Shown here: positions 1 to 64,000 of the stretch, in pieces | Numbering within the stretch: the first letter of the stretch is position 1 | Layout of the letters: the number at the start of each line of letters is the position of its first letter | DNA from: a virus | Strand: one strand, 5' to 3' | Length of the DNA: 64,000 bases | IMG/VR virus record: IMGVR_UViG_3300017782_004332 | Location: 1-64,000 of that record | Notes under the pieces: generated by a model | The model's input: the letters and a program-made list of their open reading frames with translations, nothing else | The model's database searches: none | What the model was told of the DNA's origin: nothing | Program-made: the position numbers and the translations under genes

Positions 1-8
1 ACCTATGG

Positions 9-947
9 ATGGCTGTAGGTTTCCTATTCGCAGGTTACGCAGTTATCGCAAATGATTCAGTTCAAACATTGGGCACTTGGATCGCATCAAACAACGACAA
101 ATTCAATTGGAAAGTTATGTGGGGAGCGGCTTCGGCTGTTCTACTTTATACACTCTGGTATGGTTGGTACACTAACGGTGGAGACATCAGTTACGGACGA
201 CTAAACAAAATACCGTTCCAAGAGATACAATGGTACCATGCTATGGCACCAGGACTATTATTAATACTTACAAGGATAGGAGTACCAGTTAGTACTTCTT
301 TTTTAGTATTAAGTGCATTCGCTAGTACATTTGTGCTAGAGAAGATGCTTGTTAAAAGCATGATGGGTTATGCTGTCGCGGCTGTGGCGGCGTATGTTAT
401 TTGGATAGGTGTAACTAAAATCCTAAACGAAGCAAACCCTGTCAAAGAAGAACATAAACGATGGTGGAGAATAGGACAGTGGGTAACCACAGGCTTCCTA
501 TGGTTCACTTGGTTAAGCCACGACATGGCAAACATTGCCGTGTTCCTACCTAGAGAGATACCTTGGGATCTAATGGTTATGATTTCACTTGTGTTTATTA
601 TAGGCTTAGGCTTTATGTTTAGAGAAGGTGGAGGTAAGATACAAAATATTATTATTGAAAAGCACAACACAAGATATGTTCGTAGTGCTACAATAATTGA
701 TGCGGTATACTTTCTTATACTATTGTTCTTTAAAGAACTAAACGATATTCCAATGTCAACAACCTGGGTATTCGTAGGATTACTTTGTGGACGAGAACTT
801 GCTGTGGCAACAATGACAGGCAAGGAAAAGTTTAAAACAGTGTTTCCGTTGATTACCAAAGACTTCATCAAGATGATGATAGGACTAGGTGCTTCAGTAG
901 GCGTAGTGTTAATGATACATTATGTTATTGTACCTAACGGATACTAG
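9..947 (+). CDS. PiT-family-like (phosphate) transporter, possibly 5'-truncated
   Basis: About eight hydrophobic segments make this an integral inner-membrane protein. Two internally related halves carry the signatures of the PiT/PHO4 family: AND (I-AND-SVQTLGT) near the N-terminus and a degenerate SHDMAN in the second half, where the family has GANDVAN; a GVPVST segment follows the first half as in PiT proteins. The inferred role is inorganic phosphate uptake, sensible for a phage replicating in phosphate-poor seawater. The reading frame is open to the window edge, and PiT proteins have residues before the first AND motif, so the true start may lie upstream. Substrate is inferred, not shown; the second AND motif is degenerate. 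Confidence 0.6.
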   Translation: MAVGFLFAGYAVIANDSVQTLGTWIASNNDKFNWKVMWGAASAVLLYTLWYGWYTNGGDISYGRLNKIPFQEIQWYHAMAPGLLLILTRIGVPVSTSFLVLSAFASTFVLEKMLVKSMMGYAVAAVAAYVIWIGVTKILNEANPVKEEHKRWWRIGQWVTTGFLWFTWLSHDMANIAVFLPREIPWDLMVMISLVFIIGLGFMFREGGGKIQNIIIEKHNTRYVRSATIIDAVYFLILLFFKELNDIPMSTTWVFVGLLCGRELAVATMTGKEKFKTVFPLITKDFIKMMIGLGASVGVVLMIHYVIVPNGY

Positions 948-963
948 AACTACAAGTCATAAA

Positions 964-994
964 AATAGGGTGCCTTAAGCACCCTATTCTTTTC
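964..994. terminator. Bidirectional terminator between convergent genes
   Basis: A perfect 10-bp stem (AATAGGGTGC / GCACCCTATT) with loop CTTAA is flanked by T-rich sequence on the + strand and by a run of T on the - strand. It lies between the convergent transporter and DUF1353 genes. Confidence 0.85.
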
Positions 995-1002
995 TTTAAT
1001 CT

Positions 1003-1488
1003 TTAAATGTTATCTTCTGTAGGTACTATTGATCCATTACCAAATAAATCAACAGCCTTCCAAGCAGAATACTTCTTCCACTTAGGTACTGAAGGCTCAG
1101 CATCATTCATGGCTAATAAAAATACTTTATCAGAAGCAACTTTGGCTTTTTTAATTAACTCTGCATCTTCCTTGTCCTTCATGTTCCAACGATATTGTCT
1201 AATACCTTTGTATAGTAGGTCGTGGATGATAGCCGCTCTTGCTACATCAAATGGTGCTATTGCCCACCACATTGCTCTTGGTACTGATGCTAAATCAGTA
1301 ACAAATCCCTTTGGTACTGTAATAGTTTCTGTTTTGTTAGTTTCTCTTTTTACTTTAATACCAACACCTTTAAGTGCATCGATTTCATCTACAGTTAGAT
1401 CCTGTGTAGTATATGACAGATCTCTACCCAATACCCATTTACGTGGGGGGTTAAACTCTGCCATGATCTTATTATTAAATGTTCCCAT
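1003..1488 (-). CDS. DUF1353 family protein
   Basis: This 161-residue protein has the DUF1353 pattern: a beta-rich N-terminal part, then GFVTDLASVPR (residues about 62-72), then a helix with HDLLY (about 90-94) and a downstream acidic/basic helix. DUF1353 proteins are common in tailed phages and their function is not settled; a virion-assembly or lysis-associated role has been suggested. The start has an AAGGA ribosome site on the minus strand. It is alone on the minus strand and shares a terminator with the convergent transporter gene. Confidence 0.7.
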   Translation of the reverse strand: MGTFNNKIMAEFNPPRKWVLGRDLSYTTQDLTVDEIDALKGVGIKVKRETNKTETITVPKGFVTDLASVPRAMWWAIAPFDVARAAIIHDLLYKGIRQYRWNMKDKEDAELIKKAKVASDKVFLLAMNDAEPSVPKWKKYSAWKAVDLFGNGSIVPTEDNI

Positions 1489-1567
1489 AATCCTTTTCCC
1501 TCTTGTTAGTAAACCTTTTGTATGAATATTTATTTGTAATTACCATAAATATTGTTAGGAGAGCATA

Positions 1568-1828
1568 ATGAAACGCACTACAAAAAGCATATTACAAGAA
1601 CTAAACGACATGAAGGCTGAACCATTGGTAGAAAACGTGGTTGACAGCCGGGCAGTACATGTTATAGAATCTGCTATAAATGTAATGAAAATGATACGTG
1701 AGAATTTTGATAGTGATACTGCTTCGGATTTAGAAAAACGTTTTATCAATAGCATCAAAAGTGCTGATCCTCAAAAGTTTGCACGTGGAATAAAAAACTA
1801 TAAAAAAGGCAAATATAATGCTGATTGA
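1568..1828 (+). CDS. Small hypothetical protein, possible head/core protein
   Basis: 86 residues, mostly helical by composition, with a lysine-rich end. No family recognised. It has a GGAGAG ribosome site, a TAAATA box about 20 nt upstream of the start, and overlaps the next gene by 11 nt, so the two are co-transcribed. The N-terminus contains ILQEL, broadly like the short capsid-targeting leaders of neighbouring genes. Function unknown. Confidence 0.7.
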   Translation: MKRTTKSILQELNDMKAEPLVENVVDSRAVHVIESAINVMKMIRENFDSDTASDLEKRFINSIKSADPQKFARGIKNYKKGKYNAD

Positions 1829-3056
1829 AGAATTTAATAAGATACAAGAATCTGCCGAAGGCAAAAATACACATATGGAACACGTTGAAGAAGAAATTCT
1901 TAATCGTGGTAAAGAAGGAGCCGAATATGCAATCAAGCAAATGATGATGTTTGCTGATATGCTTAAAGGACGCTCAAACAAAAAATTAAAAATTAGCGTA
2001 AAATGGGACGGTGCTCCCGCAATCATTGCAGGTATTGATCCAGAGAGTGGTAAGTTTTTTGTTGGTACTAAAGGAGTGTTTAATGCTACACCATTGCTAG
2101 GAACTAGTCATGATGAAATTGATAGATTATATGGAAAGTCTGGTGCATTACCCAAATTACATTTAGCATTTGAACATTTAGCCAAAATAGGTATGACAGG
2201 AGTTTTACAAGGTGACTTCTTATTTGACCAAGGAACATTACGTGAAGAAACAATCGATAGTCAAGAGATGCATACTTTTAAACCTCAACTTATCACATAT
2301 GCTGTTCCAGTTGATAGTGATGTTGGAAAGCGTATTGCAAAAGCAAAAATAGGTATAGTATTTCATACAAGATATACAGGCGAAACTTTAGCAACATCAA
2401 AAGCAGAATATGGCATTGAAGTAACAGATTTAAAAAGGCACCCTGATGTATTTTTCGATGATGCGTTGTTTAAAGATTTAACAGGCAGTGTGTTGATGAC
2501 TCGAGATGAAACAGCACAAGCGAAACAAGATTTGGCTGATGCAATGGCCGCTTATAAAGCAGTGCCACTTGTAGTATGGCAAGCAATGGAACAAAATGCA
2601 GAATTTGTTCCAGCATTTAAGATATGGATTAACACAAATATTAGACAAGGCAAACTAGCAGGTGACCCTGGAGAATTTTTGAACGGATTCATTGATTGGT
2701 ACAAACAAAGAATAGAGGCCGAAATAGCAAAACTTAAAAATCAAGATCCTGAAAAACCAGCAGTTAAGAATAGAATGCAAAAAATTAATAACAACTTAAA
2801 CTTTATTAATTCAAACAGAAAAGGCCTATCAAGTATTATTGTATTCATGAATGAGATTACTAATCTAAAAATGCTATTCATCAAAAAGTTAAACAACATT
2901 GAAAGCATAGCACATTTTTACAAAACAACAGATGGCTACGAAGCAGGTTCTCCGGAAGGCTATGTAGCCATCGATCACTTAGGTGGTGCAGTTAAGATAG
3001 TTGACAGATTAGATTTTTCACGCAGAAACTTTACTACTCCTAAGGACTTTAGTTAA
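1818..3056 (+). CDS. Phage protein with a KWDG nucleotidyltransferase/ligase-like motif
   Basis: 412 residues. The sequence K62-W-D-G65 followed by AP matches motif I (KxDG) of covalent nucleotidyltransferases such as polynucleotide ligases, where the lysine is adenylylated; a downstream VLQGDFLF segment (about residue 136) resembles motif III (hydrophobic-x-GE/D-L-F). The remaining ligase motifs are not obvious, so this is a suggestion only. Related uncharacterised proteins occur in T4-like marine phages. The N-terminus (MLIEEFNKIQE) fits the capsid-targeting-like pattern of neighbours, which would place the protein inside the head. It overlaps its neighbours on both sides. Confidence 0.55.
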   Translation: MLIEEFNKIQESAEGKNTHMEHVEEEILNRGKEGAEYAIKQMMMFADMLKGRSNKKLKISVKWDGAPAIIAGIDPESGKFFVGTKGVFNATPLLGTSHDEIDRLYGKSGALPKLHLAFEHLAKIGMTGVLQGDFLFDQGTLREETIDSQEMHTFKPQLITYAVPVDSDVGKRIAKAKIGIVFHTRYTGETLATSKAEYGIEVTDLKRHPDVFFDDALFKDLTGSVLMTRDETAQAKQDLADAMAAYKAVPLVVWQAMEQNAEFVPAFKIWINTNIRQGKLAGDPGEFLNGFIDWYKQRIEAEIAKLKNQDPEKPAVKNRMQKINNNLNFINSNRKGLSSIIVFMNEITNLKMLFIKKLNNIESIAHFYKTTDGYEAGSPEGYVAIDHLGGAVKIVDRLDFSRRNFTTPKDFS

Positions 3057-3940
3057 TGAGTGAATTTAAATTTATCGATTTTGTTACTGAAGGAAAACTA
3101 GTACGTAACGACACAATGGAACGAATGTCATTTACTGATGTAAGTGATCTTGTTTTATTATACTTTCTTGCACTTCAAACAATGCGTTACTATCCTCAAT
3201 CAAGAAAATTTGTAACAAACTATGCAACTGATGTATTGAAATGGAATGATTGGTCGAGGCATAGGTATAGTGGCAATGACATGTACAATTTACTTACTAT
3301 CGTTGATGGTGATAAGAAGATAGTAGAAAAATTAAAAGATCCAAAGAGTGCATTAATAATGCGTGAACGAACTTATTTCCCTACACTAACTGCCAAACGT
3401 TTATTACGCGACATGGCAAGTGGAAAATTACCTAGCATCGGAGATGCTGGTGATATAATGAAAATTGATTCTTCACTTAAAAATGGAATTACAAGTTACA
3501 GTGTTCTAAGACGTAAGGTATCTAATTACATACGAATGAATAACTTAGAAAGAAAAGACACAGTAACACGTTTAGAAAATGCTCTTAAAGCAAGAGGTCG
3601 TAACAGTGATCTAGTTGACTACTATATTATGTTTATTATGAATTATGATCTCGAAAGTAACAGAGTAAAAGATACTGAACCAACAATTAGTATTCCAGAT
3701 CCAGTTGAAGCAGATGTTAAGGATATTAATATGCTAAGATTACTAGGAGTTCCAACTAAAGATTTACCTTTCGCATACAAGGCATTGAGTATTGTAAGTA
3801 GAGGTCAAGCGTTACCTCCTCGGTTCTCACAAGCGTATAAACCTATTATGCAAATAATAGATGACATAGTTAAGGCAGGTCCTGGGTATGTAAATCTATT
3901 AAAACAAGTACATAATAAAGCAAAAAAGGCTAAAAGATAG
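3056..3940 (+). CDS. Conserved-type hypothetical protein, possible internal head protein
   Basis: 294 residues, soluble, basic and helical. Starts at a TAATG overlap with the preceding gene, so translation is coupled. The N-terminus (FKFIDFVTEG) resembles the T4 internal-protein leader MKTYQEFIAE in spacing of aromatic, hydrophobic and final E residues. No domain recognised. Followed by a late-promoter-like box that starts the next unit. Confidence 0.6.
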   Translation: MSEFKFIDFVTEGKLVRNDTMERMSFTDVSDLVLLYFLALQTMRYYPQSRKFVTNYATDVLKWNDWSRHRYSGNDMYNLLTIVDGDKKIVEKLKDPKSALIMRERTYFPTLTAKRLLRDMASGKLPSIGDAGDIMKIDSSLKNGITSYSVLRRKVSNYIRMNNLERKDTVTRLENALKARGRNSDLVDYYIMFIMNYDLESNRVKDTEPTISIPDPVEADVKDINMLRLLGVPTKDLPFAYKALSIVSRGQALPPRFSQAYKPIMQIIDDIVKAGPGYVNLLKQVHNKAKKAKR

Positions 3941-3967
3941 CCATTTCTCCTAATTTTTCCAAACTTG

Positions 3968-3976
3968 ACTAAATAA
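3968..3976 (+). promoter_or_regulatory. Late-promoter-like box (CTAAATAAT)
   Basis: CTAAATAAT about 65 nt upstream of the 110-aa gene. The same GACTAAATAAT sequence recurs at 4444, upstream of the next gene. It resembles the T4 late promoter TATAAATA. Confidence 0.5.
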
Positions 3977-3981
3977 TATTA

Positions 3982-4006
3982 CGTTGCCCACGGAGCGTGG
4001 GAAACG
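3982..4006 (+). promoter_or_regulatory. Strong 5'-leader hairpin
   Basis: Perfect CCCACG-GAG-CGTGGG stem-loop, extendable through a mismatch by GTT/AAC. It lies between a TAAATA box and the start of the 110-aa gene, so it would form near the 5' end of that mRNA, perhaps for stability. Confidence 0.55.
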
Positions 4007-4040
4007 CCATTTAAGAGACTAAAACTAAAGGAGAAATAAA

Positions 4041-4373
4041 ATGGCTGGAATAACAAAAGTAAATCAAGACGGACGCGATCATGGCGTTCAATACTCAACA
4101 GCACAAATCACAGCAGTTGAAATCGATGCAATCGTATCATTAGCGGCAAAAGACGGCGTTGATGGAGCAGTTGCTCAAATCGTTGGTGAGTTTTCACCAC
4201 TTATGTACAAATCAACAGGTACAGCAGGTAAAATTTTTGCTGTAATTGATGGACATGGTCAAACAGCGGCTTCAATGCAAGTACGCTTACAGAACATGGG
4301 TACTGTAGACGGTGTTGATCTTTCAAGTGCTACTGTTACTGCACGTGACTTAGACGCATTTGATGCATCATAA
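4041..4373 (+). CDS. Small hypothetical protein, probably highly expressed late/virion protein
   Basis: 110 residues, rich in A, V, D, G and T, no membrane segment. It is a monocistronic unit: late-promoter-like box, strong leader hairpin, AAAGGAG ribosome site, gene, then a strong terminator. That layout suggests high late expression, for instance a decoration or other abundant virion protein. No family recognised. Confidence 0.7.
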   Translation: MAGITKVNQDGRDHGVQYSTAQITAVEIDAIVSLAAKDGVDGAVAQIVGEFSPLMYKSTGTAGKIFAVIDGHGQTAASMQVRLQNMGTVDGVDLSSATVTARDLDAFDAS

Positions 4374-4408
4374 TAGTTAATACTATTACTACTATTAACA
4401 TAGTAGAG

Positions 4409-4441
4409 AAAAGGGCGGACTTTTTTGTTCGCCCTTTTTTT
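4409..4441 (+). terminator. Rho-independent terminator
   Basis: AAAAGGGCG pairs with CGCCCTTTT across a T-rich loop and is followed by a run of T. It ends the transcript of the 110-aa gene. Confidence 0.85.
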
Positions 4442-4443
4442 AT

Positions 4444-4508
4444 GACTAAATAATAATACAACGTTCAGGCGACATAGCCCGGAAGTAAGCAACTATGCTG
4501 AAGGAACG
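4444..4508 (+). promoter_or_regulatory. Late-promoter-like box plus long structured leader
   Basis: GACTAAATAAT is followed by a long stem: TTCAG (4464-4468) pairs with CTGAA (4498-4502), and CATAG (4473-4477) with CTATG (4493-4497); CGTT/AACG extends the base. Same architecture as the leader of the preceding gene but a different sequence. Confidence 0.5.
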
Positions 4509-4534
4509 CACTTAACTGTAAAAAGGAGAGTGTA

Positions 4535-4726
4535 ATGAACAGATACGATTACCTACTTAAATCATACCGTGAGCAGAAAATGAGAGAACGCAAGGATAAA
4601 ATCCTTATGAAATCTCGTAGTGAAGTAAACGTGTATGGAAATGGTACATCTGGATATACTGTTACTGCTGGACCAAATTCTGGTAAAGTTTTGAAACATA
4701 TATCGATTAACCATGATAACAAGTAA
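4535..4726 (+). CDS. Small hypothetical basic protein
   Basis: 63 residues, basic N-terminal half (repeated R/K and E), G/S/T-rich C-terminal half. Has a strong AAAGGAGAG ribosome site and its own terminator. It is the second of two tandem late-type monocistronic units with structured leaders. No family recognised. Confidence 0.7.
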   Translation: MNRYDYLLKSYREQKMRERKDKILMKSRSEVNVYGNGTSGYTVTAGPNSGKVLKHISINHDNK

Positions 4727-4739
4727 TAGAAAGTTTAAT

Positions 4740-4768
4740 ATAGGCGGCCTTTGTGTCGCCTATTTTTA
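4740..4768 (+). terminator. Rho-independent terminator
   Basis: ATAGGCG / CGCCTAT stem of 7 bp with a 10-nt loop followed by TTTTT. Confidence 0.8.
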
Positions 4769-4790
4769 TAATTGCACTTTACATACTCCA

Positions 4791-4796
4791 TAAATA
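4791..4796 (+). promoter_or_regulatory. TAAATA late-promoter-like box, 5 nt before ATG
   Basis: TAAATA, 5 nt, ATG at 4802. No ribosome site lies between. Spacing predicts a transcript that starts at or near the start codon. Confidence 0.6.
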
Positions 4797-4801
4797 TAAT
4801 C

Positions 4802-5212
4802 ATGCAGATCACTATAAAAACATTAATAGATATAACCAAAACAGGAGTACGTAGACACGATTCTAAGGATCCTGTTAAGTTGTCACAACAGGCTAATTTT
4901 AATACATTGCAACAAATTATTAATCTTAGAGGTTTGATTGAAGCGAATGCAGACCCAAGTATTGAAACAACTAAACTTAATGGAGAGTTTGGTAGCAAGT
5001 TTAAAGGCGAACATAAAGTTTGGACATACGATTTTACTATTGATAGAGACGAAGTATATAATGACGGTGCCGACGAGTTAGGCTTGTTAAAGGAAGATTT
5101 CGATGGAATACCTGTAGTAGGTGCTCTTACTGAAACTATTAGTAAACCTAGTGTTTTTAACGTAAACGGTAACACCGATAAAAATATTTTAATCCAAGTA
5201 AGTGATAAATAA
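4802..5212 (+). CDS. Hypothetical protein, probably leaderless late gene
   Basis: 136 residues from the ATG at 4802. An upstream in-frame ATG at 4772 would add ten residues but would start before the TAAATA box, so 4802 is preferred. The protein is soluble and acidic with DFTIDRDEVY in the middle; no family recognised. Related small proteins of unknown function occur in T4-like marine phages. No Shine-Dalgarno sequence is visible. Confidence 0.65.
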   Translation: MQITIKTLIDITKTGVRRHDSKDPVKLSQQANFNTLQQIINLRGLIEANADPSIETTKLNGEFGSKFKGEHKVWTYDFTIDRDEVYNDGADELGLLKEDFDGIPVVGALTETISKPSVFNVNGNTDKNILIQVSDK

Positions 5213-5259
5213 CTTTATAGGCACACTATAATAAAACATCTAACAAGGCAAAAATTAGG

Positions 5260-5295
5260 CTCCTGTTAACAATATACCCTGAGCGGGTTTAGGAG
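5260..5295 (+). promoter_or_regulatory. Leader hairpin that could mask the ribosome site
   Basis: CTCCT (5260-5264) can pair with AGGAG (5291-5295), the ribosome site of the next gene; ACCC (5276-5279) pairs with GGGT (5285-5288) inside it. The outer helix would hide the ribosome site. Confidence 0.35.
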
Positions 5296-5303
5296 AATAT
5301 AAG

Positions 5304-5540
5304 ATGGCTAGTGCCACAGACTTAGAAAAAGAAAATTTAGAAGCACATGTTGATCTATGCCAACAGCGATATGATCAACTCGAGAGACGACTCGGCAATG
5401 TGGAAGAAAAAATGGAATCCATTCACAATGATATGGGCAAGTCACATGCATCACTCGTTAAAGTTATCATAGGAACATCAGGAACAATCGTTGCCGGCCT
5501 ACTTTCTACAATCGTAGTAATACTCATTAACCTTTCTTAA
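5304..5540 (+). CDS. Small coiled-coil membrane protein
   Basis: 78 residues: a charged helical N-terminal part (about 5-50) with heptad-like spacing, then one membrane helix (about 52-76). This architecture is seen in phage holin-like or spanin-like accessory proteins, but nothing specific identifies it. TAGGAG ribosome site; preceded by a possible SD-masking leader. Confidence 0.65.
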   Translation: MASATDLEKENLEAHVDLCQQRYDQLERRLGNVEEKMESIHNDMGKSHASLVKVIIGTSGTIVAGLLSTIVVILINLS

Positions 5541-5543
5541 AAC

Positions 5544-5549
5544 TAAATA
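5544..5549 (+). promoter_or_regulatory. TAAATA late-promoter-like box, 5 nt before ATG
   Basis: CTAAATA then CTAAC then ATG at 5555, without a ribosome site. Confidence 0.6.
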
Positions 5550-5554
5550 CTAAC

Positions 5555-5833
5555 ATGTTGTTAGTAGAATTATTTGATGATCTTAAAGAAAAGCAGATCT
5601 GGGGAAGAACTGGTAAAAAACTAGTTCGTAAGTATCGTTGCATGGGCGGTAAACGCCATGGCCGTATTGTATCTAATCCGGCACAATGCTTTGCTCCACC
5701 TAATATTCAACAAAAAATTAGAATGAAAATTACACGTAAGAAACTTGGTAAGCGTATGGCTATGAGAGCAAAACGTACCAAGCGTACGAATCCAGCAAGT
5801 AGAGCATTAAAGTTTTTGAATAAAAGAAAATGA
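5555..5833 (+). CDS. Basic putative internal head protein, paralogue A
   Basis: 92 residues, extremely basic (R/K-rich from residue 20 onwards). The N-terminus (MLLVELFDDLKE) is acidic/hydrophobic and resembles a cleavable capsid-targeting peptide. The central KYRCM-x-G-x-R-x-GRIV-x(5)-C-x-AP block is shared with the 112-aa gene at 5985. A packaged DNA-binding internal protein is the best inference. Probably leaderless late expression. Ends in an ATGA overlap with the next gene. Confidence 0.65.
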   Translation: MLLVELFDDLKEKQIWGRTGKKLVRKYRCMGGKRHGRIVSNPAQCFAPPNIQQKIRMKITRKKLGKRMAMRAKRTKRTNPASRALKFLNKRK

Positions 5834-5988
5834 AGATAGTAGAAGTTGTTGACATAAGATATAGTGCATTTGATAAACCAGGAAAACAATTTGTGATTGG
5901 TGATGTGTACGGTAAGAAGAATTTAAAAGTACCACATGCAAAATATGTTGACAAAACAAACAAGCAAAAGAAGTTTTTAAAGAAATGA
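5830..5988 (+). CDS. Small basic hypothetical protein between the paralogues
   Basis: 52 residues read from the ATG at 5830, which overlaps the preceding stop (ATGA) and whose stop overlaps the next start (ATGA). Both junctions are typical translational coupling, which supports a real gene. It starts MKIVEVVDI and ends with a lysine-rich tail (KQKKFLKK). No family recognised. Confidence 0.7.
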   Translation: MKIVEVVDIRYSAFDKPGKQFVIGDVYGKKNLKVPHAKYVDKTNKQKKFLKK

Positions 5989-6323
5989 AAATACAAGAAC
6001 TATTAGAAGCAGATACAATTTACAAGCGTGGCGGCGGCAAAGGTGGTACACACAAAGGCCGAGTTCAATCACGCAAGTTTCGTTGTATGAGTGGTCCCCG
6101 TAAAGGACGCATTGTTGCTAATATTAGTACTTGTCATGCACCCGTAAAAGTTGATGCTAAACAGAAGATGACAATTACTAGAGCAAGAGCACCTAAGAAG
6201 GCGGCATGGCATGCAAAAATGACTAAGAAAAGTAGTGCAGTATCAAGAACAGTAGCAGGACTTAATAAACAAAAAGGCGCTCACACTCCAAAACCAATTA
6301 AACGTGCAAAGAAGGCAAGATAA
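5985..6323 (+). CDS. Basic putative internal head protein, paralogue B
   Basis: 112 residues, very basic. N-terminus MKIQELLEAD fits a capsid-targeting leader ending in L-x-E, the T4 gp21-type cleavage signature (after the E of L/I-x-E). The KFRCM-x-G-x-R-x-GRIV-x(5)-C-x-AP block and a basic C-terminal half match the 92-aa paralogue at 5555, so the pair arose by duplication. Overlaps both neighbours. Confidence 0.65.
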   Translation: MKIQELLEADTIYKRGGGKGGTHKGRVQSRKFRCMSGPRKGRIVANISTCHAPVKVDAKQKMTITRARAPKKAAWHAKMTKKSSAVSRTVAGLNKQKGAHTPKPIKRAKKAR

Positions 6324-6721
6324 TGAGAATTAGTGAATTAGGAATACCGCTGGCAGTAAGTGCAAAATCGGCACTTAAAAACAAAACTCAATCTAGTACA
6401 AATAATTTAGCAACTGCTACACCAGATCCAAAGGATCAAACAAGTGCTCAAGGAACTGTAGGAACAATACCTGCAACACCTGATCCAAATGACAATACCA
6501 CAAACAAAACTCCACCAATCGGATCAAACACTTCGAACCAAAACACTGCAAAATTTATGCGTGGAACCGAAGTTGATGTACCAAATGCAGATAATCCAAA
6601 TGCACCAGAAAAATATATTGTAAAAGCAGTGCAAGGTGACGAAGTAGAATTAAAACCAAAAACGGCCAAACAAGGTTTGCCAAAAAGTATCAAATTTAGT
6701 AAAAAAGATCTTGCTCAATAG
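6323..6721 (+). CDS. Low-complexity putative internal head protein
   Basis: 132 residues. MRISELGIPL at the N-terminus fits the local leader pattern. The middle (about 30-75) is disordered, rich in T, N, P, D and Q with repeated TPDP motifs; the C-terminus (about 80-132) has a compact beta-like segment resembling a KOW/SH3-type fold (YIVKAVQGDEVELKP). Starts in a TAATG overlap with the basic paralogue. Confidence 0.55.
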   Translation: MRISELGIPLAVSAKSALKNKTQSSTNNLATATPDPKDQTSAQGTVGTIPATPDPNDNTTNKTPPIGSNTSNQNTAKFMRGTEVDVPNADNPNAPEKYIVKAVQGDEVELKPKTAKQGLPKSIKFSKKDLAQ

Positions 6722-6746
6722 CAAGTAGTTTGTTATAATAACTTAT

Positions 6747-7238
6747 ATGAAGCCTGACGTCAAAAAATTAATCGATACGTTTCAAGCGACTTTAGCATCT
6801 GTTAAATTAGATCTTAAAGCCAAAGGATTCGTGCTACCTCAATCTCATGAAGGAGGTATTAAATTCTTGCATGTGTATGTTAAGAAGAATGACAACGGAG
6901 CATACGATATAACCAATCTACATAATCCAAAGATTAGGTATTATAATAACGTATGTGTACATAAACTTGCTATGGCTATAGCAATTAGACTAGGATTAAA
7001 ACAAGAAATATCTAATATAACCAATATATTAGAATTAGACAATCGCTATTGTCATCACCTGCAAAATATACGGATATATAAGTATACAATCAAAAAAGCA
7101 CTTGAAGTGGAAGATAGTATAAAAGTTGATATAGTAACAAGTAGAATGGATCTACACTATGATGCCCTAATACCGCTCAAGGATGAGGTAAATACAATTC
7201 TAAACAGTGCTGAAAAATTGCTGTTTGACAATAAATAA
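6747..7238 (+). CDS. Hypothetical protein
   Basis: 163 residues, soluble, mixed alpha/beta. Contains several H, C and Y residues in the middle (HKLAMAIAIRLG, DNRYCHHLQN) but no motif I can assign. Lies between the internal-protein cluster and the acidic protein at 7253. No clear ribosome site; a TATAAT-like sequence lies just upstream. Confidence 0.6.
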   Translation: MKPDVKKLIDTFQATLASVKLDLKAKGFVLPQSHEGGIKFLHVYVKKNDNGAYDITNLHNPKIRYYNNVCVHKLAMAIAIRLGLKQEISNITNILELDNRYCHHLQNIRIYKYTIKKALEVEDSIKVDIVTSRMDLHYDALIPLKDEVNTILNSAEKLLFDNK

Positions 7239-7252
7239 AGCATATAGGGGAT

Positions 7253-8614
7253 ATGAAAATGAAGACATCGGATTTTATGAACAAAGTCACTGTAGACGGT
7301 TTAAACGCAAAGTTGCGTGAAAATCATGGTATATCAGTAGACGTTGCAAAGTACAGTAAGGCTCAACTAGAGCAATACAGCAAAAAAATTGAGGCTAAAC
7401 TACACAAATTTGAAACTAGTAACAACTTCAATGAAAGTTTAGTTAATGAAAATTATCATAAAACCAAATTAATCCACAAACTTATCGAAACTGCTATCAA
7501 TCAATACTTAGATGATCCCCTTGAAGATGATTTAGATATCGAAATCGAAGATGTTGATGTAACTGATGAAGACGTAGCAAGAGACTTTGCAGAAGACGAA
7601 AAAGAAGAAGAGCCAGAAGCAGACGGAGAAGAGCCAGAAGCAGACGGAGAAGAGCCAAAAGAAAAAGAAACTATGTCATCTATGGCAATGGCCGCTTTGA
7701 GATCTATGATGGACAATCCAGAAAAAATGGCATTGGCACGTAGAGCAATTGATAAAATTAAAGATCATGAAAGTGCCGCTACAATTACTCCACAAGAAGT
7801 AGATGCTATTAGAGGCCCATTAGAAAAATTCTTCTTACCTATTTTAGATAAAGGAATGTCAGGTGTTTCTAGAACTAAACCTGTTATGAAAACATTAGGT
7901 GCCGGAGCATATGAATCAGTTCAAGAAGGAACATACGAAAGTATGCCATCAAAAGCAGACGTAATGAAATGTTGCAAAGAAGGCATGAGCAAAAAAGATA
8001 TTTGTGAAAAATATTCAAACTGTGATCAAGACAAACTAAAAGAAATGTGTGAGTCTTGTATGAAAGAGATGAAAACTATGAAAGAATCAGAAATTAAAGT
8101 TAATAAAAAAGTTATTAAAGAAGGCGAAGAAGATAAAGCGGCATTAGTAATGGCTTCAAAAGATATGGTAGATAAGTTTACTTCATTCTTAGAAGACGTT
8201 GCTGAAATGAGTGCTGAAGGTATGCTTGAACTACAAGATCAAATCAGAGATGAAATGGGTCAAGAACAAGCAGAACAATTTACAAATACAATTGGTCCTG
8301 CTTTAGAAACTACAATCGAAACTTTAAAAACTGCACGTGAAACACTAACAAAAGGTGTTGGCATTATAACAGGCGAAACTGCTCCAGATGATACAATTGG
8401 CGCAGAACCAGATATGCCTGCAGATGACGCAGTTGCAACTGATCCAATTGATCCAGAGGGCGACGACATGGCTCCAGTGGATGATGAATTTGGTGCAAGT
8501 GATGCCGCAGTTGGAGGCGCAGATCCCGAAGGCAGAGAGAAGCGTGAAAGTTATACACCAAAGAAAAAATCAATCGCAGAGTCAACTAGAATTTTTTCAA
8601 CTTTAAGTAAGTAG
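7253..8614 (+). CDS. Large acidic protein with Cys-rich segment, possible scaffold/structural protein
   Basis: 453 residues, strongly acidic. Residues 1-80 are helical and neutral; 83-140 form a D/E-rich stretch encoded in part by a 21-nt tandem repeat; about 240-275 is a cysteine- and lysine-rich insert with CC, C-x5-C and C-x2-C spacing that could bind metal; the C-terminus is again D/P-rich. Similar acidic helical proteins of T4-like marine phages are thought to be virion or core proteins. An alternative start at 7259 removes two residues. Preceded by AGGGGA. Confidence 0.6.
   Translation: MKMKTSDFMNKVTVDGLNAKLRENHGISVDVAKYSKAQLEQYSKKIEAKLHKFETSNNFNESLVNENYHKTKLIHKLIETAINQYLDDPLEDDLDIEIEDVDVTDEDVARDFAEDEKEEEPEADGEEPEADGEEPKEKETMSSMAMAALRSMMDNPEKMALARRAIDKIKDHESAATITPQEVDAIRGPLEKFFLPILDKGMSGVSRTKPVMKTLGAGAYESVQEGTYESMPSKADVMKCCKEGMSKKDICEKYSNCDQDKLKEMCESCMKEMKTMKESEIKVNKKVIKEGEEDKAALVMASKDMVDKFTSFLEDVAEMSAEGMLELQDQIRDEMGQEQAEQFTNTIGPALETTIETLKTARETLTKGVGIITGETAPDDTIGAEPDMPADDAVATDPIDPEGDDMAPVDDEFGASDAAVGGADPEGREKRESYTPKKKSIAESTRIFSTLSK
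7607..7656 (+). repeat. 21-nt tandem repeat, 2.4 copies, in frame
   Basis: Two exact copies of a 21-nt unit (7607-7627 and 7628-7648) plus eight bases of a third. They encode repeated EEPEADG in the acidic linker of the 453-aa protein, a site expected to vary in copy number. Confidence 0.9.
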
Positions 8615-8623
8615 GAGATACTA

Positions 8624-8968
8624 ATGAGGCTGTTTGAATTTTCAAACAACGCTGTGAGTGATTTGATTATCTTACTTAGAAATCAGATTAAAAGAGCAGA
8701 TTCGACACATTCGTATGCTATGCTTTCTTGGGAAGCAATTAATAACCTTATGACTGATATGGGTCACGGAATATACAAATACGCTGACTTTAAAAATGCC
8801 TATGACACAGTTCCTGCATTAAAGCAAATTGTTAAAAACTTTAATCAAGATGGAATAACGTTAGCCACATCAAAAGAAAGTCCTAAAGAAAAACCTTTAG
8901 ACATCGATGTAAAACCTACAAACACAGTAGATCAGATGGCAAAACGAGCAACAAAACGTCGTTCATAA
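8624..8968 (+). CDS. Hypothetical protein with leader-like N-terminus
   Basis: 114 residues: MRLFEFSNN start matching the local M-x-hydrophobic-x-E-hydrophobic pattern, a helical middle, and a basic C-terminal tail (KRATKRRS). Ten nucleotides after the acidic protein and preceded by GTAGGAG, so likely same transcript. Unknown function; internal head protein possible. Confidence 0.6.
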   Translation: MRLFEFSNNAVSDLIILLRNQIKRADSTHSYAMLSWEAINNLMTDMGHGIYKYADFKNAYDTVPALKQIVKNFNQDGITLATSKESPKEKPLDIDVKPTNTVDQMAKRATKRRS

Positions 8969-8999
8969 CTTGACATTGCTTAGTCAAGTAGTGTATAAT
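8968..8999 (+). promoter_or_regulatory. Sigma70-type promoter with overlapping inverted repeat
   Basis: TTGACA (8970-8975), 18 nt, TATAAT (8994-8999). A perfect inverted repeat ACTTGAC-N8-GTCAAGT (8968-8989) covers the -35 box and could be an operator. Confidence 0.7.
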
Positions 9000-9027
9000 T
9001 AAACTTACATTGAGAGATTATTAAAAA

Positions 9028-9723
9028 ATGAACAAACTTGCCCCACCACCTTATGTGGAAAAATATGATTACCATAAAGTTAAACAAATTAACTTAGATG
9101 GAAAAAGACTTTACGAAGCACCCGATGGTACTAAAACACCAAGCGTTACAACTATCCTAGGTAAAACGAAGGATATGACGCATTTAAACGCATGGAAAAA
9201 GCGTGTTGGTGAAGCAAACGCACAGCGTATTGTAACCGAAGCCTCTGGTGTTGGTACAGCAATGCACAATAACTTAGAACGATTCCTTATAGGCGAAGAA
9301 CGTAAGCCAGGTAATAACCATGTACATGTTCAAGCAAACAAAATGGCAGATGAAATTATTAACAATGCACTTGTTGATGTAGACGAAATATGGGGAATTG
9401 AACAAGCATTATATTATCCTGAACTGTATTCAGGCACATGCGATGTTGTAGGACAATACAAAGGTCAACCGTGCATTATGGACTTTAAGCAAACTAATAA
9501 GCCTAAGAAAAAAGAATGGGTTGATGATTACTATATGCAGTTAGCCGCATATGCTATGGCTCACAATGCTGTATACGGCACAGACATTAAAGAAGGACAT
9601 ATTTTTATGTGTTCTAGAGAATTACAATATCAGCAATTTGATCTAGTACCTGAAGAATTTGAGCATTGGAGTAACGAATGGTTAAAACGAGTCGAGGACT
9701 ACTACACGAATTATCATAAATAG
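9028..9723 (+). CDS. PD-(D/E)XK exonuclease, RecB/MGME1-like
   Basis: 231 residues. Has the core of the PD-(D/E)XK nuclease fold: GTxMHNNLE (about 80), D139 in SGTCDVVG, D152-F-K154 in MDFKQTNK, and a following QLAAYA helix, the arrangement of RecB-type and MGME1-like exonucleases found in T4-like marine phages. Likely a metal-dependent single-strand DNA exonuclease in host DNA degradation or recombination. Own sigma70-type promoter suggests early expression. Confidence 0.8.
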   Translation: MNKLAPPPYVEKYDYHKVKQINLDGKRLYEAPDGTKTPSVTTILGKTKDMTHLNAWKKRVGEANAQRIVTEASGVGTAMHNNLERFLIGEERKPGNNHVHVQANKMADEIINNALVDVDEIWGIEQALYYPELYSGTCDVVGQYKGQPCIMDFKQTNKPKKKEWVDDYYMQLAAYAMAHNAVYGTDIKEGHIFMCSRELQYQQFDLVPEEFEHWSNEWLKRVEDYYTNYHK

Positions 9724-9741
9724 TATTGAGGAACAAATATT

Positions 9742-11397
9742 ATGGCAGTAGTACAAATATCAAAAATTCAACATCGCAGAGGCCGAGAAGGTTCGTCAAG
9801 TATACCTCAGTTAGCCAGTGCTGAACTTGGATGGGCGATAGATACACAAAAACTTTACATTGGTAATGGAGCAGTAAGTGAAGGTGCTCCAGCAGTAGGT
9901 AATACAGAAATTTTAACTTCTAAGAGTAACATTTTTAATTTACTTGGACAGTATGCATATAATGGTACTACAGAAGCAGTAAAACAAACAGGCGAATTTG
10001 TAAACAGTCCTGTTACACGAACATTACAACAAAGATTAGACGATATTGTTAGTATCAGAAGTTTTGGTGCTAAAGGTGATGGAATTACAGATGATTCTAA
10101 ATCTATTCAACGTGCTATTGACGAACTGTTTATTAATAGTTCAGATAAAACAGATCCTAGAAGTAGAGTTGCATTAAAGATTGATGCAGGAAAATATAAA
10201 ATAACAACAACAATTTATATTCCTCCTTATGCAAATATTATAGGTGATGGTAAAAATAAAACAATTTTAGAATTACATTTAGATCCAGCAGAAGGTGTTC
10301 ACACAGCAAAAAGTATTTTTGAAACTGTTGACAGCAGAAGTACACCAGGATCATATATTAAGTTTGAAAATATTCAAAATGCTACACGACCAAGAAATAT
10401 TAATATTGAAGGTATTTCATTAACTGAAGCAAGTAACATTACTCCACATGCTCCTTTAGTAAGATTAGATAACACTACTGATACAATTATTAGTGATTGT
10501 TTATTCCAGGGGTTATGGAAAAGAGATACAGGATTTGATGTTTCACAAATTGGAATTGATCTACGTGGAGTTGGTGCATTAACTACTGAAAATGTTTTTA
10601 TTGCTAATTGTACATTTAGAGATTTAAGCATTGCTATTAATAGTATCCATGATACACGTACTGTTACACTTGCAGACAATATCTTTGACTTTTTACATGT
10701 AGGTATTGACTTAGGTAGATCCAGTAGTGGATCAGGTGGTCAAAGTTTAGGTCCACAAAACTATATTATTAAAAATAATAAATTTGATAGAATTAATGAT
10801 TTTGGTATTGCAGTTCATAAACCTGTTGCAACGATGAGCCCGGTAGGACATTTGTCAACTGGTAACATTTTCTTAGATGTTGGTAACAATATGAATGGAC
10901 AAGATAATCCACAAACAAGTGTTATTAAATTTGAAGAAACATTGTGTGATTCTGTTGCTGATACTTTTGAAAGAGATGCAATTATCAATCAAACTGCAAA
11001 TATTGAAGCACCATATAAACCTACAGTTGATGGTTTTCATTATACTAAAAGTAGAATAAATGAATATTCTATGGCAGAGTCTGATGCATTTAAAACTTTT
11101 ACAAAGATACCATTTACAGATAAAAAAATTGCTTACATGGACTACAAACTAGTTAAAACATCTGGCAGTGCTACAACACGAGCAGGCAGATTAACTATTA
11201 CAGTCCAAGATACTACAAACATTAATGTTACTGATTCATATAGCCATACAGGTGCTAGTGACGGTAACGTTGAATTTGGTGCAATACTTGATAACTTAGA
11301 TAGTACAGTAGGTAGTGAAACTGTTAAAGTTCAGTTTAAAAACTTAATCGGTAATGGTGCAGGAACATTAACATACGCTCTTAGTTATTTTGCGTAA
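9742..11397 (+). CDS. Tail fibre/spike protein with pectate-lyase-like beta-helix
   Basis: 551 residues. N-terminal ~45 residues (QHRRG...SAELGWAIDTQKLYIGNG) match the short virion-attachment module found in many phage fibres. From about 105, VSIRSFGAKGDGITDDSKSI is the signature at the start of Pectate_lyase_3-type right-handed beta-helices, followed by repeated N-N-K/F-rich coils to about 400. Such spikes bind or cleave surface polysaccharide. A glycan-degrading activity is not demonstrated by visible residues. TAAATA box and GAGGAA ribosome site upstream. Confidence 0.75.
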   Translation: MAVVQISKIQHRRGREGSSSIPQLASAELGWAIDTQKLYIGNGAVSEGAPAVGNTEILTSKSNIFNLLGQYAYNGTTEAVKQTGEFVNSPVTRTLQQRLDDIVSIRSFGAKGDGITDDSKSIQRAIDELFINSSDKTDPRSRVALKIDAGKYKITTTIYIPPYANIIGDGKNKTILELHLDPAEGVHTAKSIFETVDSRSTPGSYIKFENIQNATRPRNINIEGISLTEASNITPHAPLVRLDNTTDTIISDCLFQGLWKRDTGFDVSQIGIDLRGVGALTTENVFIANCTFRDLSIAINSIHDTRTVTLADNIFDFLHVGIDLGRSSSGSGGQSLGPQNYIIKNNKFDRINDFGIAVHKPVATMSPVGHLSTGNIFLDVGNNMNGQDNPQTSVIKFEETLCDSVADTFERDAIINQTANIEAPYKPTVDGFHYTKSRINEYSMAESDAFKTFTKIPFTDKKIAYMDYKLVKTSGSATTRAGRLTITVQDTTNINVTDSYSHTGASDGNVEFGAILDNLDSTVGSETVKVQFKNLIGNGAGTLTYALSYFA

Positions 11398-11399
11398 TA

Positions 11400-11816
11400 A
11401 TGTTTTTAGACACAACTACCGAACAACGTATTACTCATTGGCGTGAGTTCCGAGAAAATTTAACACAGTCAACTACTCCTTTACAGGATATTGTTGACCT
11501 ATGGAAAACTGCGCCAGTTACAGAACGAAACTTAGATCCTTGGAGTTCTCAACGGTGGCCAACGCCATGGGAACTATTAGAAGAAAACCGGTTTTGTCCC
11601 GTAGCAATACCCCTAATGATGGGTTGGACGGCCAAGTTAAGTACAAGGTTATCCACAAGCGATGTTTTGATAAAATTATATATAGACCATACTGAACAAA
11701 GATACTATAATGTGTGTATGGTTGATAATAACTTATTAAACTATAAACAAGAAGTAGTAAAAATTGAAGACCTACAAGGTACAATGCATTGCCAGTATTC
11801 AACTGATCTTGCATAG
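11400..11816 (+). CDS. Hypothetical protein, conserved type
   Basis: 138 residues immediately after the fibre gene. Trp/Pro-rich middle (WSSQRWPTPWELLEENRFCPVAIPLMMGW) followed by a beta-rich C-terminus. Similar unannotated proteins occur in T4-like marine phages. No function can be given; position suggests a virion or assembly role. Confidence 0.6.
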   Translation: MFLDTTTEQRITHWREFRENLTQSTTPLQDIVDLWKTAPVTERNLDPWSSQRWPTPWELLEENRFCPVAIPLMMGWTAKLSTRLSTSDVLIKLYIDHTEQRYYNVCMVDNNLLNYKQEVVKIEDLQGTMHCQYSTDLA

Positions 11817-11877
11817 TGATTGTAAATAGTACAAAGAAGAACGAGAATAGAGAAAGAATTTATTGGCAGGAGAAAAC

Positions 11878-14235
11878 ATGAACAAACCCATTATTATCAC
11901 TAAAAGAAACGGCAAAGGCGAAAAATTAAATCTTGATAAGATTCACTTTGTTGTAGAGGAGGCGTGTAAAGATTTAACAGGTGTAAGTGCTTCACAGATC
12001 GAGATGAATGCAGACTTACAATTTGTTGACGGCATGACTACCGAAGACATTCAAAACGTATTAATTAGAAGTGCAAACGATTTAATTAGTTTAGAAAATA
12101 CTAATTATCAATATGCCGCGGCTAGACTACTACTGTATGATCTTCATAAAAAAGTTTATAACCGTTATGAACATAATAGTTTAACTACTATTATTAATAG
12201 AAATATTGAGAGAGGTGTATATGATCCTGCCATAAAAGAAAAATATACACAATCAGAATTAAAGAAACTTAATACTTTTATTAAACATGATCGTAATGAA
12301 GATTTCACTTATGCTGGATTACGTCAAGTAGTAGATAAGTACTTGTGTCAGGATAGAAGTACTGGAGACATTTATGAGACTCCGCAATTTATGTATATGA
12401 TGATTGCGGCAACTTTATTTGCAGACTATCCTAAAGAAACACGTTTAACTTATGTAAAGAAATATTATGACGCGACCTCCCTTTTTAAAATCAACATACC
12501 TACCCCTGTCATGGCTGGAGTTAGGACTCCTATTCGTCAGTTTGCCAGTTGCGTTCTTGTTGATGTGGATGATACTCTTAGTTCTATTTTTAGTAGCAAT
12601 AGTGCGATCGGTTACTACATTGCTCAAAGGGCAGGTATTGGTATCAACTCAGGACGAGTACGAGCAATTAATTCAAAAATCAGAGGTGGAGAAGTAGCAC
12701 ACACAGGTGTGATTCCTTTCCTTAAAGTTTACGAAAGTACAGTACGCAGTTGTACACAAAATGGTGTACGTGGCGGAAGTGCTACTACGCATTTCCCTTT
12801 ATGGCATTATGAAATCGAAGACGTCCTTGTACTAAAGAACAACAAAGGTACAGACGATAACAGAGTACGTAAGTTAGATTATTCAATTCAACTTAACAAA
12901 ACTATGTACGAAAGGCTGTTATCTAATAAAGACATAACTCTTTTCTCGCCACATGATGTTCCAGATTTGTATGAAGCATTTTACGCTGATCAAGATAAGT
13001 TTGCTCAACTATATGCAAAATATGAAAAGGATACATCTATCCGTAAGAAAACTTTAAAAGCAATGGATCTATTTTCTGCGTTACTTAAAGAACGAGCAGA
13101 AACCGGACGTATCTATATTATGAATGTGGATCACTGTAATACACACTCTTCCTTTAAGGATACTGTGTATATGAGTAATCTGTGTCAGGAAATTACATTA
13201 CCAACAAAACCTGTACAGCACATTGATGATGAAAATGGTGAAATTGCTCTTTGTATTCTTTCAGCAATCAATGTTGGTTTAATTAATCACCTAGAAGAAT
13301 TAGAACCGTTATGTGATCTTGCTGTCAGAGCATTAGAAGAAATAATTGATTATCAAGGTTATCCTGTTAAGGCGGCCGAGATTTCAACTAAGGCTAGACG
13401 ATCTCTTGGTGTTGGTTATATTGGACTTGCACATTACCTTGCTAAACATAAGGTTAAATACAGCGACAAAGAAGCATGGAAACTTGTACACGATCTTACT
13501 GAAGCGTTCCAGTACTTCTTATTAAAGTCATCGAACGAATTAGCAAAAGAGAAAGGTCCATGCGAATACTTCCATCGTACAAAATATAGTGACGGTATAT
13601 TACCGATTGACACATATAAAAAAGATATTGATGCGATTGTATCCGTTAAAAAATACAAATATGATTGGGAGAATCTTAGATCATCTATTACCACACACGG
13701 CCTACGGCACTCAACATTGTCCGCACAGATGCCATCAGAAAGCAGTTCCGTTGTGTCAAACGCAACAAACGGTATTGAACCACCTAGAGCATACTTGTCC
13801 GTTAAGAAAAGTAAAAAAGGGCCTCTTAAACAAGTTGTTCCGCAGTATGGTCAACTAAAGAACTTTTATACCCTATTATGGGACATGAAAGGCAACGAAG
13901 GTTATATAAATATCGTGGCTGTAATGCAAAAGTTTTTCGACCAGGCCATTAGTGGAAACTGGAGTTACAATCCATTGCAGTATGAAAACAATGAAGTTCC
14001 TATGAGTGTAATGATGAAGGACTTACTTACTACCTATAAGATGGGTTGGAAAACAAGTTACTATCAAAACACTTATGACTTTAAAGGTGACGATGATAAA
14101 GAAACATCTTTGGAACAAACAAAAGTTGACAATGATGTAAATGGTGTTACAATAACAAGTACAAATGGACACACCAACGGTGAAAGCCAAACAGAAACAG
14201 TAGATGACGAGCATTGCGACGCATGTGCAATTTAG
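11878..14235 (+). CDS. nrdA: Ribonucleoside-diphosphate reductase alpha subunit, class Ia
   Basis: 785 residues from ATG 11878, which follows AGGAG; a TTG at 11863 lies before the ribosome site and is rejected. Reduces NDPs to dNDPs with NrdB. Visible: N-terminal ATP-cone (TKRNGKGEKLN), active-site region CVLVDVDDTL, the NLCQEI motif (N/C/E of the active site), C in IALCILS, the YY radical-transfer pair in TSYYQNTYD, and a C-terminal CDAC redox pair for reactivation by glutaredoxin. nrdB and a glutaredoxin follow directly, forming a complete dNTP operon. Confidence 0.97.
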   Translation: MNKPIIITKRNGKGEKLNLDKIHFVVEEACKDLTGVSASQIEMNADLQFVDGMTTEDIQNVLIRSANDLISLENTNYQYAAARLLLYDLHKKVYNRYEHNSLTTIINRNIERGVYDPAIKEKYTQSELKKLNTFIKHDRNEDFTYAGLRQVVDKYLCQDRSTGDIYETPQFMYMMIAATLFADYPKETRLTYVKKYYDATSLFKINIPTPVMAGVRTPIRQFASCVLVDVDDTLSSIFSSNSAIGYYIAQRAGIGINSGRVRAINSKIRGGEVAHTGVIPFLKVYESTVRSCTQNGVRGGSATTHFPLWHYEIEDVLVLKNNKGTDDNRVRKLDYSIQLNKTMYERLLSNKDITLFSPHDVPDLYEAFYADQDKFAQLYAKYEKDTSIRKKTLKAMDLFSALLKERAETGRIYIMNVDHCNTHSSFKDTVYMSNLCQEITLPTKPVQHIDDENGEIALCILSAINVGLINHLEELEPLCDLAVRALEEIIDYQGYPVKAAEISTKARRSLGVGYIGLAHYLAKHKVKYSDKEAWKLVHDLTEAFQYFLLKSSNELAKEKGPCEYFHRTKYSDGILPIDTYKKDIDAIVSVKKYKYDWENLRSSITTHGLRHSTLSAQMPSESSSVVSNATNGIEPPRAYLSVKKSKKGPLKQVVPQYGQLKNFYTLLWDMKGNEGYINIVAVMQKFFDQAISGNWSYNPLQYENNEVPMSVMMKDLLTTYKMGWKTSYYQNTYDFKGDDDKETSLEQTKVDNDVNGVTITSTNGHTNGESQTETVDDEHCDACAI

Positions 14236-14244
14236 GGGTAGTAA

Positions 14245-15375
14245 ATGAGCAAGAAGGACACACAGAAAAGAATGGTAAAGACAGTATTCAATCGTGAAAA
14301 GGTTGACTTCACAAAGGAACATATGTTTTTTGGAGCAGACCAAAACACACAACGTTATGACGTATTCAAGTATCCAGAATATGACAAACTTAATCAAACA
14401 ATGCTTGGTTATTTTTGGAGACCTGAAGAAGTTAGTTTGCAAAAGGACAGAGGCGACTATGCTGAATTTCGTCCAGAGCAAAAACATATCTTTACAAGTA
14501 ATTTAAAATATCAAACACTGCTCGACAGTGTACAAGGACGTGGTCCTTGTTTAGCATTCTTGCCATACTGTTCTAATCCAGAATTAGAAAGTTGTATTGT
14601 AGCATGGGATTTCTTTGAAACTATTCACAGTCGTTCATATACACACATTGTAAAAAATGTATATGCAAATCCAAGTGAAGTGTTTGACACTATCTTAGAT
14701 GATGAAAAAATTATTGAACGTGCTGAAAGTGTAACAAAAGAATACGATGCATTTAATGAAATTGCAAATCAATATTTTCAACATGGTAAAGGAACACTTT
14801 ACGAAGTTAAAAAATCTTTGTACAAAGCAATGATGACTGTAAACATCTTAGAAGGTTTACGTTTTTATGTTTCATTTGCATGTACATTTGCATTTGGTGA
14901 ATTGAAACTCATGGAAGGATCAGCAAAGATTATTTCGTTGATTGCCCGTGATGAAGCAACACACCTTAACCTATCAACACATATCCTAAAGCATTGGGCA
15001 AAAGGAGACGATGATCCAGACTTTGTAAAAATTGCAAAAGAGTGTGAGGACGAGATCTACGACATGTGGCGTCAATGTGTTGAAGAAGAAAAAAATTGGG
15101 CAGACTACTTGTTTAAAGACGGCAGTATGATCGGACTCAATGCTAATCTACTACATGCTTATGTTGAGTTTATTGCAAACAAAAGACTAAAAGCATTAGG
15201 ATTAAAAACTATTTACGATCGTCCACTAAATCAAAACCCTCTACCATGGACACAACACTGGTTATCTAGTGCTGGACTTCAAGTTGCTCCACAAGAAACT
15301 GAAGTTGAAAGTTATATCGTTGGTGGATTAAAACAAGACATTGAAGAAGATACTTTTAAAGGATTTGAACTATGA
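14245..15375 (+). CDS. nrdB: Ribonucleoside-diphosphate reductase beta subunit
   Basis: 376 residues. Provides the diiron-tyrosyl radical for NrdA. The E-T-I-H-S-R-S-Y motif contains two iron ligands and the radical tyrosine; ARDEATHL supplies further ligands; the C-terminal acidic tail docks to NrdA. Nine nucleotides after nrdA and overlapping the glutaredoxin by 4 nt, so co-transcribed. Confidence 0.97.
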   Translation: MSKKDTQKRMVKTVFNREKVDFTKEHMFFGADQNTQRYDVFKYPEYDKLNQTMLGYFWRPEEVSLQKDRGDYAEFRPEQKHIFTSNLKYQTLLDSVQGRGPCLAFLPYCSNPELESCIVAWDFFETIHSRSYTHIVKNVYANPSEVFDTILDDEKIIERAESVTKEYDAFNEIANQYFQHGKGTLYEVKKSLYKAMMTVNILEGLRFYVSFACTFAFGELKLMEGSAKIISLIARDEATHLNLSTHILKHWAKGDDDPDFVKIAKECEDEIYDMWRQCVEEEKNWADYLFKDGSMIGLNANLLHAYVEFIANKRLKALGLKTIYDRPLNQNPLPWTQHWLSSAGLQVAPQETEVESYIVGGLKQDIEEDTFKGFEL

Positions 15376-15623
15376 TTACTATATACGGAAAACCACAGTG
15401 TCCATTTTGCGACAAAGCAAAAAATCTTTGTGAACAAAGAGGATACAAATATGAATACAAAACATTAGGCAAAGATTATCAAATAGAGGAATTGCTTGAA
15501 ACTTTTCCTGGTGCTAAAACAGTACCACAAATTATTATTAACAGCCAGAAAGTTGGGGGATTTAACGATTTCGAAAATTATCTTGAAGACACAGGCTATA
15601 ACGGAACAGGACACGGACAATAA
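15372..15623 (+). CDS. Glutaredoxin (NrdC/NrdH-type electron donor)
   Basis: 83 residues with CPFC active site near the N-terminus (residues 10-13), the cis-proline region TVPQI and a GGFNDF glutathione-binding-like segment. Reduces NrdA during turnover. Overlaps nrdB (ATGA). Confidence 0.93.
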   Translation: MITIYGKPQCPFCDKAKNLCEQRGYKYEYKTLGKDYQIEELLETFPGAKTVPQIIINSQKVGGFNDFENYLEDTGYNGTGHGQ

Positions 15624-15934
15624 TGTTATTAGAACAACACTACAAAATTGATGATGTTATTACAATTAAACTTTCATCAGGCGAAGAACTAATAGGCAAA
15701 TTACAGGAAGAAACAGACGATTTTTTTAAAATTAGAATGCCACTCACATTAGTAGCAGGACAACAAGGATTAGGACTTCAACAGTTTTTATTCACAGGCG
15801 ATCCTGAAGGTGCAATTAAAATTAATAAAACTGCCATCACAGTAACAACTAAAACTGTAGATAACTTTGCTAAATTGTACATTGAACGTACAACAGGATT
15901 AGCAACACCTCCTGCAAATCTACAAGTAAAATAA
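15623..15934 (+). CDS. Small beta-rich protein, possibly LSm/Sm-like
   Basis: 103 residues. The stretch ITIKLSSGEELIGKLQEETDDFFKIRMPL resembles an Sm1 motif (strand-turn-SGEELxGxL-strand), so an LSm/Hfq-like or SH3-like barrel is possible. Starts in a TAATG overlap with the glutaredoxin. Similar uncharacterised proteins occur next to nrd genes in T4-like marine phages. Assignment is weak. Confidence 0.55.
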   Translation: MLLEQHYKIDDVITIKLSSGEELIGKLQEETDDFFKIRMPLTLVAGQQGLGLQQFLFTGDPEGAIKINKTAITVTTKTVDNFAKLYIERTTGLATPPANLQVK

Positions 15935-15939
15935 TCCGA

Positions 15940-15945
15940 TAAATA
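15940..15945 (+). promoter_or_regulatory. TAAATA late-promoter-like box, 5 nt before ATG
   Basis: GATAAATA then CTTGT then ATG at 15951; no ribosome site. Confidence 0.6.
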
Positions 15946-15950
15946 CTTGT

Positions 15951-16154
15951 ATGCATGAGTTTGTATTCAAGGTAAATGGTAAATTAGTTACAGTTGATTC
16001 TTGGGAGGATATCCCTACAGAATTTGACCATGTAATCAAGTTTGCTCCTACAGTCCCGGAACCACCTCATACTCAAGAACAACACGAAGAAATAGATAAG
16101 TGGAATTCTAGATTACAATCTTTAATGGAGAAAGAACGTGCCGGCAATAACTAG
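15951..16154 (+). CDS. Small hypothetical protein upstream of PAAR gene
   Basis: 67 residues, acidic, beta-then-helix (FKVNGKLVTVDSWEDIP then a charged helix). Overlaps the PAAR gene by 17 nt. Likely part of the tail-tip unit by position only. Confidence 0.6.
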   Translation: MHEFVFKVNGKLVTVDSWEDIPTEFDHVIKFAPTVPEPPHTQEQHEEIDKWNSRLQSLMEKERAGNN

Positions 16155-16428
16155 AAAAGGTGATAAAGATGTTACTCATTGTTCTACACCAGTGCGTGAA
16201 GGACACAGTCCAGATGTATATTCTAATGGGATCCCTATTTCAAGACAAGATGATGTAAACAATAGTCATTTACTTCCAGGCGTACCTTGCCCTAGTCATA
16301 GTGCACCTATTACAACAGGATCTACAACAGTTTTTATTAACGGTAAAGGCTGTGGAAGAATAGGTGATGCTGTTACAGGATGTACTTCAGTTGCTGAAGG
16401 ATCCGGAGATTGTTTCGCAGGCGGTTAG
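16138..16428 (+). CDS. PAAR-motif tail-spike tip protein
   Basis: 96 residues from GTG 16138, which sits 7-8 nt after GGAG inside the end of the previous gene. H/P/G-rich PAAR pattern: GDKDVTHC, HSPDVYSNGIPISRQDD, PCPSHSAPITTGSTTVFINGKGCGRIGDAVTGC. PAAR proteins (T4 gp5.4) form the metal-bound conical tip of the central spike that pierces the outer membrane. Good evidence for a contractile-tailed phage. Confidence 0.9.
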   Translation: MPAITRKGDKDVTHCSTPVREGHSPDVYSNGIPISRQDDVNNSHLLPGVPCPSHSAPITTGSTTVFINGKGCGRIGDAVTGCTSVAEGSGDCFAGG

Positions 16429-16613
16429 GCTCTGCCCCAAGGTATTGGATTACCTTTATCATCAACAACTAAATCACTAGTATCTTTATATTGAGCAACC
16501 ATTATACCTTTACCCTTACCATCTGCAATCCATCTACAAGGTTTAATTTCTCTTTCATTGTGATATCTTGCTAGGTGGTGGGTAATAATACCTCTTGCTT
16601 TTACGCCGGCCAT
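16425..16613 (-). CDS. Small hypothetical protein
   Basis: 62 residues. Basic N-terminal part (KARGIITHHLARYH) then a small beta segment with D/G turns. Last of three overlapping minus-strand genes; its start overlaps the stop of the gene upstream (TAATG) and its stop overlaps the convergent PAAR gene by 4 nt. No family recognised. Confidence 0.55.
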   Translation of the reverse strand: MAGVKARGIITHHLARYHNEREIKPCRWIADGKGKGIMVAQYKDTSDLVVDDKGNPIPWGRA

Positions 16614-16756
16614 TATTTTCCTTGTCCTCTATAAAACTTGTGACTACGTTTTTTAGATTTGTTCATTGATGAAAACTTGCAACGTGCTTTGGTTCCTGCC
16701 TGACTTGTTTTCTTAGGTTGTGAAACATGTCCTTCGTATGACTTATGTATTTTCAT
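16613..16756 (-). CDS. Very small basic protein
   Basis: 47 residues (MKIHKSYEGHV... ending FYRGQGK), with K, R, S and Q making up about half. Lies between, and overlaps or abuts, the two flanking minus-strand genes with a TAATG junction, which supports translation. Possibly a packaged or DNA-binding peptide; function unknown. Confidence 0.6.
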   Translation of the reverse strand: MKIHKSYEGHVSQPKKTSQAGTKARCKFSSMNKSKKRSHKFYRGQGK

Positions 16757-16757
16757 A

Positions 16758-17015
16758 TTACCTTCCTAACTTTGCTTTTAATGCTTTTAAGGCCGCTCTT
16801 TTCTTTTCTAGTATTGCCGCCTGTCTTACTTTTCTACCTAGTGGTAATGATTGTATTGTTTCGTATGTTCCACCTTTTTTGGCTGTCCATTCGACTCTAA
16901 CTGATTTACTTTCAGATCCACTTTGGAAAGATCGTACTGCTTTCCGGTAACTCATTTCTTCTTTTGTTACAACGTTATCACCATCATAGAAGGTGTAAGT
17001 TCTCATTTTTGCCAT
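16758..17015 (-). CDS. Basic hypothetical protein
   Basis: 85 residues: a beta-like N-terminal half (YTFYDGDNVVTKEEM) and a strongly basic helical C-terminus (KKRAALKALKAKLGR). First gene of the three-gene minus-strand unit; GGAGAG ribosome site. Unknown function; nucleic-acid binding plausible. Confidence 0.6.
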   Translation of the reverse strand: MAKMRTYTFYDGDNVVTKEEMSYRKAVRSFQSGSESKSVRVEWTAKKGGTYETIQSLPLGRKVRQAAILEKKRAALKALKAKLGR

Positions 17016-17091
17016 AACTCTCCTTTGGTTAGTTGTTGGGCGTTTTCTTGAGCATTAGTTATCATTTTTTTTTAAAATACGCACTTTATGG

Positions 17092-17120
17092 TTGACAACA
17101 TATGTAAAAGGTGCTATAAA
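17092..17120 (+). promoter_or_regulatory. Consensus sigma70 promoter of the tmRNA locus
   Basis: TTGACA (17092-17097), 17 nt, TATAAA (17115-17120) with an extended TG before the -10. Start of transcription expected near 17127, just upstream of the tmRNA acceptor piece. Confidence 0.85.
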
Positions 17121-17129
17121 TATAAGTGT

Positions 17130-17193
17130 AATTGTTGACAGCATCGTATGTCACAAGAACAGGACCCGGGGGCGGTACCCGGCGCCTCCACCA
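17130..17193 (+). ncRNA. ssrA: Permuted tmRNA, acceptor RNA piece
   Basis: Ends with CGCCTCC-A-CCA. CGCCTCC (17183-17189) pairs perfectly with GGGGGCG at 17392-17398, the 5' end of the coding piece. A T-arm stem CCGGG/CCCGG with a GGCGGTA loop precedes it, and ACAAG upstream can pair with CTTGT of the coding piece (helix P2). Order acceptor-then-coding is the circular permutation typical of alphaproteobacteria. The exact 5' end is not determined. Confidence 0.88.
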
Positions 17194-17212
17194 TAAACAC
17201 ATGGAGTTAAAA

Positions 17213-17404
17213 ATGGTAGTAGATTTTAAGGAAAAATGTAGGATTTATTACATGGTAAAAGGCAATTTAGTAGGATTAAGCAAAAAGCAAATTGAAGAAT
17301 CCTACGATAGTTACTTTAAAAGACTCTGGGGAAACCATGAAGCAGTGTACAGAGAACAAGGCTTCGAAGAAAACTATCGTGTGTTTATGATGGGGGCGAA
17401 ATAG
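17213..17404 (+). CDS. Small protein nested in the tmRNA intervening segment
   Basis: 63 residues from ATG 17213, six nucleotides after GGAG; ATG 17201 would add four residues. It occupies the spacer that is normally removed between the two pieces of a permuted tmRNA, and its last 13 nt, including the stop codon, lie inside the mature coding RNA (5' end 17392). Composition (charged, Tyr-rich, DFKEKCRIYYMVKGN) looks protein-like and codon use matches neighbours. No family recognised. Translation and RNA processing should compete. Confidence 0.6.
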   Translation: MVVDFKEKCRIYYMVKGNLVGLSKKQIEESYDSYFKRLWGNHEAVYREQGFEENYRVFMMGAK

Positions 17405-17600
17405 GATCGACTGGCTTGTTAAGGGTGAAAGAGATTACCGGTAAGGAACGACCGAGCGTATATGGGGAGACTCATGCTACTGTCCAAAACTATAACTGCA
17501 AACGATAATTTTGCATCTGAAGAGTTACGCCTAGCGGCTTAATTCGACGGGGTTGGCAACTTACCTGGCAACAGAAAAGTTGCGTTTTACTAGACGCAAA
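17392..17600 (+). ncRNA. ssrA: Permuted tmRNA, coding RNA piece with ANDNFASEELRLAA tag
   Basis: 5' GGGGGCG completes the acceptor stem; GGATCGACTGG is the D-loop analogue. The tag reading frame starts with GCA at 17498 and stops at TAA 17540-17542: ANDNFASEELRLAA, an alphaproteobacterial-type AND... tag ending in a hydrophobic LAA degron recognised by ClpX. Downstream repeats of GTTGC/GGCAAC can form pseudoknots; a TTGCGT/ACGCAA hairpin (17580-17599) may mark the 3' end, which is approximate. Acts in ribosome rescue and tagging for proteolysis. Confidence 0.93.
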
Positions 17601-17610
17601 GGAGTTTTAC

Positions 17611-18054
17611 ATGCGTACTATCTTTTTAGCAACATTCGTTGCTTTAATTACAACTACTGCTAGTGCTTCAACAACAGTAGTAACAGATCATTACAAAACT
17701 GTAATGAAACAAATTCCATACACGCAGGAAACTTGTCGACTAGTTGATGTTCCTGTATATGGGACTGTAGACTCAGAGCCTACAACAGGTGATATTCTCA
17801 CTGGCGCTATTATTGGTGGCGTTATTGGAAATAACATCAAAGGAGAAAAAAATGGCGGTGCCGCTGGTGCTGTCATTGGTGGATTGCTAGGTGCAAACAA
17901 TAAGAATAAAAAGCAAACTATTGTAGGGTATCGGCAAGAAGAACAGTGTAATACTATCACAGAGTATACACGTTCGACCGAAGAGGTATATGATTACAGT
18001 ACTGTTAGATTTACTGACGGTGGTCGCGAATATACACTGCGATTTAAGAAGTAA
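17611..18054 (+). CDS. Glycine-zipper (17-kDa antigen-like) envelope protein
   Basis: 147 residues. Signal peptide (about 1-20, ending ASA), then a glycine-zipper 2TM segment (GAIIGGVIGNNIKG...GGAAGAVIGGLLG, about 68-95) as in Rickettsia 17-kDa antigen-like proteins, then a Y-rich C-terminal part. Expected in the periplasm/envelope. AGGAG ribosome site right after the tmRNA, so it may be read from the same promoter. Role in infection unknown; envelope modification or superinfection exclusion is conceivable. Confidence 0.7.
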   Translation: MRTIFLATFVALITTTASASTTVVTDHYKTVMKQIPYTQETCRLVDVPVYGTVDSEPTTGDILTGAIIGGVIGNNIKGEKNGGAAGAVIGGLLGANNKNKKQTIVGYRQEEQCNTITEYTRSTEEVYDYSTVRFTDGGREYTLRFKK

Positions 18055-18128
18055 TAAATACCTAGTAGAAGCATACTATAAAACGCCATAGGCAATACAT
18101 ATAAAAACGAGAGAATAGTAAAAAATAC

Positions 18129-18165
18129 GATTAGGGGTGTTGGAAACGGTACCCCTAATCTTTTA
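18129..18165 (+). terminator. Rho-independent terminator
   Basis: 10-bp perfect stem GATTAGGGGT / ACCCCTAATC with a 12-nt loop, followed by TTTTAT. Separates the glycine-zipper gene from the fibre gene. Confidence 0.85.
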
Positions 18166-18198
18166 TCTACGGTAAATACAACTAGGAGAACACCATAA

Positions 18199-20868
18199 AT
18201 GTCAGTAAAAGTAATTGATAGTTTTAGACTAGTAGTAGCCAAAAAAGGCGCTTCAAATATAGGATCAGTTGAAGCAGATGCAGATAACGATACACTAACC
18301 ATTGAAGCGGGTACAGGTATTGGATTAACTGTTGATCCAGCAACAGATACCCTTACAATTATCAACGAACAGCAAAGTGAAGCATTACTGGCGGCTAGAA
18401 GTCCTATCTATATTAGAGCAGATGACTCGGCGATTGTACAAGTAGGACCAGGTGAAAACTTTGGTATACTTGGCGCCGGCGTTGCTACTACAGCATCAAA
18501 TGCTGAAGGCGACATTACTGTTACAGTTCCAGCAACACTTTCAAGTTACACAAACGATACAAATTTTATTGCAGGCGATAATCTAGGCGATCGTGCTGAT
18601 GTGGTAATCACAAGTGTCGCTGACAATGATCTATTACAGTATGACACAGCAAGTGGCGAGTGGCAAAACAAATCAATTACAAACGCAGGATTTGCAACAG
18701 TATCAACCACAGGTGTTTACGGTGATTTAACAACAAGACCAAACATTTCTTTCACAGGCGATGTAACAGGCGGCACTGGCGGACAACTAGCAGGTGGTGC
18801 TTCTAATATTGCAATAACACTTGCTAACTCAGGAATCGCGGCAGGAACATACAGTGGATTTACAGTTGATGCTAAAGGTAGAATTACAGCGTTCAACCAA
18901 GCAGATGCAAGTTCGGAAACACTAACAAGCGTTACAAACAGAAATAACTCAACAACAAATTCAATTACAATTGGTGGATTATCAATTGGAACAGCATATT
19001 CATTACCGACTACAATAGGTAGTGACGGAACAGTATTAAAAATACAAAACGGGGTATTACAATTTTTACCTGGAAGTGCTGAAGGAACTTTAAGAATTGT
19101 TGCTGATGATAGTACAGAAAGAACGATTGAATCAGGAGAAGTTTTACAAATAGTTGGTACTGGCCCAGTGTCAACATCAACTGATGCTGAGGGAAAACTT
19201 ACAATTAATTCAACTCCTACTATTGATCAAGTATTAGGGTATGGTTCATCTACAACTAAACATTTAACTACAGGAAATCTTACAGTTGGAAATGTAACAA
19301 TGCCAACTACATTAGGTGCTGACGGAACTGTTCTTAAAGTACAAAATGGTGAGTTAAGATTTATTGCTGGTGGAGAGGATAGTTTTGCTCTTAGAGTATC
19401 AGCAGACGATTCTACAGAAAGATTTATAAATTACGGAGAAGTACTACAATTTGTTGGTAGTGGTGATGTTTCTACATCAACCGATATTGATGGACAGGTT
19501 ACAATTACATCAGCACCAACATTAGATAATGTTCTTGGAAATGGTAATGCATCTACAGAAGCAGTAAACTTCCAAGGTAATGTTACATTAGGTAGCGATA
19601 CTAGTGATAGTATTACTGCTAACGGATTGTTCTTAGGTAGATTTCCATTATCATTAGATGGTCAAACAGCAGGTAACAGTTTATATACTAGACTTGAAGT
19701 CGTAGATCCAACAGCCCTTAGAACAATTACTATACCTGATGCAACAGGTACTATGGCATTTGTTGGTGCTGACCTATCAACATTTACTAATGATTCAAAC
19801 TTTATTACAAATAGTGACAATACATCAGGTAATGCAGGAACTGCAACACTTTTACAAACTGCTAGAAATTTTAGTGTAACTGGATCAGTAACAGCAAGTA
19901 ATGTGTCCTTTAATGGTAGTGGTGATGTTGTACTTAATACTACATTTACAAATAATAATATAAGTCAATTTACAAATGACTCAGGATTTGTTACCGACGG
20001 TCTAACAACAGCAACTCCGGTTAGCACGTTGCCAAACGATGCAAATTACATGAGTAAGTTTTTTATCTCTGCAGATGATAGTACAGCAATACAAGTTAAC
20101 GGCGATGAACAAATTAAAATTTACGGCGGAGGCAATGTTACAACATCAAGTGATGCTGAAGGAAATATTCAAGTTACTTCGTCAAACGATCTAAGCGACT
20201 ATAATAACGATGCAGGATTTAACACACAAAATGATACTATTACACTAACAGGTGATGTTAGTGGTTCTGGTAGAACAACAATCAATACAACATTAAACGT
20301 TGCACTATCAAACGTTGTTCCTGGTACATATAATTTAGTAACAGTTGATACTAAAGGTATTGTTCAAAGTGCAGAACTAAAAACATACATTGAAGCAGGA
20401 ACATTATTAGAACAAGATCTAGCAGGTAGTGTATTTGCTGATGATAGTACTCTAATTATTGATGGCGTAAGTGGTAGAGTGTATACAAGTGTTCTTACAA
20501 TCAACGAGGGTGTACAAGAAAAATTTGCAACTAAATCTAGTGCCACAGGTGTTGTAGCACACGATTGTTCAACTGGACATATTTTTAGACATAGTAGTAT
20601 TAGTGCAGACTTTACAGCAAACTTTACAAATTTAACTTTAGAGCAAGGTTATGCAACAACAATGACTCTAAGTTTAGATCAAGGCAACACAGCATATATG
20701 CCAACAGCAGTACAGATAGGTGGTGTTGCACAAACTATTGTGTGGCAAGGTAATAGTGCACCTAGCGGCACAGACAACGGTGAAGACGTTGTGAGTTTTA
20801 GCATTCTTAGAACTGGTGCATCAGCATACACAGTTTTAGGACAAAGAGTATCATTTGGAGGCGTATAA
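18199..20868 (+). CDS. Large tail-fibre-like protein with ADDST repeat modules
   Basis: 889 residues, T/S/N/G-rich and beta-structured, without long hydrophobic segments: a typical elongated fibre. At least four copies of a ~35-residue module beginning ADDS(T) and continuing with a hydrophobic-G turn and S-D/N-A-E-G-x-I/L-x-V/I are visible (about 73, 301, 402, 623). DLSxFTNDSNFIT-type segments also repeat. The same module occurs in the 589-aa protein at 41221. TAAATA box and AGGAG ribosome site upstream. Receptor binding inferred. Confidence 0.75.
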   Translation: MSVKVIDSFRLVVAKKGASNIGSVEADADNDTLTIEAGTGIGLTVDPATDTLTIINEQQSEALLAARSPIYIRADDSAIVQVGPGENFGILGAGVATTASNAEGDITVTVPATLSSYTNDTNFIAGDNLGDRADVVITSVADNDLLQYDTASGEWQNKSITNAGFATVSTTGVYGDLTTRPNISFTGDVTGGTGGQLAGGASNIAITLANSGIAAGTYSGFTVDAKGRITAFNQADASSETLTSVTNRNNSTTNSITIGGLSIGTAYSLPTTIGSDGTVLKIQNGVLQFLPGSAEGTLRIVADDSTERTIESGEVLQIVGTGPVSTSTDAEGKLTINSTPTIDQVLGYGSSTTKHLTTGNLTVGNVTMPTTLGADGTVLKVQNGELRFIAGGEDSFALRVSADDSTERFINYGEVLQFVGSGDVSTSTDIDGQVTITSAPTLDNVLGNGNASTEAVNFQGNVTLGSDTSDSITANGLFLGRFPLSLDGQTAGNSLYTRLEVVDPTALRTITIPDATGTMAFVGADLSTFTNDSNFITNSDNTSGNAGTATLLQTARNFSVTGSVTASNVSFNGSGDVVLNTTFTNNNISQFTNDSGFVTDGLTTATPVSTLPNDANYMSKFFISADDSTAIQVNGDEQIKIYGGGNVTTSSDAEGNIQVTSSNDLSDYNNDAGFNTQNDTITLTGDVSGSGRTTINTTLNVALSNVVPGTYNLVTVDTKGIVQSAELKTYIEAGTLLEQDLAGSVFADDSTLIIDGVSGRVYTSVLTINEGVQEKFATKSSATGVVAHDCSTGHIFRHSSISADFTANFTNLTLEQGYATTMTLSLDQGNTAYMPTAVQIGGVAQTIVWQGNSAPSGTDNGEDVVSFSILRTGASAYTVLGQRVSFGGV

Positions 20869-21728
20869 TGCCTTTCGTTAGCAGTTTCACAGGATCATTT
20901 GCAGTAGGAAGAAGAGCCAATGCGTTTGGCAGTACTCCTGATCCCTGGTCACCATCAACAGACATAACAACTGCTTCGTGGGTAGATGCCAGTGACAGTT
21001 CTAATTACACAAGAAGTGGGACATCATTACTGTCAGTCACCGATAAGGCAGGCACATACACAATGACAGTGGGTGGTAATCCTATAACTAACAGCAGTAC
21101 ACAAAACGGTTTGAATGTTTTTGACTTTGATGGCAATGGTGACTATCTACAAAGTACAGATTATCTAGCACAGGTATCAAGTGGCAATCACTGGGCAATA
21201 GGTGTATTTAAATACGATGGATCAAACGCCACAACAGATACATTTTGGAGTGTTGAAACTAATGGTTCGCCAAAAAGAGATTATTCTATTAGTTCTGGTG
21301 CTAGTAACGATACTTGGCCTGGTGAGTTAGATTTGGATGGACTGATTACAAACAGGATCTCATCAACTATAGGAAACAAACAGGATTTCGATTCAGGTAT
21401 CACTATCAGCACATGGACTATTGTTGCTTGTTATTTTAACAAAACTGGTAATTCAATCGGTTGTAGAGTTAATGGTGCTGACAGTTTTACTCCAGTTAAC
21501 GATTATGATAATTCACTTCAAACAAATCAACAACTGAGATTAATGAGAAATAGATCCTCACAAGAACTAGAAGGTCAGTTAGCAGAGTTTTTTGCTGTAG
21601 CAAACATACCAGGCACAGGTGGCACTGACATCAGCACACTACAAAAAGCAGAAGGATATCTTGCTCATAAATGGGGGTTAACGAGCAGTTTGGCAAGCGG
21701 ACATCCTTATAAGAGTTCAGCACCATAA
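20868..21728 (+). CDS. Fibre/adhesin protein with LamG-like lectin domain
   Basis: 286 residues. A W-V-D-A-S-D start followed by a concanavalin/LamG-type jelly roll: FDFDGNGDYLQS, WAIGVFKYDG, WTIVACYFNKTGNSIGCRVNG, and the closing AEFFAVANIPG...LQKAEGYLAHKWGL, a combination common in marine phage and bacterial adhesins. Overlaps the 889-aa fibre gene (TAATG), so likely the distal, glycan-binding fibre component. Confidence 0.75.
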   Translation: MPFVSSFTGSFAVGRRANAFGSTPDPWSPSTDITTASWVDASDSSNYTRSGTSLLSVTDKAGTYTMTVGGNPITNSSTQNGLNVFDFDGNGDYLQSTDYLAQVSSGNHWAIGVFKYDGSNATTDTFWSVETNGSPKRDYSISSGASNDTWPGELDLDGLITNRISSTIGNKQDFDSGITISTWTIVACYFNKTGNSIGCRVNGADSFTPVNDYDNSLQTNQQLRLMRNRSSQELEGQLAEFFAVANIPGTGGTDISTLQKAEGYLAHKWGLTSSLASGHPYKSSAP

Positions 21729-21761
21729 TAGAATAAATACTCATATAACAAGGAGCAGGGT

Positions 21762-22199
21762 ATGTATGAGTATAAATGTAAAGTATTAAGAGTAGTAGAC
21801 GGTGACACTGTCGATGTGGATATCGACCTAGGATTTGGCATGTGGATGCACAAAGAACGAGTACGTATGATGGGTATTGACACTCCAGAATCAAGAACAC
21901 GTGATAAAGTGGAGAAAGCATTTGGACTGGCATCAAAGGCAAGACTCAAAGAACTATTACCAATCGGATCTATGTCAGTTCTCAAAACAGAAATTGATAG
22001 AAGCGGAGAAGACAAAAAAGGAAAATTCGGAAGAATCCTTGGAGACTTCATCGTTGACGACAAGAGATGCACTGACATACTTATTGAAGAGGGATATGCT
22101 GTAGCATACTTCGGCGGATCCAAAGAAGAAGTTCAAATGAAACACATGGCTAACAGAGAAAAACTCTTAAGAGAAGGTGTAGTTAAACTTCCAAAATAA
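21762..22199 (+). CDS. Staphylococcal-nuclease-like (TNase) protein
   Basis: 145 residues covering the SNase fold: VLRVVDGDTVDVDIDLGFG (metal-binding D), RVRMMGIDTPE (catalytic R and D), LGDFIVDD and a C-terminal A-Y-F helix. No signal peptide, so it acts in the cytoplasm, perhaps in host nucleic-acid breakdown. TAAATA box and AAGGAG ribosome site. Confidence 0.85.
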   Translation: MYEYKCKVLRVVDGDTVDVDIDLGFGMWMHKERVRMMGIDTPESRTRDKVEKAFGLASKARLKELLPIGSMSVLKTEIDRSGEDKKGKFGRILGDFIVDDKRCTDILIEEGYAVAYFGGSKEEVQMKHMANREKLLREGVVKLPK

Positions 22200-22251
22200 A
22201 TAGTACTACTAAGGCAACTTAGAAGCAAAGGCACATTAAAGGAGCAAAGGC

Positions 22252-22725
22252 ATGAAAACAACTATCCAACCATCTGATCTAGATGTTATTTCCGAAAAAA
22301 ACGAAAATTCGGTAAAATTGGTAAAATCACATATTGACAAAGATGCTGAATTAGTGTATTATAATGGTATTACTGGTATTAATGGTAATACAAATGAAAA
22401 CACATGGAGGCATGAAATGGCAAAAAGTAAAGAGGTACTTGATAACATTAAATCAATCTGTCGTACAACGTGGGGCGATGAGAATGTTTATGAAGGACCA
22501 TCAGGCAAATACAAATGGGAACTAGGCAGAGATACAGGCAATGGTATAATCAATGGAGTTGTTAGAAAATTTATCGCTGAAGATAAAGATGGCAATGAAA
22601 TTTACACAGTTGCAGGTTCTTTCAAGATCAATCATGACGGCGAAGTTACACGTTGGACTGGTCTTCCGAGACGATACCAAAGAGAAGCAAGTGATTTAGT
22701 TAAAGCATTAAACGGCGGCAGTTAA
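22252..22725 (+). CDS. Hypothetical protein
   Basis: 157 residues from ATG 22252 with AAAGGAG. A second GGAGG/ATG pair inside (near 22408-22418) could give a shorter product starting MAKSKEVLDN. The C-terminal part (KYKWELGRDTGNG...IYTVAGSFKINHDGEVTRWTGLPR) is beta-rich. No family recognised. Confidence 0.6.
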   Translation: MKTTIQPSDLDVISEKNENSVKLVKSHIDKDAELVYYNGITGINGNTNENTWRHEMAKSKEVLDNIKSICRTTWGDENVYEGPSGKYKWELGRDTGNGIINGVVRKFIAEDKDGNEIYTVAGSFKINHDGEVTRWTGLPRRYQREASDLVKALNGGS

Positions 22726-22938
22726 ATGTTGTTTAGTAATTGGTTTAAGTATATAGATAGAGATACTGCTATCGACATATGGGCAACAAGATTGTCGTCA
22801 GTTGATAAAACTATTAATCTATTACAAAATAAATCATCACAAGATGTGTGGGCATTAAAGTATTGGCAAGATGTTCGCAGAATATTAACACGACAACTGG
22901 ATAATATATGTCAAGTTCGATTGGACGAAAAATATTAA
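22726..22938 (+). CDS. Small hypothetical protein
   Basis: 70 residues, Trp-rich and helical (WFKYIDRDTAIDIWATRL). Starts immediately after the preceding stop and overlaps the wall-hydrolase gene by 31 nt in another frame. Possibly a lysis accessory by position; no motif. Confidence 0.5.
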   Translation: MLFSNWFKYIDRDTAIDIWATRLSSVDKTINLLQNKSSQDVWALKYWQDVRRILTRQLDNICQVRLDEKY

Positions 22939-23558
22939 AGAAGGTAAAATATATCTTAATGATATTAGTTGCTCTAATTACAGCATTTACATTAGGATCA
23001 TTTACGCCGAACTCTATGGTTATATCTAACATAGAAGATATTGAACATAGGAAATCAGTTGTGTCAGCACAGAAACTAGGTTTACTAGAACCTAGATTTG
23101 AATATACTGATGATCAAACATTTGTTGAAGCAGTTTACAAATGTATTGATTACCTAAACTACACAACAATGCCTGAAAAAAGAATCCCTAGTGGATTGAT
23201 TGTTGCAATGGCAGGAATTGAAAGTGGTTGGGGAACTAGTAGATTTGCTAATGAGGGAAATGCACTGTTTGGTGTTCGTACATGGAGTCTCGACACTGTA
23301 CCGCATATGAAACCTAAAGCAATACCTGACGCTAACTTTGGTGTTAAGAAATATAAAACTAAATGTCAAAGTGTAAAAGATGTAGTAAGAATTTTAAATT
23401 CTCATCCAGCATATAAAGAGTTTCGAAAAGAACGTGATCGACAGTACAAAGGAAATTTTAGAAATTGGGATACCTTAGTACCGTTAATTGCTCCTTGGAG
23501 TACAACAGAAGAATACGGCGATATAATCTTATCAACTATTAAAAAAAGGGGATTCTAA
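22908..23558 (+). CDS. Membrane-anchored peptidoglycan hydrolase (Bax/glucosaminidase-like)
   Basis: 216 residues. N-terminal signal-anchor (about 14-30: ILMILVALITAFTLGSF), then a glucosaminidase/Bax-type domain with PSGLIVAMAGIESGWGTSRFA (catalytic glutamate in IESGWG), EGNALFGV and a C-terminal APWSTTEEYG. Cuts the glycan chains of peptidoglycan. The signal-anchor suggests a SAR-type endolysin delivered to the periplasm without a holin, or an exolysin used at entry. Confidence 0.82.
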   Translation: MSSSIGRKILKKVKYILMILVALITAFTLGSFTPNSMVISNIEDIEHRKSVVSAQKLGLLEPRFEYTDDQTFVEAVYKCIDYLNYTTMPEKRIPSGLIVAMAGIESGWGTSRFANEGNALFGVRTWSLDTVPHMKPKAIPDANFGVKKYKTKCQSVKDVVRILNSHPAYKEFRKERDRQYKGNFRNWDTLVPLIAPWSTTEEYGDIILSTIKKRGF

Positions 23559-24017
23559 ATGACAATGCATTTAGCACGTGGCCTTACCACGAATAATACA
23601 AAGAAAAGAAAACGTAAGATTACAAAATCCAAATTAGATAAATGGACAGAAGAACTTCGTAAACGTAACAAAGAATTTAAAAAAATGGGTCAACCAAACT
23701 TAACAATGACCATTGCAGAATATATTGATTATGTTCACGGTGAATATAAGCCAAAGACGTCACCGAGAACAGAACTAAAAGACCCGTGGCATTACACACC
23801 ACCGGTTGTACGAGAAACACCTAATTATCCAAGCCTAACATCTAAAGAAAGTTTTGCACCTGCAACCAAAAGACAACACATGCAGTACACAGGTGAACGT
23901 AAACTTGTAGGCATTGCTACATTACACAAAAGTAATATGGTACCAGTTTTTGCGGACGATGACGATAAAGACGGCAAAAAACAAGCAACTGAGATTGCCC
24001 AAATGAGGCGTAATTAA
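23559..24017 (+). CDS. Hypothetical basic protein
   Basis: 152 residues. Basic helical N-terminus (KKRKRKITKSKLDKWTEELRKRNKE), then YIDYVHGEYKPK and a P-rich linker, with KLVGIATLHKSNMVPVF near the end, a segment recurring in unannotated proteins of T4-like marine phages. Starts at the stop of the hydrolase gene. Confidence 0.6.
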   Translation: MTMHLARGLTTNNTKKRKRKITKSKLDKWTEELRKRNKEFKKMGQPNLTMTIAEYIDYVHGEYKPKTSPRTELKDPWHYTPPVVRETPNYPSLTSKESFAPATKRQHMQYTGERKLVGIATLHKSNMVPVFADDDDKDGKKQATEIAQMRRN

Positions 24018-24040
24018 AGTTGCCAAAATGACAACTTTTA
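24015..24040 (+). terminator. Weak terminator-like hairpin
   Basis: TAAAGTTG / CAACTTTTA stem with a 9-nt loop and short T run, directly before a sigma70-type promoter. Confidence 0.5.
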
Positions 24041-24042
24041 GG

Positions 24043-24070
24043 TTGACAAAACCGGTAAAGATGTTATTAT
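24043..24070 (+). promoter_or_regulatory. Sigma70-type promoter for the lipoprotein operon
   Basis: TTGACA (24043-24048), 16 nt, TATTAT (24065-24070), with AAAGATGTTAT before the -10 as in other promoters of this window. Confidence 0.7.
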
Positions 24071-24104
24071 ATAAAAGTAGGCTAAAACAAAAGGAGAGGC
24101 TAAA

Positions 24105-24596
24105 ATGAAAGGCAAAGTAAAAAACGCAGTAATGGGAGTAATTCTAGCATCCATGCTAGGTGCATGTAGCACAATGACTCAGGTTGCTGAAAGAGATACT
24201 TATGCAGAACCTAAATGGTATGCAAAGTGTCAAGAGATGGGGACAGAAGGTAACTTCTTGTTCTGGTTTGGTACTGATTACGTTTATGCTTGTGGTAAAG
24301 GCGTAAGCACACATGATCAAGCCGCAGTTGCTCAGGCAAAGACTTTCGCACTAAAAGGTGTTGCTGAAAGAATCCATAGTAACATTAAGGCATCTACTAT
24401 AGTAGATATCAAAGACGAAAACAAGAAAACAAGAACATTTGTTGAGCATATTGTTGATAAGACAGCAGTAAGACGTCAACTTGAGTCAGACAAGTACACA
24501 TATATGTATGGTGGTAATTATCACACATTTATAAAGATCAAGATGACTAAAGAAACGTTTGATGCACTAATCAACGAAGCAAAAGCAGGGAACTAA
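24105..24596 (+). CDS. Putative lipoprotein (LPP20-like)
   Basis: 163 residues with a signal peptide ending in lipobox LGAC (Cys about residue 21). The mature part has the PxWYxKC start and a D-Q/A-A-A-V-A-Q-A-K-x-x-A-L-K-G helix like LPP20/LPOA-type lipoproteins. Targeted to the outer membrane. First of three consecutive lipoprotein genes with a sigma70-type promoter, hence probably early. Surface remodelling or superinfection exclusion is an inference. Confidence 0.72.
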   Translation: MKGKVKNAVMGVILASMLGACSTMTQVAERDTYAEPKWYAKCQEMGTEGNFLFWFGTDYVYACGKGVSTHDQAAVAQAKTFALKGVAERIHSNIKASTIVDIKDENKKTRTFVEHIVDKTAVRRQLESDKYTYMYGGNYHTFIKIKMTKETFDALINEAKAGN

Positions 24597-24598
24597 AA

Positions 24599-24970
24599 AT
24601 GAAGTATCTTTATACTGTTTCACTTGTTGTGGCTGTAACATTGTTATCTGCGTGTGGTACAACATCTCACCAGATAACAACAGACACAAAATATCAAAAA
24701 CCATATTGTAATACAGAGCAAACAATTATAACAGATACAGATTCTAACGGTGATGCAGTAAGTTCTAAAACCGTTGTTCAATGCAGTGACAAATCAGATG
24801 GTATGGACCATCCACTTGTTAAAACAGGTGTAGCAAAAGAATGTGGTATATTTTATCATCCAATGAATATAGGAGGTCAAAGTGTTTGGGAACCAGGAAT
24901 GTCATGCTTTATCGGCGATGAAGCAACAGGGTATTGGGTCGTTGTTCCGATGCCTGGTAGTCATTATTAG
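24599..24970 (+). CDS. Putative lipoprotein
   Basis: 123 residues, signal peptide with lipobox LSAC (Cys about 19). Mature part has four further cysteines and no recognised domain. Starts 2 nt after the preceding stop; its 3' end overlaps the next lipoprotein gene by 53 nt in a different frame. Confidence 0.68.
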   Translation: MKYLYTVSLVVAVTLLSACGTTSHQITTDTKYQKPYCNTEQTIITDTDSNGDAVSSKTVVQCSDKSDGMDHPLVKTGVAKECGIFYHPMNIGGQSVWEPGMSCFIGDEATGYWVVVPMPGSHY

Positions 24971-25370
24971 TGTACTATCATTAGGTGCGTGTTCGGCAGG
25001 TCAAACAGGACCTGTTGCTAAAAATGTTATTGTACATAACAACCATGAACGAATAGAATCATCATGGCAAATGGGTTGGAAGTTATACGAAGACTTAAAA
25101 TGGAACCTTCCCGAAAGCAGTACTAAACTTCATAACAATGCAGTTATGATTGCACTAAGACAAAGTAAAACAGGTGAGTCGGTACAATGGTGGGATGCCA
25201 AATCTAATGCACACGGTTATTCAAAAGTGTATAGAAGTTATCCTGTTAGCGGTGGCTATTGTAGAGATACAGTTACTAATGTAGTATATGAGACCAATAA
25301 CCGATTATGGGACTATGTGGCTTGTACATATAACGAAGCGGCAAGTTGGACAATTACATTAAGAAATTAG
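24918..25370 (+). CDS. Putative lipoprotein, start nested in previous gene
   Basis: 151 residues from ATG 24918; this start places a hydrophobic signal peptide (SLFRCLVVIISVLSLGAC) correctly at the N-terminus with the lipobox Cys about residue 24. An upstream GTG at 24882 would give an unusually long N-terminus. Mature part Trp/Tyr-rich (SSWQMGWKLYEDLKW). No family recognised. Confidence 0.65.
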   Translation: MKQQGIGSLFRCLVVIISVLSLGACSAGQTGPVAKNVIVHNNHERIESSWQMGWKLYEDLKWNLPESSTKLHNNAVMIALRQSKTGESVQWWDAKSNAHGYSKVYRSYPVSGGYCRDTVTNVVYETNNRLWDYVACTYNEAASWTITLRN

Positions 25371-25399
25371 TTGACAGACAACTAATAACTGTGTATATT
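25371..25399 (+). promoter_or_regulatory. Sigma70-type promoter
   Basis: TTGACA (25371-25376), 17 nt, TATATT (25394-25399), upstream of the 660-aa membrane protein gene. Confidence 0.75.
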
Positions 25400-25430
25400 T
25401 GTTAATAATATAATAAGGTTAAATATAAAC

Positions 25431-27413
25431 ATGATATTAGGAATTTTAACATTTTTATCTGCTCTTACTATAAGTGCAGTTGCTATATATTATAGTGTAG
25501 CAGGACTTGCCGCAATATTCGCGGCCGCAGTTATTCCCATTATTGTTATGGGTGTAGCATTAGAAGTTGGTAAACTTGTAACCGCAGTATGGTTGCATAG
25601 GTACTGGAGCCAAGCCACGTGGTGGTTAAAAACTTATCTTAGTTTAGCAGTATTCATCCTCATGTTTATTACAAGCATGGGTATCTTTGGTTTCTTATCA
25701 AAAGCACATATTGAACAAACTAGTTTATCACAAGAACAAGTTGCTCTTATTGAAACACTAGACGACAAAGAAACACGTAGTAGTGCAAAGATTGAAAGAT
25801 GGCGTGGCGAACTAGATCGCTTGATGTCTGGTGAAGATGTTCGTGTAGATAGCCTTATTGAAAAAGAAGAAATAGGCTTAGACAAAATTTATGCTCGTAT
25901 TAACAACGAAAAAGATGCTCTTAGAGAAGATGCAAAGTTTAAAGTAGAACAGCAACAAACACGTATCAAACAAGCACAGGATAGACGTGATGCAGAAATT
26001 ACCGCCGCAGAAAAGAAGTTTGAAGGATCATTCGGCGGAACAAAAGCATATGATGATGCAGTTAAAAAAGCAAAGCAAAATGAATTAAGTGTGGCTTCAA
26101 GAGCACAAAAAGAAATACTTGCAGTCAATACAAAACTAGATGAAGACTTATCTAAAGTTGATGTCAAGTATGCAGACGATATTAAAGCAATTAATGATCG
26201 TATTCAAAACCTACGTAATCAAGCAAATACTAAGACAGTAGACATTGATAGTCGTGTAGACGAACTAGAAAGTTTAATTGAAACTGAACAGGTTAAAATA
26301 GATGCAGTCAATGAAGAAAAGTTTGGGTACGAAAAAGAGTATCGTAAACTAGAAGCAGAAGTAGGTCCTATTAAGTATATTGCAGAATTCATATATGGTG
26401 AAGATGCAAATCAAAACTTGTTAGAAGCCGCAGTGCGTTGGGTTATTATCATTATTATATTTGTATTTGATCCACTTGCAGTACTATTGCTTATTGCATC
26501 ACAATACACATTTAACTGGAACAGGATTCAGAAGGGCGGTGTTTTGCCGGGAAAGTTCGATCCCGATCCTAGACCAACATTTACGGATGATGATTGGGAT
26601 CAAGCACACAGAGACAATTATGAATTTGATCGTGCAAAGAAGATAGACGAAAACAAAGGTCCAGAAATAGAAGAACCAAAACAAGAATCAGTGTTGTCAA
26701 AGCATGACACTGATCAATATTTGATATGGCCTGAAGTAGACCCAGATATTAAAAATGTCGAGCCTAAAGAACAAACATTACACGAAATGGCCATGGAAGG
26801 GTTTAGACAAGAGCAACAGGATTACGAACAAGCAGAACTAGACTTCAATAAAGAACCCGACGTCAAAAAAAAACTTCTCAATGAGAGTGACGAAGATTAC
26901 AACAAAAGAATCTGGAAGTTAGAAAACCCTGAGTCTACAATAGACCAACAAAAAAAACTTAAAGATAAAAATCTTATTGTATCGCTACCATGGGACGATG
27001 TAGACAACACTATCCAAGATATGAAAGAAGATGGTGAATGGCCTAAGCAAAAAGTTGACGACTTAGATGCATGGAATGAATGGGTCGAAAAAGCAAATGC
27101 TGAAGCAGAACAGAATCCAGAAGGAAAACCACAACTAACCGAAGTAATAGAACCGAAAGGATTTATTCAAAATGAAGAACAACAAACAGGACTATGGAAT
27201 CAAATCGAAACAAAACGACAAGAACCAAACGACGAAAGTAAAAAACTTGAAATCGATGAACAACAGTATAGGGACGCTAGTCAAAGAAAATTGGAAGAAA
27301 CAATTAAAAGAATCAAACAAGGATCCATTTCAATCGATGACTTCAGTGGTAAGGAAAAGGATAAAATAATTAGTGCAATAGAGAACGAGGAAAAAATTGA
27401 CAAAGAAAATTAA
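25431..27413 (+). CDS. Large membrane protein with long coiled coil
   Basis: 660 residues. Membrane helices at about 4-24, 28-48, 65-90, then a coiled coil of about 220 residues (100-320), another membrane helix (about 337-362), and a long charged acidic tail. Proteins with this layout are found in T4-like marine phages without a known role. The tail overlaps the next gene by 17 nt. Its size and early-type promoter suggest an envelope-acting takeover or replication-compartment function, which is speculation. Confidence 0.65.
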   Translation: MILGILTFLSALTISAVAIYYSVAGLAAIFAAAVIPIIVMGVALEVGKLVTAVWLHRYWSQATWWLKTYLSLAVFILMFITSMGIFGFLSKAHIEQTSLSQEQVALIETLDDKETRSSAKIERWRGELDRLMSGEDVRVDSLIEKEEIGLDKIYARINNEKDALREDAKFKVEQQQTRIKQAQDRRDAEITAAEKKFEGSFGGTKAYDDAVKKAKQNELSVASRAQKEILAVNTKLDEDLSKVDVKYADDIKAINDRIQNLRNQANTKTVDIDSRVDELESLIETEQVKIDAVNEEKFGYEKEYRKLEAEVGPIKYIAEFIYGEDANQNLLEAAVRWVIIIIIFVFDPLAVLLLIASQYTFNWNRIQKGGVLPGKFDPDPRPTFTDDDWDQAHRDNYEFDRAKKIDENKGPEIEEPKQESVLSKHDTDQYLIWPEVDPDIKNVEPKEQTLHEMAMEGFRQEQQDYEQAELDFNKEPDVKKKLLNESDEDYNKRIWKLENPESTIDQQKKLKDKNLIVSLPWDDVDNTIQDMKEDGEWPKQKVDDLDAWNEWVEKANAEAEQNPEGKPQLTEVIEPKGFIQNEEQQTGLWNQIETKRQEPNDESKKLEIDEQQYRDASQRKLEETIKRIKQGSISIDDFSGKEKDKIISAIENEEKIDKEN

Positions 27414-27801
27414 TCTAATAAGTCCGCCCGATAGGTTACATAATAATAACTTTACATTCAATCTTATTAATACAACGCCCGAAGAACAAGAAGCGGTGAG
27501 CATGTTCTTAGCAAAGAATGACGTCGCTGAAGAAGTTAACGTTTATGTGTATAATAATGAATCCAATCCGAATTGGTTATTAGAAACTGTAGATGGTAAA
27601 AATAATACCTATATTAATCTTGACAACACCGGTGATATTAGTGTAAAATATACTAGTTACATGTTAAGTCAGAGTAACGTTTATTATAATACTAACGATG
27701 ATAATAGTAGTGAGATTTATAGTTTAATTAATCCCAATAGGATTTCATCAGTAACACAATTTTTGGATACGATATATGAGCAAAGAAACAACAACAAATA
27801 A
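27397..27801 (+). CDS. Hypothetical protein preceding clpX
   Basis: 134 residues from TTG 27397 after GAGG. N- and Y-rich, soluble. Overlaps the end of the membrane-protein gene by 17 nt and the start of clpX by 26 nt, so translation is coupled to ClpX. An adaptor role for ClpX is possible from position but no motif supports it. Confidence 0.55.
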   Translation: MTKKINLISPPDRLHNNNFTFNLINTTPEEQEAVSMFLAKNDVAEEVNVYVYNNESNPNWLLETVDGKNNTYINLDNTGDISVKYTSYMLSQSNVYYNTNDDNSSEIYSLINPNRISSVTQFLDTIYEQRNNNK

Positions 27802-29050
27802 TAAAAATTACCTCTGTGATTTTTGTGGTAAAAAACGAGATGAAGTACACAAACTTATAGTTGGCAATGGCGCTTCAATTTGTAATGAATGCATTGACCT
27901 TTGCAGTAATATTCTAGCAGAAGAAAAGTCTGTTAGTATTAATAAAGCAAACAAAAACCAAGTTGACTTAACTACTCTTGATCCGCTTACAGTTAAAAAT
28001 ATTCTTGACCAACATGTTATAGGACAAGAAGATGCAAAAATATCTTTAAGTGTAGCAGTAGCACAACACTATAAAAAATTATTCAATCCTAGCACAGATT
28101 TAAAACTAGATAAAACAAATGTAATGTTAATGGGTCCAACTGGGTCAGGCAAGACATTGTTAGCACAAACTATTGCAGACTATCTTGGAGTTCCGTTTGC
28201 TATCTGTGATGCAACAACACTTACAGAAGCAGGATACGTCGGAGACGATGTTGAAAGCATTATAACAAGATTAGTTACTGAGGCCGACGGTAATGTTGAA
28301 CTTGCAGAAAAAGGTATTGTGTTTATTGATGAAATAGATAAAGTTACTAAAAAGCAACAAAACGTGTCAGTTACAAGAGACGTAAGTGGCGAAGGTGTAC
28401 AACAAGGTTTACTTAAAATTATTGAAGGTACCAAAATTAGATTATCCGCGGCAGGTGCAAAACGGAAGAATCCACAAGCAGACGTATTAGATATTGATAC
28501 TAAAAATATGTTGTTTATTGTTGGTGGAGCCTTTATTGGATTAGAAAAAGTTATCGATGATAGATTAAACAAAGGCGGTATTGGATTTGGTGTTGATATT
28601 GTTGACGAAAGTAAAACAGGTGACTTATCATTAGTTGAGCCAGAAGATTTAATCAAATATGGGTTCATTCCAGAGTTTATTGGTCGTTTTGGATTAATTA
28701 CCGACGTAAAAGAGTTGACAGAATCTCAATTAGTTAGTATAATGAAAGAACCTAAAAACGCATTGTATAAACAATACAAATATTTGTTTAAGATTGACAA
28801 TGTAGATTTAGAGATTACTAATGATGCTATGAGTTATATCGCAGAAAAGGCAAAAAAATTGAAGACTAATGCTAGAGGTATAAAAGCAATATTAGAAAAT
28901 ATTTTATTAAAATGGCAGTTTCAATCTACCAGTTTAGTAAAAGACGGCTTAACTGGAATTACAATTAACAAAGAAGCAGTTGATAACCCAGAAAAGGCAA
29001 TAACAGTGTATAATACTAAGAAGAAAGAGGAAAATGGCAAAAAACTTTAA
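27776..29050 (+). CDS. clpX: ClpX, AAA+ unfoldase of ClpXP
   Basis: 424 residues, full length. N-terminal zinc-binding domain with C14/C17 and C36/C39; Walker A GPTGSGKT (120-127); pore-1 loop GYVG; Walker B VFIDEID; sensor and arginine-finger region FIGRFG; and an IGF tripeptide (GGIGFGV), the loop that docks ClpP. So it should unfold ssrA-tagged and other substrates and feed ClpP. The phage also carries clpP, a ClpP-like gene, clpS and the tmRNA. Divergence from a host copy cannot be judged here. Confidence 0.97.
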   Translation: MSKETTTNNKNYLCDFCGKKRDEVHKLIVGNGASICNECIDLCSNILAEEKSVSINKANKNQVDLTTLDPLTVKNILDQHVIGQEDAKISLSVAVAQHYKKLFNPSTDLKLDKTNVMLMGPTGSGKTLLAQTIADYLGVPFAICDATTLTEAGYVGDDVESIITRLVTEADGNVELAEKGIVFIDEIDKVTKKQQNVSVTRDVSGEGVQQGLLKIIEGTKIRLSAAGAKRKNPQADVLDIDTKNMLFIVGGAFIGLEKVIDDRLNKGGIGFGVDIVDESKTGDLSLVEPEDLIKYGFIPEFIGRFGLITDVKELTESQLVSIMKEPKNALYKQYKYLFKIDNVDLEITNDAMSYIAEKAKKLKTNARGIKAILENILLKWQFQSTSLVKDGLTGITINKEAVDNPEKAITVYNTKKKEENGKKL

Positions 29051-29294
29051 ACCGCGAACAATGGCTAATTCGACAGACGGAATGGGTATGGGTGTAAGAG
29101 TACAAGGTGACTCACCTGCCGATTTTATGAAAGCACTTCGTAAGTTTAAAAGAAAGGTTGCTGATAGTGGAATACTTCAAGATATGAAGGATAAGCAGTA
29201 CTATCAAAAACCATCTGATAAACGTAGAGAGAAAAAGAAGGCGGCACGAATTAGACAATTAAAGGCAATGAAGATACAAGAAAACAAATATTAG
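29034..29294 (+). CDS. Small basic hypothetical protein
   Basis: 86 residues; N-terminal GMGMGVRVQGDSPADFMKALRKFKRKV, then a strongly basic helix (SDKRREKKKAARIRQLKAMK). Resembles ribosomal-protein-S21-like small basic proteins in layout (helix-turn-basic helix), which is only a suggestion. Overlaps clpX by 17 nt. Confidence 0.55.
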   Translation: MAKNFKPRTMANSTDGMGMGVRVQGDSPADFMKALRKFKRKVADSGILQDMKDKQYYQKPSDKRREKKKAARIRQLKAMKIQENKY

Positions 29295-29304
29295 AGGCAG
29301 TAAG

Positions 29305-29841
29305 ATGACAACCCATGCGATGATAGACCTTGAAACATTAGGTACTAAACCTAACTGTGTAATACTAACTTTAGGTGCAATTAAATTTAATCCGTTAACA
29401 GCAGATGAACCTAACAACGGAATCTATCAAAAATTTGATATTGATCAACAAGACAAACTAGGTCGCAGTCAAGATGAAAGTACAATTGAATGGTGGGGCA
29501 AACAAGCCAAGAACATTCAAGACGAAGCATTTGGCGAAGACGGCCGTATATCTTTAGAACAGTGTACTAAAGAGTTGAATAAATTTCTCGTCGGAGTTGA
29601 CGTTGTGTGGGCACAGGGACCTGTTTTCGATATTGTTATTTTAGAAAATCTTTACCAACAATTAGGTTTGCCATTGCCATGGAACTTTTGGCAAATAAGG
29701 GATAGTAGAACATTGTTTAGTTTGTTGCCTGAGGATCCACGTAAAGCGATTCGACAAGAGGCACACAACGCACTAGCCGATTGTTATTTTCAAGCCAAGT
29801 GTGTACAGAAAGCATATAGCGATCTTAAGGTAGTAAAATGA
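29305..29841 (+). CDS. DnaQ-like 3'-5' exonuclease (DexA-type)
   Basis: 178 residues. RNase-T/DEDD fold: D-L-E near the N-terminus (MIDLETLG), WAQGPVFDIVIL carrying the second Asp, and HNALADC with the His and last Asp (DEDDh). Small stand-alone enzymes like T4 DexA degrade DNA or RNA 3' ends. GAGGCAG upstream; overlaps the next gene (ATGA). Confidence 0.85.
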   Translation: MTTHAMIDLETLGTKPNCVILTLGAIKFNPLTADEPNNGIYQKFDIDQQDKLGRSQDESTIEWWGKQAKNIQDEAFGEDGRISLEQCTKELNKFLVGVDVVWAQGPVFDIVILENLYQQLGLPLPWNFWQIRDSRTLFSLLPEDPRKAIRQEAHNALADCYFQAKCVQKAYSDLKVVK

Positions 29842-30428
29842 TTAGAGAAGATTACTTTGCTACACCAGTATACCAGTTTGATCTAAAATCAGATAATCAA
29901 CCCTTAATAGATTGGGCATACAAAGTAAATGAACAACCTTTAAATTCTAATGGTGGGAAACAAAGTTTCAATACTGCTGACAAAAAGAATGATGCATCAA
30001 TGCAACATACGTTTCCATTACCATTTCAATATTTACAAAACCAAATACAAGACTATATTAATGAAGTTAGTAACGATTTAAATTTTCCTAAATGTGAATT
30101 ACAAAATTATTGGTTGAATGTAAATCCATATGGTGGATCTAATGATGTACATAATCATCCTAATTCTTTGTTGGTTGCAAATTATTATATAAATGCTACA
30201 ACAGATGATATGGGCGATATTGTTATACATAGGCAAGATGATTCACAATATTATACTAGTGCTATACCTAATAAAACAAATATTACACAAAGATCAATAC
30301 ACATTAAACCTTACACAGGATTGTTAGTAGTATTTCCTGGTTGGGTAAAACATTCTGTTACTACTAATTTGAATGAAGAGAATGATAGAATATCACTGTC
30401 AATGAATTACGGAAGGATAAGATTGTGA
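29838..30428 (+). CDS. Putative 2OG-Fe(II) oxygenase
   Basis: 196 residues. Jelly-roll oxygenase pattern: an HNHP metal-binding segment, INATTDDMGDIVI, and a distal FPGWVKHSV (His ligand) followed by R-I-S-L-S-x-N, matching phage proteins of the putative 2OG-Fe(II) oxygenase type. Substrate unknown. Overlaps both neighbours. Confidence 0.75.
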   Translation: MIREDYFATPVYQFDLKSDNQPLIDWAYKVNEQPLNSNGGKQSFNTADKKNDASMQHTFPLPFQYLQNQIQDYINEVSNDLNFPKCELQNYWLNVNPYGGSNDVHNHPNSLLVANYYINATTDDMGDIVIHRQDDSQYYTSAIPNKTNITQRSIHIKPYTGLLVVFPGWVKHSVTTNLNEENDRISLSMNYGRIRL

Positions 30429-31537
30429 GAATCGAACAAGACATTAAACTAGACTACAAAGACGTACTGTTTAAACCAAAGCGTTCTAAATTAGAAAGCA
30501 GACGTGACGTTGACCTAACTCGTACGTTCAAATTCCATCACGGCAACGAATGGACAGGTGTACCAATCATGTCAAGTAACATGGACGGTGTGGGTACATT
30601 TGAGATGGCTAAAGTATTACAAGAACACAAAATGATCACTGTAATGAGAAAGCACTATTCAGTTGATGACTGGAAAGAACAGAGTCAAGGTGTTAAGATG
30701 AAGTACCTTAGTGTTTGTACAGGTACAGGAGTTATTTGGGATAAAGATGCAAAAGACTATGCTACTATGAAAGCAGTATTAGAAATGTATCCAGACATCA
30801 AGTTTATCACAGTTGATGTTGCAAATGCTTATCATGAAAACTATGCAGACTTTATTGCAAGAGTTAGAGATGCATACCCAGACAAAACTATTATTGCAGG
30901 TAACGTTATCTCAGCAGAGATGACAGAAGAACTTATTATCAAAGGTGCTGACATTGTCAAGTGTGGTATTGGTCCAGGATCAGTATGTACTACACGACTA
31001 ATGACAGGTGTTGGTGTACCGCAACTATCAGGCATTATTGAATGTGCTGATGCGGCCAACGGTATTGGTGGACACATTATTGCAGACGGAGGTTGTGTGT
31101 ATCCAGGTGATGTAAGTAAAGCCTTTGGTGCAGGTGCTCACTTTGTTATGCTTGGCGGTATGTTAGCAGGACACAAAGAAGGTGGCGGTAACGTTATTAC
31201 AAAACATACATCAACAGGAGGTGCTCATAAGTTAGACAATGGAACTTATGTTCCGCACTTTGCTGAACAGAGTTTTGTTGAATTCTACGGAATGAGTTCA
31301 GATGCGGCTATGGCAACACATGGTACACGTAAAGATGGATACAGAGGTGCTGAAGGCAAACTTGTTTCTATTCCGTACAAAGGAGAAGTAGAAGGTACAT
31401 TAACAGAAATACTTGGTGGCCTAAGATCTACTTGCACATATATTGGTGCAAAACGCATTAAGGATATGCCAAAGTGTACAACATTTGTAAGATGTACACA
31501 ACAAGTTAACCAAGTATTCAATCAATATAACAGTTAA
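30425..31537 (+). CDS. guaC: GMP reductase
   Basis: 370 residues from GTG 30425. TIM-barrel of the IMPDH/GMPR family; GIGPGSVCTTR holds the catalytic Cys188; IIADGGCVYPGDVSKAFGAGA and FYGMSSD...GTRKDGYRGAEGK match GuaC rather than IMPDH, and no CBS domains are present. Converts GMP to IMP with NADPH, which would help redirect guanine nucleotides to adenine for an AT-rich phage genome. Confidence 0.92.
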   Translation: MRIEQDIKLDYKDVLFKPKRSKLESRRDVDLTRTFKFHHGNEWTGVPIMSSNMDGVGTFEMAKVLQEHKMITVMRKHYSVDDWKEQSQGVKMKYLSVCTGTGVIWDKDAKDYATMKAVLEMYPDIKFITVDVANAYHENYADFIARVRDAYPDKTIIAGNVISAEMTEELIIKGADIVKCGIGPGSVCTTRLMTGVGVPQLSGIIECADAANGIGGHIIADGGCVYPGDVSKAFGAGAHFVMLGGMLAGHKEGGGNVITKHTSTGGAHKLDNGTYVPHFAEQSFVEFYGMSSDAAMATHGTRKDGYRGAEGKLVSIPYKGEVEGTLTEILGGLRSTCTYIGAKRIKDMPKCTTFVRCTQQVNQVFNQYNS

Positions 31538-31550
31538 AGGACACACATAT

Positions 31551-32099
31551 ATGATTAAAGGTTTTAAGATTCCAAAAGTTACATTTAAAGTTAGAACTGG
31601 TGATTCAGTTTTAGATGATGGATGTAGTTTTGAAGAAGGTAACTGGTCTGAAGTAACAACAGACGATTACTTTAAAGGTAAAAGAGTTGTATTATTCAGT
31701 TTGCCGGGTGCATTTACACCAACTTGCACATCAACACAATTACCAAGTTTTGAAGAAAACTACGATAAAATTAAATCAATGGGAATTGATGAGATTTATT
31801 GTTGTTCAGTGAATGACTCATTTGTAATGAATGCATGGGCTGAAATTCTTAAAGTAAAAAATGTAAAAGTTATTCCAGATGGTAGTGGTAACTTTACAAG
31901 ATTTATGGGTATGTTAATTGGAAAAAACCACAGAGGCTTCGGAAACAGAAGTTGGAGATACATGACAGTTATTAATGACGGTGTAGTAGAACAGTGGTGG
32001 CAAGAGCCAGGAATCAATAATGACGGTTCAGATCAAGATCCGTATATTGAAACAACACCCGACAACATGATGACTTACTTACAAACAGCATCTGTTTAA
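31551..32099 (+). CDS. Peroxiredoxin (Prx5/AhpE-like)
   Basis: 182 residues. Thioredoxin-fold peroxidase with the PGAFTPTC motif (peroxidatic Cys59) typical of Prx5-type enzymes, and GRRSWRY-like segment near the end. Reduces peroxides; may rely on the phage glutaredoxin. Ends at a bidirectional terminator. Confidence 0.92.
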   Translation: MIKGFKIPKVTFKVRTGDSVLDDGCSFEEGNWSEVTTDDYFKGKRVVLFSLPGAFTPTCTSTQLPSFEENYDKIKSMGIDEIYCCSVNDSFVMNAWAEILKVKNVKVIPDGSGNFTRFMGMLIGKNHRGFGNRSWRYMTVINDGVVEQWWQEPGINNDGSDQDPYIETTPDNMMTYLQTASV

Positions 32100-32109
32100 T
32101 AGAAATAAG

Positions 32110-32140
32110 AAAAGGGGCAGTTTTCACTGTCCCTTTTTTT
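32110..32140. terminator. Bidirectional terminator
   Basis: 11-bp stem (AAAGGGGCAGT / ACTGTCCCTTT, one G-T pair) with 4-nt loop and seven T. Lies between convergent peroxiredoxin and minus-strand genes. Confidence 0.88.
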
Positions 32141-32143
32141 GAC

Positions 32144-32335
32144 TTAACGATATAAGTTTTCTGATTGATCAGCAATAACGTGTTTATCGTCATGTTCGAC
32201 ATATCTGTCAAACCATAAACTAAAACCTAGTGCAACAAATCCAATACCAAGTAAAACCCAAAAAAACGGTTCTGTTGTTAACAAATGCCATAGTACTTGC
32301 AATCCGTCCATGTTTGAATAATCTACTTCAGCCAT
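32144..32335 (-). CDS. Small membrane protein
   Basis: 63 residues with one membrane helix (about 25-42, FFWVLLGIGFVALGFSLWF). Overlaps the DUF454 gene by 13 nt; last gene of the ALAS unit. Unknown function. Confidence 0.55.
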   Translation of the reverse strand: MAEVDYSNMDGLQVLWHLLTTEPFFWVLLGIGFVALGFSLWFDRYVEHDDKHVIADQSENLYR

Positions 32336-32742
32336 GCTACTCGTTCGCCTGCTTTGACTCTTCTTGCATGTTCTTCAACTGATCCTGGATATCTCCACGC
32401 CCATATTGCAACACCTAACATAAATGCTCCTGACCATAGGACTGCGTTTACATTACCTGTCGCAAAAAACGTAAATGCCAAAGTTGACGACATTACTATT
32501 ACCATTGCATATTTTCCTTTAGTAGGAAAAACTCTTTTACCTGTCCAGTTAGTTAAAAACTTACCAAACCATGGATGGTTGTATAACCATTTTTCCATCT
32601 TAGGTGAACTCTTTGCAAACGCCCAGGCCGCGATTACTAAGAAGATTGAAAAGGGAATTCCTGGCGTAACAAATCCTATGTAGGCCATACCTACACAGAA
32701 AAAACCAATTGCTTGGTACATATATTTTTTTATTGTATTCAT
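32323..32742 (-). CDS. DUF454 (YbaN-type) membrane protein
   Basis: 139 residues with three to four membrane helices and the family signature GFVTPGIPFSIFLVIAAWAFAKSSPK followed by LYNHPWFG. DUF454 genes sit next to heme-related genes in some bacteria, which fits the overlap (4 nt) with the ALAS gene here. A role in tetrapyrrole handling is inference from position. Confidence 0.78.
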   Translation of the reverse strand: MNTIKKYMYQAIGFFCVGMAYIGFVTPGIPFSIFLVIAAWAFAKSSPKMEKWLYNHPWFGKFLTNWTGKRVFPTKGKYAMVIVMSSTLAFTFFATGNVNAVLWSGAFMLGVAIWAWRYPGSVEEHARRVKAGERVAWLK

Positions 32743-33929
32743 AAAATTTTGTGCCTTTCTAACACTACAAGTAATTTATCCACAAGTTCGTCCATCATAG
32801 CGTTAGTGTGATTAGGCGTAGGAGTAAAACGTAGTCTTTCTGTACCTACGTCAACTGTCGGATAGTTAATAGGCTGTACGTATATACCGTCTTTGTACAG
32901 CAAGTCATCGGATATCTGCTTACACTTAACAGCGTCTCCAATCATCACAGGTACTATATGACTAGGATTATCTAGTACAGGAATACCCGCGGATTTAAAT
33001 TTGTCCTTTAATGTAGTTGCTCTATCCATAATTTCATCACGTAGATTTGGATGTTCTTTTACGTATCGAATTGACGCAAGAGCACCTGCACACAATACAG
33101 GACTTAAACTAGTAGTGAATATAAATGCTGGTGCTAATGATCTAATAGCATCTATAAAAGGTGTCTTAGACGCAATATAACCGCCCTGTACACCGAATGC
33201 TTTCGCTAGGGTGCCGTTTACTATATCAACATCTATGTTGTCTCGTTCAGTAACACCCCCGCCATTTTTACCATATAACCCAACTCCATGAACTTCGTCC
33301 AAATAGGTCAATGCATCATACTTCTTACACAGTTTTACAATTTCTTTAATAGGACTTATATCACCATCCATGCTATAAACAGATTCGAACACAACCATTT
33401 TGGTTCCTTTTATCTGTTTTAGTTTTAATTCTAATTCTTGTAAATCATTATGCGACCAAATTACTTTGTTAGCACGACTATGTCTAATACCTTGTATAAT
33501 ACTAGAATGATTTTTACTATCACTAATAAATGTAATATCAGGAATAATTTTAGCAATAGTTTCTAATGTAGTTTCGTTGGCATTGAAAGCACTTGTAAAA
33601 AGTAATGCACTTTCTTTTTTATGCAACTTTGCTATCTCGGCTTCTAATGCTACATGGTAATGAGTTGTCCCAGATATGTTTCTAGTTCCACCACTACCTG
33701 CACCTGCTGTGTCTAATGCTGTTCTCATAGCATCTAAAACAAACTGATGCTGACCCATACCTAAGTAATCGTTCGAACACCAATTTACTATTTTTTTAAT
33801 TGCATATTTTGAATACCAAATAGCATTAGGAAAGTCACCGCAGTCACGCAGGATATCATTAAACACCCTATACTTTCCATCAGATTTAAGTTGATCTATA
33901 ACTTCTTCGAATTTTTTAATATTAATCAT
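32739..33929 (-). CDS. hemA: 5-aminolevulinate synthase (ALAS, Shemin pathway)
   Basis: 396 residues, full length. Condenses glycine and succinyl-CoA to 5-aminolevulinate with PLP, the committed step of tetrapyrrole synthesis in alphaproteobacteria. Visible: YRVFNDI near the N-terminus, NDYLGMG glycine loop, HxxH of SKNHSSIIQGIRH, DEVHG (D211/H214, PLP ring), and the Schiff-base K243 in TLAKAFG. ALAS rather than KBL/BioF is favoured by the N-terminal segment. First gene of a minus-strand unit with DUF454; a CTAAATA box lies upstream on the minus strand. Phage-borne ALAS genes have been reported from aquatic phage sequences. Confidence 0.92.
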   Translation of the reverse strand: MINIKKFEEVIDQLKSDGKYRVFNDILRDCGDFPNAIWYSKYAIKKIVNWCSNDYLGMGQHQFVLDAMRTALDTAGAGSGGTRNISGTTHYHVALEAEIAKLHKKESALLFTSAFNANETTLETIAKIIPDITFISDSKNHSSIIQGIRHSRANKVIWSHNDLQELELKLKQIKGTKMVVFESVYSMDGDISPIKEIVKLCKKYDALTYLDEVHGVGLYGKNGGGVTERDNIDVDIVNGTLAKAFGVQGGYIASKTPFIDAIRSLAPAFIFTTSLSPVLCAGALASIRYVKEHPNLRDEIMDRATTLKDKFKSAGIPVLDNPSHIVPVMIGDAVKCKQISDDLLYKDGIYVQPINYPTVDVGTERLRFTPTPNHTNAMMDELVDKLLVVLERHKIL

Positions 33930-34049
33930 GTTATTCCAATAATATGCGTATATTATATTTAGTATAGTTTTGGAAGAAAAAACTTCAAATTGCTCTTGTA
34001 ATTTTAAAAAAAAGTATTATATTATATATGTACAGTAGAAATGCTGTAT

Positions 34050-34115
34050 AAATAAATGTGTAGGTTGCTTGATAGGACCTGCATATAATAACTTGCTTAA
34101 TAAAGGAGAAAAACA
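34050..34115 (+). promoter_or_regulatory. Hsp20 leader: ROSE-like RNA thermometer candidate
   Basis: CTTGCT (34092-34097), 6-nt loop, AGGAG (34104-34108): the anti-SD pairs with the ribosome site as C-G, T-A, T-G, bulged G, C-G, T-A. This UUGCU/AGGA helix with a bulged G is the hallmark of ROSE thermometers. An upstream hairpin GTAGGT/ACCTGC (about 34061-34083) adds the multi-hairpin layout. The same element precedes groES. Confidence 0.6.
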
Positions 34116-34562
34116 ATGACAAACAAAACCCTATCAATTTTTAATCAACTAAGACCCGTAACTGTAGGATTCGATCCTGTATTTGATCGTTTTGAACGAA
34201 TGTTCAATGACGATTTCTTTAACGGTCCAAGCAACACAGGATATCCGCCTTACAATATTGTAAGAACAGGTGACTACACCTATGATATCGAAGTTGCGTT
34301 AGCAGGCTTCAGCAAAGAAGATATTGATGTATCATACGAAGATGGTGTGGTATCTATCAAATCTGTTCATGAAGCAAAGGACAAAGAAGAAAAAGAAGGT
34401 ACTATATACAAAGGAATTAGTAAAAGATCGTTTACTAAAGCGTTTCAAATTTCTGATGATGTAGAAGTTAAAGGTGCCGAGTTGAAAGATGGCTTGCTTA
34501 GAATCTGTTTGGAAAGAATTATTCCAGAGAGTAAAAAACCAAGAACTATCGAAATTAAGTAA
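34116..34562 (+). CDS. Small heat-shock protein, Hsp20/alpha-crystallin family
   Basis: 148 residues. Alpha-crystallin domain (about 45-140) with YDIEVALAGFSKEDIDVSYEDGVVSI and the terminal GLLRICLER; C-terminal I-x-I-like tail (TIEIK). ATP-independent holdase that protects nascent phage or host proteins. Leader resembles a ROSE thermometer. Monocistronic, followed by a hairpin terminator. Confidence 0.93.
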   Translation: MTNKTLSIFNQLRPVTVGFDPVFDRFERMFNDDFFNGPSNTGYPPYNIVRTGDYTYDIEVALAGFSKEDIDVSYEDGVVSIKSVHEAKDKEEKEGTIYKGISKRSFTKAFQISDDVEVKGAELKDGLLRICLERIIPESKKPRTIEIK

Positions 34563-34569
34563 AACATTT

Positions 34570-34605
34570 ATTGGGGGATAGTTTGGTGCTTTCCCCCAAT
34601 ATTAC
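34570..34605 (+). terminator. Terminator after hsp20
   Basis: 9-bp perfect stem ATTGGGGGA / TCCCCCAAT with 13-nt loop; T-run weak. Confidence 0.65.
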
Positions 34606-34608
34606 CTA

Positions 34609-34637
34609 TTGCATTATTTTTATAAAGGTGCTATAAT
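34609..34637 (+). promoter_or_regulatory. Sigma70-type promoter for clpS
   Basis: TTGCAT (34609-34614), 17 nt, TATAAT (34632-34637) preceded by AAAGGTGC, a phrase shared with the tmRNA promoter. Confidence 0.75.
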
Positions 34638-34665
34638 ACTTAAATACTATTGAGAGGAATATATA

Positions 34666-34974
34666 ATGACACAAGAATCTACAGCAACAGTAACTAAAGA
34701 AAAAATTGCTGATAAAATTAACGAGCCTGGTTTATATAAGGTTGTATTTTTTAACGACGATTTAACTCCTATGGACTTTGTTGTACAAGTGTTAATGACA
34801 ATCTTTAAGCATTCAGAATCAACCGCAAATAAAATTACACAAGAAGTTCATTCTAAAGGTGAAGGCATTGCCGGTATATTCACATACGAGATTGCTGAAC
34901 AGAAGGGTGTAGAAACTACTGTCCTAGCAAGAGAACAAGGATTTCCGCTCGCAATTAAGGTCGAGCCTGAATAA
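34666..34974 (+). CDS. clpS: ClpS, N-degron adaptor
   Basis: 102 residues. Core ClpS signature YKVVFFNDDLTPMDFVVQVL with the N-D-D residues that bind N-terminal residues, then helix and a GIAGIFTYEIAE segment. Normally delivers N-degron substrates to ClpA/ClpC; no ClpA gene is present in the window, so it must act with a host ClpA or in an unusual way. Preceded by GAGAGGAA. Confidence 0.93.
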   Translation: MTQESTATVTKEKIADKINEPGLYKVVFFNDDLTPMDFVVQVLMTIFKHSESTANKITQEVHSKGEGIAGIFTYEIAEQKGVETTVLAREQGFPLAIKVEPE

Positions 34975-34980
34975 TAAGTT

Positions 34981-34986
34981 TAAATA
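34981..34986 (+). promoter_or_regulatory. TAAATA late-promoter-like box, 5 nt before ATG
   Basis: TTTAAATA then GTAGT then ATG of the heme oxygenase gene at 34992. Confidence 0.6.
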
Positions 34987-34991
34987 GTAGT

Positions 34992-35534
34992 ATGACTACT
35001 ATAAAAGAACTAACTTGGGAACATCACAAAAACGCTGAGCGTCAACAATTTGTAAAAGTTCTAATGAGCGGATCGATTGATCCTAAACTCTATGCAACTT
35101 TCCTTTTTAATCAACATCCATGCTATAACATACTAGAAGCGATTGCTACTGGTCACGGGTTACTTGATGGAATATTCGAAGTAAAACGTGCAACTAAAAT
35201 TCATGAAGACTTTTTAGAACTATGGCCGGACGAATCTAAACCTAAATTACTTAAATGTACAGATGAATACATGGAACACATTAAAAGTATCATGGATGAT
35301 CAAGATAAAATTATGGCACATGTATATGTGAGACATATGGGCGATCTAAGTGGCGGACAGATGATTCGTAAAAAGATTCCTGGCAAAGGTACTATGTACG
35401 ACTTTGATGGTGATATTCCAACAATGAAAGATAAAATTAGAGCAAAGTTAAATGATAGTATGGCCGAAGAAGCCAAGTTATGTTTTGAATTTGCAACTAA
35501 CACATTTAAAGAACTAATGGAGATTGAAATTTAA
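34992..35534 (+). CDS. ho: Heme oxygenase
   Basis: 180 residues, shorter than many plant/cyanobacterial homologues but complete. Cleaves heme to biliverdin IX-alpha, CO and iron using reduced ferredoxin. Visible: proximal-histidine helix TWEHHKNAE (His11/12) and distal helix YVRHMGDLSGGQMI with the family GD-x-SGG motif. One base separates it from the bilin reductase that would use its product. Predicted leaderless late expression. Confidence 0.92.
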   Translation: MTTIKELTWEHHKNAERQQFVKVLMSGSIDPKLYATFLFNQHPCYNILEAIATGHGLLDGIFEVKRATKIHEDFLELWPDESKPKLLKCTDEYMEHIKSIMDDQDKIMAHVYVRHMGDLSGGQMIRKKIPGKGTMYDFDGDIPTMKDKIRAKLNDSMAEEAKLCFEFATNTFKELMEIEI

Positions 35535-35535
35535 A

Positions 35536-36231
35536 ATGAGTGCTATCTGGGATAAATTGATTTCATGCAAAGATGAAATTATTGATATATTTGATGAACA
35601 TTGCGGCGAAGTTGAAGAACCCGGAATGCAACAATTTAATCAACCTGAAAATGGTTGGATTAATAGAGTGTGGTCGAACACTGATATACGTAGAGCACAT
35701 ATCGATGTTGTTGATGCTAGAGATACAAAAGGCCTATGGATGATGCATGTTTGTTGTTTTCCAGTGTTTAACAATGACGGACCTATATATGGATTTGATG
35801 TGATTGCTGGTAAAAATAAAATGACCGGAGCATTTCATGATTTTAGTGCAAGTAGTGGTGGTGAAGATCATCCTCTAGTAGATTGGTATCAAGATGCTGT
35901 GAAAGATTTTATTCCGAGTAAACGCCGCGAATTGCCTGAGTGGGCTCAGAATATTTTTAGTCCAAGTATGATTGCCGCAGGTAATGTTAGTAGCGAAGAA
36001 GAAGCGTCTGCTATTATTGAACTTGCTACAAACAATTTAAGAGTATACTTTGAAAGTATCAGTGATTACACAGGGCAAGGTATGGTTGATATTACTAAAG
36101 GCGCACAAAACTATTATTGTCATAACCAGCAACAGAACCCACATACACCACGTACTATGAAGTCGTTAGGACTTAACGAGCAAGATGTTATAACATTTTG
36201 CACAGATGCATTGTTTCCTAAAGTGGACTAA
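35536..36231 (+). CDS. pcyX: Ferredoxin-dependent bilin reductase (PcyX/PebS-like)
   Basis: 231 residues from ATG 35536; an in-frame TTG at 35524 overlaps the heme oxygenase end and is less likely. FDBR family marks: IDVVDARDTKGLWMMHVCCFP, PIYGFDVIAGKNKMTGAFHDFS, and C-terminal NPHTPRTMKSLGL. Reduces biliverdin to a phycobilin with ferredoxin electrons; phage PcyX makes phycoerythrobilin, and the adjacent heme oxygenase matches the known ho-pcyX pair of marine phage contigs. Exact product cannot be fixed from sequence alone. Confidence 0.87.
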   Translation: MSAIWDKLISCKDEIIDIFDEHCGEVEEPGMQQFNQPENGWINRVWSNTDIRRAHIDVVDARDTKGLWMMHVCCFPVFNNDGPIYGFDVIAGKNKMTGAFHDFSASSGGEDHPLVDWYQDAVKDFIPSKRRELPEWAQNIFSPSMIAAGNVSSEEEASAIIELATNNLRVYFESISDYTGQGMVDITKGAQNYYCHNQQQNPHTPRTMKSLGLNEQDVITFCTDALFPKVD

Positions 36232-36234
36232 ATA
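36229..36234 (+). promoter_or_regulatory. TAAATA late-promoter-like box, 5 nt before ATG
   Basis: CTAAATA overlaps the stop of the bilin reductase; CTGTC then ATG at 36240. Confidence 0.6.
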
Positions 36235-36239
36235 CTGTC

Positions 36240-37778
36240 ATGAGAGCATTAGAATTCACACGATTACTTGAAGAGCCTATGGCTCCTGGAGACATGGAAC
36301 GAGTAAGAAGCAGTAAGCCAGTCGATCCTAAACTTGACCAAGCACTGTCTGACGTACAAACTGCTATTGAAAACGATCCTAGTCTTTTACAAAAATTCAA
36401 ACAAATTGTTATTAATACTAAACAAAAAGCACAACAATTATTAAAAAATAGTAATCAAGGCGATCCTAATACTAAAACTGAAATTGAATCAGTCGAAGTT
36501 ATTGAAGACGCTCAGGCACATACAGCCGCTAGTGATTATAGTGATGCTATAAAAGGTATCATAGCCACTCTAGCAAATCAAGGTCAACCTACACAAAACC
36601 TTCAGGACGAATTACTAAAGCAGATCAATGCACTTGTACAATCAGAAAAAGCAATTTCTTTTCAGCAAGGCGACGAACAAGGCGAAGCAAGAGGCAAAGC
36701 AAACTCAGATAAAGTTTTAAAACAATTAAGTAGTGAGATTAGATTACTTGCACAAAAAGTATCAGGTTTTGTAGATTTAGATCCAACAGTAAAGTATAAC
36801 AGTAAAGATAAAAAGAAACATGCAAATGCACAAAAAGCCACAGAAGAATTAGGAAGTGGATTGTATCAATTGTTTTTTAATAAAGTGTTTTTGCAGAATG
36901 AACTAACTGAACAAGAAGTAGTAAATTTTGTCAAAGATTGTGTTGCTGGTAACGTTTTAGATATGCCTAAAATGATTAATTCAAAAAATGGAGTTATTGA
37001 TAACTTTGTTAAAATGCACAAAAAAGTATACGATTCTGTAGTAGAAGATTTAGTTAATTTTAAAGGTGCTGGTACAACTGGCGGTGCATTAGGACCTGCA
37101 GAAATATTATTAAGTGCTATCGGTTCTCCAGTTGAAACAGGTACTGGAGGCGTAAAAGGTGACCTTGCTGTAAAAATGCCCGACGGAACTATTTTGGGTG
37201 TTGAAGTAAAAGCAGGTAACGAAAGCAAAGGCTCAGGTGCTAGATTAAATGGTACAGAAGTCAATGATGGTAAAGGTGCATTAAGTCACTTTAAAAAATT
37301 ATACAAAGATCTAGGATTAGAAGTAAGTTCTTATTCTATTAGTCCTAAGTTTTTAATACCACTTAACCAGCAATTATCCAAATTTGATAATACAAAATTA
37401 AATCAATATGTTGTAGGAGTGTTGAACGCATTAGTTAATAACTACGACGAAGTGTTAAAATTCAAAGACAACAAAACAGATGCTGGCCAAAAAATAAAAG
37501 AATTAATTGATAATACAATTCAACCAGGAAATGAAAATGGTCCAATTGTATTTGAAGCATTTAGAGATCTAATAACATATGTTCAACTAGTAAGTTACAA
37601 GATATCAGACGGTGTTGCAACTATTATGACTGTTGATACTTTACATCGTTCGTTTAGTATTACAGATAGTCCAGAAGAATTTATAGATCAAATTGGTAAA
37701 AGACATGTAGTTGCAAAAAACCTTTCTATTACACCAGATCCACAAACGGCATCATTTCATTTTAGATCATCCAAATAA
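36240..37778 (+). CDS. Large putative internal protein with PD-(D/E)XK nuclease-like core
   Basis: 512 residues. Leader-like N-terminus (MRALEFTRLLEEP) with an L-L-E-E cleavage-type site. About 50-290 is helical and Q/K-rich. At about 305-330, a G-D308 turn, a hydrophobic strand and V-E322-V-K324 reproduce the D...(D/E)xK core of restriction-like nucleases; an RLNGTE/GKGALSHFKK segment follows. A nuclease packaged in the capsid and injected with DNA would fit. Function is inference; motifs only. Confidence 0.6.
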   Translation: MRALEFTRLLEEPMAPGDMERVRSSKPVDPKLDQALSDVQTAIENDPSLLQKFKQIVINTKQKAQQLLKNSNQGDPNTKTEIESVEVIEDAQAHTAASDYSDAIKGIIATLANQGQPTQNLQDELLKQINALVQSEKAISFQQGDEQGEARGKANSDKVLKQLSSEIRLLAQKVSGFVDLDPTVKYNSKDKKKHANAQKATEELGSGLYQLFFNKVFLQNELTEQEVVNFVKDCVAGNVLDMPKMINSKNGVIDNFVKMHKKVYDSVVEDLVNFKGAGTTGGALGPAEILLSAIGSPVETGTGGVKGDLAVKMPDGTILGVEVKAGNESKGSGARLNGTEVNDGKGALSHFKKLYKDLGLEVSSYSISPKFLIPLNQQLSKFDNTKLNQYVVGVLNALVNNYDEVLKFKDNKTDAGQKIKELIDNTIQPGNENGPIVFEAFRDLITYVQLVSYKISDGVATIMTVDTLHRSFSITDSPEEFIDQIGKRHVVAKNLSITPDPQTASFHFRSSK

Positions 37779-37782
37779 AAGG

Positions 37783-37811
37783 TTGACTTTTACATTTAAT
37801 TTCCATATAAT
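37783..37811 (+). promoter_or_regulatory. Sigma70-type promoter
   Basis: TTGACT (37783-37788), 17 nt, TATAAT (37806-37811), upstream of the oxygenase gene at 37860. Confidence 0.78.
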
Positions 37812-37859
37812 ATATACATATTGCGGAGTACCAGTCCGGTGCCACGAATAGGAGACAAA

Positions 37860-38429
37860 ATGAATAGAATAGAACATAAAACAAAAGACGGCGATAGTAT
37901 TGTAATTTTTGACGATTTGTTTGATTACTCTACTAGAATGCTTTGGTTTCAGGCTATCTATAATAGTAGTTTAACATTTGGAATTTCGTATGACAGTCAA
38001 TTGTCAGATATGAAAAGTGTTAGCGGGTTAGGTAATCATTGGCCCAAATACGAATGGGACAATTACGGACTAGATAGACACAAAAATTGGCCTGAAGTAC
38101 AAAAAGAATTGGGTGATAGACAATGGAAAAGAACATGGTTGAATGTTGCTACAGGTAAAGAACTGTTTAGATTTCATGCAGATCATAATTTAAATAATGC
38201 AAAAAGTATTTTGTATTATCCAAATCTTAAATGGGACACTGATTGGGATGGTCAAACATTGTTTAAAAGTCGAGATGGAAAAACTTACGAATACTGTATA
38301 GATTATGTTCCAGGAAGACTTGTGGTATTTGACAGCATTATACCACATAAAGCCACTCATGCTAATCACGAGGCACCCGGCCTTAGAATGATTATTAATG
38401 CTGTATTTTACAAAGAAGAGAAAAAGTAA
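37860..38429 (+). CDS. Putative 2OG-Fe(II) oxygenase (prolyl-4-hydroxylase-like)
   Basis: 189 residues from ATG 37860 after AGGAG; an earlier in-frame start lies before the ribosome site. H-x-D metal motif in FHADHNLNN, then ILYYPN...WDGQTLF, and the distal His region LVVFDSIIPHKATH. Fe(II)/2-oxoglutarate dioxygenases are abundant in marine T4-like phages; substrate unknown. Confidence 0.8.
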   Translation: MNRIEHKTKDGDSIVIFDDLFDYSTRMLWFQAIYNSSLTFGISYDSQLSDMKSVSGLGNHWPKYEWDNYGLDRHKNWPEVQKELGDRQWKRTWLNVATGKELFRFHADHNLNNAKSILYYPNLKWDTDWDGQTLFKSRDGKTYEYCIDYVPGRLVVFDSIIPHKATHANHEAPGLRMIINAVFYKEEKK

Positions 38430-38447
38430 CTTTACGAAAGGACTAAA

Positions 38448-38654
38448 ATGACATATAACAGACAAGCAATGATTGAAGCAATGATTAAACATGCTGAAGG
38501 TCATATCGCAAAACACAAAATGAACGTCGAAGTATATTTGGAAAGAGCCGCAGGTGTTGGTGAACATCCAGACATTTTGGAAGCAGTTGAAAAAGAATTG
38601 AACATTGTAGCAGAATATGATGATCAAATTGAAATGCTCAAAAAATATTTTTAA
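38448..38654 (+). CDS. Small helical hypothetical protein
   Basis: 68 residues, charged, helix-rich (AMIEAMIKHAEGHIAKHKMNVEVYL), no membrane segment. ACGAAAGGA ribosome site. No family recognised. Confidence 0.6.
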   Translation: MTYNRQAMIEAMIKHAEGHIAKHKMNVEVYLERAAGVGEHPDILEAVEKELNIVAEYDDQIEMLKKYF

Positions 38655-38655
38655 C

Positions 38656-38686
38656 TTGACAATCTGTATAAAGATGCTATTATAAT
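38656..38686 (+). promoter_or_regulatory. Sigma70-type promoter for the tRNA-Arg/Glu unit
   Basis: TTGACA (38656-38661) with TATTAT/TATAAT at 38678-38686 after AAAGATGC. Seven nucleotides later tRNA-Arg begins. Confidence 0.72.
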
Positions 38687-38692
38687 AGACAT

Positions 38693-38769
38693 CTGCTCGT
38701 AGTTCAGCCGGATAGAACATCAGTTTGCGGAACTGGAGGTCGGAGGTTCGAGTCCTCCCGAGCAGGCCA
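38693..38769 (+). tRNA. tRNA-Arg (anticodon GCG)
   Basis: Complete cloverleaf: acceptor CTGCTCG/CGAGCAG, D-stem GTTC/GAAC, anticodon stem TCAGT/ACTGG with loop TTGCGGA (GCG reads CGC/CGU), T-arm GGAGG-TTCGAGT-CCTCC, encoded CCA. Confidence 0.95.
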
Positions 38770-38778
38770 AAAAATATT

Positions 38779-39003
38779 ATGACAGAATTTACAAAAGGAA
38801 TTGGAACCATATTTAAAACAAGTAGCCTAGCACTTGCAATAGTATATACATTTGGTCATATATTAATTGCTATGACTGTTATTAGTGTTATGACAGATGC
38901 TAGTCTATTTGAAGCAGGCACAGTAGCATTAGTAGAACCTGCGATTAACGGTGTTTGGTTTTATGTACTACATAAAATATGGTTCATTTATAACAACAAA
39001 TAG
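38779..39003 (+). CDS. DUF2061-like small membrane protein
   Basis: 74 residues from ATG 38779 (an upstream in-frame start lies inside the tRNA and is rejected). Two hydrophobic helices; KTSSLALAIVYTFGHILIA and the final VEPAINGVWFYVLHKIW match the DUF2061 pattern. It sits exactly between tRNA-Arg and tRNA-Glu, and its stop codon abuts the second tRNA. Confidence 0.75.
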   Translation: MTEFTKGIGTIFKTSSLALAIVYTFGHILIAMTVISVMTDASLFEAGTVALVEPAINGVWFYVLHKIWFIYNNK

Positions 39004-39077
39004 GTCCCTTCGTCTATCGGTTAGGACAGCGGTTTTTCATACCGCAAAGAGGAGTTCGATTCTCCTAGGGACTACCA
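39003..39077 (+). tRNA. tRNA-Glu (anticodon TTC)
   Basis: Acceptor GGTCCCT/AGGGACT (first pair G-U), D-arm GTCT...AGGAC, anticodon stem GCGGT/ACCGC with loop TTTTCAT (TTC), T-arm AGGAG-TTCGATT-CTCCT, encoded CCA. Confidence 0.93.
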
Positions 39078-39097
39078 AATATTTGAGTCAGAAAGAC

Positions 39098-39127
39098 TTG
39101 ACAACAAACATATTATGAATATATAAT
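39098..39127 (+). promoter_or_regulatory. Sigma70-type promoter for groES-groEL
   Basis: TTGACA (39098-39103), 18 nt, TATAAT (39122-39127). Confidence 0.78.
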
Positions 39128-39139
39128 ATTATACATCAA

Positions 39140-39191
39140 GACGCTACAAAGGTTTTGTTGTAACTTGCTTAACAAAGGAGAAGAAACGTTT
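39140..39191 (+). promoter_or_regulatory. groES leader: ROSE-like RNA thermometer candidate
   Basis: CTTGCT (39164-39169), 6-nt loop, AGGAG (39176-39180), pairing with a single bulged G exactly as in the hsp20 leader; an upstream TACAA/TTGTA hairpin precedes it. The 20-odd bases around it are nearly identical to the hsp20 leader although the coding regions are unrelated. Confidence 0.6.
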
Positions 39192-39485
39192 ATGAAAGTA
39201 AATCCAATTAGAGATAGAATACTAGTAAAACCTATCGACGCAGAAACAAAAACTGCATCTGGTCTAGTTATACCCGATACTGCAACTGAAAAACCAAACC
39301 GAGGTATGGTTGTTGCATTAGGAACCGGTAAGGTTGCTGAAAACGGAACTATTGTTCCAATGGTTTTAAAACAAGGCGATACCGTACTATACGGAAAGTT
39401 CGCAGGTAATGAAGTAAAAATTGACGGTGATAACCATCTTGTATTAAATGAAGATGATGTTATGGCTGTTGTAGAAGGAGTATAA
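39192..39485 (+). CDS. groES: GroES co-chaperonin
   Basis: 97 residues from ATG 39192. An in-frame TTG at 39165 lies within the leader hairpin and is rejected. Roof and mobile-loop segments are normal: IRDRILVKPIDAETKTASGLVIPDTATEKP (mobile loop), GTVL-type LYGKFAGNEVKIDG. Caps GroEL. T4-like phages usually encode only a GroES-like gp31 analogue; here a bacterial-type GroES precedes its own GroEL by 3 nt. Confidence 0.96.
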   Translation: MKVNPIRDRILVKPIDAETKTASGLVIPDTATEKPNRGMVVALGTGKVAENGTIVPMVLKQGDTVLYGKFAGNEVKIDGDNHLVLNEDDVMAVVEGV

Positions 39486-41111
<1,626 letters not shown>

Positions 41112-41128
41112 TCAAAGCATTACCGGAT

Positions 41129-41154
41129 TAAGGGGGAGCAATCCCCCTTTTTTT
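41129..41154 (+). terminator. Rho-independent terminator after groEL
   Basis: 8-bp stem AAGGGGGA / TCCCCCTT with loop GCAA and seven T. Confidence 0.92.
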
Positions 41155-41220
41155 GTGGCCGAATCAAGCAGTTATCTTATTAAATACTTTTGGCTAAATA
41201 ATAGTACATAAGGACATAAC

Positions 41221-42990
41221 ATGGCAGATAACTACATTACAAATTATAACGGTTCTATTACCGCATTAAGCGATAATATTGATGTTAACGGAAAATCAAT
41301 ACAAGGTGCTGAAGTAAACATCAGAACAAACGCTTCCAACGGTGACGTTAACATTGATGCTAACGGCACAGGTAATGTTGTACTTTCCGGATTGAAATTT
41401 CCCAATACTGATGGTAATCCCAATGATGTATTAATTACAGATAGTTTTGGAAATTTAAGTTTTGCTCCACCATCAGCAGGTGGTGCAAGTGGTAGTTATT
41501 ATTGGCAAGTTGCCGCAGATGATTCAACAGAAATTAGAGTCCTTTCAGATAACACAATTAAATTTATTGGTGGTACTGGGTTAACTTCTGCATCTGATGC
41601 ACAAGGTAATATTACATTTAATCAAGTATCAAATGACTTTTCATTAACAGGAGAAGCAACTGCTTCCGCTGTATCATATGATGGTACAGGTAACGTAGCG
41701 TTGTCAGTAACACTTGATCATAATGCATTAGATACTGAATACTTAAGATTAGACGGAACAACACAACCGGCAGGAGCATTGAACTTTAATGGACAAAATG
41801 TTACAAATGCTGGAGCAATTACAGCAACAAGTTTTACAGGACCACTTACAGGAAACACAACAGGGTATCACACAGGTGACGTAAAAGGTAGTGTTGTTGC
41901 AGATGACAGTACACTTATTGTCGATGCTGTAGGCGGCGGTGTTCCTTTTACAAGAATATTAAATAAACCAACCGATGTTGCAGGTTATGGAATTACAGAT
42001 GCACTTGCACTTTCAAGTTTAAGTGTTGGAGCAGATGCTTCAGCAAGTGGCAGTGGTGGAATTGCATTTAATGATGGAACAGGTGTTTTCACTTACACTC
42101 CACCAGACTTTACGCCTTATCTAACTGCTGAAACAGATACACTAGATAATGTAACTGGCAGAGGTGCTACAACAACAAACGATATTACAGTTGGAACAAT
42201 TACAACAACAGGTACTAATGCAATTACAACTGCTGATTTAACAATTTCCGGAACTACAATTAGAGGAACTACTTCAAATTCAAATATTGAAATTGATCCT
42301 TCTGGAACTGGTGTTGTAGATATTAAGTCTGGTATTACTATGCCAGATGCGTCTAACTTTACTATTGGTACAGGAAATACTATTGCAGGCGCAGGAGCCA
42401 ATGTATTAGATGTTGCTTCACAAACATTAACACTAAAAGCAAATACATTTACAGTTAAAAACTTTGCCGATGATAATACGTTGTTGAGTGCAAACAATGG
42501 TGGTAATGTTCACTTATACTATAACAATGTAGCAAAACTAAACACTAGTGCAGATGGTGTTGCTGTTACAGGTGAACTAGAAGTTTCAACAAATTTAAAT
42601 GTTACAGGAGACATAGGTAGTGCTAACCTAACAAATGGTAGAATTACTTTTGCTACAACAAATGGTGTTCTTACAGACAATCCAAAACTAACTTGGAATG
42701 GTGCAACACTTGATGTTAATGGTACAGTTGATGCAACTACTGTTGAGACAGAAGGATTAACGATTACACAAAACGATATTAGTGGTACACGTTCAAATGA
42801 AAACTTAACTATCGCCGCTAATGGTACAGGAAAAGTACAAATTGATGATCCTATGGTAGTTGGTGCAACACTAGAAACAACAATTGGTTCAGATGGCGCG
42901 GCGGCTGGATTGCCGGCGGCACCAGAACGATATTTAAAAATTAACGTTAATGGAGCAGATTATAAAATTCCATTATACTTAATATCATAG
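41221..42990 (+). CDS. Tail-fibre-like protein sharing the ADDST module
   Basis: 589 residues, T/N/G/A-rich beta-structured fibre. One full ADDST module (about 98-135) and further ADDSTLIVDAVGGG-type segment (about 222) match those of the 889-aa fibre. NIEIDPSGTGVVDIKSG-type lines recur, as in phage baseplate/fibre proteins. TAAATA box and AAGGAC ribosome-site region upstream. First of a fibre operon with 42999 and 43475. Confidence 0.75.
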   Translation: MADNYITNYNGSITALSDNIDVNGKSIQGAEVNIRTNASNGDVNIDANGTGNVVLSGLKFPNTDGNPNDVLITDSFGNLSFAPPSAGGASGSYYWQVAADDSTEIRVLSDNTIKFIGGTGLTSASDAQGNITFNQVSNDFSLTGEATASAVSYDGTGNVALSVTLDHNALDTEYLRLDGTTQPAGALNFNGQNVTNAGAITATSFTGPLTGNTTGYHTGDVKGSVVADDSTLIVDAVGGGVPFTRILNKPTDVAGYGITDALALSSLSVGADASASGSGGIAFNDGTGVFTYTPPDFTPYLTAETDTLDNVTGRGATTTNDITVGTITTTGTNAITTADLTISGTTIRGTTSNSNIEIDPSGTGVVDIKSGITMPDASNFTIGTGNTIAGAGANVLDVASQTLTLKANTFTVKNFADDNTLLSANNGGNVHLYYNNVAKLNTSADGVAVTGELEVSTNLNVTGDIGSANLTNGRITFATTNGVLTDNPKLTWNGATLDVNGTVDATTVETEGLTITQNDISGTRSNENLTIAANGTGKVQIDDPMVVGATLETTIGSDGAAAGLPAAPERYLKINVNGADYKIPLYLIS

Positions 42991-42998
42991 GATAGATA

Positions 42999-43463
42999 AT
43001 GACAGACTTTATACAAAATATTAATTTAAGTTGGGATAGCACAGAAACTAATCCTGTACTAGCAGGCGACCTTGACACGAATAACAATAACATCACAAGT
43101 TCAAATAATGCTAATATTAATATTGTTCCTAATGGAGCAGGTCAACTAATCCTTGATACTGTTAAAGTAGTAGGTAATACTATTAGTACAGTTAACGGAC
43201 AACCATTAACATTTAGTAATAACGTAACATTCTCAGGAACAGTAGAAACAGCAGGTGCAGGTACTCCTGTGCTAGAAAGTAGTACTGATATAGAACTTGA
43301 TGCAACTAATAGAGTTATTATTAAAAACTCACCTTTTAAATTAACTTCGTATACTACAACTGCAAGAAACGCTCTTTCAGCACAAAACGGTGATATGATT
43401 TATAATTCTACTACAAATAAGTTTCAAGGATATGCAAACGGTTCTTGGGTCGACTTACATTAA
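42999..43463 (+). CDS. Short fibre-associated protein
   Basis: 154 residues resembling a shortened copy of the preceding fibre: NANINIVPNGAGQLILDTVKV, then a C-terminal ARNALSAQNGDMIYNSTTNKFQGYANGSWVDL, a small chaperone/attachment-like segment common at the C-terminus of phage fibres. Eight nucleotides after the fibre gene. Confidence 0.68.
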   Translation: MTDFIQNINLSWDSTETNPVLAGDLDTNNNNITSSNNANINIVPNGAGQLILDTVKVVGNTISTVNGQPLTFSNNVTFSGTVETAGAGTPVLESSTDIELDATNRVIIKNSPFKLTSYTTTARNALSAQNGDMIYNSTTNKFQGYANGSWVDLH

Positions 43464-43474
43464 GGTAGGATATA

Positions 43475-45538
43475 ATGGCTGATAACAGGTATTACGAATT
43501 AGCAACACACAACGAAGCACAATTTGATGAATTGTTTCTAGAGATAACAGGAACAGCATCAAGCCCAGATACAATTCCAGATAGAGCAGTTGAAAACACA
43601 GAATACTTTCAACATAGTCCTGTGCGTGGAGAATTTTTACTTACTGACGATGAAGCAGAAAATTTAAAAACAGATGCAAGAATAAAATACATTCAACTAT
43701 CACCAGACAAGTATCCTGATATTTTTAACGCAACTGAAGATGACCTTCGTGCAGACGTTACAGGTAATGAATATGAAAGATATAGTTTTTCTGTTAAGAA
43801 CTATCAGTTCTGGGCAAATAGTGGGGCGATATCAAGTGCATTTGGTACAGGCGCGGCAGATCTTAATCATGCATCAAATCAACTTTATAGAATGGGTCAA
43901 CAAAGAAACCCATGGATTGTAAGTGGTACTAGTAGTACAACTGCTATCTCAGATACTATTACACAACGAGGTGCAGGAGAAGATATAGATATTATTTGTG
44001 CTGATAACGGAACATGGATTGGCCATGTTGAATTTATTAATACAGGTGTTACTAATGCTGTTAATCCAGATGATTACACAGGCGGTAATGTTTTACCCGG
44101 CAACGGATATTGTGATGTATTAGATGTTATTTTAGATGGACCTTATTATATAGATCCAGATTGGTTTAACGCTGATGCGGCGACTAGATTAACCACACGT
44201 TGGGACGGAACAACAGTGCCTGTAGAAAGTGTTGCTAGAACATGGTGGGGAAACAGTTCTCAACGTTCTGCCGCATTTGCTAGTGCAGGAACAGTAACAA
44301 TAAGTTCATTTTACACAAGAGATGGTGTACATGGATCTAACACAACACATCCAACAGGTGCCGCGGCTACACACGGAACTCAGTGTGCAAGTTTGATATA
44401 CGGTCGTACACACGGTTGGGCATACAACGCAAACAAATGGCATTTAAATTTATACGGCGCTAGTAACGCAGGGTCAATTGAGCGTGGGTTTGATATTCAA
44501 AAGATTTTCCATGAAAACAAACCTAACAATTCAAGATACGGAACTAAAGATCCAACTATAAGTTCAAACAGTTGGGGATATAGAGCAGACAAGTCAGGAA
44601 CACATTATTATTTTCGTGATAGCGGAGCAGTAAGTTATCCTGGATCAGTTGACGAACCAGAATTTTTAAAGTATATGGGTATAGATGGAGATGGTGGTCG
44701 TTGGAAATCAGAATTTTATGATAATAGTTTAACTCAGGCTGGAGAAGAATTAGTAAACAGTGGAGTTATTTTTGTAGTGGCGGCTGGCAACAGTGGACAG
44801 ATGCAAGTTAATCCAAGCCATCCTAATTACGATAATAGAATTGCTAACAATAATACTGATAGTTTTTACAATACCACTTACAGTAGTTTTGGTTATAGTG
44901 TTACAGGGTCTACAAATAGAAGAGGTTTCCCACAACACATTGGTAAATCAGTAAGTCAAAGTTCACAAGGTGATACAGTAAACTTTCCTGCTATTAACGT
45001 AGGAGCACTAGATGATTCATTTCAAACTGGTCCATTAGAACGTAAAGTTAATTATAGTGATATGGGGAATGCTATTGACTTATACGCACCTGCAGACGGA
45101 ACACTTGCGGCGGCAGTAGGAACATATGGAACTGATGTTGCACGTCATGATGATACTTACACAGATCTATCAACAACAGATTGTCGTGATACACGCTTTA
45201 GTGGTACTTCAGCGGCATGTCCAGTTGCGGCAGGATTTTTAGCAACTATCTTACAATACAATAGAGGTTGGACTTATACTGATGTACGAAATTGGATTAC
45301 AACTAATGTTCAAGGTGTTGACAGCACCAACGAATTTTATGTAGGCACAGAAGATACTACAGCCGAAAGCGCCGGTTGGGCTGATCGCAACAAACCACAA
45401 AATAGTGCAGATGATGTACGAGTTCTTTATCTAGCACCTTTTACAATTTCAACACCCGACCCACAAACAAACCCTACTGTTTCAATTGGTAATGGATTAA
45501 CGTTCAGTAAAGGTCTAGTTCTTAAAAGACGTGTGTAG
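43475..45538 (+). CDS. Virion-type protein with subtilisin-like protease domain
   Basis: 687 residues. S8 subtilase triad is visible: Asp in IICADNGTW (about 176), His in THGTQCASLI (about 300), Ser in FSGTSAACPVAAG (about 578); the oxyanion Asn lies in VFVVAAGNSGQ. The N-terminal ~120 residues precede the catalytic domain and the C-terminal ~90 are fibre-like. No signal peptide. In a fibre operon, it may be a tail protease acting on host surface proteins or maturing fibres. Confidence 0.85.
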   Translation: MADNRYYELATHNEAQFDELFLEITGTASSPDTIPDRAVENTEYFQHSPVRGEFLLTDDEAENLKTDARIKYIQLSPDKYPDIFNATEDDLRADVTGNEYERYSFSVKNYQFWANSGAISSAFGTGAADLNHASNQLYRMGQQRNPWIVSGTSSTTAISDTITQRGAGEDIDIICADNGTWIGHVEFINTGVTNAVNPDDYTGGNVLPGNGYCDVLDVILDGPYYIDPDWFNADAATRLTTRWDGTTVPVESVARTWWGNSSQRSAAFASAGTVTISSFYTRDGVHGSNTTHPTGAAATHGTQCASLIYGRTHGWAYNANKWHLNLYGASNAGSIERGFDIQKIFHENKPNNSRYGTKDPTISSNSWGYRADKSGTHYYFRDSGAVSYPGSVDEPEFLKYMGIDGDGGRWKSEFYDNSLTQAGEELVNSGVIFVVAAGNSGQMQVNPSHPNYDNRIANNNTDSFYNTTYSSFGYSVTGSTNRRGFPQHIGKSVSQSSQGDTVNFPAINVGALDDSFQTGPLERKVNYSDMGNAIDLYAPADGTLAAAVGTYGTDVARHDDTYTDLSTTDCRDTRFSGTSAACPVAAGFLATILQYNRGWTYTDVRNWITTNVQGVDSTNEFYVGTEDTTAESAGWADRNKPQNSADDVRVLYLAPFTISTPDPQTNPTVSIGNGLTFSKGLVLKRRV

Positions 45539-45585
45539 TTTATAATAGTAGCATAAATACTTTTGAGCGAAACAGAGGGTATATT

Positions 45586-45864
45586 ATGGATTTTTTAACG
45601 TTTATCGGTGAAGTTGGTTTTCCTATAGCAGGAGCAATCGCCGCAGGCGTATTTGTTTTCACAACATTAAAATTTATTCTAGCAAGTGTAACAGGATCTG
45701 TACAAGGTCTTAAAAATATTATCAATGCACTAGACAATCGTGTGCAAACAATGAATAATGATCTAATTAAAATTGATGCCCTACTATCTCATGTAGTTGG
45801 GGTTAAACCTAACATAGAAAGATTAGCCGCGAACGAAGGCAAGGAAGATGCAAGGAGAGATTAA
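45586..45864 (+). CDS. Small membrane protein, holin-like layout, paralogue 1
   Basis: 92 residues: one or two hydrophobic helices (about 8-40, FPIAGAIAAGVFVFTTLKFI) then a charged helical tail with a LDNRVQTMNNDLIKIDALLS heptad-like stretch. The same order (GFPI-x-helix, then MLDNDMIRLNTKLS) occurs in the 106-aa gene at 46246. Candidate holin/phage membrane effector. TAAATA box and GAGGG ribosome site. Confidence 0.65.
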   Translation: MDFLTFIGEVGFPIAGAIAAGVFVFTTLKFILASVTGSVQGLKNIINALDNRVQTMNNDLIKIDALLSHVVGVKPNIERLAANEGKEDARRD

Positions 45865-46047
45865 ATGATTTGGATGGACTACCTCGTAGAAAGTTTCCCA
45901 GACGGAAGTTTCACAGTTAAAGGTGATTGGCCACAAGAAGTAATGGGCAAACAAAAAGATGGTGCCGACAAAGGTTATGCATTATATAAACCAGGTGACA
46001 AGTTTGTTGTTGACAACAACGGTATTTTAAGGAAAGTAAACGCATGA
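45865..46047 (+). CDS. Small hypothetical protein
   Basis: 60 residues, soluble, acidic start (MIWMDYLVESFPDGSFTVKGDWP) and K/G-rich end. Immediately follows the preceding stop; overlaps the next gene by 4 nt. Confidence 0.58.
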   Translation: MIWMDYLVESFPDGSFTVKGDWPQEVMGKQKDGADKGYALYKPGDKFVVDNNGILRKVNA

Positions 46048-46244
46048 AGAATTTTTATAGAACAGTAACAGGCCATAAACCAACTGACGATTTTTTGCAA
46101 AGACAAGGTATCTGGTACGATAGCGATATGATTAAATCAGTTCTTATTGGTTTAGCAATAGGAGTTGCACTTGGATTCATTTGGGGATTTGGTGTAGGTG
46201 CTCCAGACTTTAGTGGACTCGTATCCACAGGAATAACAGGATAG
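46044..46244 (+). CDS. Small membrane protein
   Basis: 66 residues with one glycine-rich membrane helix (SVLIGLAIGVALGFIWGFGVG, about 32-52). Sits between the two holin-like paralogues in an overlapping gene cluster. Role unknown; lysis cluster possible. Confidence 0.58.
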   Translation: MKNFYRTVTGHKPTDDFLQRQGIWYDSDMIKSVLIGLAIGVALGFIWGFGVGAPDFSGLVSTGITG

Positions 46245-46245
46245 T

Positions 46246-46566
46246 ATGACATCAGAGTTAGCGGCGGCAATAAAAGACTTTGGCTTTCCTATTGTTGCGG
46301 CAATGGGTTTAGGTTACTTTGTCTACTATGTTTGGCAATGGGTAACACTACAAGTTAAACCTGTTCTAAGTGATGCTAGTGCAACACTTATTAAATTAGT
46401 AGATCGTATTCGTATGCTAGACAACGATATGATTAGACTAAACACAAAATTATCTATGATACTTGAATACTATCAGAAAAAAGGTATGGAACCTGATAAG
46501 GATCTAGAAAAAGTTATTACAAAATATCAATCTCAAAGTAATACACTTAAACAAGATAAAAAATAA
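46246..46566 (+). CDS. Small membrane protein, holin-like layout, paralogue 2
   Basis: 106 residues, hydrophobic helix (about 12-35) followed by a coiled-coil-like tail ending in lysines. Alignable by eye with the 92-aa protein at 45586 (GFPI start, LDNDMI/MNNDLI helix), so the pair derives from duplication. Converges on the cyclase gene with no gap. Confidence 0.65.
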   Translation: MTSELAAAIKDFGFPIVAAMGLGYFVYYVWQWVTLQVKPVLSDASATLIKLVDRIRMLDNDMIRLNTKLSMILEYYQKKGMEPDKDLEKVITKYQSQSNTLKQDKK

Positions 46567-48618
46567 TTATTTGGTTGTTGCTATAAAGACGCCGTTCCAG
46601 TCTTTAGGTAAGTCTTGTGTTTTCTGATATTTACAACGTTCAATCCACATATCATAATAAGCATCCATTTGTCCATCAAATTGTCCTTTAAGGTCTTTAC
46701 ACATTTTAATAGCAATATCAAAACGTTGATCTTTATATTCTTTGTGCATATGATCGTGTAGTTCTTTTGCCTTAGCATGATCTTTTATAACAATATCTAA
46801 TACTGTCCATATACCTATTCCTACACTCTTGCCTTTAACAGCAAGATCATCTACTTTTAAGTAGAAGAAATCATTCTTAGTTGCTTTATAAGTTGTTTCA
46901 CCTACTAATAGCAAACATCCGTATTCTTTACACTTGCTTTCAATTCTTGCGGCTGTGCTGACGGCATCACCAAGTACATCGTAGGAGTGTCTTGCTGTCG
47001 ACCCCATTTCTCCAAGGTAACCAAGTCCGGAGTTAATACCCGCTCCCATACCGATGGCTGGCCTTCCTTCTGCTGTAATTTTTTCATTAAACTTCTCCAC
47101 TGCTCGTAGCATATTCAATCCAGTGCGGACTGCACTCTTAGGATGATCTGGATCATCAAGTGGTGCACCATGTACATGCATACTTGCATCTCCTATATAC
47201 TTAATTATCATTCCGTTTTCGTTTAAAACAGGTAAAGTAATAGCGTCCATATATGAGTTCATAAGTGTTGTCAATCCTTTTACATCATCTCCAAAACTTT
47301 CACCCAAAGGAGTAAAGCCTCTCAGATCACTGAAGCAGATTGAAATTTCTTTCTTCATGCCTTCTTTGATCAGTGCAGGATTTTCTTGTAGCATACGCAC
47401 AACTGTTGGTGATGCATATCCTGCGAACTGTTTCTTAATTGCTTGTTTTTCAAAGAACTCTTTGGAAAATCGATTGAACACAGAATGGAAACCAACAATA
47501 GTAGTTACTAGTACTATCCAACTCCAATCCCATAACTGTAGATGCCCTATAAACGCTGTATAAGCACCGTACACAGGCGCTATGATTACTGTAAGCATAG
47601 TAGTACCAACGACCCAGTAAGGCGCTTTAAACGCTATTATAATTAGAATAAGACCTATAATAGTAGCAGTTATATACTCTAAAAACGTAGCATAATCAAA
47701 ACGTACAATAGTATCCCCATTAATGATAGTTTGGAGACTTGTGCCTATAAGTTCGTGTGCATATCGTTCTCCGTTTGGAGTAGCAATAATACTGCCTATA
47801 CCTTCTGCTGTAGTTCCAATAATAACTGTTTTGCCTGCAAATTGTGTGTAATCTTGTTCTGTTATACTGTAGGTAGGAAACTGCTTGTTCCAACGTAGCC
47901 ATATCTGTCCATTTGCATCTGTTTTGATTGTGGCGTACTTTGGAATACGCATTGCAGTAATACCGCCTTCTTGCGTTTTAACTTGATAACTTGGATCTCC
48001 AACAGCAACTCTGATGGCTTCAATTGCTATAGCAGGATATGTTTCGTTGCCTACACGTACAATAAGTGGCATTCTACGTACAACCCCGTCTATCTCTGAA
48101 CCTGTGTTTAAAACTCCAACACCGTCTGCATTTAATCCTAATAATTCTATTGGTCCTAACATGCCAGGCCATTCAAACAACCATGGCATAGGATCGCCTA
48201 TCTTAGCAACACCTCGTGGTACAGAATTCTTGTTTGCATTTCGCGAACCTACTTGTCCTATGACTACAGCATTACCTACTAATGCTTGAGCAAGTTCCAT
48301 GTCACCACCAAGTCTATCTTCCTCTGAAAATAATATAGGCAGTACAATTACTCCTGCACCTGACTCACGTAACTTCCATATAACATCAGCGAGTACTGAA
48401 CGTTTCCAAGGCCATTGCCCATACTGCTCGATCGCTTTTTCGTCTATCTCAAGTATGGCGATATCTTCGCTAACAACTGGAGTATCGTATTGTTGAACAA
48501 CATCAAATGCTTTTAGTCTCAATAGTTGCTTAACATAAGGATCTGAAAATCCGTATATTGTAAGAAATGCTAAAGTAATCAGGGCGGTTGCCCAGTGGGT
48601 TACATATTTCATACTCAT
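46567..48618 (-). CDS. CHASE2-domain membrane adenylate/guanylate cyclase
   Basis: 683 residues. N-terminal membrane helix (about 8-25), periplasmic CHASE2 sensor (about 30-300, EDIAILEIDEKAIEQYGQWPWKR), three membrane helices (about 310-385), then a class III cyclase domain (about 410-600): metal Asp in CFSDLRGFT and YIGDASMH, substrate Lys in KYIGD, and VLGDAVSTAARIE, where the usual transition-state Asn is replaced by Ser although the Arg remains. Would make cAMP or cGMP on a periplasmic cue. Divergent from the curli operon; FecR/CHASE2-cyclase neighbours are known in bacteria. Confidence 0.93.
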   Translation of the reverse strand: MSMKYVTHWATALITLAFLTIYGFSDPYVKQLLRLKAFDVVQQYDTPVVSEDIAILEIDEKAIEQYGQWPWKRSVLADVIWKLRESGAGVIVLPILFSEEDRLGGDMELAQALVGNAVVIGQVGSRNANKNSVPRGVAKIGDPMPWLFEWPGMLGPIELLGLNADGVGVLNTGSEIDGVVRRMPLIVRVGNETYPAIAIEAIRVAVGDPSYQVKTQEGGITAMRIPKYATIKTDANGQIWLRWNKQFPTYSITEQDYTQFAGKTVIIGTTAEGIGSIIATPNGERYAHELIGTSLQTIINGDTIVRFDYATFLEYITATIIGLILIIIAFKAPYWVVGTTMLTVIIAPVYGAYTAFIGHLQLWDWSWIVLVTTIVGFHSVFNRFSKEFFEKQAIKKQFAGYASPTVVRMLQENPALIKEGMKKEISICFSDLRGFTPLGESFGDDVKGLTTLMNSYMDAITLPVLNENGMIIKYIGDASMHVHGAPLDDPDHPKSAVRTGLNMLRAVEKFNEKITAEGRPAIGMGAGINSGLGYLGEMGSTARHSYDVLGDAVSTAARIESKCKEYGCLLLVGETTYKATKNDFFYLKVDDLAVKGKSVGIGIWTVLDIVIKDHAKAKELHDHMHKEYKDQRFDIAIKMCKDLKGQFDGQMDAYYDMWIERCKYQKTQDLPKDWNGVFIATTK

Positions 48619-48739
48619 ATTTACCTAGTCAGACCGTCAAATTTCCAACATTCTTGTTGTACAAATTATTTCGACCGTCAAAATTTTGTACCAGCATTAT
48701 TTGTGGGGTGGCGTTGGTAAATACGTATGGAGGGCAATA
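48619..48739. promoter_or_regulatory. Divergent regulatory region, cyclase / curli operon
   Basis: Contains two direct copies of GACCGTCAAA (about 48632 and 48673) and an inverted repeat GTACAAA...TTTGTAC spanning the second copy. On the minus strand each copy reads TTTGACGGTC, which includes a -35-like TTGACG. A TAAATA box (about 48718) and GGAGGG lie before csgF. A shared operator is plausible. Confidence 0.5.
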
Positions 48740-49210
48740 ATGCGTAATAACATAACATTTAGAGTAGTACCACTAATCGGACTATTAATCGTTACTTTAA
48801 CAGCAAATTCTGTTGCTAGTGAACTAGTACATGAATTCAAGAATCCTTCCTTCTCAGGACAGGGTTATAGTAACCATGTCTTGTCAATAGAACAATTACA
48901 ATTCCAACGTAAAAAAGAAGCACAGGAAAAGGCAGAGGCAGATGCGGCCAAGGCTAAGCGTGAAGCAGAAAGCACTACACTAGCAAAGTTCTTGAACAAT
49001 GTGGAATCTCGAATTTATGCTCAACTCTCTAAACAGTTAGTAGATAATATGTTTACTGACGATGGAGACACATCAGGCACTGCTGAGATTGAAGGTGCAA
49101 CAATTTATTGGGTCAAAGATACTACCTCGGATACTATTACTGTAACAATTACAAATGAAGACGGTACTACCACAGAGATAGTTGTTCCATTAAGCGGATT
49201 TGGATTTTAA
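48740..49210 (+). CDS. csgF: CsgF-like curli assembly factor
   Basis: 156 residues from ATG 48740 after GGAGGG. Signal peptide (about 1-26), then ELVHEFKNPSFSGQGYSNHVLSIEQLQFQ, the hallmark N-terminus of CsgF that inserts into the CsgG pore, then a helical K/E/A-rich middle and a beta-rich end. Couples secretion to surface nucleation of curli. Just upstream of csgG. Confidence 0.88.
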   Translation: MRNNITFRVVPLIGLLIVTLTANSVASELVHEFKNPSFSGQGYSNHVLSIEQLQFQRKKEAQEKAEADAAKAKREAESTTLAKFLNNVESRIYAQLSKQLVDNMFTDDGDTSGTAEIEGATIYWVKDTTSDTITVTITNEDGTTTEIVVPLSGFGF

Positions 49211-49214
49211 GAAA

Positions 49215-50249
49215 ATGAGTAAGATATTGGGTCTGTTTGTGTTATTAACACTACTAGGTGGCTGTGCGACTACTATGCCCGATTCTATGGTCAAAGATCC
49301 ACAAGCGGCAAGAAGTCCTATTGCAAGTATTTTAAAAACAACACCTGAGTTAGACGGACCATTAATCACTATAGCACTTTATAGTTTTACAGATAAAACA
49401 GGACAACGTAAGCCTAGTCAAAATTTTAGTCAATTAAGTTCAGCAGTTACACAAGGTGCTGAAGTTTGGGTCATTGACGCACTACAAAAAGTAGGTAATG
49501 GAACTTACTTTACAGTTTTAGAAAGAATAGGATTAGATAATTTAGTAAAAGAAAGGCAATTAATTAGATCAACAAGGGAGATATATGAAGGCAAGAAAGG
49601 GCAGAATAAATTAAAACCAATGAAGTTTGCAGGTTTAATTTTAGAAGGCGGTGTTGTTGGTTATGACTCGAACATAACCAGTGGTGGCACAGGAGCAAGA
49701 TACTTTGGTATCGGTGCTAACACACAATATCGTACTGACAAAGTTACAGTTGCAATAAGAATTGTGAGTGTACAAACTGGAGAAGTATTATTAAGTGTAG
49801 CCACTGAAAAAACAATCGCCAGTTATTCGTCCGGAGCGGATGTATTTAGGTTTCTTGATTTAGGGACAAAAGCATTAGAAATTGAGGCTGGTGCGGCAAT
49901 CAATGAACCGACCAATTATGCTGTGAGGTCCGCTATTGAAGCGGCTATAGTTGAATTGGTGAAAAATGGAGAAATAAAAGGTCTTTGGAAGTTTAAAGGA
50001 AAAGTGTACAAAGAAAAAGTTGTAGAGGTGCCGAACCAACACAATGAAGTCAAAGTAGATACTCCTTTACCAAACCTCCGCCCACTGCCAGACGTTGAGG
50101 CGTTTAAAAAGTGGCCGGGTCAGACTTTGTATTGTTCAGAGGATAATCTGTGTATACCATCAGATGTTGCTGTGATGCAGTTCAAGTATGAAAGACTGAG
50201 ACAAGAAAACAAAGAAAACAAAGATAGCGAGGATAATAATGATGAATAA
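49215..50249 (+). CDS. csgG: CsgG-like curli secretion channel lipoprotein
   Basis: 344 residues from ATG 49215 (a TTG at 49200 overlaps the csgF end). Lipobox LGGC (Cys about 17). CsgG family features: ITIALYSFTDKTGQRKPS, GAEVWVIDALQKVGNGTYFTVLERIGLDNLVKERQ, and the GGVVGYDSNITSGGTGARYFGIG strand pair that forms the barrel. Oligomerises into an outer-membrane pore exporting curlin subunits. C-terminal ~75 residues extend beyond the family core. Overlaps the curlin gene. Confidence 0.93.
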   Translation: MSKILGLFVLLTLLGGCATTMPDSMVKDPQAARSPIASILKTTPELDGPLITIALYSFTDKTGQRKPSQNFSQLSSAVTQGAEVWVIDALQKVGNGTYFTVLERIGLDNLVKERQLIRSTREIYEGKKGQNKLKPMKFAGLILEGGVVGYDSNITSGGTGARYFGIGANTQYRTDKVTVAIRIVSVQTGEVLLSVATEKTIASYSSGADVFRFLDLGTKALEIEAGAAINEPTNYAVRSAIEAAIVELVKNGEIKGLWKFKGKVYKEKVVEVPNQHNEVKVDTPLPNLRPLPDVEAFKKWPGQTLYCSEDNLCIPSDVAVMQFKYERLRQENKENKDSEDNNDE

Positions 50250-50946
50250 ATCATTTGCAATAAGAAATATCCTTTTTGTGGCTATGTTAATCTTTATTTC
50301 ACCGGTGCAGGCGAATGACATTTACATTCAACAGTCAGGTGACAATTTGGATTTAGATATATCACAAGACGGACAAAACAACGTAATCGGTACATCACAA
50401 ACTGGTGTGACTCTTACCGGTAACGCCATGACGTTTAACATTGACCAAATTGGTGGTGCTAACGTTGTATCAGCAATAGTTAAAGGTGTAACTTACACAG
50501 GTAATATTGATCTTACTGGTGACAGTAATGATGTAGCATTACTCTGTGATAGTGCAGGAGCAGGAAACTGTGATACTGTAAGTTTGAGTATTGACATAAC
50601 TGGTTCAAGTGCAGATATTAATGTAAGTGTAGGTGAAGCGGCAGACGCAGAAACCTTCACTGGTACAATAGATATCACAAGTGGTGCATCTGAAACAGTT
50701 ACACTAACAGTAGACGGTAAAAGTGCAATAGCAGATATTGACATTTCAAACAGTTTAGGTAGTGCAGGTAATACAGCAGTGATTGACATTAATGATGATG
50801 GCGATGTCAACGGACACACTTTAACACACAGTCATACAGGAGATGGCGGATTGATTAATATTACGCAGAGCGGGTTATACGATAATATAATTAATCTTAC
50901 AACCAGTGGTGACAGTGCTGATATCGACATAACGCAGGACGATTAA
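50239..50946 (+). CDS. Curlin-repeat protein (CsgA/B-like), secreted
   Basis: 235 residues with signal peptide (about 1-26, ending VQA). Mature part consists of N/Q/D/T/G-rich strands: IYIQQSGDNLDLDISQDGQNNVIG and later NITQSGLYDNIINL match the curlin Q-x4-N-x5-Q type; the middle repeats are more degenerate with D replacing Q/N. Predicted amyloid-forming substrate of the CsgG pore. 2-nt gap to the FecR gene. Confidence 0.8.
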   Translation: MMNKSFAIRNILFVAMLIFISPVQANDIYIQQSGDNLDLDISQDGQNNVIGTSQTGVTLTGNAMTFNIDQIGGANVVSAIVKGVTYTGNIDLTGDSNDVALLCDSAGAGNCDTVSLSIDITGSSADINVSVGEAADAETFTGTIDITSGASETVTLTVDGKSAIADIDISNSLGSAGNTAVIDINDDGDVNGHTLTHSHTGDGGLINITQSGLYDNIINLTTSGDSADIDITQDD

Positions 50947-50947
50947 C

Positions 50948-52054
50948 ATGCTAAAACATGTTCTCATACATACCGTCCTCTTATTTGGTTTTTCATTCCC
51001 TGCCCTTGCGACTATTGGCGATGTTATCCAACAAGAAGGTAACGCTGTCATTGAACGTGAGGCAGGAGAAATAGTTACAAGCCAAAAAGATACTGATGTG
51101 TTTAGTATGGACACAGTATTAACACAGCAAGGAGCAACTTCTATTCAATTTATAGACGATACAAGAGTTGACGTTACTCCGCATAGTAAATTAGTAATAG
51201 ACGATTTTGTTTATGATCCTAATTCTAAAACAGGTGCTCTGTCGTTAAAAGCATCTTTAGGAACTGTTAGATACGCAAGTGGACAAATAGCAAAAAATTC
51301 AAGACAAAATGTCAAGATAAAAACACCAACAGCAGTGATTGGTGTTAGAGGAACAGATTTTACCATGACCGTCGATGAGACTGGTAGTACTATGGTAATC
51401 CTACTGCCCAGTTGTACAACAAATGGGATATGTATAGTAGGAGAAATTTCAGTGGAGTCAGACGTGGGTATAGTAATACTCAATCAGGCCTTCCAAGTTA
51501 CTTCTGTTGACACTCCTAAGAGTGCTCCACTGAAACCCTTATTGTTAGATCCAACTAATTTGATCATTAATAATATGTTGATTATACGCAAACCTGTGTA
51601 TGACGATGAACAACAAGAATATGAAAGAGTTAGAAAGTTAGGCGACTTCTTAGGCGTTGACTTTTTATCCTTTGATGAACTTAATACAAACTACTTTGCA
51701 GAAAGTGAAAAAGGTCTTTGGATGACCGATTTAGACATAGACTTCTTAGGTCATAACTTTCTTGCAAACGTATTAGATCAAATTAATCAAGCATTAGCAA
51801 GACTTATGCGTGGAGCATTAGACTCAAGACAAAAGGGTATACAGTTAGGTAAAGATCCAGAAACAGGAATAGAATTGTATGATCAAAACCCAGACTGGGT
51901 ATTAAGACGTGATGACGGATTAGGAAACTTTTATGAATTACGTTTAGATCAACAGTATGGTTATAATATTAATATGCAACAGAACGATTTTGAATACAGA
52001 GACTACCAACTTGGAGATGGACAAAATGAAATTGACATTGTCCAAACACAATAA
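50948..52054 (+). CDS. FecR-domain periplasmic protein
   Basis: 368 residues. Signal peptide (about 1-22, PALA), then a FecR domain (about 30-160: VFSMDTVLTQQGATSIQFIDDTRVDVTPHSKLVIDDFVYD, then GTVRYASGQIAKNS...VKIKTPTAVIGVRGTDF). The C-terminal half is charged with QYGYNINMQQNDFEYRDYQLGDGQNEIDIVQTQ, itself curlin-repeat-like. FecR proteins paired with CHASE2 cyclases are a known bacterial arrangement. Overlaps the next gene by one base. Confidence 0.88.
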   Translation: MLKHVLIHTVLLFGFSFPALATIGDVIQQEGNAVIEREAGEIVTSQKDTDVFSMDTVLTQQGATSIQFIDDTRVDVTPHSKLVIDDFVYDPNSKTGALSLKASLGTVRYASGQIAKNSRQNVKIKTPTAVIGVRGTDFTMTVDETGSTMVILLPSCTTNGICIVGEISVESDVGIVILNQAFQVTSVDTPKSAPLKPLLLDPTNLIINNMLIIRKPVYDDEQQEYERVRKLGDFLGVDFLSFDELNTNYFAESEKGLWMTDLDIDFLGHNFLANVLDQINQALARLMRGALDSRQKGIQLGKDPETGIELYDQNPDWVLRRDDGLGNFYELRLDQQYGYNINMQQNDFEYRDYQLGDGQNEIDIVQTQ

Positions 52055-53517
52055 TGTTTGAGAGATTTATTATAAGATTGGCACTTGTATTATTTGTACT
52101 TATGGTGATGTTAGCATCTAAACCTGTACAGGCTAATGACGCATTTATATATTATAAAAATAGTGGTACCTATGCTACTACAAGCCAGTACAACAACTTA
52201 AAAACAGAACTTGAAGATGCAGGCTTTACTGTTTCAAGTAGCACAAGTGGTACTGTAAGTTCAAGTGATGTGTCAGGTCAGGACCTTGTGATTGATATCA
52301 CAGGTGGTTCAAACTGTGGTAGTACTTGTAAATCAGTGTATGACAGTTATGTTAGTGGTGGTGGTAAATTAGTTATAGTAGGAACCTACGGAGCAACCAA
52401 CAGAAATAGCAGTATAGAAGCACTGATCGAAACTAAGATGAGTGTAGGAAGTTTCACTTTAGGTGGAGGTTGTAGTACTTGTTATAGTTCAGTTGCTGTA
52501 GGAAATTACGCTTCAACAGGTGTAGCAGGTGAGAATGTTTTACCAGGTACAGACCACTATATGTACAGCGTATCTGGTGGTACCGCAATGGCTAATAACT
52601 CCACCAGTAGTTCTAATATAAGAATGTGGCACAAATGGGACTATGGTAGTAATGGTGGAAGTGTAGCAGTTACTTTTGGTTATGGACAATTTCTTTCAAC
52701 TCACACGTATGCAAGTAATATGAATGACTTCTTGTATCGAGCAATGCAAGAAGAAGGATTAATTACAACAGCGTCTTATACTTCAAGCATCAGTAACGCA
52801 CAGACCACACAAATGACAACATCAAGAGGTGTAACACACAATGGTAATGGAATATACATTAATCAAGTAGGCAACAGTAATTCACTTACTATTGTACAAG
52901 ACGGCAATGATAACTTAATAGCAGGTGTTGGTAGTACAACAAACAGTTTAGTTGATGCAGATATTACAGGAAATAACAACACTACTACACTAAAACAAAA
53001 AGGTAACAACAATGTTATGTTGTTTGATATTACAGGCGATTCTAATACGACAACTGTTGATCAAGGTAGTACATCAGGTGCAGATGATAATAGAGTTGAG
53101 TTTGATATTAATGGCGACACTAATACAACAAGTATAACACAAAATCATAACAACGGTATAGGAACTAATGGACACTTCTTTGCATTAGATTTAGATGGTG
53201 ACAACAACAATGTTTTAGCAAGTCAACTCAATGACGGAGATAAAAAAGCATTCCTAAGTGTACAAGGTGATGATAACGACATTGATCTAATACAACAAGG
53301 TGCAGGTTCGCACTATGCAGAAATTGCTGTTGGCAGTGATCAAACTGTTGACATTACACAAGACGGCAGTGGACAACATAACACTTCAGTGTCTATGTCA
53401 GGGTTTAGTGCAACACTTGACCTTGATCAATCTGGTTCAACAAATCAAACATATTCAATAAACCAATCTTGTATAAATGCAAATGGTTGTGGTACAACTA
53501 CTGTAACACAACAATAA
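52054..53517 (+). CDS. Large secreted protein with C-terminal curlin repeats
   Basis: 487 residues. Signal peptide (about 1-28). Residues 30-240 form a separate alpha/beta domain (AFIYYKNSGTYATTSQYNNLKTELEDAGF..., cysteine-containing, ThuA/flavodoxin-like impression only). From about 265 on, repeats such as IYINQVGNSNSLTIVQDGNDNLI and TTTLKQKGNNNVMLFDITGDSN are curlin-like. May be a nucleator or a functional domain displayed on the fibre. Last gene of the curli operon. Confidence 0.8.
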   Translation: MFERFIIRLALVLFVLMVMLASKPVQANDAFIYYKNSGTYATTSQYNNLKTELEDAGFTVSSSTSGTVSSSDVSGQDLVIDITGGSNCGSTCKSVYDSYVSGGGKLVIVGTYGATNRNSSIEALIETKMSVGSFTLGGGCSTCYSSVAVGNYASTGVAGENVLPGTDHYMYSVSGGTAMANNSTSSSNIRMWHKWDYGSNGGSVAVTFGYGQFLSTHTYASNMNDFLYRAMQEEGLITTASYTSSISNAQTTQMTTSRGVTHNGNGIYINQVGNSNSLTIVQDGNDNLIAGVGSTTNSLVDADITGNNNTTTLKQKGNNNVMLFDITGDSNTTTVDQGSTSGADDNRVEFDINGDTNTTSITQNHNNGIGTNGHFFALDLDGDNNNVLASQLNDGDKKAFLSVQGDDNDIDLIQQGAGSHYAEIAVGSDQTVDITQDGSGQHNTSVSMSGFSATLDLDQSGSTNQTYSINQSCINANGCGTTTVTQQ

Positions 53518-53523
53518 TAAATA
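53518..53523 (+). promoter_or_regulatory. TAAATA late-promoter-like box, 4 nt before ATG
   Basis: TAAATA overlaps the stop codon region of the previous gene; CGTT then ATG at 53528. No ribosome site. Confidence 0.5.
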
Positions 53524-53527
53524 CGTT

Positions 53528-53947
53528 ATGAACAAGAGTAGGTGGCAACGTTTTAAAGAATGGTGGACCATTGATCATGTAGTTGATCTTTGTGTTGATG
53601 CATTGCTTTTAATATGGGAAGTAGTTTCAAGTCCTATTCTTATTGTTGTTAGAATTATTAGACACTTTATAGGTGATTGGTTTGTTGGCGGACTTAAACG
53701 TATTGCCCGAGCAATAGTTCATTGGTTTGCACGTAAGAGAGCATACCGCAAAGAACACGGACACGGAATATTTAGAACCTATTGGTACCTAATACTAACA
53801 AGTCCTTTTATAGCATTTTTCCTTTTTATTTTTCTTGCAATGATAACAGGTATTGCACAAGACCTTCCTGAAATGTTAGAACTGCTAATACGTGGTTGTG
53901 ATTCTTTACAGCCTGCCGCAGAACAATATTGGTGCAATATTAACTAA
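53528..53947 (+). CDS. Membrane protein
   Basis: 139 residues: hydrophobic segments at about 15-50 and 95-115 separated by a basic stretch (LKRIARAIVHWFARKRAYRKEHGHG). No family recognised. Possibly leaderless late transcription. Confidence 0.62.
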   Translation: MNKSRWQRFKEWWTIDHVVDLCVDALLLIWEVVSSPILIVVRIIRHFIGDWFVGGLKRIARAIVHWFARKRAYRKEHGHGIFRTYWYLILTSPFIAFFLFIFLAMITGIAQDLPEMLELLIRGCDSLQPAAEQYWCNIN

Positions 53948-53979
53948 ATATATTTGTTACAAGAGAAGGGCGAGGGTAA

Positions 53980-54462
53980 TTGATTGATCCAATATCAGCG
54001 GTCATGGCCGCAACATCAGCCTTCAGCACAGTCAAGAAGTTTGTAAGTGCTGGACAAGAGTTTGAACAAGTAGCAGGCCAACTTGGCAAATGGTACACAG
54101 CAGTCAGTGACTTCCGCCACGCACAACAAGAACAAAAGAAACCACCCTTATTCAAAAAATTATTTGCCGCAGGTAGTGTAGAAGAAGAAGCACTACAACT
54201 CCTAATACACGAAAAGAAAATCATGGAGCAAGAAAAAGAACTTGCGGTGTTGCTGAACCTACGTTTCGGATACGGGACAATGGAAGAACTCAAAGAGATG
54301 CGTCGAAAGATTAGAACCCAGCGTGAACGCACCATATACAGACAAGCACAACGAAAGAAAGCATTCATTGAAGCAGTGTCAATTGCCGTATTGTTAGGTG
54401 TACTTGTTGTTGCTGTAGGTATTATGTTTTGGTTTATAGGAAAGGCGAAAGGTTTATTTTAA
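53980..54462 (+). CDS. Helical protein with C-terminal membrane anchor
   Basis: 160 residues from TTG 53980 after GAGGG. Long charged helices (about 10-130) then one membrane helix (about 133-155). Begins MIDPISAVMAATSAFSTVKKFV, a start found in small phage proteins of T4-like marine phages with unknown function. Adjacent to the next gene without a gap. Confidence 0.6.
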   Translation: MIDPISAVMAATSAFSTVKKFVSAGQEFEQVAGQLGKWYTAVSDFRHAQQEQKKPPLFKKLFAAGSVEEEALQLLIHEKKIMEQEKELAVLLNLRFGYGTMEELKEMRRKIRTQRERTIYRQAQRKKAFIEAVSIAVLLGVLVVAVGIMFWFIGKAKGLF

Positions 54463-54762
54463 TTGAGATATGTTTATGAGAACTATGTTTTTGTAAATGA
54501 TAACAACAAAGGTATACTTTACAAAGACAACACATTGGTGTTCATGGGAAATGCCTGGACTGGCATAAACATATTCTTAAATTCTACAAACCATGCTCAA
54601 GAAGTCCGAGACATGTTTAAATCACAATTAGATCAACGAGAGCAAATTAGATTCAAAGCAGAATCTAAAAAACCCAAAGACCCTGATCCTATACAACGAC
54701 CAGAGCCAAAGAAAGATCCAGTGTTAAGGCGTTCAAGGAATGACCGGAGACTTGTTAGGTGA
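54463..54762 (+). CDS. Hypothetical protein with basic/proline-rich tail
   Basis: 99 residues from TTG 54463. Folded-looking N-terminal 55 residues (YVYENYVFVNDNNKGILYKDNT) and a K/P/R-rich tail. Overlaps the next gene by 4 nt. No family recognised. Confidence 0.55.
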   Translation: MRYVYENYVFVNDNNKGILYKDNTLVFMGNAWTGINIFLNSTNHAQEVRDMFKSQLDQREQIRFKAESKKPKDPDPIQRPEPKKDPVLRRSRNDRRLVR

Positions 54763-54977
54763 TACACGCATTTATGTTAGTAGTATTGATTGGTGGAGAC
54801 TTACAACCAGCACCTATGTATTTTAGAAGTATTGATGTTTGTCAATACTATGCTAAACGCATACCAAGACAGTATGGAAACTATTCACACAGTAGTTTAG
54901 TACCTTCTGAACACAGAGTTACAGCATATTGTAAGCCTGTAAAAGTCCAGGACGGACCTAACATATACGATCATTAA
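54759..54977 (+). CDS. Small hypothetical protein with hydrophobic N-terminus
   Basis: 72 residues from GTG 54759. N-terminal hydrophobic segment (AFMLVVLIGG), then C-containing mature-like part (VCQYYAKRIPRQYGNY...TAYCKP), so probably exported or membrane-anchored. Confidence 0.55.
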   Translation: MIHAFMLVVLIGGDLQPAPMYFRSIDVCQYYAKRIPRQYGNYSHSSLVPSEHRVTAYCKPVKVQDGPNIYDH

Positions 54978-55006
54978 GATGGTAAATACAAAACAAAGGA
55001 GTTGTT

Positions 55007-55228
55007 ATGGAAAAAGTAATTAATATCAAAGAAAATGCTCGTGTAGAAGACGAGGATTATGTAAAGTCAAAAGAAGAACGCAAAGCAGTTGAGGCTAATA
55101 AGGCTCCAGCAGTTGAAAAAGGCGTTGACCCTTCAATTGAATATACAGATGAAAATAGAGAAGAAGTAAATGATTCTGATCTAGAAAAACCTGTTCACGC
55201 AGTTGCTACAAGTAAAAATAGAAAATAA
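55007..55228 (+). CDS. Small acidic hypothetical protein
   Basis: 73 residues, highly charged (E/K/D/V/A), probably disordered. Strong AAAGGAG ribosome site and an upstream TAAATA. The end overlaps the convergent DUF3307-like gene by 34 nt. Confidence 0.6.
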   Translation: MEKVINIKENARVEDEDYVKSKEERKAVEANKAPAVEKGVDPSIEYTDENREEVNDSDLEKPVHAVATSKNRK

Positions 55229-55557
55229 TAGGTTGTGATATGCAGGCTTTGGTCTACAGTCTGCAACAACCAAAATTCCCTATCACTTTCAATAATATTA
55301 TATTTCTTCTTAATATAAGTTTTAGAAAAATCTATATTCCAGTGTGCAATATGATCTATTATTCCTAGCATTAGTGCAATCTGAAAATCTACAAAAAAAG
55401 CACTTATTACAAATGTTAATAATGAATGATGTAGATAATGTATTTGTGCTCGTGGATTAAAATAGAATTGCTTAACCGATCCTGTTACAAAATATCTTTG
55501 TAATGCTAAGTCGGCTATTGTGTGTTTGATACAGTACCAGAAGAAAAGTTCCATCAA
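55195..55557 (-). CDS. DUF3307-like membrane protein
   Basis: 120 residues, hydrophobic with conserved polar residues: HTIADLALQ, HYLHHSLLTF, DHIAHWNIDFSK and TVDQSLHITTYYFL, the H/D pattern of DUF3307. About three membrane helices. Isolated on the minus strand. A GTG/ATG choice at the start shifts the N-terminus by one residue. Confidence 0.68.
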   Translation of the reverse strand: MMELFFWYCIKHTIADLALQRYFVTGSVKQFYFNPRAQIHYLHHSLLTFVISAFFVDFQIALMLGIIDHIAHWNIDFSKTYIKKKYNIIESDREFWLLQTVDQSLHITTYYFLFLLVATA

Positions 55558-55637
55558 CAGTAATTACCCTCGCTCGTTGGGGACATTGTTATTTACTGGT
55601 TTTGGAAAAATAATAAACACGTAGTTTAAAAAAGTGG

Positions 55638-55669
55638 TTGACCTTTGAGTAGAGTTGTGTTACTATATA
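55638..55669 (+). promoter_or_regulatory. Sigma70-type promoter
   Basis: TTGACC (55638-55643), 17 nt to TACTAT or 20 nt to TATATA (55664-55669). Confidence 0.6.
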
Positions 55670-55703
55670 AACATAGTTAGGAATTAGACAAGAGGAGTAT
55701 TCC

Positions 55704-55967
55704 ATGGCTTACTGGACTCACACTAAAAATCCAATCGGCGCATTTACGGAAAAAGATGTAGGAAACATCTTTGAGTATTCTGTGAATGACGATCAGTTTA
55801 ATATCGACATGCCCCACAAAATATGGGTAGGCGGATTAGTGAATGACTCCGGTTTTAGATATGGCCAAGTTAAAAAAACTGTGGCGTATATCGTTACCGA
55901 CGAAGACGATTATGGATTGCCAGTTGTTCAAAAATGGCAAATTAAAAATCAGCGGGAGTATAGTTAA
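55704..55967 (+). CDS. Small hypothetical protein
   Basis: 87 residues, beta-rich and acidic (YWTHTKNPIGAFTEKDVGNIFEYS). AGAGGAG ribosome site; own promoter and followed directly by tRNA-Arg. No family recognised. Confidence 0.62.
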   Translation: MAYWTHTKNPIGAFTEKDVGNIFEYSVNDDQFNIDMPHKIWVGGLVNDSGFRYGQVKKTVAYIVTDEDDYGLPVVQKWQIKNQREYS

Positions 55968-55974
55968 TATCTTA

Positions 55975-56051
55975 CTGCCCGTAGAACAACTGGATAGTTC
56001 ATCAGTCTTCTAAACTGAGGGTTGCAGGTTCGAATCCTGCCGGGCAGGCCA
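55975..56051 (+). tRNA. tRNA-Arg (anticodon TCT)
   Basis: Acceptor CTGCCCG/CGGGCAG, D-stem GAAC/GTTC, anticodon stem TCAGT/ACTGA with loop CTTCTAA (TCT reads AGA), T-arm GCAGG-TTCGAAT-CCTGC, encoded CCA. Confidence 0.95.
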
Positions 56052-56054
56052 ATT

Positions 56055-56150
56055 CGTAGCACAGAAGTGCTACATTTAAGGAAAGATCTGGGGATCCGTG
56101 AGCGTTGTTTGTATGGGACTCCGTGTTCATAATGAGCCAGATCATCAAGT
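56055..56150 (+). ncRNA. Structured intergenic element, candidate small RNA
   Basis: Between tRNA-Arg and the ClpP-like gene. GTAGCAC/GTGCTAC forms a hairpin with loop AGAA, and GATCTGG (about 56085) pairs with CCAGATC (about 56135), enclosing about 45 nt rich in G and T. No ORF fits. It would be on the tRNA transcript. Unknown RNA. Confidence 0.4.
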
Positions 56151-56186
56151 AGGCGGGTTGGGGGCTGTACTTGGAATAATTAAAAG

Positions 56187-56216
56187 TTGACAAATGACTA
56201 AATATACGTATATAAT
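56187..56216 (+). promoter_or_regulatory. Sigma70-type promoter overlapping a TAAATA box
   Basis: TTGACA (56187-56192), 18 nt, TATAAT (56211-56216); a CTAAATA lies inside the spacer, so early and late signals may overlap. Confidence 0.68.
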
Positions 56217-56224
56217 TAATTGTT

Positions 56225-56788
56225 ATGCCTAAATATGATAATTGGAATAGTTCTGACGCAGTAGATAGATCGTTACTTGATAACGACATATACTACCTAA
56301 GCGGAGAAATTACTAACGAAAACGTTGGTGAATGTATCAAATGGATTCTTAGTGCAAATTTAGTTAAGAAACCAAAGAGAACCTTAGAACTTTATATTAA
56401 CACAACCGGCGGAGATCTATATGAGATGTTTGCTTTAATTGATGTAATGAAAAACAGTTATCACAATATAAGCACAGTAGGTGTTGGTGCTGTTATGAGT
56501 GCCGGATTTATGATTTTTGCAAGTGGTACAAAAGGATATCGTTGGATTGGTAAGAACACAGGTATTATGAATCATCAACATTCAGACACAATGGAATCTA
56601 AAATGCATGACATGAAAGCACAGATGAAAGAAAATAATAATTGCGAACAAAGATGTATGCAAATTCTTAAAGATGCAACTGGAATGAGTGTCCAGGAAGT
56701 TAACAGTAAATTTATTAAAAATCCTAGTGATCAATATTACACAGCCAAACAATTGGTTGACCTAGGTATAGCAGACGATATATTATAG
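56225..56788 (+). CDS. Divergent ClpP-like serine protease
   Basis: 187 residues with the ClpP/crotonase fold: DIYYLSGEIT, LELYINTTGGD, then VGAVMSAGFMIFASG with Ser92 in the nucleophile position and IMNHQHS with His117, and DQYYTAKQLVDLGIADDIL at the end where the third triad residue (Asp) is expected. Residues match ClpP less well than the copy at 61719, especially in the ClpX-contacting surface. It could form mixed tetradecamers, act as a separate protease, or be a head-maturation-type protease. Confidence 0.82.
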   Translation: MPKYDNWNSSDAVDRSLLDNDIYYLSGEITNENVGECIKWILSANLVKKPKRTLELYINTTGGDLYEMFALIDVMKNSYHNISTVGVGAVMSAGFMIFASGTKGYRWIGKNTGIMNHQHSDTMESKMHDMKAQMKENNNCEQRCMQILKDATGMSVQEVNSKFIKNPSDQYYTAKQLVDLGIADDIL

Positions 56789-56795
56789 AGGTAAC

Positions 56796-57284
56796 ATGAA
56801 AAAATTTAAAGACAATGTAGACGACTTTTTTAAATGGGTCAAAGGCACAGAACTTGTAGAACTAGACGACATTGATGTAGCAGAAGATCCGGTAAGGCCT
56901 GAACTAACACTAGGATTTAGAATCACGCATGGACGTAAGATTTTTGGGCTAAAGTACGAAAACGAAATTGAAGCAATCGTTTGTACGGCGGCCTGTCCTG
57001 AAGTTCCATTTACTGTAAGAGAAATGGATTACATGTCACAGGCGGCAAATCAGGGTGCTGAAAGAGGTCAAATTCTTGTTGCATACACAGTATGGTCACG
57101 TAAGCGTGGTGCAGGTAAAGAAATTATTAAAAAGTTAGGCGAATATGCAGATACTCAAAACTTTGAGAGACTAGTTACATTATCACCATTAACACCTATG
57201 GCTACCCACTTTCATATCAAGAATGGAGCCAAGCAAGTAAACATTAACGACGAAACTCAAAATTTCGAATATAAGTTAAATTAA
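56796..57284 (+). CDS. Putative GNAT-like acetyltransferase
   Basis: 162 residues. A beta-strand, then VWSRKRGAGKEIIKKLGEYA resembles the R-x-x-G-x-G/A acetyl-CoA loop and helix of GNAT enzymes, followed by HFHIKNGAKQV, a common GNAT end (F-x-x-x-GF/A). Substrate unknown. GAGG ribosome site, 7 nt after the ClpP-like gene. Confidence 0.6.
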   Translation: MKKFKDNVDDFFKWVKGTELVELDDIDVAEDPVRPELTLGFRITHGRKIFGLKYENEIEAIVCTAACPEVPFTVREMDYMSQAANQGAERGQILVAYTVWSRKRGAGKEIIKKLGEYADTQNFERLVTLSPLTPMATHFHIKNGAKQVNINDETQNFEYKLN

Positions 57285-57305
57285 ATACATTGATAGGAGA
57301 AAAAA

Positions 57306-57740
57306 ATGCCAGTTAGATCATTTGCATGTGAAGAATGCGAGATGGAATGGGATCAACTCGTTGGTATAAATGAGACCATTGATGTTTGTCCGAACTGTGG
57401 TTCTAGTAAAGTAGAAAAACAAATCACAGGAGCACCTGTTCTTAGAAAGGGTGAAGAATCTTGGAATGCAAGAAAAGGTAAATGGGAAACTTCTAAAGCA
57501 GTAACTGATAGACATTCTACACAGATGGATGTCGGGTATAGACCAATTGAAGAATCTAGAGTAAAAGAATTTGATAATGTTTATCCAACTGCCGTATATG
57601 GTGAATATGAAGATAGAGTAAGTGTATTACAAAAAGTTGATTACGATCCTAAAGAAATTAAAGATAAAACAAAAGAGTGGGAAAAGAAAATGGAAGGAAA
57701 GGGAGCGACTGTTGGTGTTATTAAACCTAAGTCAAAATAA
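57306..57740 (+). CDS. FmdB-type zinc-ribbon protein
   Basis: 144 residues. N-terminal FmdB-like zinc ribbon: FACEECEMEWDQ and CPNCGSSKVEKQ (C-x2-C pairs), followed by a charged tail (about 60-144). Such short zinc ribbons appear in regulatory proteins and in phages; possible transcription factor. TAAATA and AGGAG upstream. Confidence 0.78.
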   Translation: MPVRSFACEECEMEWDQLVGINETIDVCPNCGSSKVEKQITGAPVLRKGEESWNARKGKWETSKAVTDRHSTQMDVGYRPIEESRVKEFDNVYPTAVYGEYEDRVSVLQKVDYDPKEIKDKTKEWEKKMEGKGATVGVIKPKSK

Positions 57741-57745
57741 CTGCC

Positions 57746-58450
57746 ATGTATCTTTCAGAAATCCAACAACCGATTAGTCGAGAAGAAATTGAAATTGCAC
57801 TAGAACCATTTCTTATATTTTTAAGTAGTGGTGATCAACCTCTTAAAAGAAAACACATTGCTAAAAAATTAGAACAAACACTAAAACAATTTGGTGTTGA
57901 TACTGTAAAAGTTATCGCAAGTAAAAATGTAGATAGTGGCGACATGAATATGAACGCCGCATATGACCCGTATGATGACGAAGATGGGTTTGATCCTTTT
58001 ACTATTGATTTAATTTTTAGTGAACAAGATACAGAACTAGAGTTTACTAAAGAAGGAATAGTAAACATTAAAGATAGAATAATTGATGCATTAGAACATG
58101 AAATGATTCATATGCGTCAATATAGATCAAGAAGGTTTGTTCGTCAACGTGAGTATAAGACAAAAGATAAAGAACCTGATGTTAAACGTGCTAAGGAATA
58201 TCTTGGCAACGATGACGAGATTGAAGCATTTGCAAAAAATATTTCAACAGAACTTTTAAGAAAAAGAAATAAAGAAGATGCAATGAATCTTTTACGTAGT
58301 GTAAAAGACACTGCCGGTTTAAAAGACGAACTAGGTTATCTTCTTTCACCTAACCTGTTAGGTTACCTTGCAGTGTGGGGATTTAATACATCACATCCTG
58401 TGATAAAAAAAATGTTAAAAAAAGTATACAATAACATAGAAAACAGTTGA
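57746..58450 (+). CDS. Putative zinc metallopeptidase with HExxH, leader-like N-terminus
   Basis: 234 residues. H118-E-M-I-H122 in LEHEMIHMRQ is the zincin motif, within a helix as expected; a downstream DDEIEAFAKNI could provide the third ligand. The N-terminus MYLSEIQQPISREEIE fits the local leader pattern, so it may be carried in the capsid. Peptidase activity not proven. Confidence 0.65.
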   Translation: MYLSEIQQPISREEIEIALEPFLIFLSSGDQPLKRKHIAKKLEQTLKQFGVDTVKVIASKNVDSGDMNMNAAYDPYDDEDGFDPFTIDLIFSEQDTELEFTKEGIVNIKDRIIDALEHEMIHMRQYRSRRFVRQREYKTKDKEPDVKRAKEYLGNDDEIEAFAKNISTELLRKRNKEDAMNLLRSVKDTAGLKDELGYLLSPNLLGYLAVWGFNTSHPVIKKMLKKVYNNIENS

Positions 58451-58475
58451 CAAAGTTACCATTCGGTAGTATTAT
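58447..58475 (+). promoter_or_regulatory. Sigma70-type promoter for the tRNA-Leu unit
   Basis: TTGACA (58447-58452), 17 nt, TATTAT (58470-58475), about 20 nt before tRNA-Leu. Confidence 0.72.
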
Positions 58476-58495
58476 AAGGTATAGTTAGAAACACA

Positions 58496-58581
58496 GCGGG
58501 CGTGGTGGAATAGGTAGACACACAAGACTTAAAATCTTGAGACCACAGGTCGTGCGAGTTCGAGTCTCGCCGCCCGCACCA
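58496..58581 (+). tRNA. tRNA-Leu (anticodon TAA)
   Basis: 86 nt with long variable arm. Acceptor GCGGGCG/CGCCCGC, anticodon stem CAAGA/TCTTG with loop CTTAAAA (TAA reads UUA), T-loop TTCGAGT, encoded CCA. Confidence 0.96.
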
Positions 58582-58681
58582 AAAGAGGAATGAGTATAAA
58601 CATGGTTAAGCCTGTAACCTCTATAAAATTAAGACACAGGTAGGAAACGGTGGCCGCCTTCATAGAAAGGGCCACGCCTAA

Positions 58682-58755
58682 GCCGGGATGGTGTAGTGGC
58701 AACATGATGGTCTCCAAAACCACAGACTGAGGTTCGATTCCTTGTTCCGGTGCCA
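58682..58755 (+). tRNA. tRNA-Trp (anticodon CCA)
   Basis: Acceptor GCCGGGA/TTCCGGT (two G-U pairs), D-stem GTGT/ACAT, anticodon stem ATGGT/ACCAC (one mismatch at its base) with loop CTCCAAA (CCA), T-arm TGAGG-TTCGATT-CCTTG, G discriminator, encoded CCA. Weakest cloverleaf of the set. Confidence 0.85.
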
Positions 58756-58771
58756 ATTAATAGGATTATAT

Positions 58772-58942
58772 ATGTGGGAAATATGGTGCAAAGCAATAGG
58801 AGAAAAAGCATATGAAGATAACAATCGCTCTGACAGAGTTGCAATTATACGCAGTTGCTGGGTGTTGCTACACATTCTTACTTGCCTTGCTATTATCTTA
58901 AATGCAATAGCAAATCACGGCTGGGGATTATTAGGCCTATAA
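58772..58942 (+). CDS. Small membrane protein
   Basis: 56 residues from ATG 58772, one membrane helix (about 31-52: CWVLLHILTCLAIILNAIA). Between tRNA-Trp and a basic small gene. A start at 58742 would run into the tRNA. Unknown function. Confidence 0.55.
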   Translation: MWEIWCKAIGEKAYEDNNRSDRVAIIRSCWVLLHILTCLAIILNAIANHGWGLLGL

Positions 58943-58955
58943 CAAGGAGATAAAG

Positions 58956-59114
58956 ATGAAAAGCACAAAAAGTGAAGCAGACCAAAAAGCAATTGATGAA
59001 TGGTTAGCAAAAGGAAATAAGATTACTGTCTATCCTAAGTTTCAACGTACTGCTAATACTGATGTAAAATATGCGTGGGGACGAAAGAAGAAGAAGAAAG
59101 AAGAAAAGAAATAA
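58956..59114 (+). CDS. Very small basic protein
   Basis: 52 residues with CAAGGAGA ribosome site; N-terminal helix (ADQKAIDEWLAKGNKI), then YPKFQRTANTDVKYAW and a lysine-rich end (GRKKKKKEEKK). Followed by tRNA-Met 6 nt later. No family recognised. Confidence 0.65.
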   Translation: MKSTKSEADQKAIDEWLAKGNKITVYPKFQRTANTDVKYAWGRKKKKKEEKK

Positions 59115-59120
59115 TATAGT

Positions 59121-59196
59121 AGGCCTGTAGTTCAGTGGTTAGAACCAACCGCTCATAACGGTTTTGTCGTCGGTTCGAATCCGGCCGGGCCTACCA
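59121..59196 (+). tRNA. tRNA-Met (anticodon CAT)
   Basis: Acceptor AGGCCTG/CGGGCCT, D-stem GTTC/GAAC, anticodon stem AACCG/CGGTT with loop CTCATAA (CAT), T-arm GTCGG-TTCGAAT-CCGGC, A discriminator, encoded CCA. Could alternatively be a tRNA-Ile with lysidine; elongator Met is preferred. Confidence 0.93.
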
Positions 59197-59218
59197 ACTT
59201 ACTTGAAAGGTAAAGATA

Positions 59219-59455
59219 TTGGGAAGAGTTTTTATTGAAGAAGCAATGCAAAGAACAGGCATTAATAGAACGGATCTAGTCGGAGTGCTTACATACTTAA
59301 TTAGAACTAAACAAGCAACCAGCCAAGGCGATGCAATAAACAAACTTGAATCAGGAGAGTTTGACGGTGTTAACTTAAAAGAAAAATTAATTGAATACTA
59401 TCAAGTTAAACTATCTGATTTAGAAGATAATGAAGAAGAGGTTGACAAAACTTAA
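59219..59455 (+). CDS. Small hypothetical protein
   Basis: 78 residues from TTG 59219 after GAAAGG. Helical, acidic C-terminus (SDLEDNEEEVDK). Possible small DNA-binding-like helical fold (MQRTGINRTDLVGVLTYLI) but unassigned. Confidence 0.55.
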   Translation: MGRVFIEEAMQRTGINRTDLVGVLTYLIRTKQATSQGDAINKLESGEFDGVNLKEKLIEYYQVKLSDLEDNEEEVDKT

Positions 59456-59469
59456 ATTGATGCTATTAT
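59442..59469 (+). promoter_or_regulatory. Sigma70-type promoter
   Basis: TTGACA (59442-59447), 16 nt, TATTAT (59464-59469) after GATGC, overlapping the end of the previous gene. Confidence 0.68.
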
Positions 59470-59493
59470 ATATTAATAATAGAGGAGTAGAAA

Positions 59494-59664
59494 ATGTCAA
59501 CATTAAACGAACAAGCAGAGACCCTAGCACGTATGTCAACAGATGAACGTGATAATTTTGTAGAAAGCATTGTAACTAGATATCCTAATCTAGCAGACGA
59601 ACTAATGAGTTCGATCGGATATGCACTACTAGAACAAGACATAGGAGAAGACAATGAAATTTGA
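59494..59664 (+). CDS. Very small acidic protein
   Basis: 56 residues with GAGGAG ribosome site; helical, acidic (EQAETLARMSTDERDNFVESIV). Its end overlaps the next gene by 11 nt. No family recognised. Confidence 0.66.
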   Translation: MSTLNEQAETLARMSTDERDNFVESIVTRYPNLADELMSSIGYALLEQDIGEDNEI

Positions 59665-59938
59665 TGAAATAAAATTTAAAGAAACTGATGTTCCTAACGG
59701 CATTCAAGCAATGTTGAACTTTGGTGTTTATGACCTGAGTATAGTACAGAGTGACTTCTCTTATGGTGGTAAGCAAGGTCTATATGAGATCGCAGTGTTT
59801 GAAGGCAATGATCAAAAAGAATTAGCGGGTATTACTGAAAAAGGTGATACAGTTAAAGGCTTCTTAACTGAAGGCGAAGTAGAAGCAATTATTAAAAAAA
59901 TGCATCTAGTGACTGGTACGGATCCAGCAAATGGGTGA
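59654..59938 (+). CDS. Small hypothetical protein
   Basis: 94 residues, mixed alpha/beta (FDEIKFKETDVPNGIQAMLNFGVYDLSIVQ), soluble. Overlaps both neighbours; start preceded by TAGGAGAAG. Widespread small-gene type in T4-like marine phages; unassigned. Confidence 0.62.
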   Translation: MKFDEIKFKETDVPNGIQAMLNFGVYDLSIVQSDFSYGGKQGLYEIAVFEGNDQKELAGITEKGDTVKGFLTEGEVEAIIKKMHLVTGTDPANG

Positions 59939-60122
59939 GTATCCTAAAAAAACTGGTCCAAACAGTTGGATAGTACAAGTTCGCGAGAACGGTAAAACGA
60001 AAGAACTTTACCTAGAATTTCCTGAAGGTTGTATTGATCAAGTTGGTTGGGACATCGGAGACACGCTTATGTGGGAAGAATTAAGCAACGGTGATTGGTC
60101 ATTAACAAAGAAGGTTGAATAA
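59931..60122 (+). CDS. Small hypothetical protein, AbrB-like impression
   Basis: 63 residues. PNSWIVQVRENGKTKELYLEFPEGCIDQVGWDIGDTLMWEEL resembles a short AbrB/SpoVT-like or phage beta-barrel fold (strand, LEFP, W-x-x-GD). Overlaps the previous gene by 8 nt. Assignment is weak. Confidence 0.58.
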   Translation: MGEYPKKTGPNSWIVQVRENGKTKELYLEFPEGCIDQVGWDIGDTLMWEELSNGDWSLTKKVE

Positions 60123-60125
60123 ATA
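60120..60125 (+). promoter_or_regulatory. TAAATA late-promoter-like box, 5 nt before ATG
   Basis: TAAATA overlaps the previous stop codon; TCTAT then ATG at 60131. Confidence 0.6.
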
Positions 60126-60130
60126 TCTAT

Positions 60131-60373
60131 ATGAAACTAGTATTTAAAACACCATCAGGCCCTGTCGAAGCACAAGGTGAATTTACAAAAAGATACAAGG
60201 TTGTATCTAATAATTCTACTAGTGCATCAGACATTACACAGTTCTGGACTTGGTTGAAATACGAGTTACCACACTTAGATCAAAATAAAACCCAACGTGT
60301 GTTTGGAGCATCTTTGTTAGATTTTAACAAGATAAATGCACAATGGAAAGATAAATTCACTTTTGAGTCATAA
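60131..60373 (+). CDS. Small hypothetical protein, probably leaderless late gene
   Basis: 80 residues, soluble, with Trp/Phe-rich middle (ITQFWTWLKYELPHLDQNKTQRVFG). No ribosome site. No family recognised. Confidence 0.6.
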   Translation: MKLVFKTPSGPVEAQGEFTKRYKVVSNNSTSASDITQFWTWLKYELPHLDQNKTQRVFGASLLDFNKINAQWKDKFTFES

Positions 60374-60447
60374 ACCACATTCGAACCGGTTGCTTTTCTT
60401 CACAAAGATATATATAATTTGTAAAGTATATTCAATGGAGATTATTA

Positions 60448-61722
60448 ATGGCATTACCAAAAGGCCCTAGAAAAAAGAAACCTATAGTTAGACGCACCAA
60501 AGGTAACGAACCATCGTACGATGGTGTTGAACAACTAACTGGTAAAGCATACGGTAGTTTTAGATCGGCATGCCAGGACCATTATCGTATGGAATTTAAA
60601 ACTTCAGATTACAAACAATGGACTATAGATTATCTAGAGAATATTGAATACGGAAAATACAAAGACGTTATTAGTATTGTAAAAAAGAATCCAGATAATA
60701 ATTTTAGTTCGACACTTGGCGGTCTTTGTAGAATGCGTTTAAAGGGTGTTGCTGATTACAACGAAGAGTATGATACCTATTGGCAGTCATTGCCTGGTAC
60801 TAGTGGTTTTGTAAAACCAATGAGTGCGTTTATTCAACGACAGATAGAAGAATTAAAAGAAAAAGGCAATGCCATTGTTGAAATTAAGCAACAAGAAAAA
60901 AAGAAAGAAGAAGAAAAGCCAAAAAAATATATTCCAACTATACAAGAAAGAATACAAATGGCAATCCCAGCAATGACTGATCAATTTGAAGATGCTATTG
61001 ACGAGTTTGCAATGCAAAGCAGATTAGACTTTAAAGATATTAAACCTTTAACAATATTCCGTCAGCGTGATGTTAAACAACCACATGCAAAGATTATTGC
61101 AGAAATATACGAACCTGCACTAGCAGAAATGCGAGAACTGTTAAATCCGCCTGTATTAAAAACAGAACATGATAAAGATTTTCATCAACAATTAAAAGAT
61201 GGTTATTCACATTACGATAAAAAACAAATTAAAAAGTTATATGAATTTTATTCTTCAATAATTACTGCCTGTGATGGTATCATTGCAGAACGTAAGGCTA
61301 GCCGTAAACCACGTAAATTGAGTGTTAAGGCCCCAGAAAAAGTAGTAGCCAAATTGAAATATAAAGTTAGTGACGCAACATATGGAGCAAGTATCGAACC
61401 ACATAAATTCATTATGGCAAATATGTTGGTAATTTTTAATTGCAAAAATAGGAAATTGGGCGTATACTATACTAATAATGAAGATCCATTGGGCCAAAAA
61501 AGAGACGGTACTGGTCTTTATTTGAAAGGACAAACTATCCAACGATTTGATGAAAAGACATCGGTATGGAAAGTGTTACGTAAACCACAAATACAACTTG
61601 AGGAAATGCGTAATTTAAATACAAGACGTAAATTTGAAAACTGGTGGAGTACTGTTAAAACTACTGAGACTAAGATGAATGGCAGAATTAACCCAGAAAC
61701 AATATTGATAGGAGTATATTGA
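60448..61722 (+). CDS. Conserved-type phage protein of unknown function
   Basis: 424 residues. Basic N-terminus ([15 protein letters not shown]), a helical K/E-rich central part including a charged coiled-coil-like linker (about 140-170), and a C-terminal half (about 270-424) with [40 protein letters not shown]. Similar proteins are found in T4-like marine phages; no function known to me. Overlaps clpP by 4 nt and so is co-expressed with it; TATAAT-like sequence upstream. Confidence 0.65.
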
Positions 61723-62315
61723 TGAGTAACCTAGTACCTATGGTGGTTGAAAAATCACATGACGGAGAAAGAGCCTATGACATTTTTAGTCGTTTGCTTA
61801 AAGATCGTATCGTTTTTTTAAACGGTCCGGTGCATGACGGTGTAGCACATAGTTTAACTGCACAACTAATTTTATTAGAATCAGATAGTGGAACAAAACC
61901 GATCCACTTTTATATTAATTCACCGGGTGGTGTAGTAAGCAGTGGTATGGCAATTTATGATACAATGCAATATATCAAGTCTCCTGTTTATACATATGTT
62001 ATGGGTCAAGCGGCATCAATGGGATCTTTACTTGCTCAGGCAGGTGATCCAGGACACAGGTATATGTTGCCACATGCAAGACACATGATTCACCAACCAA
62101 GCGGTGGTGCTAGTGGTCAAGCAACTGATATTCAAATTCATGCAGAAGAAATTATCAAACTTAAAAAAGAATTAACAGAAATATATGTTAAGCATAATTC
62201 AAAAGAAAAAACATTTGATGATTTAAGTAATGATATGGAACGTGATAAGTTTATGACTGCCTCAGAAGCACTTGAATACGGACTTATTGATGAAATCTTT
62301 GAAAGGAGAGACTGA
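61719..62315 (+). CDS. clpP: ClpP protease subunit
   Basis: 198 residues, canonical. Triad visible: Ser99 (GQAASMGS), His124 (HMIHQP) and the Asp of MERDKFM near the end; INSPGG and YDTMQYI helices normal. N-terminal propeptide is short. Forms the tetradecameric barrel that partners ClpX. Co-transcribed with the 424-aa protein. Together with clpX, clpS and the ClpP-like gene gives the phage its own protease set. Confidence 0.97.
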
Positions 62316-62497
62316 TGAAAGACGGACCTATGTTTGAACATATCAACAGAAGCACAGAAGGTATGATCAAAGCAGAATATATTACATACACTGTGAAGGA
62401 CGGACAACTTATAAAGGAAACTTCTATTAGACAGTTTCAAAAAAGTGGAGACTATCATGATAGTTTTCTAAGTGATCCATTGGTAGAGGTAAAATAA
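62315..62497 (+). CDS. Small hypothetical protein
   Basis: 60 residues following clpP with an ATGA-type overlap; beta-rich (AEYITYTVKDGQLIKETSIRQF). Similar short proteins follow clpP-like or early genes in marine T4-like phages. Unknown. Confidence 0.6.
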   Translation: MKDGPMFEHINRSTEGMIKAEYITYTVKDGQLIKETSIRQFQKSGDYHDSFLSDPLVEVK

Positions 62498-62658
62498 TGG
62501 AACCAGTAGATCCTAGCAAGAAACATTTTTATATTAGTTTAGTAAAGAGTGCGTTACGTATCCTAGGATGTGTAGCAGTTTTGTTAGGTGGAGGTATTAT
62601 ATACCTAGCAAGTGCATTTTTACTTGCTGAACTGTTGGGTATTGCAGAGGAATTGTAA
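62497..62658 (+). CDS. Very small membrane protein
   Basis: 53 residues with one long membrane helix (about 19-46: LRILGCVAVLLGGGIIYLASAFLLAELLG). Both ends form TAATG overlaps with neighbours, which supports translation. Unknown function. Confidence 0.68.
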   Translation: MEPVDPSKKHFYISLVKSALRILGCVAVLLGGGIIYLASAFLLAELLGIAEEL

Positions 62659-63767
62659 TGCCTGTAGCAACCTTTGATAAACCAATCGACAATATTAGGG
62701 TCTCGCAATTAGATATTAAGAAGGGAGAGTTTCCTGGTGACTGGGTCAAGGGCGGTCCTATACAAGATTTCAGCAGTATTGGTATCGACGATCGTGCTAG
62801 TAAGATATCGTTAACTGTTATCGACGATACTGTTATTGTTGATACTGTGAAAACAAAAACATTACTAGGCGATATTGATTTTACAGGTAATGTAAATTTT
62901 AAAAAAAATGTATTTGTTGCTGGCAAACTCGAAGTTGACGAATTAATTACAAAGCAGTTAATGGCGGACGAACATACCGAAAGACAGTATGTTGAATTTA
63001 GCCACAAGAATAAACGCAAAACAAGTGTCGGAACAGGATTTATTTGGACACATCCTAAGCAATACACAAAGCAATTTGTATATCTAAATAAACCTGACAG
63101 ATTTTACAGCACAGAACCATTAGAATTACATAAAGATAAGTCATATATGATAGGACAACAAGATGTATTATCACAAAGTACACTTGGTGCTAGTGTAGTT
63201 AAAAGTAGTTTACAACAGGTAGGACAACTTAAAAATCTTAAAGTAAGTGGACGAGTTGAAATTGGGGAATACATATTTTATGATCCTAATTTAGATAGAA
63301 TAGGGTTTGGTACAGACAAGCCTGCAGGCGATCTTGCTATTCTTAATTTTGAATATGATACAAATTTTGTTATTGATGCTGATGAAGGACTTATTAAACT
63401 AGGTGCTTATAATAATAAAAGTGTTGGGTTAATTACAGATGACCAAGTACGATTAACTATTGATCCCAAAGGTAACTTAACCGTAGGACAAGAAGGTAAC
63501 AATGATGCTGTTCATCACATTTACGGAAAAGTAGGAATTGGCATTAAAAACCCGCAACATAGTATGGATGTTGTTGGAAATATAAAGTTTCAAAACAGGG
63601 TGTTTACTGTTGCTGATCGCCCACCTTTAAAAGGTAGATGGAATAAAGGCGACACTGTGTGGAACAAAAATCCTAAAGAAGATGCACCAGTTGGATGGAT
63701 TTGTACTGTTGGTGGAAACCCAGGACAATGGAACAGTTTCGGTTTTATCGGCAAACCTAACAATTAA
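62658..63767 (+). CDS. Virion structural/fibre-like protein
   Basis: 369 residues. N-terminal half has KISLTVIDDTVIVDTVKTKTLLGDIDFTGNVNFKKNVFVAGKLEVDE, with head-fibre-like repeated strands; the C-terminal part (GNLTVGQEGNNDAVHHIYGKVGIGIKNPQHSMDVVGNIKF...GDTVWNKNP) resembles phage fibre tip/attachment segments. Starts in a TAATG overlap. Confidence 0.7.
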   Translation: MPVATFDKPIDNIRVSQLDIKKGEFPGDWVKGGPIQDFSSIGIDDRASKISLTVIDDTVIVDTVKTKTLLGDIDFTGNVNFKKNVFVAGKLEVDELITKQLMADEHTERQYVEFSHKNKRKTSVGTGFIWTHPKQYTKQFVYLNKPDRFYSTEPLELHKDKSYMIGQQDVLSQSTLGASVVKSSLQQVGQLKNLKVSGRVEIGEYIFYDPNLDRIGFGTDKPAGDLAILNFEYDTNFVIDADEGLIKLGAYNNKSVGLITDDQVRLTIDPKGNLTVGQEGNNDAVHHIYGKVGIGIKNPQHSMDVVGNIKFQNRVFTVADRPPLKGRWNKGDTVWNKNPKEDAPVGWICTVGGNPGQWNSFGFIGKPNN

Positions 63768-63797
63768 CCATATACCTAATTTCTTAAATCAAAACAA

Positions 63798-63803
63798 TAA
63801 ATA
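63798..63803 (+). promoter_or_regulatory. TAAATA late-promoter-like box, 5 nt before ATG
   Basis: AATAAATA then TTGGT then ATG at 63809. Confidence 0.6.
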
Positions 63804-63808
63804 TTGGT

Positions 63809-64000
63809 ATGAAGAACATTATTTTTTTAAAGAAAGAGATTCCTAATCGCATCAGGAAACAAGTAGAATATTGGAACCTGTTTGCGAAGTTAGCACCAAT
63901 AGCATTTGTTGTTGGAGGGTTCTTTTTCTATGAGTTTAACTTTTGCTCGTTACAAACACTATTGTTTGTAGGCGCCGGGATGTTTACTGTCACGGCAGTT
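63809..64000 (+). CDS. Membrane protein, 3' end beyond the window
   Basis: 64 codons visible without a stop. Begins MKNIIFLKKEIPNRIRKQVE, then two hydrophobic helices (about 29-43, LAPIAFVVGGFFFYEF; about 49-64, LLFVGAGMFTVTAV) so far. Predicted leaderless late gene. Identity cannot be given from the fragment. Confidence 0.6.
   Translation, partial: MKNIIFLKKEIPNRIRKQVEYWNLFAKLAPIAFVVGGFFFYEFNFCSLQTLLFVGAGMFTVTAV

Follow-up and report, generated by a model that had tools for sequence, protein, structure and literature searches.

Few bacterial RNAs have been studied as well as tmRNA, whose permuted form has so far been regarded as two pieces and a discarded spacer. The locus at 17092–17600 of the DNA analysed here raises the question of whether that spacer can also carry a gene. 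The DNA is a stretch of 64,000 nucleotides (the window), part of a 104,925-bp IMG/VR virus record. The locus very probably gives rise to one transcript with two products, a two-piece tmRNA precursor and the mRNA for a 63-residue protein encoded in the intervening segment (IVS). Protein genes have repeatedly been stored in this spacer by marine phages; the genes are under selection, and a cultured isolate also has one, so that a single RNA would be both tmRNA precursor and mRNA.

The permuted tmRNA and its nested reading frame

The locus is a complete circularly permuted tmRNA of the alphaproteobacterial type on a phage record (Table 1). Positions 17088–17586 match the alphaproteobacterial model RF01849 (alpha_tmRNA), whose use had been proposed in the original prediction, with 114.2 bits (E = 2e-30; gathering score 50). 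The match is not a fragment and spans model positions 1–355 of 355. The model RF04321 (tmRNA_permuted) matches the locus with 104.4 bits. ARAGORN reports a permuted tmRNA and returns the same tag as the original prediction, ANDNFASEELRLAA, which has an alanine resume codon and an LAA-type end. The acceptor piece lies upstream, the coding piece lies downstream and the CCA is encoded. The perfect pairing originally claimed between the ends of the two pieces is found: CGCCTCC (17183–17189) of the acceptor CGCCTCC-A-CCA (17183–17193) and the 5' strand GGGGGCG (17392–17398) form 7 of 7 pairs, a 7-bp acceptor stem that includes G3:U70. The G3:U70 pair is the alanine identity pair. In the RF01849 alignment no pseudoknot pairs are shown for the window tmRNA, which also lacks a stretch of the consensus 3' of the tag. 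The precursor has a folding z of −5.6.

Table 1. Features of the tmRNA locus and related genes in the window (window positions).
Feature	Start	End	Strand	Basis and remarks
sigma70-like promoter: TTGACA 17092–17097, 17-nt spacer, TATAAA 17115–17120	17092	17120	+	sequence pattern, predicted
tmRNA 3' (acceptor) piece, ends CGCCTCC-A-CCA	17128	17193	+	RF04321 match start 17128, ARAGORN; mature 5' end unmapped
IVS, 198 nt	17194	17391	+	ARAGORN and custom detector; removal from mature tmRNA presumed
closing helix, 5' strand TAAACACATG	17194	17203	+	pairs with 17378–17387; covariation
Shine-Dalgarno (SD) GGAG of nested ORF	17203	17206	+	sequence; abuts the IVS-closing helix
nested ORF, 63 aa, family A	17213	17404	+	viral-contig relatives; dN/dS < 1; IVS ORFs controlled by shuffling and antisense
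closing helix, 3' strand CGTGTGTTTA	17378	17387	+	also codes the end of the nested ORF; covariation
tmRNA 5' (mRNA-like) piece, starts GGGGGCG	17392	17590	+	RF01849 match to 17586; 3' end approximate
tag reading frame ANDNFASEELRLAA*	17498	17542	+	ARAGORN
glycine-zipper protein gene, downstream of tmRNA	17611	18054	+	PF05433
phage ClpX, zinc-binding domain and AAA module	27776	29050	+	NF003745 512 bits vs cut-off 359; PDB ClpX matches E 2e-121
second, divergent ClpP homologue	56225	56788	+	PF00574 100.7 bits; no NCBIfam cut-off reached
phage ClpP	61722	62315	+	PF00574 256.8 bits; NF001368 295 bits vs cut-off 249

A strong sigma70 promoter had also been noted at the start of the locus. The predicted promoter is present and agrees with the consensus at 11 of 12 positions; a standard promoter scan missed it because its rule accepts only T as the sixth base of the −10 box. 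By pattern search, the window holds five TTGACA-N16-18-TATAA sites against 0.43 expected by chance. The promoter-like sites, at 8970, 17092, 28715, 39098 and 56187, are all on the + strand. The glycine-zipper gene downstream probably shares the tmRNA transcript.

The segment between the two pieces exists as originally described, but its coding nature had been missed. The nested frame starts with ATG at 17213 and ends with TAG at 17402–17404, 13 bases beyond the IVS and in the mature 5' piece. Its product is MVVDFKEKCRIYYMVKGNLVGLSKKQIEESYDSYFKRLWGNHEAVYREQGFEENYRVFMMGAK*, and we will use the term family A for this protein and its relatives. AlphaFold gives a four-helix model of the 63-residue protein (pLDDT 81). 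No significant match to family A was obtained in PHROGs, Pfam or PDB sequences or in PDB and viral fold searches, and tblastn found neither family A nor a second IVS family, B, in cultured phages. Among viral-contig candidates, tblastn confirmed 254 relatives of family A, which in marine viral contigs are located inside IVSs, just upstream of tmRNAs or free-standing. The nested arrangement is seen in about nine distinct contigs. Of the non-nested copies near a tmRNA, duplicate contigs included, 44 precede it on the same strand, 5 follow it and 5 are encoded on the opposite strand. Between the window-type copy L002 and L003, dS is 2.2 and dN is 0.27. The synteny with tmRNA suggests that the protein acts at the stage of infection at which the tmRNA does. 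It is most likely a small accessory protein of the phage, and its supply would be tied to tmRNA synthesis during infection. In four nested copies (L180, L331, L334 and L335) the frame is conserved and no ATG, GTG or TTG start lies within reach. Downstream of the SD (GAGG), ATA is the one codon that could plausibly serve as start, and its position does not differ among these copies.

A related phage contig of 82.6 kb (G036) carries a near-identical tmRNA with a tag identical to that of the window. Its IVS is about 42 nt long and empty; the closing sequences TAAACACAT and GTGTTTATGAT are kept and the acceptor stem is compensated. The ORF of the window is thus an accessory occupant of a tmRNA that is anatomically complete without it. 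This empty site also fits a different reading, to which we give slightly less than an even chance, namely that small accessory genes settle in the IVS as a permissive landing site, with no regulatory tie to tmRNA maturation. On the family A tree the nested copies need four changes, and well-supported branches force at least two, so nesting arose at least twice. Across all IVSs the encoded proteins form at least 11 clusters plus singletons, and several of them are apparent membrane proteins, which favours the landing-site reading. This reading is compatible with one transcript serving as tmRNA precursor and mRNA, except for the step in which translation and maturation compete. What stands against it is the placement of the SD and stop codons relative to the helix that closes the IVS.

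The closing helix and a probable competition between translation and maturation

In viral and bacterial tmRNAs alike, the ten bases at one end of the IVS pair with the ten at the other. The two ends of one IVS pair with −12.9 kcal/mol on average, against −5.3 kcal/mol for swapped ends (136 non-redundant viral IVSs). Across 135 viral IVSs, pairing is above the independence expectation at every position, and several pair types are found at most positions. At least half of the SD lies within the closing helix in 70% of the ORF-bearing IVSs with a scored SD (n = 43), and about half of the IVS ORFs end beyond the junction; both observations argue for a tie to maturation and against a mere landing site. 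In the window the SD is located beside the core of the helix, not inside it. A universal non-stop mechanism for the IVS ORFs was considered and rejected, since the stop codon lies within the IVS in 22 of them and past the junction in 21, and no single stop-codon mechanism covers them all.

If one transcript has two products, the ends of the precursor would pair, the acceptor stem being continued by the closing helix, and host processing enzymes would excise the IVS. The unprocessed precursor would act as the mRNA from which the 63-residue protein is made. The SD near the closing helix and the stop codon inside the acceptor-stem piece suggest that translation and tmRNA maturation probably compete on one molecule. 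Both uses would hardly be simultaneous, because the SD is paired in the helix and so many of the ORFs run past the junction.

A more far-reaching proposal, which we consider possible and on balance rather doubtful, is that the precursor is, in marine phages, a regulatory switch between the tmRNA and the IVS protein. A folded and processed precursor would yield tmRNA with the start site hidden, while a ribosome on the IVS gene would open the acceptor stem and block maturation. In loci whose stop codon belongs to the mature piece, the processed transcript would become a non-stop message for the tmRNA itself to clear, an ArfA-like feedback. In the lineage of the window the switch would in addition be coupled to the phage's own ClpXP.

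Phage ClpX and ClpP and the proposed fate of tagged peptides

The window phage is unusual in bringing its own ClpX and ClpP. The ClpX has the zf-C4_ClpX domain, the GYVG pore loop and the IGF loop (GIGF). In E. coli ClpX, the RKH loop is involved in recognition of the ssrA tag. The corresponding position reads KRKNPQ (His to Asn) in the ClpX of both the window and G036, and RKN in place of RKH is a possible change of specificity. The ribosomal protein S21 gene (29034–29294, + strand) is located directly 3' of clpX. The ClpP at 61722–62315 retains the catalytic contexts of Ser (GQAASMGS), His (HMIHQP) and Asp (DMERDKF). Its scores against the head-maturation model (109, cut-off 120) and the equivalog TIGR00493 (259, cut-off 309) both stay below the thresholds.

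G036 encodes a ClpX that is 76% identical to that of the window and two ClpPs, and another phage with a nested ORF, G027, has a ClpX as well. The link to ClpXP appears to be lineage-specific, since a search of other tmRNA-bearing contigs found no ClpX in most of them; a ClpP-family match was obtained in 4 of 26 such contigs. SmpB was found neither in the window's record, which is possibly incomplete, nor in nine other records, so the host SmpB would be needed. SspB was likewise not found in the window's possibly incomplete record.

With these components, the alanine-charged tmRNA and host SmpB would tag the peptides of stalled ribosomes with ANDNFASEELRLAA for ClpXP, and the phage's own ClpX and ClpP would serve the degradation of the tagged peptides. 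The suggestion in the original prediction that the phage redirects ribosome rescue thus gains real support from the two Clp proteins, and such redirection may take place during infection. The accompanying suggestion of a degron of the phage's own is weak, as its LAA end does not set the tag apart from ordinary ones. A phage with tmRNA, ClpX and ClpP would itself supply most of what tagging and degradation require, and what phages gain from a tmRNA becomes a question for genetics.

A phage tmRNA could instead be a decoy or inhibitor of host trans-translation and not a working tmRNA. There is a precedent in the tag-less phage tmRNA of DS6A, which inhibits endogenous tmRNA in E. coli (PMC11915505), and the failure to find a phage SmpB in the window's record and the nine others would agree with such a role. 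However, the tag frame, the resume codon region, G3:U70 and CCA have been preserved, both in the window tmRNA and in nearly all of its ORF-bearing relatives, and the ClpX and ClpP genes of the phage likewise speak against a decoy. We therefore consider a decoy unlikely and retain the working tmRNA whose precursor doubles as an mRNA.

Spacer genes in other viruses and comparison with known systems

Permuted tmRNAs were collected by two pattern scans blind to ORFs, which gave 190 non-redundant viral sequences. An IVS of at least 95 nt was counted as long, and an ORF was counted when it was SD-led and covered at least 60% of the IVS. Long IVSs are present in 78 of the 190 viral tmRNAs and in 6 of 63 non-redundant bacterial ones, and the median IVS measures 79 nt in viruses and 35.5 nt in bacteria. 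IVS-filling ORFs are found in 32/190 viral and 0/63 bacterial tmRNAs (Fisher p 1e-4), the bacterial sample being the product of one exact-sequence scan, made up mostly of Rhizobiales and other alphaproteobacteria and not drawn from the host of this phage.

When redundancy was removed in a slightly different way, 28 of 74 long IVSs held an SD-led ORF over at least 60% of their length. Shuffling these 74 IVSs leaves a mean of 1.2 ORFs (maximum 4 in 300), shuffling their interiors only leaves a mean of 4.0 (maximum 10), and the antisense strands hold 2. In family B, dS is about 0.5–2.9 and dN 0.07–0.34, with dN/dS mostly near 0.1–0.3; family C has similar dN and dS. As far as sequence comparison reaches, purifying selection, the SDs and the excess over shuffles show that the IVS ORFs are coding. 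A chance open frame in a non-coding spacer, or a by-product of the helix and the fixed junction TGA/TAG, is therefore very improbable and largely refuted by the shuffle and antisense controls, the dN/dS values and the homologous free-standing genes. It would explain why many long IVSs have no SD-led ORF and why bacterial IVSs are mostly non-coding. The junction stop codons also recur, because TGATGGGG and GAAATAG, of which they are part, are conserved RNA motifs.

Several IVSs hold more than one frame. In family B a 23-aa ORF overlaps upstream. The IVSs of L112, L123, L128, L150, L159 and L192 have two overlapping ORFs each and combine a 23–25 aa ORF (..GDSDEE..KKN..) with an apparent membrane protein of 38–44 aa in another frame with its own SD. 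The longest ORF-bearing viral IVS found (L096, 499 nt) has SD-led ORFs of 34 and 120 aa. A bacterial IVS of 184 nt, from a Rhodobiaceae MAG (L273), has a hydrophobic 49-aa ORF with a weak SD below the rule. Four viral contigs (L144, L156, L179 and L195) have an unusually long predicted tag of 29 aa, ANDNALSNVTFVDFSAPVTAVNEDFALAA.

The cultured case is Methylophilales phage Melnitz (MZ577097; PMC9004378), which has an alphaproteobacterial-type permuted tmRNA like that of the window phage. Melnitz grows in culture on OM43 (strain H5P1). Its 142-nt IVS also holds an SD-led ORF, of 54 codons with a product starting MFKWLSK, which is identical across four isolates and lies unannotated inside a tmRNA-only feature. 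The protein is unrelated to that of the window, and the Melnitz genome, unlike the window phage, is without ClpX and ClpP. The tmRNA passages of the Melnitz paper make no mention of an IVS ORF or of Clp genes (PMC9004378). On inspection, no SD-led IVS ORF was seen in HTVC008M, RcXuper, DSS3P8, MD18, Cp1R7A-A1, RcSimone-Hastad, RcRudolph, DSS3_MAL1 or Phosso. The permuted tmRNA of Sinorhizobium phage Phosso (L538) was missed by ARAGORN, and its 410-nt IVS may hold another RNA.

A host-chromosome or chimeric origin of the contig, with a tmRNA belonging to the bacterium, is rejected as extremely unlikely: ClpX, ClpP, GroEL, aminotransferase and GMP reductase genes are common in bacteria, but the DNA belongs to a virus record with tail, RNR and GroEL genes among many phage-family genes, relatives that share its gene set come from virus records too, and the culture-isolated Melnitz has the same locus type. 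The original assignment of a complete permuted tmRNA to a phage is thereby upheld.

The permuted ssrA of alphaproteobacteria was reportedly described by Keiler in 2000. The novelty claimed for a two-piece tmRNA on a phage was overstated, as 53 had already been published among 18,146 phage genomes, 50 of the 53 marine or aquatic, according to the same Melnitz paper (PMC9004378). Alphaproteobacterial ssrA (RF01849/RF04321; PMC11915505) and the window tmRNA share the piece order, acceptor stem, G3:U70, tag type and closing helix, and differ in the IVS, which is short (the median given above) and non-coding in the bacterial sample and 198 nt and coding in the window phage. A 2025 tmRNA database paper counts 11,946 permuted sequences and reports as IVS cargo one tRNA-Ala gene and one repetitive element (PMC11915505). 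These also place extra sequence in the IVS, but each is an isolated instance and neither codes for a protein. Homing endonuclease genes in tmRNA group I introns (PMC11915505) are protein genes that interrupt a tmRNA gene as in the window, but they sit in a self-splicing intron in the T-loop and not in the IVS of a permuted gene, and the window locus has no intron. Huge phages with tmRNA and SmpB (PMC7162821) have been described as taking over translation termination and rescue and have S21 genes, as here; the window phage has ClpX and ClpP but no SmpB, and Clp is unmentioned in the main text of that paper. In a literature search covering few subscription papers, no earlier report of a protein gene in a permuted-tmRNA IVS was found. 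As far as the literature searched shows, the phage tmRNA is of a known kind, and tmRNA genes with a protein gene in the spacer are new as a class.

The record also carries genes for glutaredoxin (15372–15623), GMP reductase (30425–31537), an aminotransferase (32739–33929, − strand) and GroEL (39489–41111). A glutamine riboswitch aptamer (RF01739, 49.3 bits) is found at 4460–4512 on the + strand, at a distance of 12.6 kb from the tmRNA; the Melnitz paper describes the combination of the two elements in one phage as rare (PMC9004378). A CHASE2-sensor adenylate/guanylate cyclase-like protein is encoded at 46567–48618 on the − strand and matches phrog_35576 with 650 bits.

Follow-up and report, generated by a model that had tools for sequence, protein, structure and literature searches.

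A phage heme oxygenase and PcyX-type bilin reductase reside in a heat-shock gene block headed by a ROSE-like leader

The purpose of ho-pcyX in phages of hosts without phycobilisomes has been called enigmatic (PMC11480375). The locus analyzed here lies in a stretch of 64,000 nucleotides (hereafter the window) from a virus record of 104,925 bases. An earlier note on this DNA placed 5-aminolevulinate synthase (ALAS; minus strand), heme oxygenase (HO), and a ferredoxin-dependent bilin reductase (FDBR) within 3.5 kb and regarded the three genes as one tetrapyrrole module. All three were found as intact open reading frames (ORFs) where the note had put them, and their identities were supported by profile and PDB matches. 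The idea of a single module was only partly supported: ho-pcyX belongs to an hsp20-clpS-ho-pcyX block, and ALAS is paired with a DUF454 gene and has a different history. The combination of ALAS, HO, and PcyX is not new in phages, as valaS accompanied by hemO and pcyA/X, including ‘broken’ cassettes, has already been published for aquatic phages (Wegner et al. 2024; PMC11480375).

The HO gene (34992..35534, plus strand) matched Pfam Heme_oxygenase with 76.8 bits (cut-off 23), and the protein, which is of the HO-1/HmuO type, retained the proximal His12 and the distal-helix GDLSGGQ in the alignments to 5kzl, 1wov, and 5uc8. For the FDBR, the identity given in the note was upheld; the listed ORF starts at TTG 35524, but the gene probably starts at ATG 35536, just past the HO stop (35536..36231, plus strand). 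It matched Pfam Fe_bilin_red with 55.9 bits (cut-off 31). The best PDB match was PcyX 5owg (E 7e-84; 284 bits in phmmer), with PcyA far behind (E 1e-11; 48 bits), and Asp55, His69, and Asp86 of PcyX were retained as D61, H75, and D92 of the 235-aa ORF, the numbering presuming an 8-residue offset of the 5owg chain. The FDBR thus grouped with PcyX in the phmmer comparison against PDB and in a tree of viral PcyX built without PebS sequences, rather than falling outside PcyX/PebS.

The viral ALAS (32739..33929, minus strand) matched NCBIfam TIGR01821 with 571.7 bits (cut-off 338.6), ahead of all KBL/BioF/SPT models (323 bits for the next model), and its best PDB matches, 7x98 and 2bwn, were both ALAS. 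The PLP lysine K243 (K248 of RcALAS) was retained, and the alignment to 2bwn recovered it together with the glycine/succinyl-CoA residues (R21, N53, T82, N84, H141, S186, D211, H214, K243, T358, and R367). No loss of catalytic residues, which the note had named as grounds for rejection, was therefore seen in ALAS or HO. The heme-feedback site is absent, as the position of His342 is taken by K335 and that of Cys400 lies past the C-terminus; the window ALAS is best read, from these residues, as feedback-resistant. Enzymatic activity has been demonstrated for a relative, CB_2 vAlaS (PMC11480375). Searches of named phages for ALAS returned KBL/BioF-type matches only, many of them in short or doubtful records.

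As the note described, ALAS and DUF454 lie on the minus strand and ho-pcyX on the plus strand. ALAS is 1.06 kb from ho, so that the locus is not a contiguous same-strand ho-pcyX-valaS cassette; the arrangement fits the ‘broken cassette’ of Wegner et al. 2024 (PMC11480375). Two genes that the note left unnamed, hsp20 (34116-34562) and clpS (34666-34974), lie between ALAS and HO.

The hsp20 gene (34116..34562, plus strand) encodes an IbpA-like small heat shock protein (Pfam HSP20, 65 bits) with 66.7% identity to Hsp20 of the pelagiphage Mosig, and clpS (34666..34974, plus strand) encodes an N-degron adaptor (Pfam ClpS, 93.4 bits) in which the NDD...M and H pocket residues can be seen. In all 85 viral loci that contained hsp20, clpS, ho, and pcyX, the four genes were on one strand and in the same order (53 of these loci were compact). 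ALAS was present in only 7 of the 42 virus records with the ho-pcyX block; many of these records are fragments, and four records of 78-118 kb lacked ALAS. The viral ho-pcyX block usually has no ALAS nearby, and where ALAS is present it is mostly found elsewhere in the record.

The gene downstream of ALAS encodes a small membrane protein with DUF454 (32323..32742, minus strand; Pfam PF04304, 97.8 bits, cut-off 35.1) and shares 4 bases with the 3' end of ALAS. In 35 of the 80 viral ALAS loci, ALAS is immediately followed by DUF454, which is strongly conserved, with a mean column identity of 83% versus 73% for ALAS. We assign DUF454 to the ALAS side of the locus. An attempt to recognize DUF454 as a heme gene from its alphaproteobacterial neighbourhood was abandoned, as the 89 ORFs surrounding it in 30 loci included no recurring heme gene. 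In the literature, haem oxygenase and DUF454 co-occur near T11SS genes (PMC12282271), and DUF454 of Avibacterium is upregulated on iron starvation (PMC7970244).

The trees of the two enzymes disagreed. The window PcyX was placed within a clade of ALAS-less blocks (support 96), and an AU test rejected a clade of the window PcyX with the PcyX of contiguous cassettes (p 0.012), whereas the window ALAS grouped with the cassette ALAS (support 99). From these discordant phylogenies, we conclude that the ALAS-DUF454 pair was acquired separately from the ho-pcyX block. As to a SAR11 host as the possible donor of ALAS, the window ALAS showed only 48-51% identity to ALAS of SAR11 and at most 61% to those of other alphaproteobacteria. 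Viral ALAS sequences were apart from SAR11 in the free ALAS tree, but a clade uniting viral and SAR11 ALAS was not rejected by the AU test (p 0.51).

These results bear on the possibility of a dedicated tetrapyrrole pathway, in which flux begins with glycine at ALAS and is diverted by HO and PcyX to a phycobilin serving as pigment, antioxidant, or cofactor. At least two phage arrangements do combine ALAS, HO, and PcyX, the contiguous ho-pcyX-alaS and the divergent form (PMC11480375), and a sigma70-like promoter before clpS-ho-pcyX is common to the ALAS-linked relatives (see below). We nevertheless consider such a pathway rather unlikely, given the rarity of ALAS among the block records, many of them fragments, its divergent orientation, the discordance between the PcyX and ALAS trees, and the complete dependence on the host for converting ALA into heme.

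Upstream of hsp20, a box resembling T4 late promoters, TATAAATA, occupies 34047..34054 (plus strand). The motif NATAAATA was found 64-105 nt upstream of the hsp20 start in 53 of the 54 distinct relatives, and TATAAATA occurs only 3 times in the 105-kb record against approximately 8.5 expected. In both placement and conservation, the box has the properties of a T4-type late promoter, and we regard it as a putative one. Between hsp20 and clpS, a strong hairpin with no U tract behind it is predicted (34569..34601, plus strand), and a hairpin below -9 kcal/mol was found in this gap in 45 of 47 relatives. A sigma70-like promoter, TTGCAT-17-TATAAT with the extended -10 TGCTATAAT, follows at 34609..34637 (plus strand). 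Similar forms, TTGCNT-17-TATATT/TATTAT, precede clpS-ho-pcyX in the other ALAS-linked relatives, while the ALAS-less relatives mostly have no room for a promoter before clpS. Thus, clpS-ho-pcyX of this phage may also have a promoter of its own, and, given the hairpin and the promoter-like site, ho-pcyX may not follow hsp20 here. The two-stage timing of ALAS-DUF454 and ho-pcyX suggested in the note is possible, as a late-type box precedes hsp20 and none precedes the window ALAS, although the sigma70-like promoter before clpS-ho-pcyX is a counterpoint to it.

The hsp20 gene is headed by a 5' leader (34055..34121, plus strand) in which a covarying hairpin I is followed by CUUGCUU opposite the Shine-Dalgarno (SD) sequence AGGAG. 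Two features of ROSE elements are seen. First, U(U/C)GCU faces the SD in the last hairpin, with CUUGCUUAAUAAAGGAG at 34092 and the hsp20 start at 34116. Second, hairpin I of the RNAalifold consensus structure is conserved and covarying: six of its seven pairs showed compensatory changes, and the double-change cells numbered 35 against 12.7 in shuffles (0/500 shuffles). In a second set of 53 other leaders, which had been fitted to the model, there were 110 such cells against 27. The leader scored 26.8 bits against Rfam ROSE_3 (E 0.0012) and that of the isolate Melnitz 34.1 bits, both below the gathering score of 43, which no leader tested reached; we thus call the element ROSE-like and do not file it as ROSE_3.

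A covariance model, R1, was trained on hsp20 leaders only, and gave 84 bits for the window leader, itself a training member. Over 764 kb, all 23 R1 matches with E<1 ended at the starts of chaperone genes (18 hsp20, 2 groES, and 3 dnaK), and when the SD-hairpin sequence was searched for without bias, at least 73 of its 80 occurrences were followed by hsp20. The leader is also present in Melnitz and Mosig. A search of SAR11 and other alphaproteobacterial genomes found no match, but is uninformative, as the positive control was equally silent. A second ROSE-like leader runs into the start codon of groES (39131..39197, plus strand; R1 32.2 bits, E 0.0018 over 764 kb). Rfam found no ROSE match there, and the assignment draws on R1 and on the exact motif CTTGCTTAA, which occurs in the whole record only at 34092 and 39164.

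Judged from sequence and covariation, the hsp20 leader looks like an RNA thermometer. A less probable but serious alternative is another function: the leader could instead enhance translation, sense a different signal, or act as a middle promoter of the T4 type (MotA box TGCTTtA). TGCTTGA and TGCTTAA are similar to the MotA box in PMC9004378, and in the window TATAAT lies behind the first of them at a spacing near that of middle promoters. ViennaRNA predicted that SD accessibility rises from 0.20 at 4 C to 0.53 at 42 C, but a control gene behaved alike, and the leaders were not separated from the controls. Against the alternative, the stem sequences vary with compensation, whereas many relatives do not retain the letters of TGCTTGA. 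A promoter at the second box, which overlaps the SD, would initiate within the gene. In addition, no middle promoter is identifiable in related marine T4-like phages (PMC9004378), and only hsp20, groES, and dnaK carry the element.

The window virus encodes a broader proteostasis set, all on the plus strand where coordinates are given: groES-groEL (39165..41111; GroEL NCBIfam 855 bits; listed groES start TTG 39165, likely start ATG at ~39193), ClpX (27776..29050; NCBIfam PRK05342, 512 bits, cut-off 359), ClpP (61719..62315; NCBIfam PRK00277, 295 bits, cut-off 249), a permuted alphaproteobacterial-type tmRNA (17088..17586; Rfam alpha_tmRNA 114 bits, and ARAGORN), DnaJ, and a ClpA with 873 bits to the best model, under the cut-off of 993.

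The computations show what the genes encode, that the catalytic residues are retained, that the block is conserved, that its history differs from that of ALAS, and that a covarying leader is restricted to chaperone genes; thermosensing, enzyme activities, timing, and benefit are inferred. We favour, at slightly less than even confidence, the reading that HO-PcyX works in a phage block against protein and heme stress, hsp20-clpS-ho-pcyX, and that ALAS-DUF454 is a separate pair topping up heme. A late-type promoter would drive hsp20, the first gene of the block, and the ROSE-like leader would keep its SD hidden as long as the cell is neither warm nor stressed. Hsp20 would hold unfolding proteins, and ClpS would feed N-degron substrates to ClpAP, of which the same virus encodes ClpA and ClpP. 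Heme freed from host hemoproteins would be opened by HO to Fe(II), CO, and biliverdin, and PcyX would convert biliverdin to a phycobilin. The phage would benefit from the removal of toxic free heme and from iron for its Fe enzymes (ribonucleotide reductase and 2OG-Fe(II) oxygenases), while ALAS without the heme-feedback site may sustain heme supply during infection. A point against the heme-stress reading is that neither detoxification nor iron release needs the PcyX step.

Iron could also be the chief purpose, with HO mainly supplying the phage's ribonucleotide reductase and 2OG-Fe(II) oxygenases with freed Fe(II) and the rest being incidental. Genes resembling 2OG-Fe(II) oxygenases lie near the block (29838-30428, phrog_81; 37821-38429, below the Pfam cut-off), ho-pcyX of Mosig directly follows several such oxygenases and a ferrochelatase, and oxygenase-ferrochelatase pairs have been published for pelagiphages (PMC9599517). 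As PcyX and the tie to hsp20-clpS are left unexplained, we hold this to be improbable, on a par with the dedicated pathway. Far less probable still is a role in signalling or light sensing, the bilin being the chromophore of a host or phage photoreceptor or biliprotein: a domain search of the phage record found neither GAF nor phycobilisome domains. Phycoerythrobilin (PEB) is not known as a photoactive phytochrome chromophore. The characterised PcyX enzymes have so far yielded PEB (PMC11480375). In favour of such a role, the product of the CB_2 phage PcyA assembles a phytochrome (PMC11480375).

Linking ho-pcyX to a block of chaperone and protease genes yields a possible explanation, open to testing, of why phages carry it: infected cells would face heme and protein stress. 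We tentatively extend this, with less confidence than in the block itself, to marine phages having their own heat-shock regulon, with ROSE-like thermometers on hsp20, groESL, and dnaK in different phages; one widespread lineage would have recruited HO and PcyX into that regulon, which would parallel in viruses the stress-inducible heme oxygenase known from animals. Leaders that sense temperature would, as far as we could trace, be the first ROSE-like thermometers in phages. Their occurrence before hsp20, groES, and dnaK of abundant marine viruses would then tie infection directly to ocean warming. Thermosensing is testable, as the leader-bearing isolates Melnitz and Mosig are in culture.

Among known systems, HTVC008M and Mosig (pelagimyophages) and Melnitz (an OM43 phage) are, like the window virus, T4-like marine phages with hsp20. 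The hsp20-clpS-ho-pcyX block was not found in the regions of the three that were examined; Mosig has ho-pcyX, which does not lie beside hsp20, so the link between them is lineage-specific. PcyX 5owg, the closest solved structure, shares the catalytic residues over a near-full-length alignment, and the window gene sits in a heat-shock block. The loci of Wegner et al. 2024 encode these three enzymes in aquatic phages too and include a ‘broken cassette’ in which ho and pcyX are joined and valaS lies close by; the heme-feedback site is missing in many vAlaS as in the window ALAS, and CB_2 vAlaS, vHemO, and vPcyA are active (PMC11480375). Unlike in those loci, the window ALAS is divergently oriented and forms a pair with DUF454, and ho-pcyX stands behind hsp20-clpS; DUF454, ClpS, and Hsp20 are all unnamed in the main text of that paper. 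As far as we found, the new element is the late-type box and ROSE-like leader heading the block, and among the papers covered by a literature search no case of a ROSE-like thermometer in a phage was found. For lambda cIII, the SPbeta blyA fourU, and a sigma70-gene fourU, translational temperature control has been proposed or shown (PMC11182007), but none of these is ROSE-like or stands before a chaperone gene. With ROSE thermometers (Rfam ROSE_3 RF02523; PMC11182007), the phage leader shares the two-hairpin heat-shock architecture and the U(U/C)GCU/SD pairing in the last hairpin directly before the start codon; unlike them, it scores under the Rfam gathering threshold and also precedes groES and dnaK.

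The earlier note proposed that ALAS (32739-33929, minus strand), heme oxygenase (HO, gene ho; 34992-35534, plus strand) and a bilin reductase (35536-36231, plus strand) constitute a single tetrapyrrole module. All three are real, intact genes, judging from the open reading frames and profile matches. Against the ALAS equivalog model, the ALAS reached 571.7 bits, with much lower scores for the KBL, BioF and SPT models, and the alignment to R. capsulatus ALAS (2bwn) showed that the catalytic PLP lysine (K243, equivalent to K248) and the substrate residues are kept. In the same alignment, the position of the heme-feedback His342 holds a lysine (K335), and the protein lacks the tail that carries Cys400; such feedback-site loss has been reported for many phage ALAS copies (Wegner et al., 2024, PMC11480375). 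HO retains the proximal histidine and GDLSGGQ. The reductase is PcyX-like, with 284 bits for the solved structure of PcyX (5owg) versus 48 bits for PcyA, and the residues corresponding to PcyX Asp55, His69 and Asp86 are all kept. The ALAS gene looks common in virus records, as a scan of viral contigs detected relatives in at least 586 stretches. One is encoded by a phage of 364 kb (L257) near a ClpP gene, and the ALAS matches in the records of two other loci, L017 (G255) and L029 (G263), bear one in-frame TAA, being either decayed copies or sequencing errors.

The observation was confirmed and its interpretation supported in part. The single unit was not supported, as ho-pcyX belong to a block with hsp20 (34116-34562, plus strand) and clpS (34666-34974, plus strand), ALAS accompanies a DUF454 gene (32323-32742, minus strand), and the trees are discordant. 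Among 80 viral loci found by PcyX alone, hsp20 and clpS precede ho-pcyX almost throughout. The order hsp20, clpS, ho, pcyX on one strand was found in 85 of the 85 fetched loci having all four genes, with gaps below 500 bases in 53, albeit both counts include near-copies and are not independent. ALAS was found in 7 of 42 virus records with the block, many being fragments, and was absent from four block-bearing records of 78-118 kb. Among 80 viral ALAS loci, DUF454 lies directly downstream of ALAS on the same strand in 35, ho or pcyX occurs nearby in 26-29 (mostly as a contiguous ho-pcyX-alaS cassette without DUF454), and ALAS-DUF454 diverges from the hsp20 block, as in the window, in about ten. 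Elsewhere, the same conserved DUF454 gene is often placed downstream of nrdA-nrdB at a distance of 1-2 kb, not beside ALAS (loci L090-L101 and L117-L162; nrdB in 51 of 80 DUF454 loci). Viral ALAS formed one clade (support 100), in which the window ALAS grouped with the cassette-type ALAS (99); a clade of viral and SAR11 ALAS, as a SAR11-like donor would predict, was not rejected (AU p 0.51). The window PcyX fell within the block clade (96), and the AU test rejected a grouping with the cassette PcyX (p 0.012). The ALAS and PcyX trees thus disagree, and ho-pcyX and ALAS are two modules.

ALAS and hsp20 are 186 bases apart, and the hsp20 side of this gap contains a TATAAATA box (34047) followed by a 60-base leader (34055-34121, plus strand). 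NATAAATA occurs 64-105 nt upstream of hsp20 in 53 of 54 distinct relatives, and TATAAATA is rarer than chance in the genome (3 observed versus about 8.5 expected). The leader matched Rfam ROSE_3 on the correct strand and into the hsp20 start codon with 26.8 bits, under the gathering score (43); E was 0.0012, calculated for the short stretch that was searched. From 27 aligned leaders, a hairpin of seven pairs was obtained, six of which show compensatory changes, with 35 double-change cells versus 12.7 in shuffles (reached in 0 of 500), and sliding the hairpin register sharply lowered the number of such cells. The model built from these leaders (R1, trained on hsp20 leaders only) hit 23 places with E<1 in 764 kb, all ending at chaperone starts (hsp20 18, groES 2, dnaK 3). 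One of the groES matches is a second leader in the window (39131-39197), and these two leaders hold the only two copies of CTTGCTTAA in the 105-kb record. In other virus records, ROSE-like leaders stand before phage-encoded dnaK genes (L285 3540-3591, L281 3219-3287, L074 6627-6696 and L372 2998-3065). When the viral collection was scanned with only the SD-hairpin sequence, 80 loci were retrieved, at least 73 with hsp20 downstream, and 53 model matches in 52 of them covary again in an alignment fitted to the model. Two isolated marine phages share the leader, Melnitz (ROSE_3 34.1 bits; R1 E 0.00025) and Mosig (R1 E 0.0011). Since thermal folding did not separate the leaders from control genes, we infer temperature sensing from their resemblance to the family, their position and the genes they accompany.

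ROSE elements control the gene that follows them, in this case hsp20. Of 47 relatives, 45 have a strong hairpin between hsp20 and clpS (34569-34601 in the window), in most cases with no U tract; the hairpin is kept although its sequence is very variable, and attenuator, processing site and stabiliser are candidate roles. The space after this hairpin accommodates no promoter-like sequence in most relatives, so transcription from hsp20 should continue into clpS-ho-pcyX. The window and other ALAS-linked relatives have a longer hsp20-clpS gap with a sigma70-like promoter inside, and thus ho-pcyX of the window phage may have their own transcription start, perhaps matched to ALAS.

The window covers the first 64 kb of a virus record with 104,925 bases. 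The record bears T4-like features (a gp9/10-like N-terminus of a long tail protein, a clamp-loader-like AAA protein and PhoH), and the window a glutamine riboswitch (4460-4512); L353, another viral locus, has two in tandem (2200-2319). A pelagiphage-type curli module (46567-53517) comprises CHASE2-adenylate cyclase, CsgF, CsgG, two candidate curlin-like repeat proteins and FecR; pelagiphages were already known to carry genes for curli, FecR and adenylate cyclase. The ORF at 43475-45538 is of the subtilisin-like protease type by eye, and the 512-aa ORF directly after pcyX (36240-37778) had no Pfam or PHROGs match.

The record also encodes DnaJ (L003 10060-10923; record about 93059-93922), ClpA (L003 11428-13695; record about 94427-96694; 873 bits with the best model, under its 993-bit cut-off), ClpX, ClpP, a ClpP-like protein, GroESL and, in the window, a permuted alphaproteobacterial-type tmRNA. 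No DnaK was found in the part of the record examined. DnaJ and ClpA, together with ClpS, ClpX, ClpP and tmRNA, amount to a nearly full bacterial Clp proteolysis set on one phage, and ClpS therefore comes with an unfoldase of its own. The most parsimonious reading of hsp20-clpS-ho-pcyX is a stress block, in which the chaperone and N-degron delivery would handle damaged proteins, HO would handle the heme set free from them with iron being recycled, and PcyX would then clear biliverdin, while ALAS without feedback would maintain the heme supply. Animal HO-1 is a precedent for heme oxygenase as a heat-shock protein.

The three-gene combination is already known, because viral alaS with hemO and pcyA/X has been described in phages of marine and freshwater origin, either in contiguous or broken cassettes or alone, and the activity of the CB_2 enzymes demonstrated (Wegner et al., 2024, PMC11480375). 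Individual phage Clp proteins and Hsp20 were also known before. We found no earlier description of the hsp20-clpS-ho-pcyX block with its leader in the literature searched, most subscription papers lying outside that search. The new parts are the composite origin, the heat-shock block and the ROSE-like leaders. The window gene set matches the 'broken cassette' of Wegner et al. (2024), whose main text is without DUF454, ClpS or Hsp20, whereas the window has all three.

Follow-up and report, generated by a model that had tools for sequence, protein, structure and literature searches.

Curli genes occur widely among phages that infect abundant marine bacteria and account for ~0.1% of the assembled viral proteins in GOV2.0 (PMC9599517). 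The locus analyzed here raises the question of what a phage does with an amyloid export system, and how the sensor proteins encoded beside it fit in. The DNA under study, referred to as the window, covers positions 1 to 64,000 of an IMG/VR record that is 104,925 bp long. The phage is T4-like, with the nearest matches of its NrdA in Pelagibacter phage Mosig, HTVC008M and Synechococcus myophages, and it encodes a tmRNA of the alphaproteobacterial type.

The window carries an intact curli-type export module and a paired sensor

The first-pass annotation had listed six genes, a CHASE2 cyclase opposite to CsgF, CsgG, a curlin, a FecR-domain protein and a 487-aa curlin. All six were recovered, and Pfam supports each of them except the first curlin, which stayed below the threshold. 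The CsgF-like extracellular plug/nucleation factor (48740..49210, plus strand, as are all genes of the operon) matches PF10614 with E 3e-17 and 63 bits against a cut-off of 25.8. Its annotated reading frame can be extended to 48686, but the ATG at 48740 is most likely the start rather than the TTG at 48686, because relatives begin there. CsgG (49200..50249), an outer-membrane lipoprotein pore with the lipobox LGGC, matches PF03783 (E 2e-50) as well as the solved E. coli CsgG (E 3e-52) and carries a C-terminal extension of ~75 aa that most relatives lack.

Two genes encode curlin-like subunits. The secreted CurA (50239..50946, 235 aa, C-terminus ITQDD) is the sub-threshold case for the Pfam model Curlin_rpt (E 0.016, 15.5 bits); it is 50% identical to an HTVC008M gene annotated as CsgB in the same syntenic position, and both synteny and identity support its assignment. 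CurB (52054..53517, 487 aa) scores clearly above the cut-off (E 7e-10, 39 bits versus 20.7), with its repeats and C-terminal strand TVTQQ at 52849..53514. Between the two lies the gene for the FecR-domain periplasmic protein (50948..52054, 368 aa). The cyclase gene AC (46567..48618, minus strand, 683 aa) is separated from csgF by a divergent intergenic region of 121 bp (48619..48739). The periplasmic gate CsgE (PF10627) was searched for throughout the 104,925-bp record and not found, but the record is possibly incomplete. CsgE is present in E. coli, but it is not universal among curli systems.

The gene order agrees with that of the pelagiphage type VIII secretion system, CsgF-CsgG-CsgA/B-FecR-CsgA/B with a cyclase (PMC9599517), except that the cyclase is inverted here. 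It is close to certain that the window contains an intact curli-type export module together with a sensor pair. The PHROG families of the module are all annotated as 'unknown function'. A T4-type late promoter was rejected as the driver of the operon, as TATAAATA occurs neither in the AC/CsgF intergenic region nor near the operon, and the motif is not enriched across the window.

The module is conserved across phages and rare in bacteria

A protein search for CsgG among 50,697 phage records returned only HTVC008M, the strains of Melnitz and an unannotated record of 1.5 kb, while scans of IMG/VR yielded about 100 loci with the intact set. Nearly all loci of sufficient length share a single gene order of CsgF, CsgG, CurA, FecR, CurB and CHASE2 cyclase. 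The cyclase is usually the last gene and co-oriented; it is inverted upstream in the window and in its two closest relatives, L002 and L003, and inverted at the other end in L103 and L105. In the window, the cyclase is thus divergent and stands outside the operon.

Comparison of the window with L003 or L002 resulted in dN/dS values of 0.09-0.26 for every gene compared, so that all six genes are under purifying selection and decay into pseudogenes is ruled out. The first-pass annotation had suggested a comparison with other pelagimyophage clusters, and named pseudogenes in relatives or a cyclase/FecR pair absent everywhere else as evidence that would speak against it. Neither was observed: the genes are intact, and FecR and cyclase recur in HTVC008M, in Melnitz and in the ~100 IMG/VR loci, that is, in essentially every relative with enough flanking sequence. 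For Melnitz, the published description is of a phage without csgA and csgB (PMC9004378); the deposited record contradicts this, with two curlin-repeat proteins, FecR and a cyclase annotated.

Outside of phages, two contigs from Caulobacteraceae MAGs (L019, 32 kb; L020, 82 kb) encode CsgF, CsgG, two curlins, FecR and a CHASE2 cyclase, all in one direction. These operons are flanked by genes for an amidohydrolase, an acyl-CoA dehydrogenase, a methylmalonyl-CoA mutase, a TonB receptor and a glycosyltransferase. FecR and cyclase have been described as lying outside bacterial curli operons (PMC9599517), a statement to which the two contigs are counterexamples, if rare ones. Relatives in the Caulobacteraceae have canonical curli loci (L230-L243) with neither FecR nor CHASE2 found nearby, and bacteria hence seldom combine these genes in one operon. 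Furthermore, a class-wide search of 385 alphaproteobacterial genomes detected the long curli-type FecR in one already known genome only.

CurB carries an exchangeable head domain

A large N-terminal domain had been proposed for the 487-aa curlin, and the AlphaFold model bears this out: the first 220 residues of mature CurB (52135..52797, plus strand) form a folded head with a pLDDT of 90.5, based on a 34-sequence alignment. In a structure comparison, the matches listed included the N-terminal domain of IFT52 (Z 17.0, 203 residues, rmsd 3.3), and further high matches were OST48-type oligosaccharyltransferase subunits, GH42 domains and ThuA-like proteins. According to the model, the head is predicted to adopt a class I glutamine amidotransferase-like (GATase1/ThuA/IFT52-like) fold, matched over the whole domain. 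It recurs in dozens of phage CurB proteins, a count that is biased since one scan was aimed at the head itself.

The head is not a constant part of the protein. HTVC008M has a PA14 domain in its position (27.7 bits, cut-off 24), and in many relatives CurB consists of repeats only. The linker behind both head types is alike (I[ST]NAQTT-type; ISNAQTT here and ITNAQTT in HTVC008M) and is followed by the repeats. Such a variable head on a constant amyloid stem would resemble a display adhesin.

FecR of curli loci ends in a curlin-like strand

FecR possesses an N-terminal signal sequence followed by the FecR domain (aa 56-150; Pfam E 1e-9). With the signal sequence, the lack of an anti-sigma domain and no FecI, FecA, sigma factor or TonB receptor in the neighbourhood, an ECF-type protein of the FecA-FecR-FecI kind was rejected; likewise, the domain layout is unsuited to an iron-responsive FecR.

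The C-terminus of the protein is a curlin-like strand (52013..52051, plus strand, GDGQNEIDIVQTQ), which contains Gln366. In FecR proteins linked to curli genes, this tail has the form [IV]-x-[IVL]-x-Q plus 0-3 residues, and many curlins end likewise. Among distinct complete sequences, all 96 FecRs linked to curli had the motif, against none of the 87 other FecRs; as the members are related by descent, a Fisher value for these counts is not readable as a probability. The background rate is ~0.4% (22 of 4,994 other ORFs >100 aa), and several of these hits are undetected curlins. Gln366 is invariant across 45 aligned FecR homologues, and the stretch preceding it is poorly conserved. The tail strand is also kept in the Caulobacteraceae proteins, despite an overall identity of only ~31-34%.

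Pfam Curlin_rpt does not match the tail even at E 10, so the resemblance to curlins rests on the motif count and on the invariance of Gln366. In the structural model, residues 300-366 form short strands at moderate confidence (pLDDT 60-75); the full-length model reached a pTM of 0.46, too low for a fold search. As the tail is found in all curli-linked FecRs and in none of the 87 others, FecR may contact the amyloid or its exporter via the curlin-like strand.

FecR and CHASE2 genes form a pair that also exists without curli

AC, placed in the inner membrane by its sequence, combines a CHASE2 sensor (aa 19-321, Pfam E 3e-42) with a predicted class III nucleotide cyclase domain (aa 422-598, Guanylate_cyc E 2e-16). 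The two metal-binding Asp, the substrate-binding Lys and the Arg of the transition state are conserved in all phage cyclases, and the cyclase of the window has the complete substrate Lys-Asp pair. The subtype found here (22 phage sequences) has Asp-Ser where the other subtype has Ser-Asn, and the transition-state Asn is replaced by Ser. The cyclase domain is swapped between relatives that keep CHASE2: between the loci L254 and L104 the CHASE2 domains are 74% identical, whereas the cyclase domains share 47% identity and belong to different subtypes. In its pairwise distances, CHASE2 follows FecR (r 0.77), CsgG (0.71) and CsgF (0.73), whereas the cyclase domain reaches only 0.48-0.57 (0.48 with FecR); shared phage ancestry confounds these values. 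This pattern fits a retained CHASE2 sensor with an exchangeable cyclase enzyme.

The combination seen in the window, a CHASE2 receptor gene beside one for an exported FecR-domain protein, is not restricted to curli loci. Of the bacterial FecR loci that do not belong to the curli set (76), 19 contain a CHASE2 gene, and in 11 of the 76 FecR lies directly upstream on the same strand. Judged by these neighbourhoods, FecR beside a CHASE2 cyclase is a general bacterial pair. A Burkholderia biofilm operon encodes a FecR-domain protein with a CHASE2 sensor that has a histidine kinase output (PMC5192318), and in Campylobacterota CHASE2 cyclases cluster with an outer-membrane FecR protein (PMC9239204). 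In S. meliloti, the outer-membrane barrel NsrA partners CHASE2 cyclases. Some bacterial FecRs (L042, L067) show weak or sub-threshold C-terminal matches to outer-membrane barrel domains. In this recurring arrangement of outer membrane, FecR and CHASE2, CsgG would be the outer-membrane partner in the phage. A case against it is again S. meliloti, in which the FecR gene beside cyaD1 is dispensable for signal perception (PMC5498481).

The same tail would also suit a structural role, with FecR as nucleator or anchor of the fibre, analogous to CsgB, and the cyclase acting independently. The C-terminal strand is like the C-termini of CurA and CurB, the gene lies between those of the two curlins, and a clear CsgB gene is missing. 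We nevertheless regard this as unlikely, although it is the strongest of the alternatives, since FecR pairs with CHASE2 in bacteria without curli and the two proteins diverge in step.

Two small membrane proteins travel with the module

The stable unit reaches upstream of position 46567, where the genes for T1 (45586..45864, 92 aa) and T2 (46246..46566, 106 aa; both on the plus strand and phrog_18771) go with the module. In T1, a single hydrophobic segment at the N-terminus precedes a putative coiled coil, and T2 is its paralogue. Across the phages, these paralogues have 84-117 aa and one N-terminal hydrophobic stretch each and lie just upstream of CsgF in most loci. Of 103 distinct phage loci with the module, 79 contain the pair, and many of the remaining ones end before that position. 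In the phage collection, the proteins are confined to curli phages, apart from two marginal matches in Listeria records; neither of them turned up in the Caulobacteraceae contigs (L019, L020). One or two histidine kinases have been reported at this position of pelagiphage modules (PMC9599517). T1 and T2 may be the genes so named; a kinase domain was not found in them.

The Melnitz homologue of T2 shows a faint holin similarity (phrog_4898, E 1e-4). Together with the place of T1/T2 next to CsgF in most modules, this is the main support for a gated pore that times lysis, as proposed for Melnitz (PMC9004378): CsgG, with or without CsgF, and T1/T2 would depolarise or open the envelope late, and the curlins would be secondary. 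Two further observations point in the same direction: no CsgE gate was found in the record, and a phage-derived contig (L021) has a lysozyme-like gene just upstream. However, both curlin genes are under purifying selection, export signals and heads are needless for a pore, the Caulobacteraceae contigs carry the operon without T1/T2, and a FecR with a curlin-like tail is left without a role. A lysis pore is somewhat less likely still than a FecR nucleator.

A further proposal, a pore for uptake through which CsgG admits large nutrients or siderophores, with FecR as an iron regulator (PMC7029224, PMC9599517), could draw on the FecR domain and on a CsgG that, without a CsgE gate, might be an open channel. 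It is improbable, given that FecR is Sec-exported, has no anti-sigma domain and no FecI/FecA alongside and is partnered by CHASE2 instead; curlins and heads are left unexplained. Neutral passenger genes spread by recombination would agree with the variable gene order around the module and the inverted cyclase of some loci, but dN/dS values of 0.09-0.26 exclude neutrality for most genes, and the module is intact in ~100 loci and expressed in metatranscriptomes (PMC9599517), which makes this reading barely tenable.

A proposed phage module for amyloid export and its sensing

The reading that we favour, at about even odds (probability roughly 0.5), is a self-contained phage module for amyloid export and sensing, with a head-bearing amyloid coat whose export is monitored via FecR, CHASE2 and cAMP. 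During infection, both curlins would leave the cell through CsgG-CsgF. CurA would provide the fibre mass and CurB would show its interchangeable N-terminal head on the fibre, probably as a ligand- or glycan-binding adhesin. In the periplasm, the curlin-like C-terminal strand of FecR would meet unexported curlin or the CsgG-CsgF pore. The FecR domain would relay this occupancy to CHASE2, which would set the cyclase activity and hence host cAMP. The cyclase would report on the state of export or of the surface rather than switch transcription of the operon. For the phage, the benefit may be a block to superinfection, the clumping of cells, or both, as the first-pass annotation had considered for a regulated surface coat.

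This module reading is supported by the gene order kept across diverged phages, purifying selection on six genes and the match of CsgG to the solved structure, as well as by the specificity of the FecR tail, the FecR-CHASE2 pairing without curli and the CHASE2 distances tracking those of FecR. Against it count the tail unseen by Pfam, the moderate FecR model, the dispensable FecR of S. meliloti, the Asn to Ser exchange and a search for a cAMP receptor (PF00027) that found none in the 104,925 bp of this possibly fragmentary record. In addition, no clumping was seen in Melnitz infections (PMC9004378), the sole wet evidence that we located.

Its most specific part, FecR as an amyloid-tailed periplasmic sensor whose tail docks curlin in transit or the CsgG-CsgF exit, with the CHASE2 cyclase turning export into cAMP, is put forward more tentatively than the module as a whole. 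If true, a phage feedback circuit would tell the infected cell when the amyloid coat is laid down, and a cellular form of this circuit would exist in Caulobacteraceae. A FecR-CHASE2 pair that senses amyloid export would also provide a concrete ligand for a sensor family with mostly unknown signals.

Comparison with known systems

With the E. coli curli system (csgBAC-csgDEFG) the phage operon shares the CsgG pore, CsgF and curlin-repeat subunits, whereas CsgE, CsgC or CsgD were not detected in it, and FecR and the CHASE2 cyclase are extra. The FecR-CHASE2 units of Burkholderia, Campylobacterota and S. meliloti (cyaD1/NsrA) resemble it in a periplasmic or outer-membrane FecR encoded with a CHASE2 enzyme; they differ in having no curli and a FecR without the curlin-like tail. 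Closer is the Caulobacteraceae operon, co-oriented as CsgF-CsgG-curlin-curlin-FecR-CHASE2 cyclase and with the tail on FecR, but T1/T2 are missing, both curlins precede FecR and the setting is chromosomal.

HTVC008M and Melnitz (L017, L018) share all six genes, mostly at 43-73% identity, with T1/T2 upstream. In contrast to the window, their cyclase is on the same strand, the CurB head is PA14 in HTVC008M and absent in Melnitz, and HTVC008M has the other cyclase subtype.

The CsgF-CsgG-CsgA/B-FecR-CsgA/B-AC module has been described in pelagi-myo- and podophages, including its expression in metatranscriptomes (PMC9599517, published in 2022), after earlier partial versions (PMC7029224, PMC9004378). 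The window does contain what was initially suggested, a curli cluster like those of pelagimyophages with sensor proteins in it, whereas FecR and cyclase are no addition, being already part of that description. Genes and order are those of the pelagiphage type VIII secretion module (PMC9599517, PMC7029224), and myovirus relatives belong to the same family. The window differs from the module described (PMC9599517) in the inverted, divergent cyclase, the GATase1/IFT52-like head of CurB and T1/T2 at the position of the reported histidine kinases. We found no earlier description of the CurB head, the FecR tail, the Caulobacteraceae operon with the general FecR/CHASE2 pair, T1/T2 or cyclase swapping, all of which appear to be new.

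Taken together, the module as such is already known; what deserves further work are the curlin-like tail, the CurB heads, T1/T2 and the operon of cellular bacteria. The FecR tail, the CurB heads and T1/T2 make the question of curli in phages a specific one: which partner the strand binds, which ligand the head recognizes and whether cAMP rises with export.

Curli genes and their companions in phages and bacteria

T1 and T2, the paralogous small membrane-protein genes (phrog_18771) at window 45586-45864 and 46246-46566, go with the curli module in the majority of phages; within the phages collection there are essentially none outside curli-bearing phages. They may be the genes that the literature mislabels as histidine kinases (PMC9599517). 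Phage curli modules were also found binned in bacterial MAGs, namely on L021 (TMED10 'Planctomycetaceae' MAG) and L022 (Pelagibacter MAG). Because L021 has a lysozyme-like gene together with the T1/T2 pair, both contigs look phage-derived. The Caulobacteraceae MAG contigs L019 and L020 carry the complete FecR-CHASE2 curli operon among chromosomal neighbours. A 1,499 bp record labelled as Salmonella phage S.Kent 1-2-1 (OR851715.1) encodes CsgG with an identity of about 41% and is possibly host DNA.

FecR-domain proteins are also encoded in two bacterial loci (L042 9803-11635, L067 9932-11620). Their C-terminal parts gave weak or sub-threshold matches to the outer-membrane barrel families Alginate_exp and OMP_b-brl, suggesting possible FecR-barrel fusions.

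Further genes of the window and comparison with Melnitz

Directly upstream of the curli module, the window encodes a subtilase-domain protein (43475-45538), which is common to cyanomyophages at about 40% identity. The phage also has genes for ClpX, for a chaperonin of the GroEL type and for two proteases of the ClpP family (27776-29050, 39489-41111, 56225-56788 and 61719-62315). By our own reading, the class I/II PLP aminotransferase-family gene at 32739-35534 encodes a putative 5-aminolevulinate synthase-like enzyme; it lies near heme oxygenase, and the two are possibly haem metabolism genes.

Two structured RNAs of the window, a permuted tmRNA of the alphaproteobacterial type (17088-17586) and a glutamine riboswitch (4460-4512), have both been reported for the related phage Melnitz. 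The Melnitz paper (PMC9004378) describes csgA and csgB as absent, whereas its record (MZ577097.1, 52015-56876) is annotated with two curlin-repeat proteins, FecR and the cyclase.
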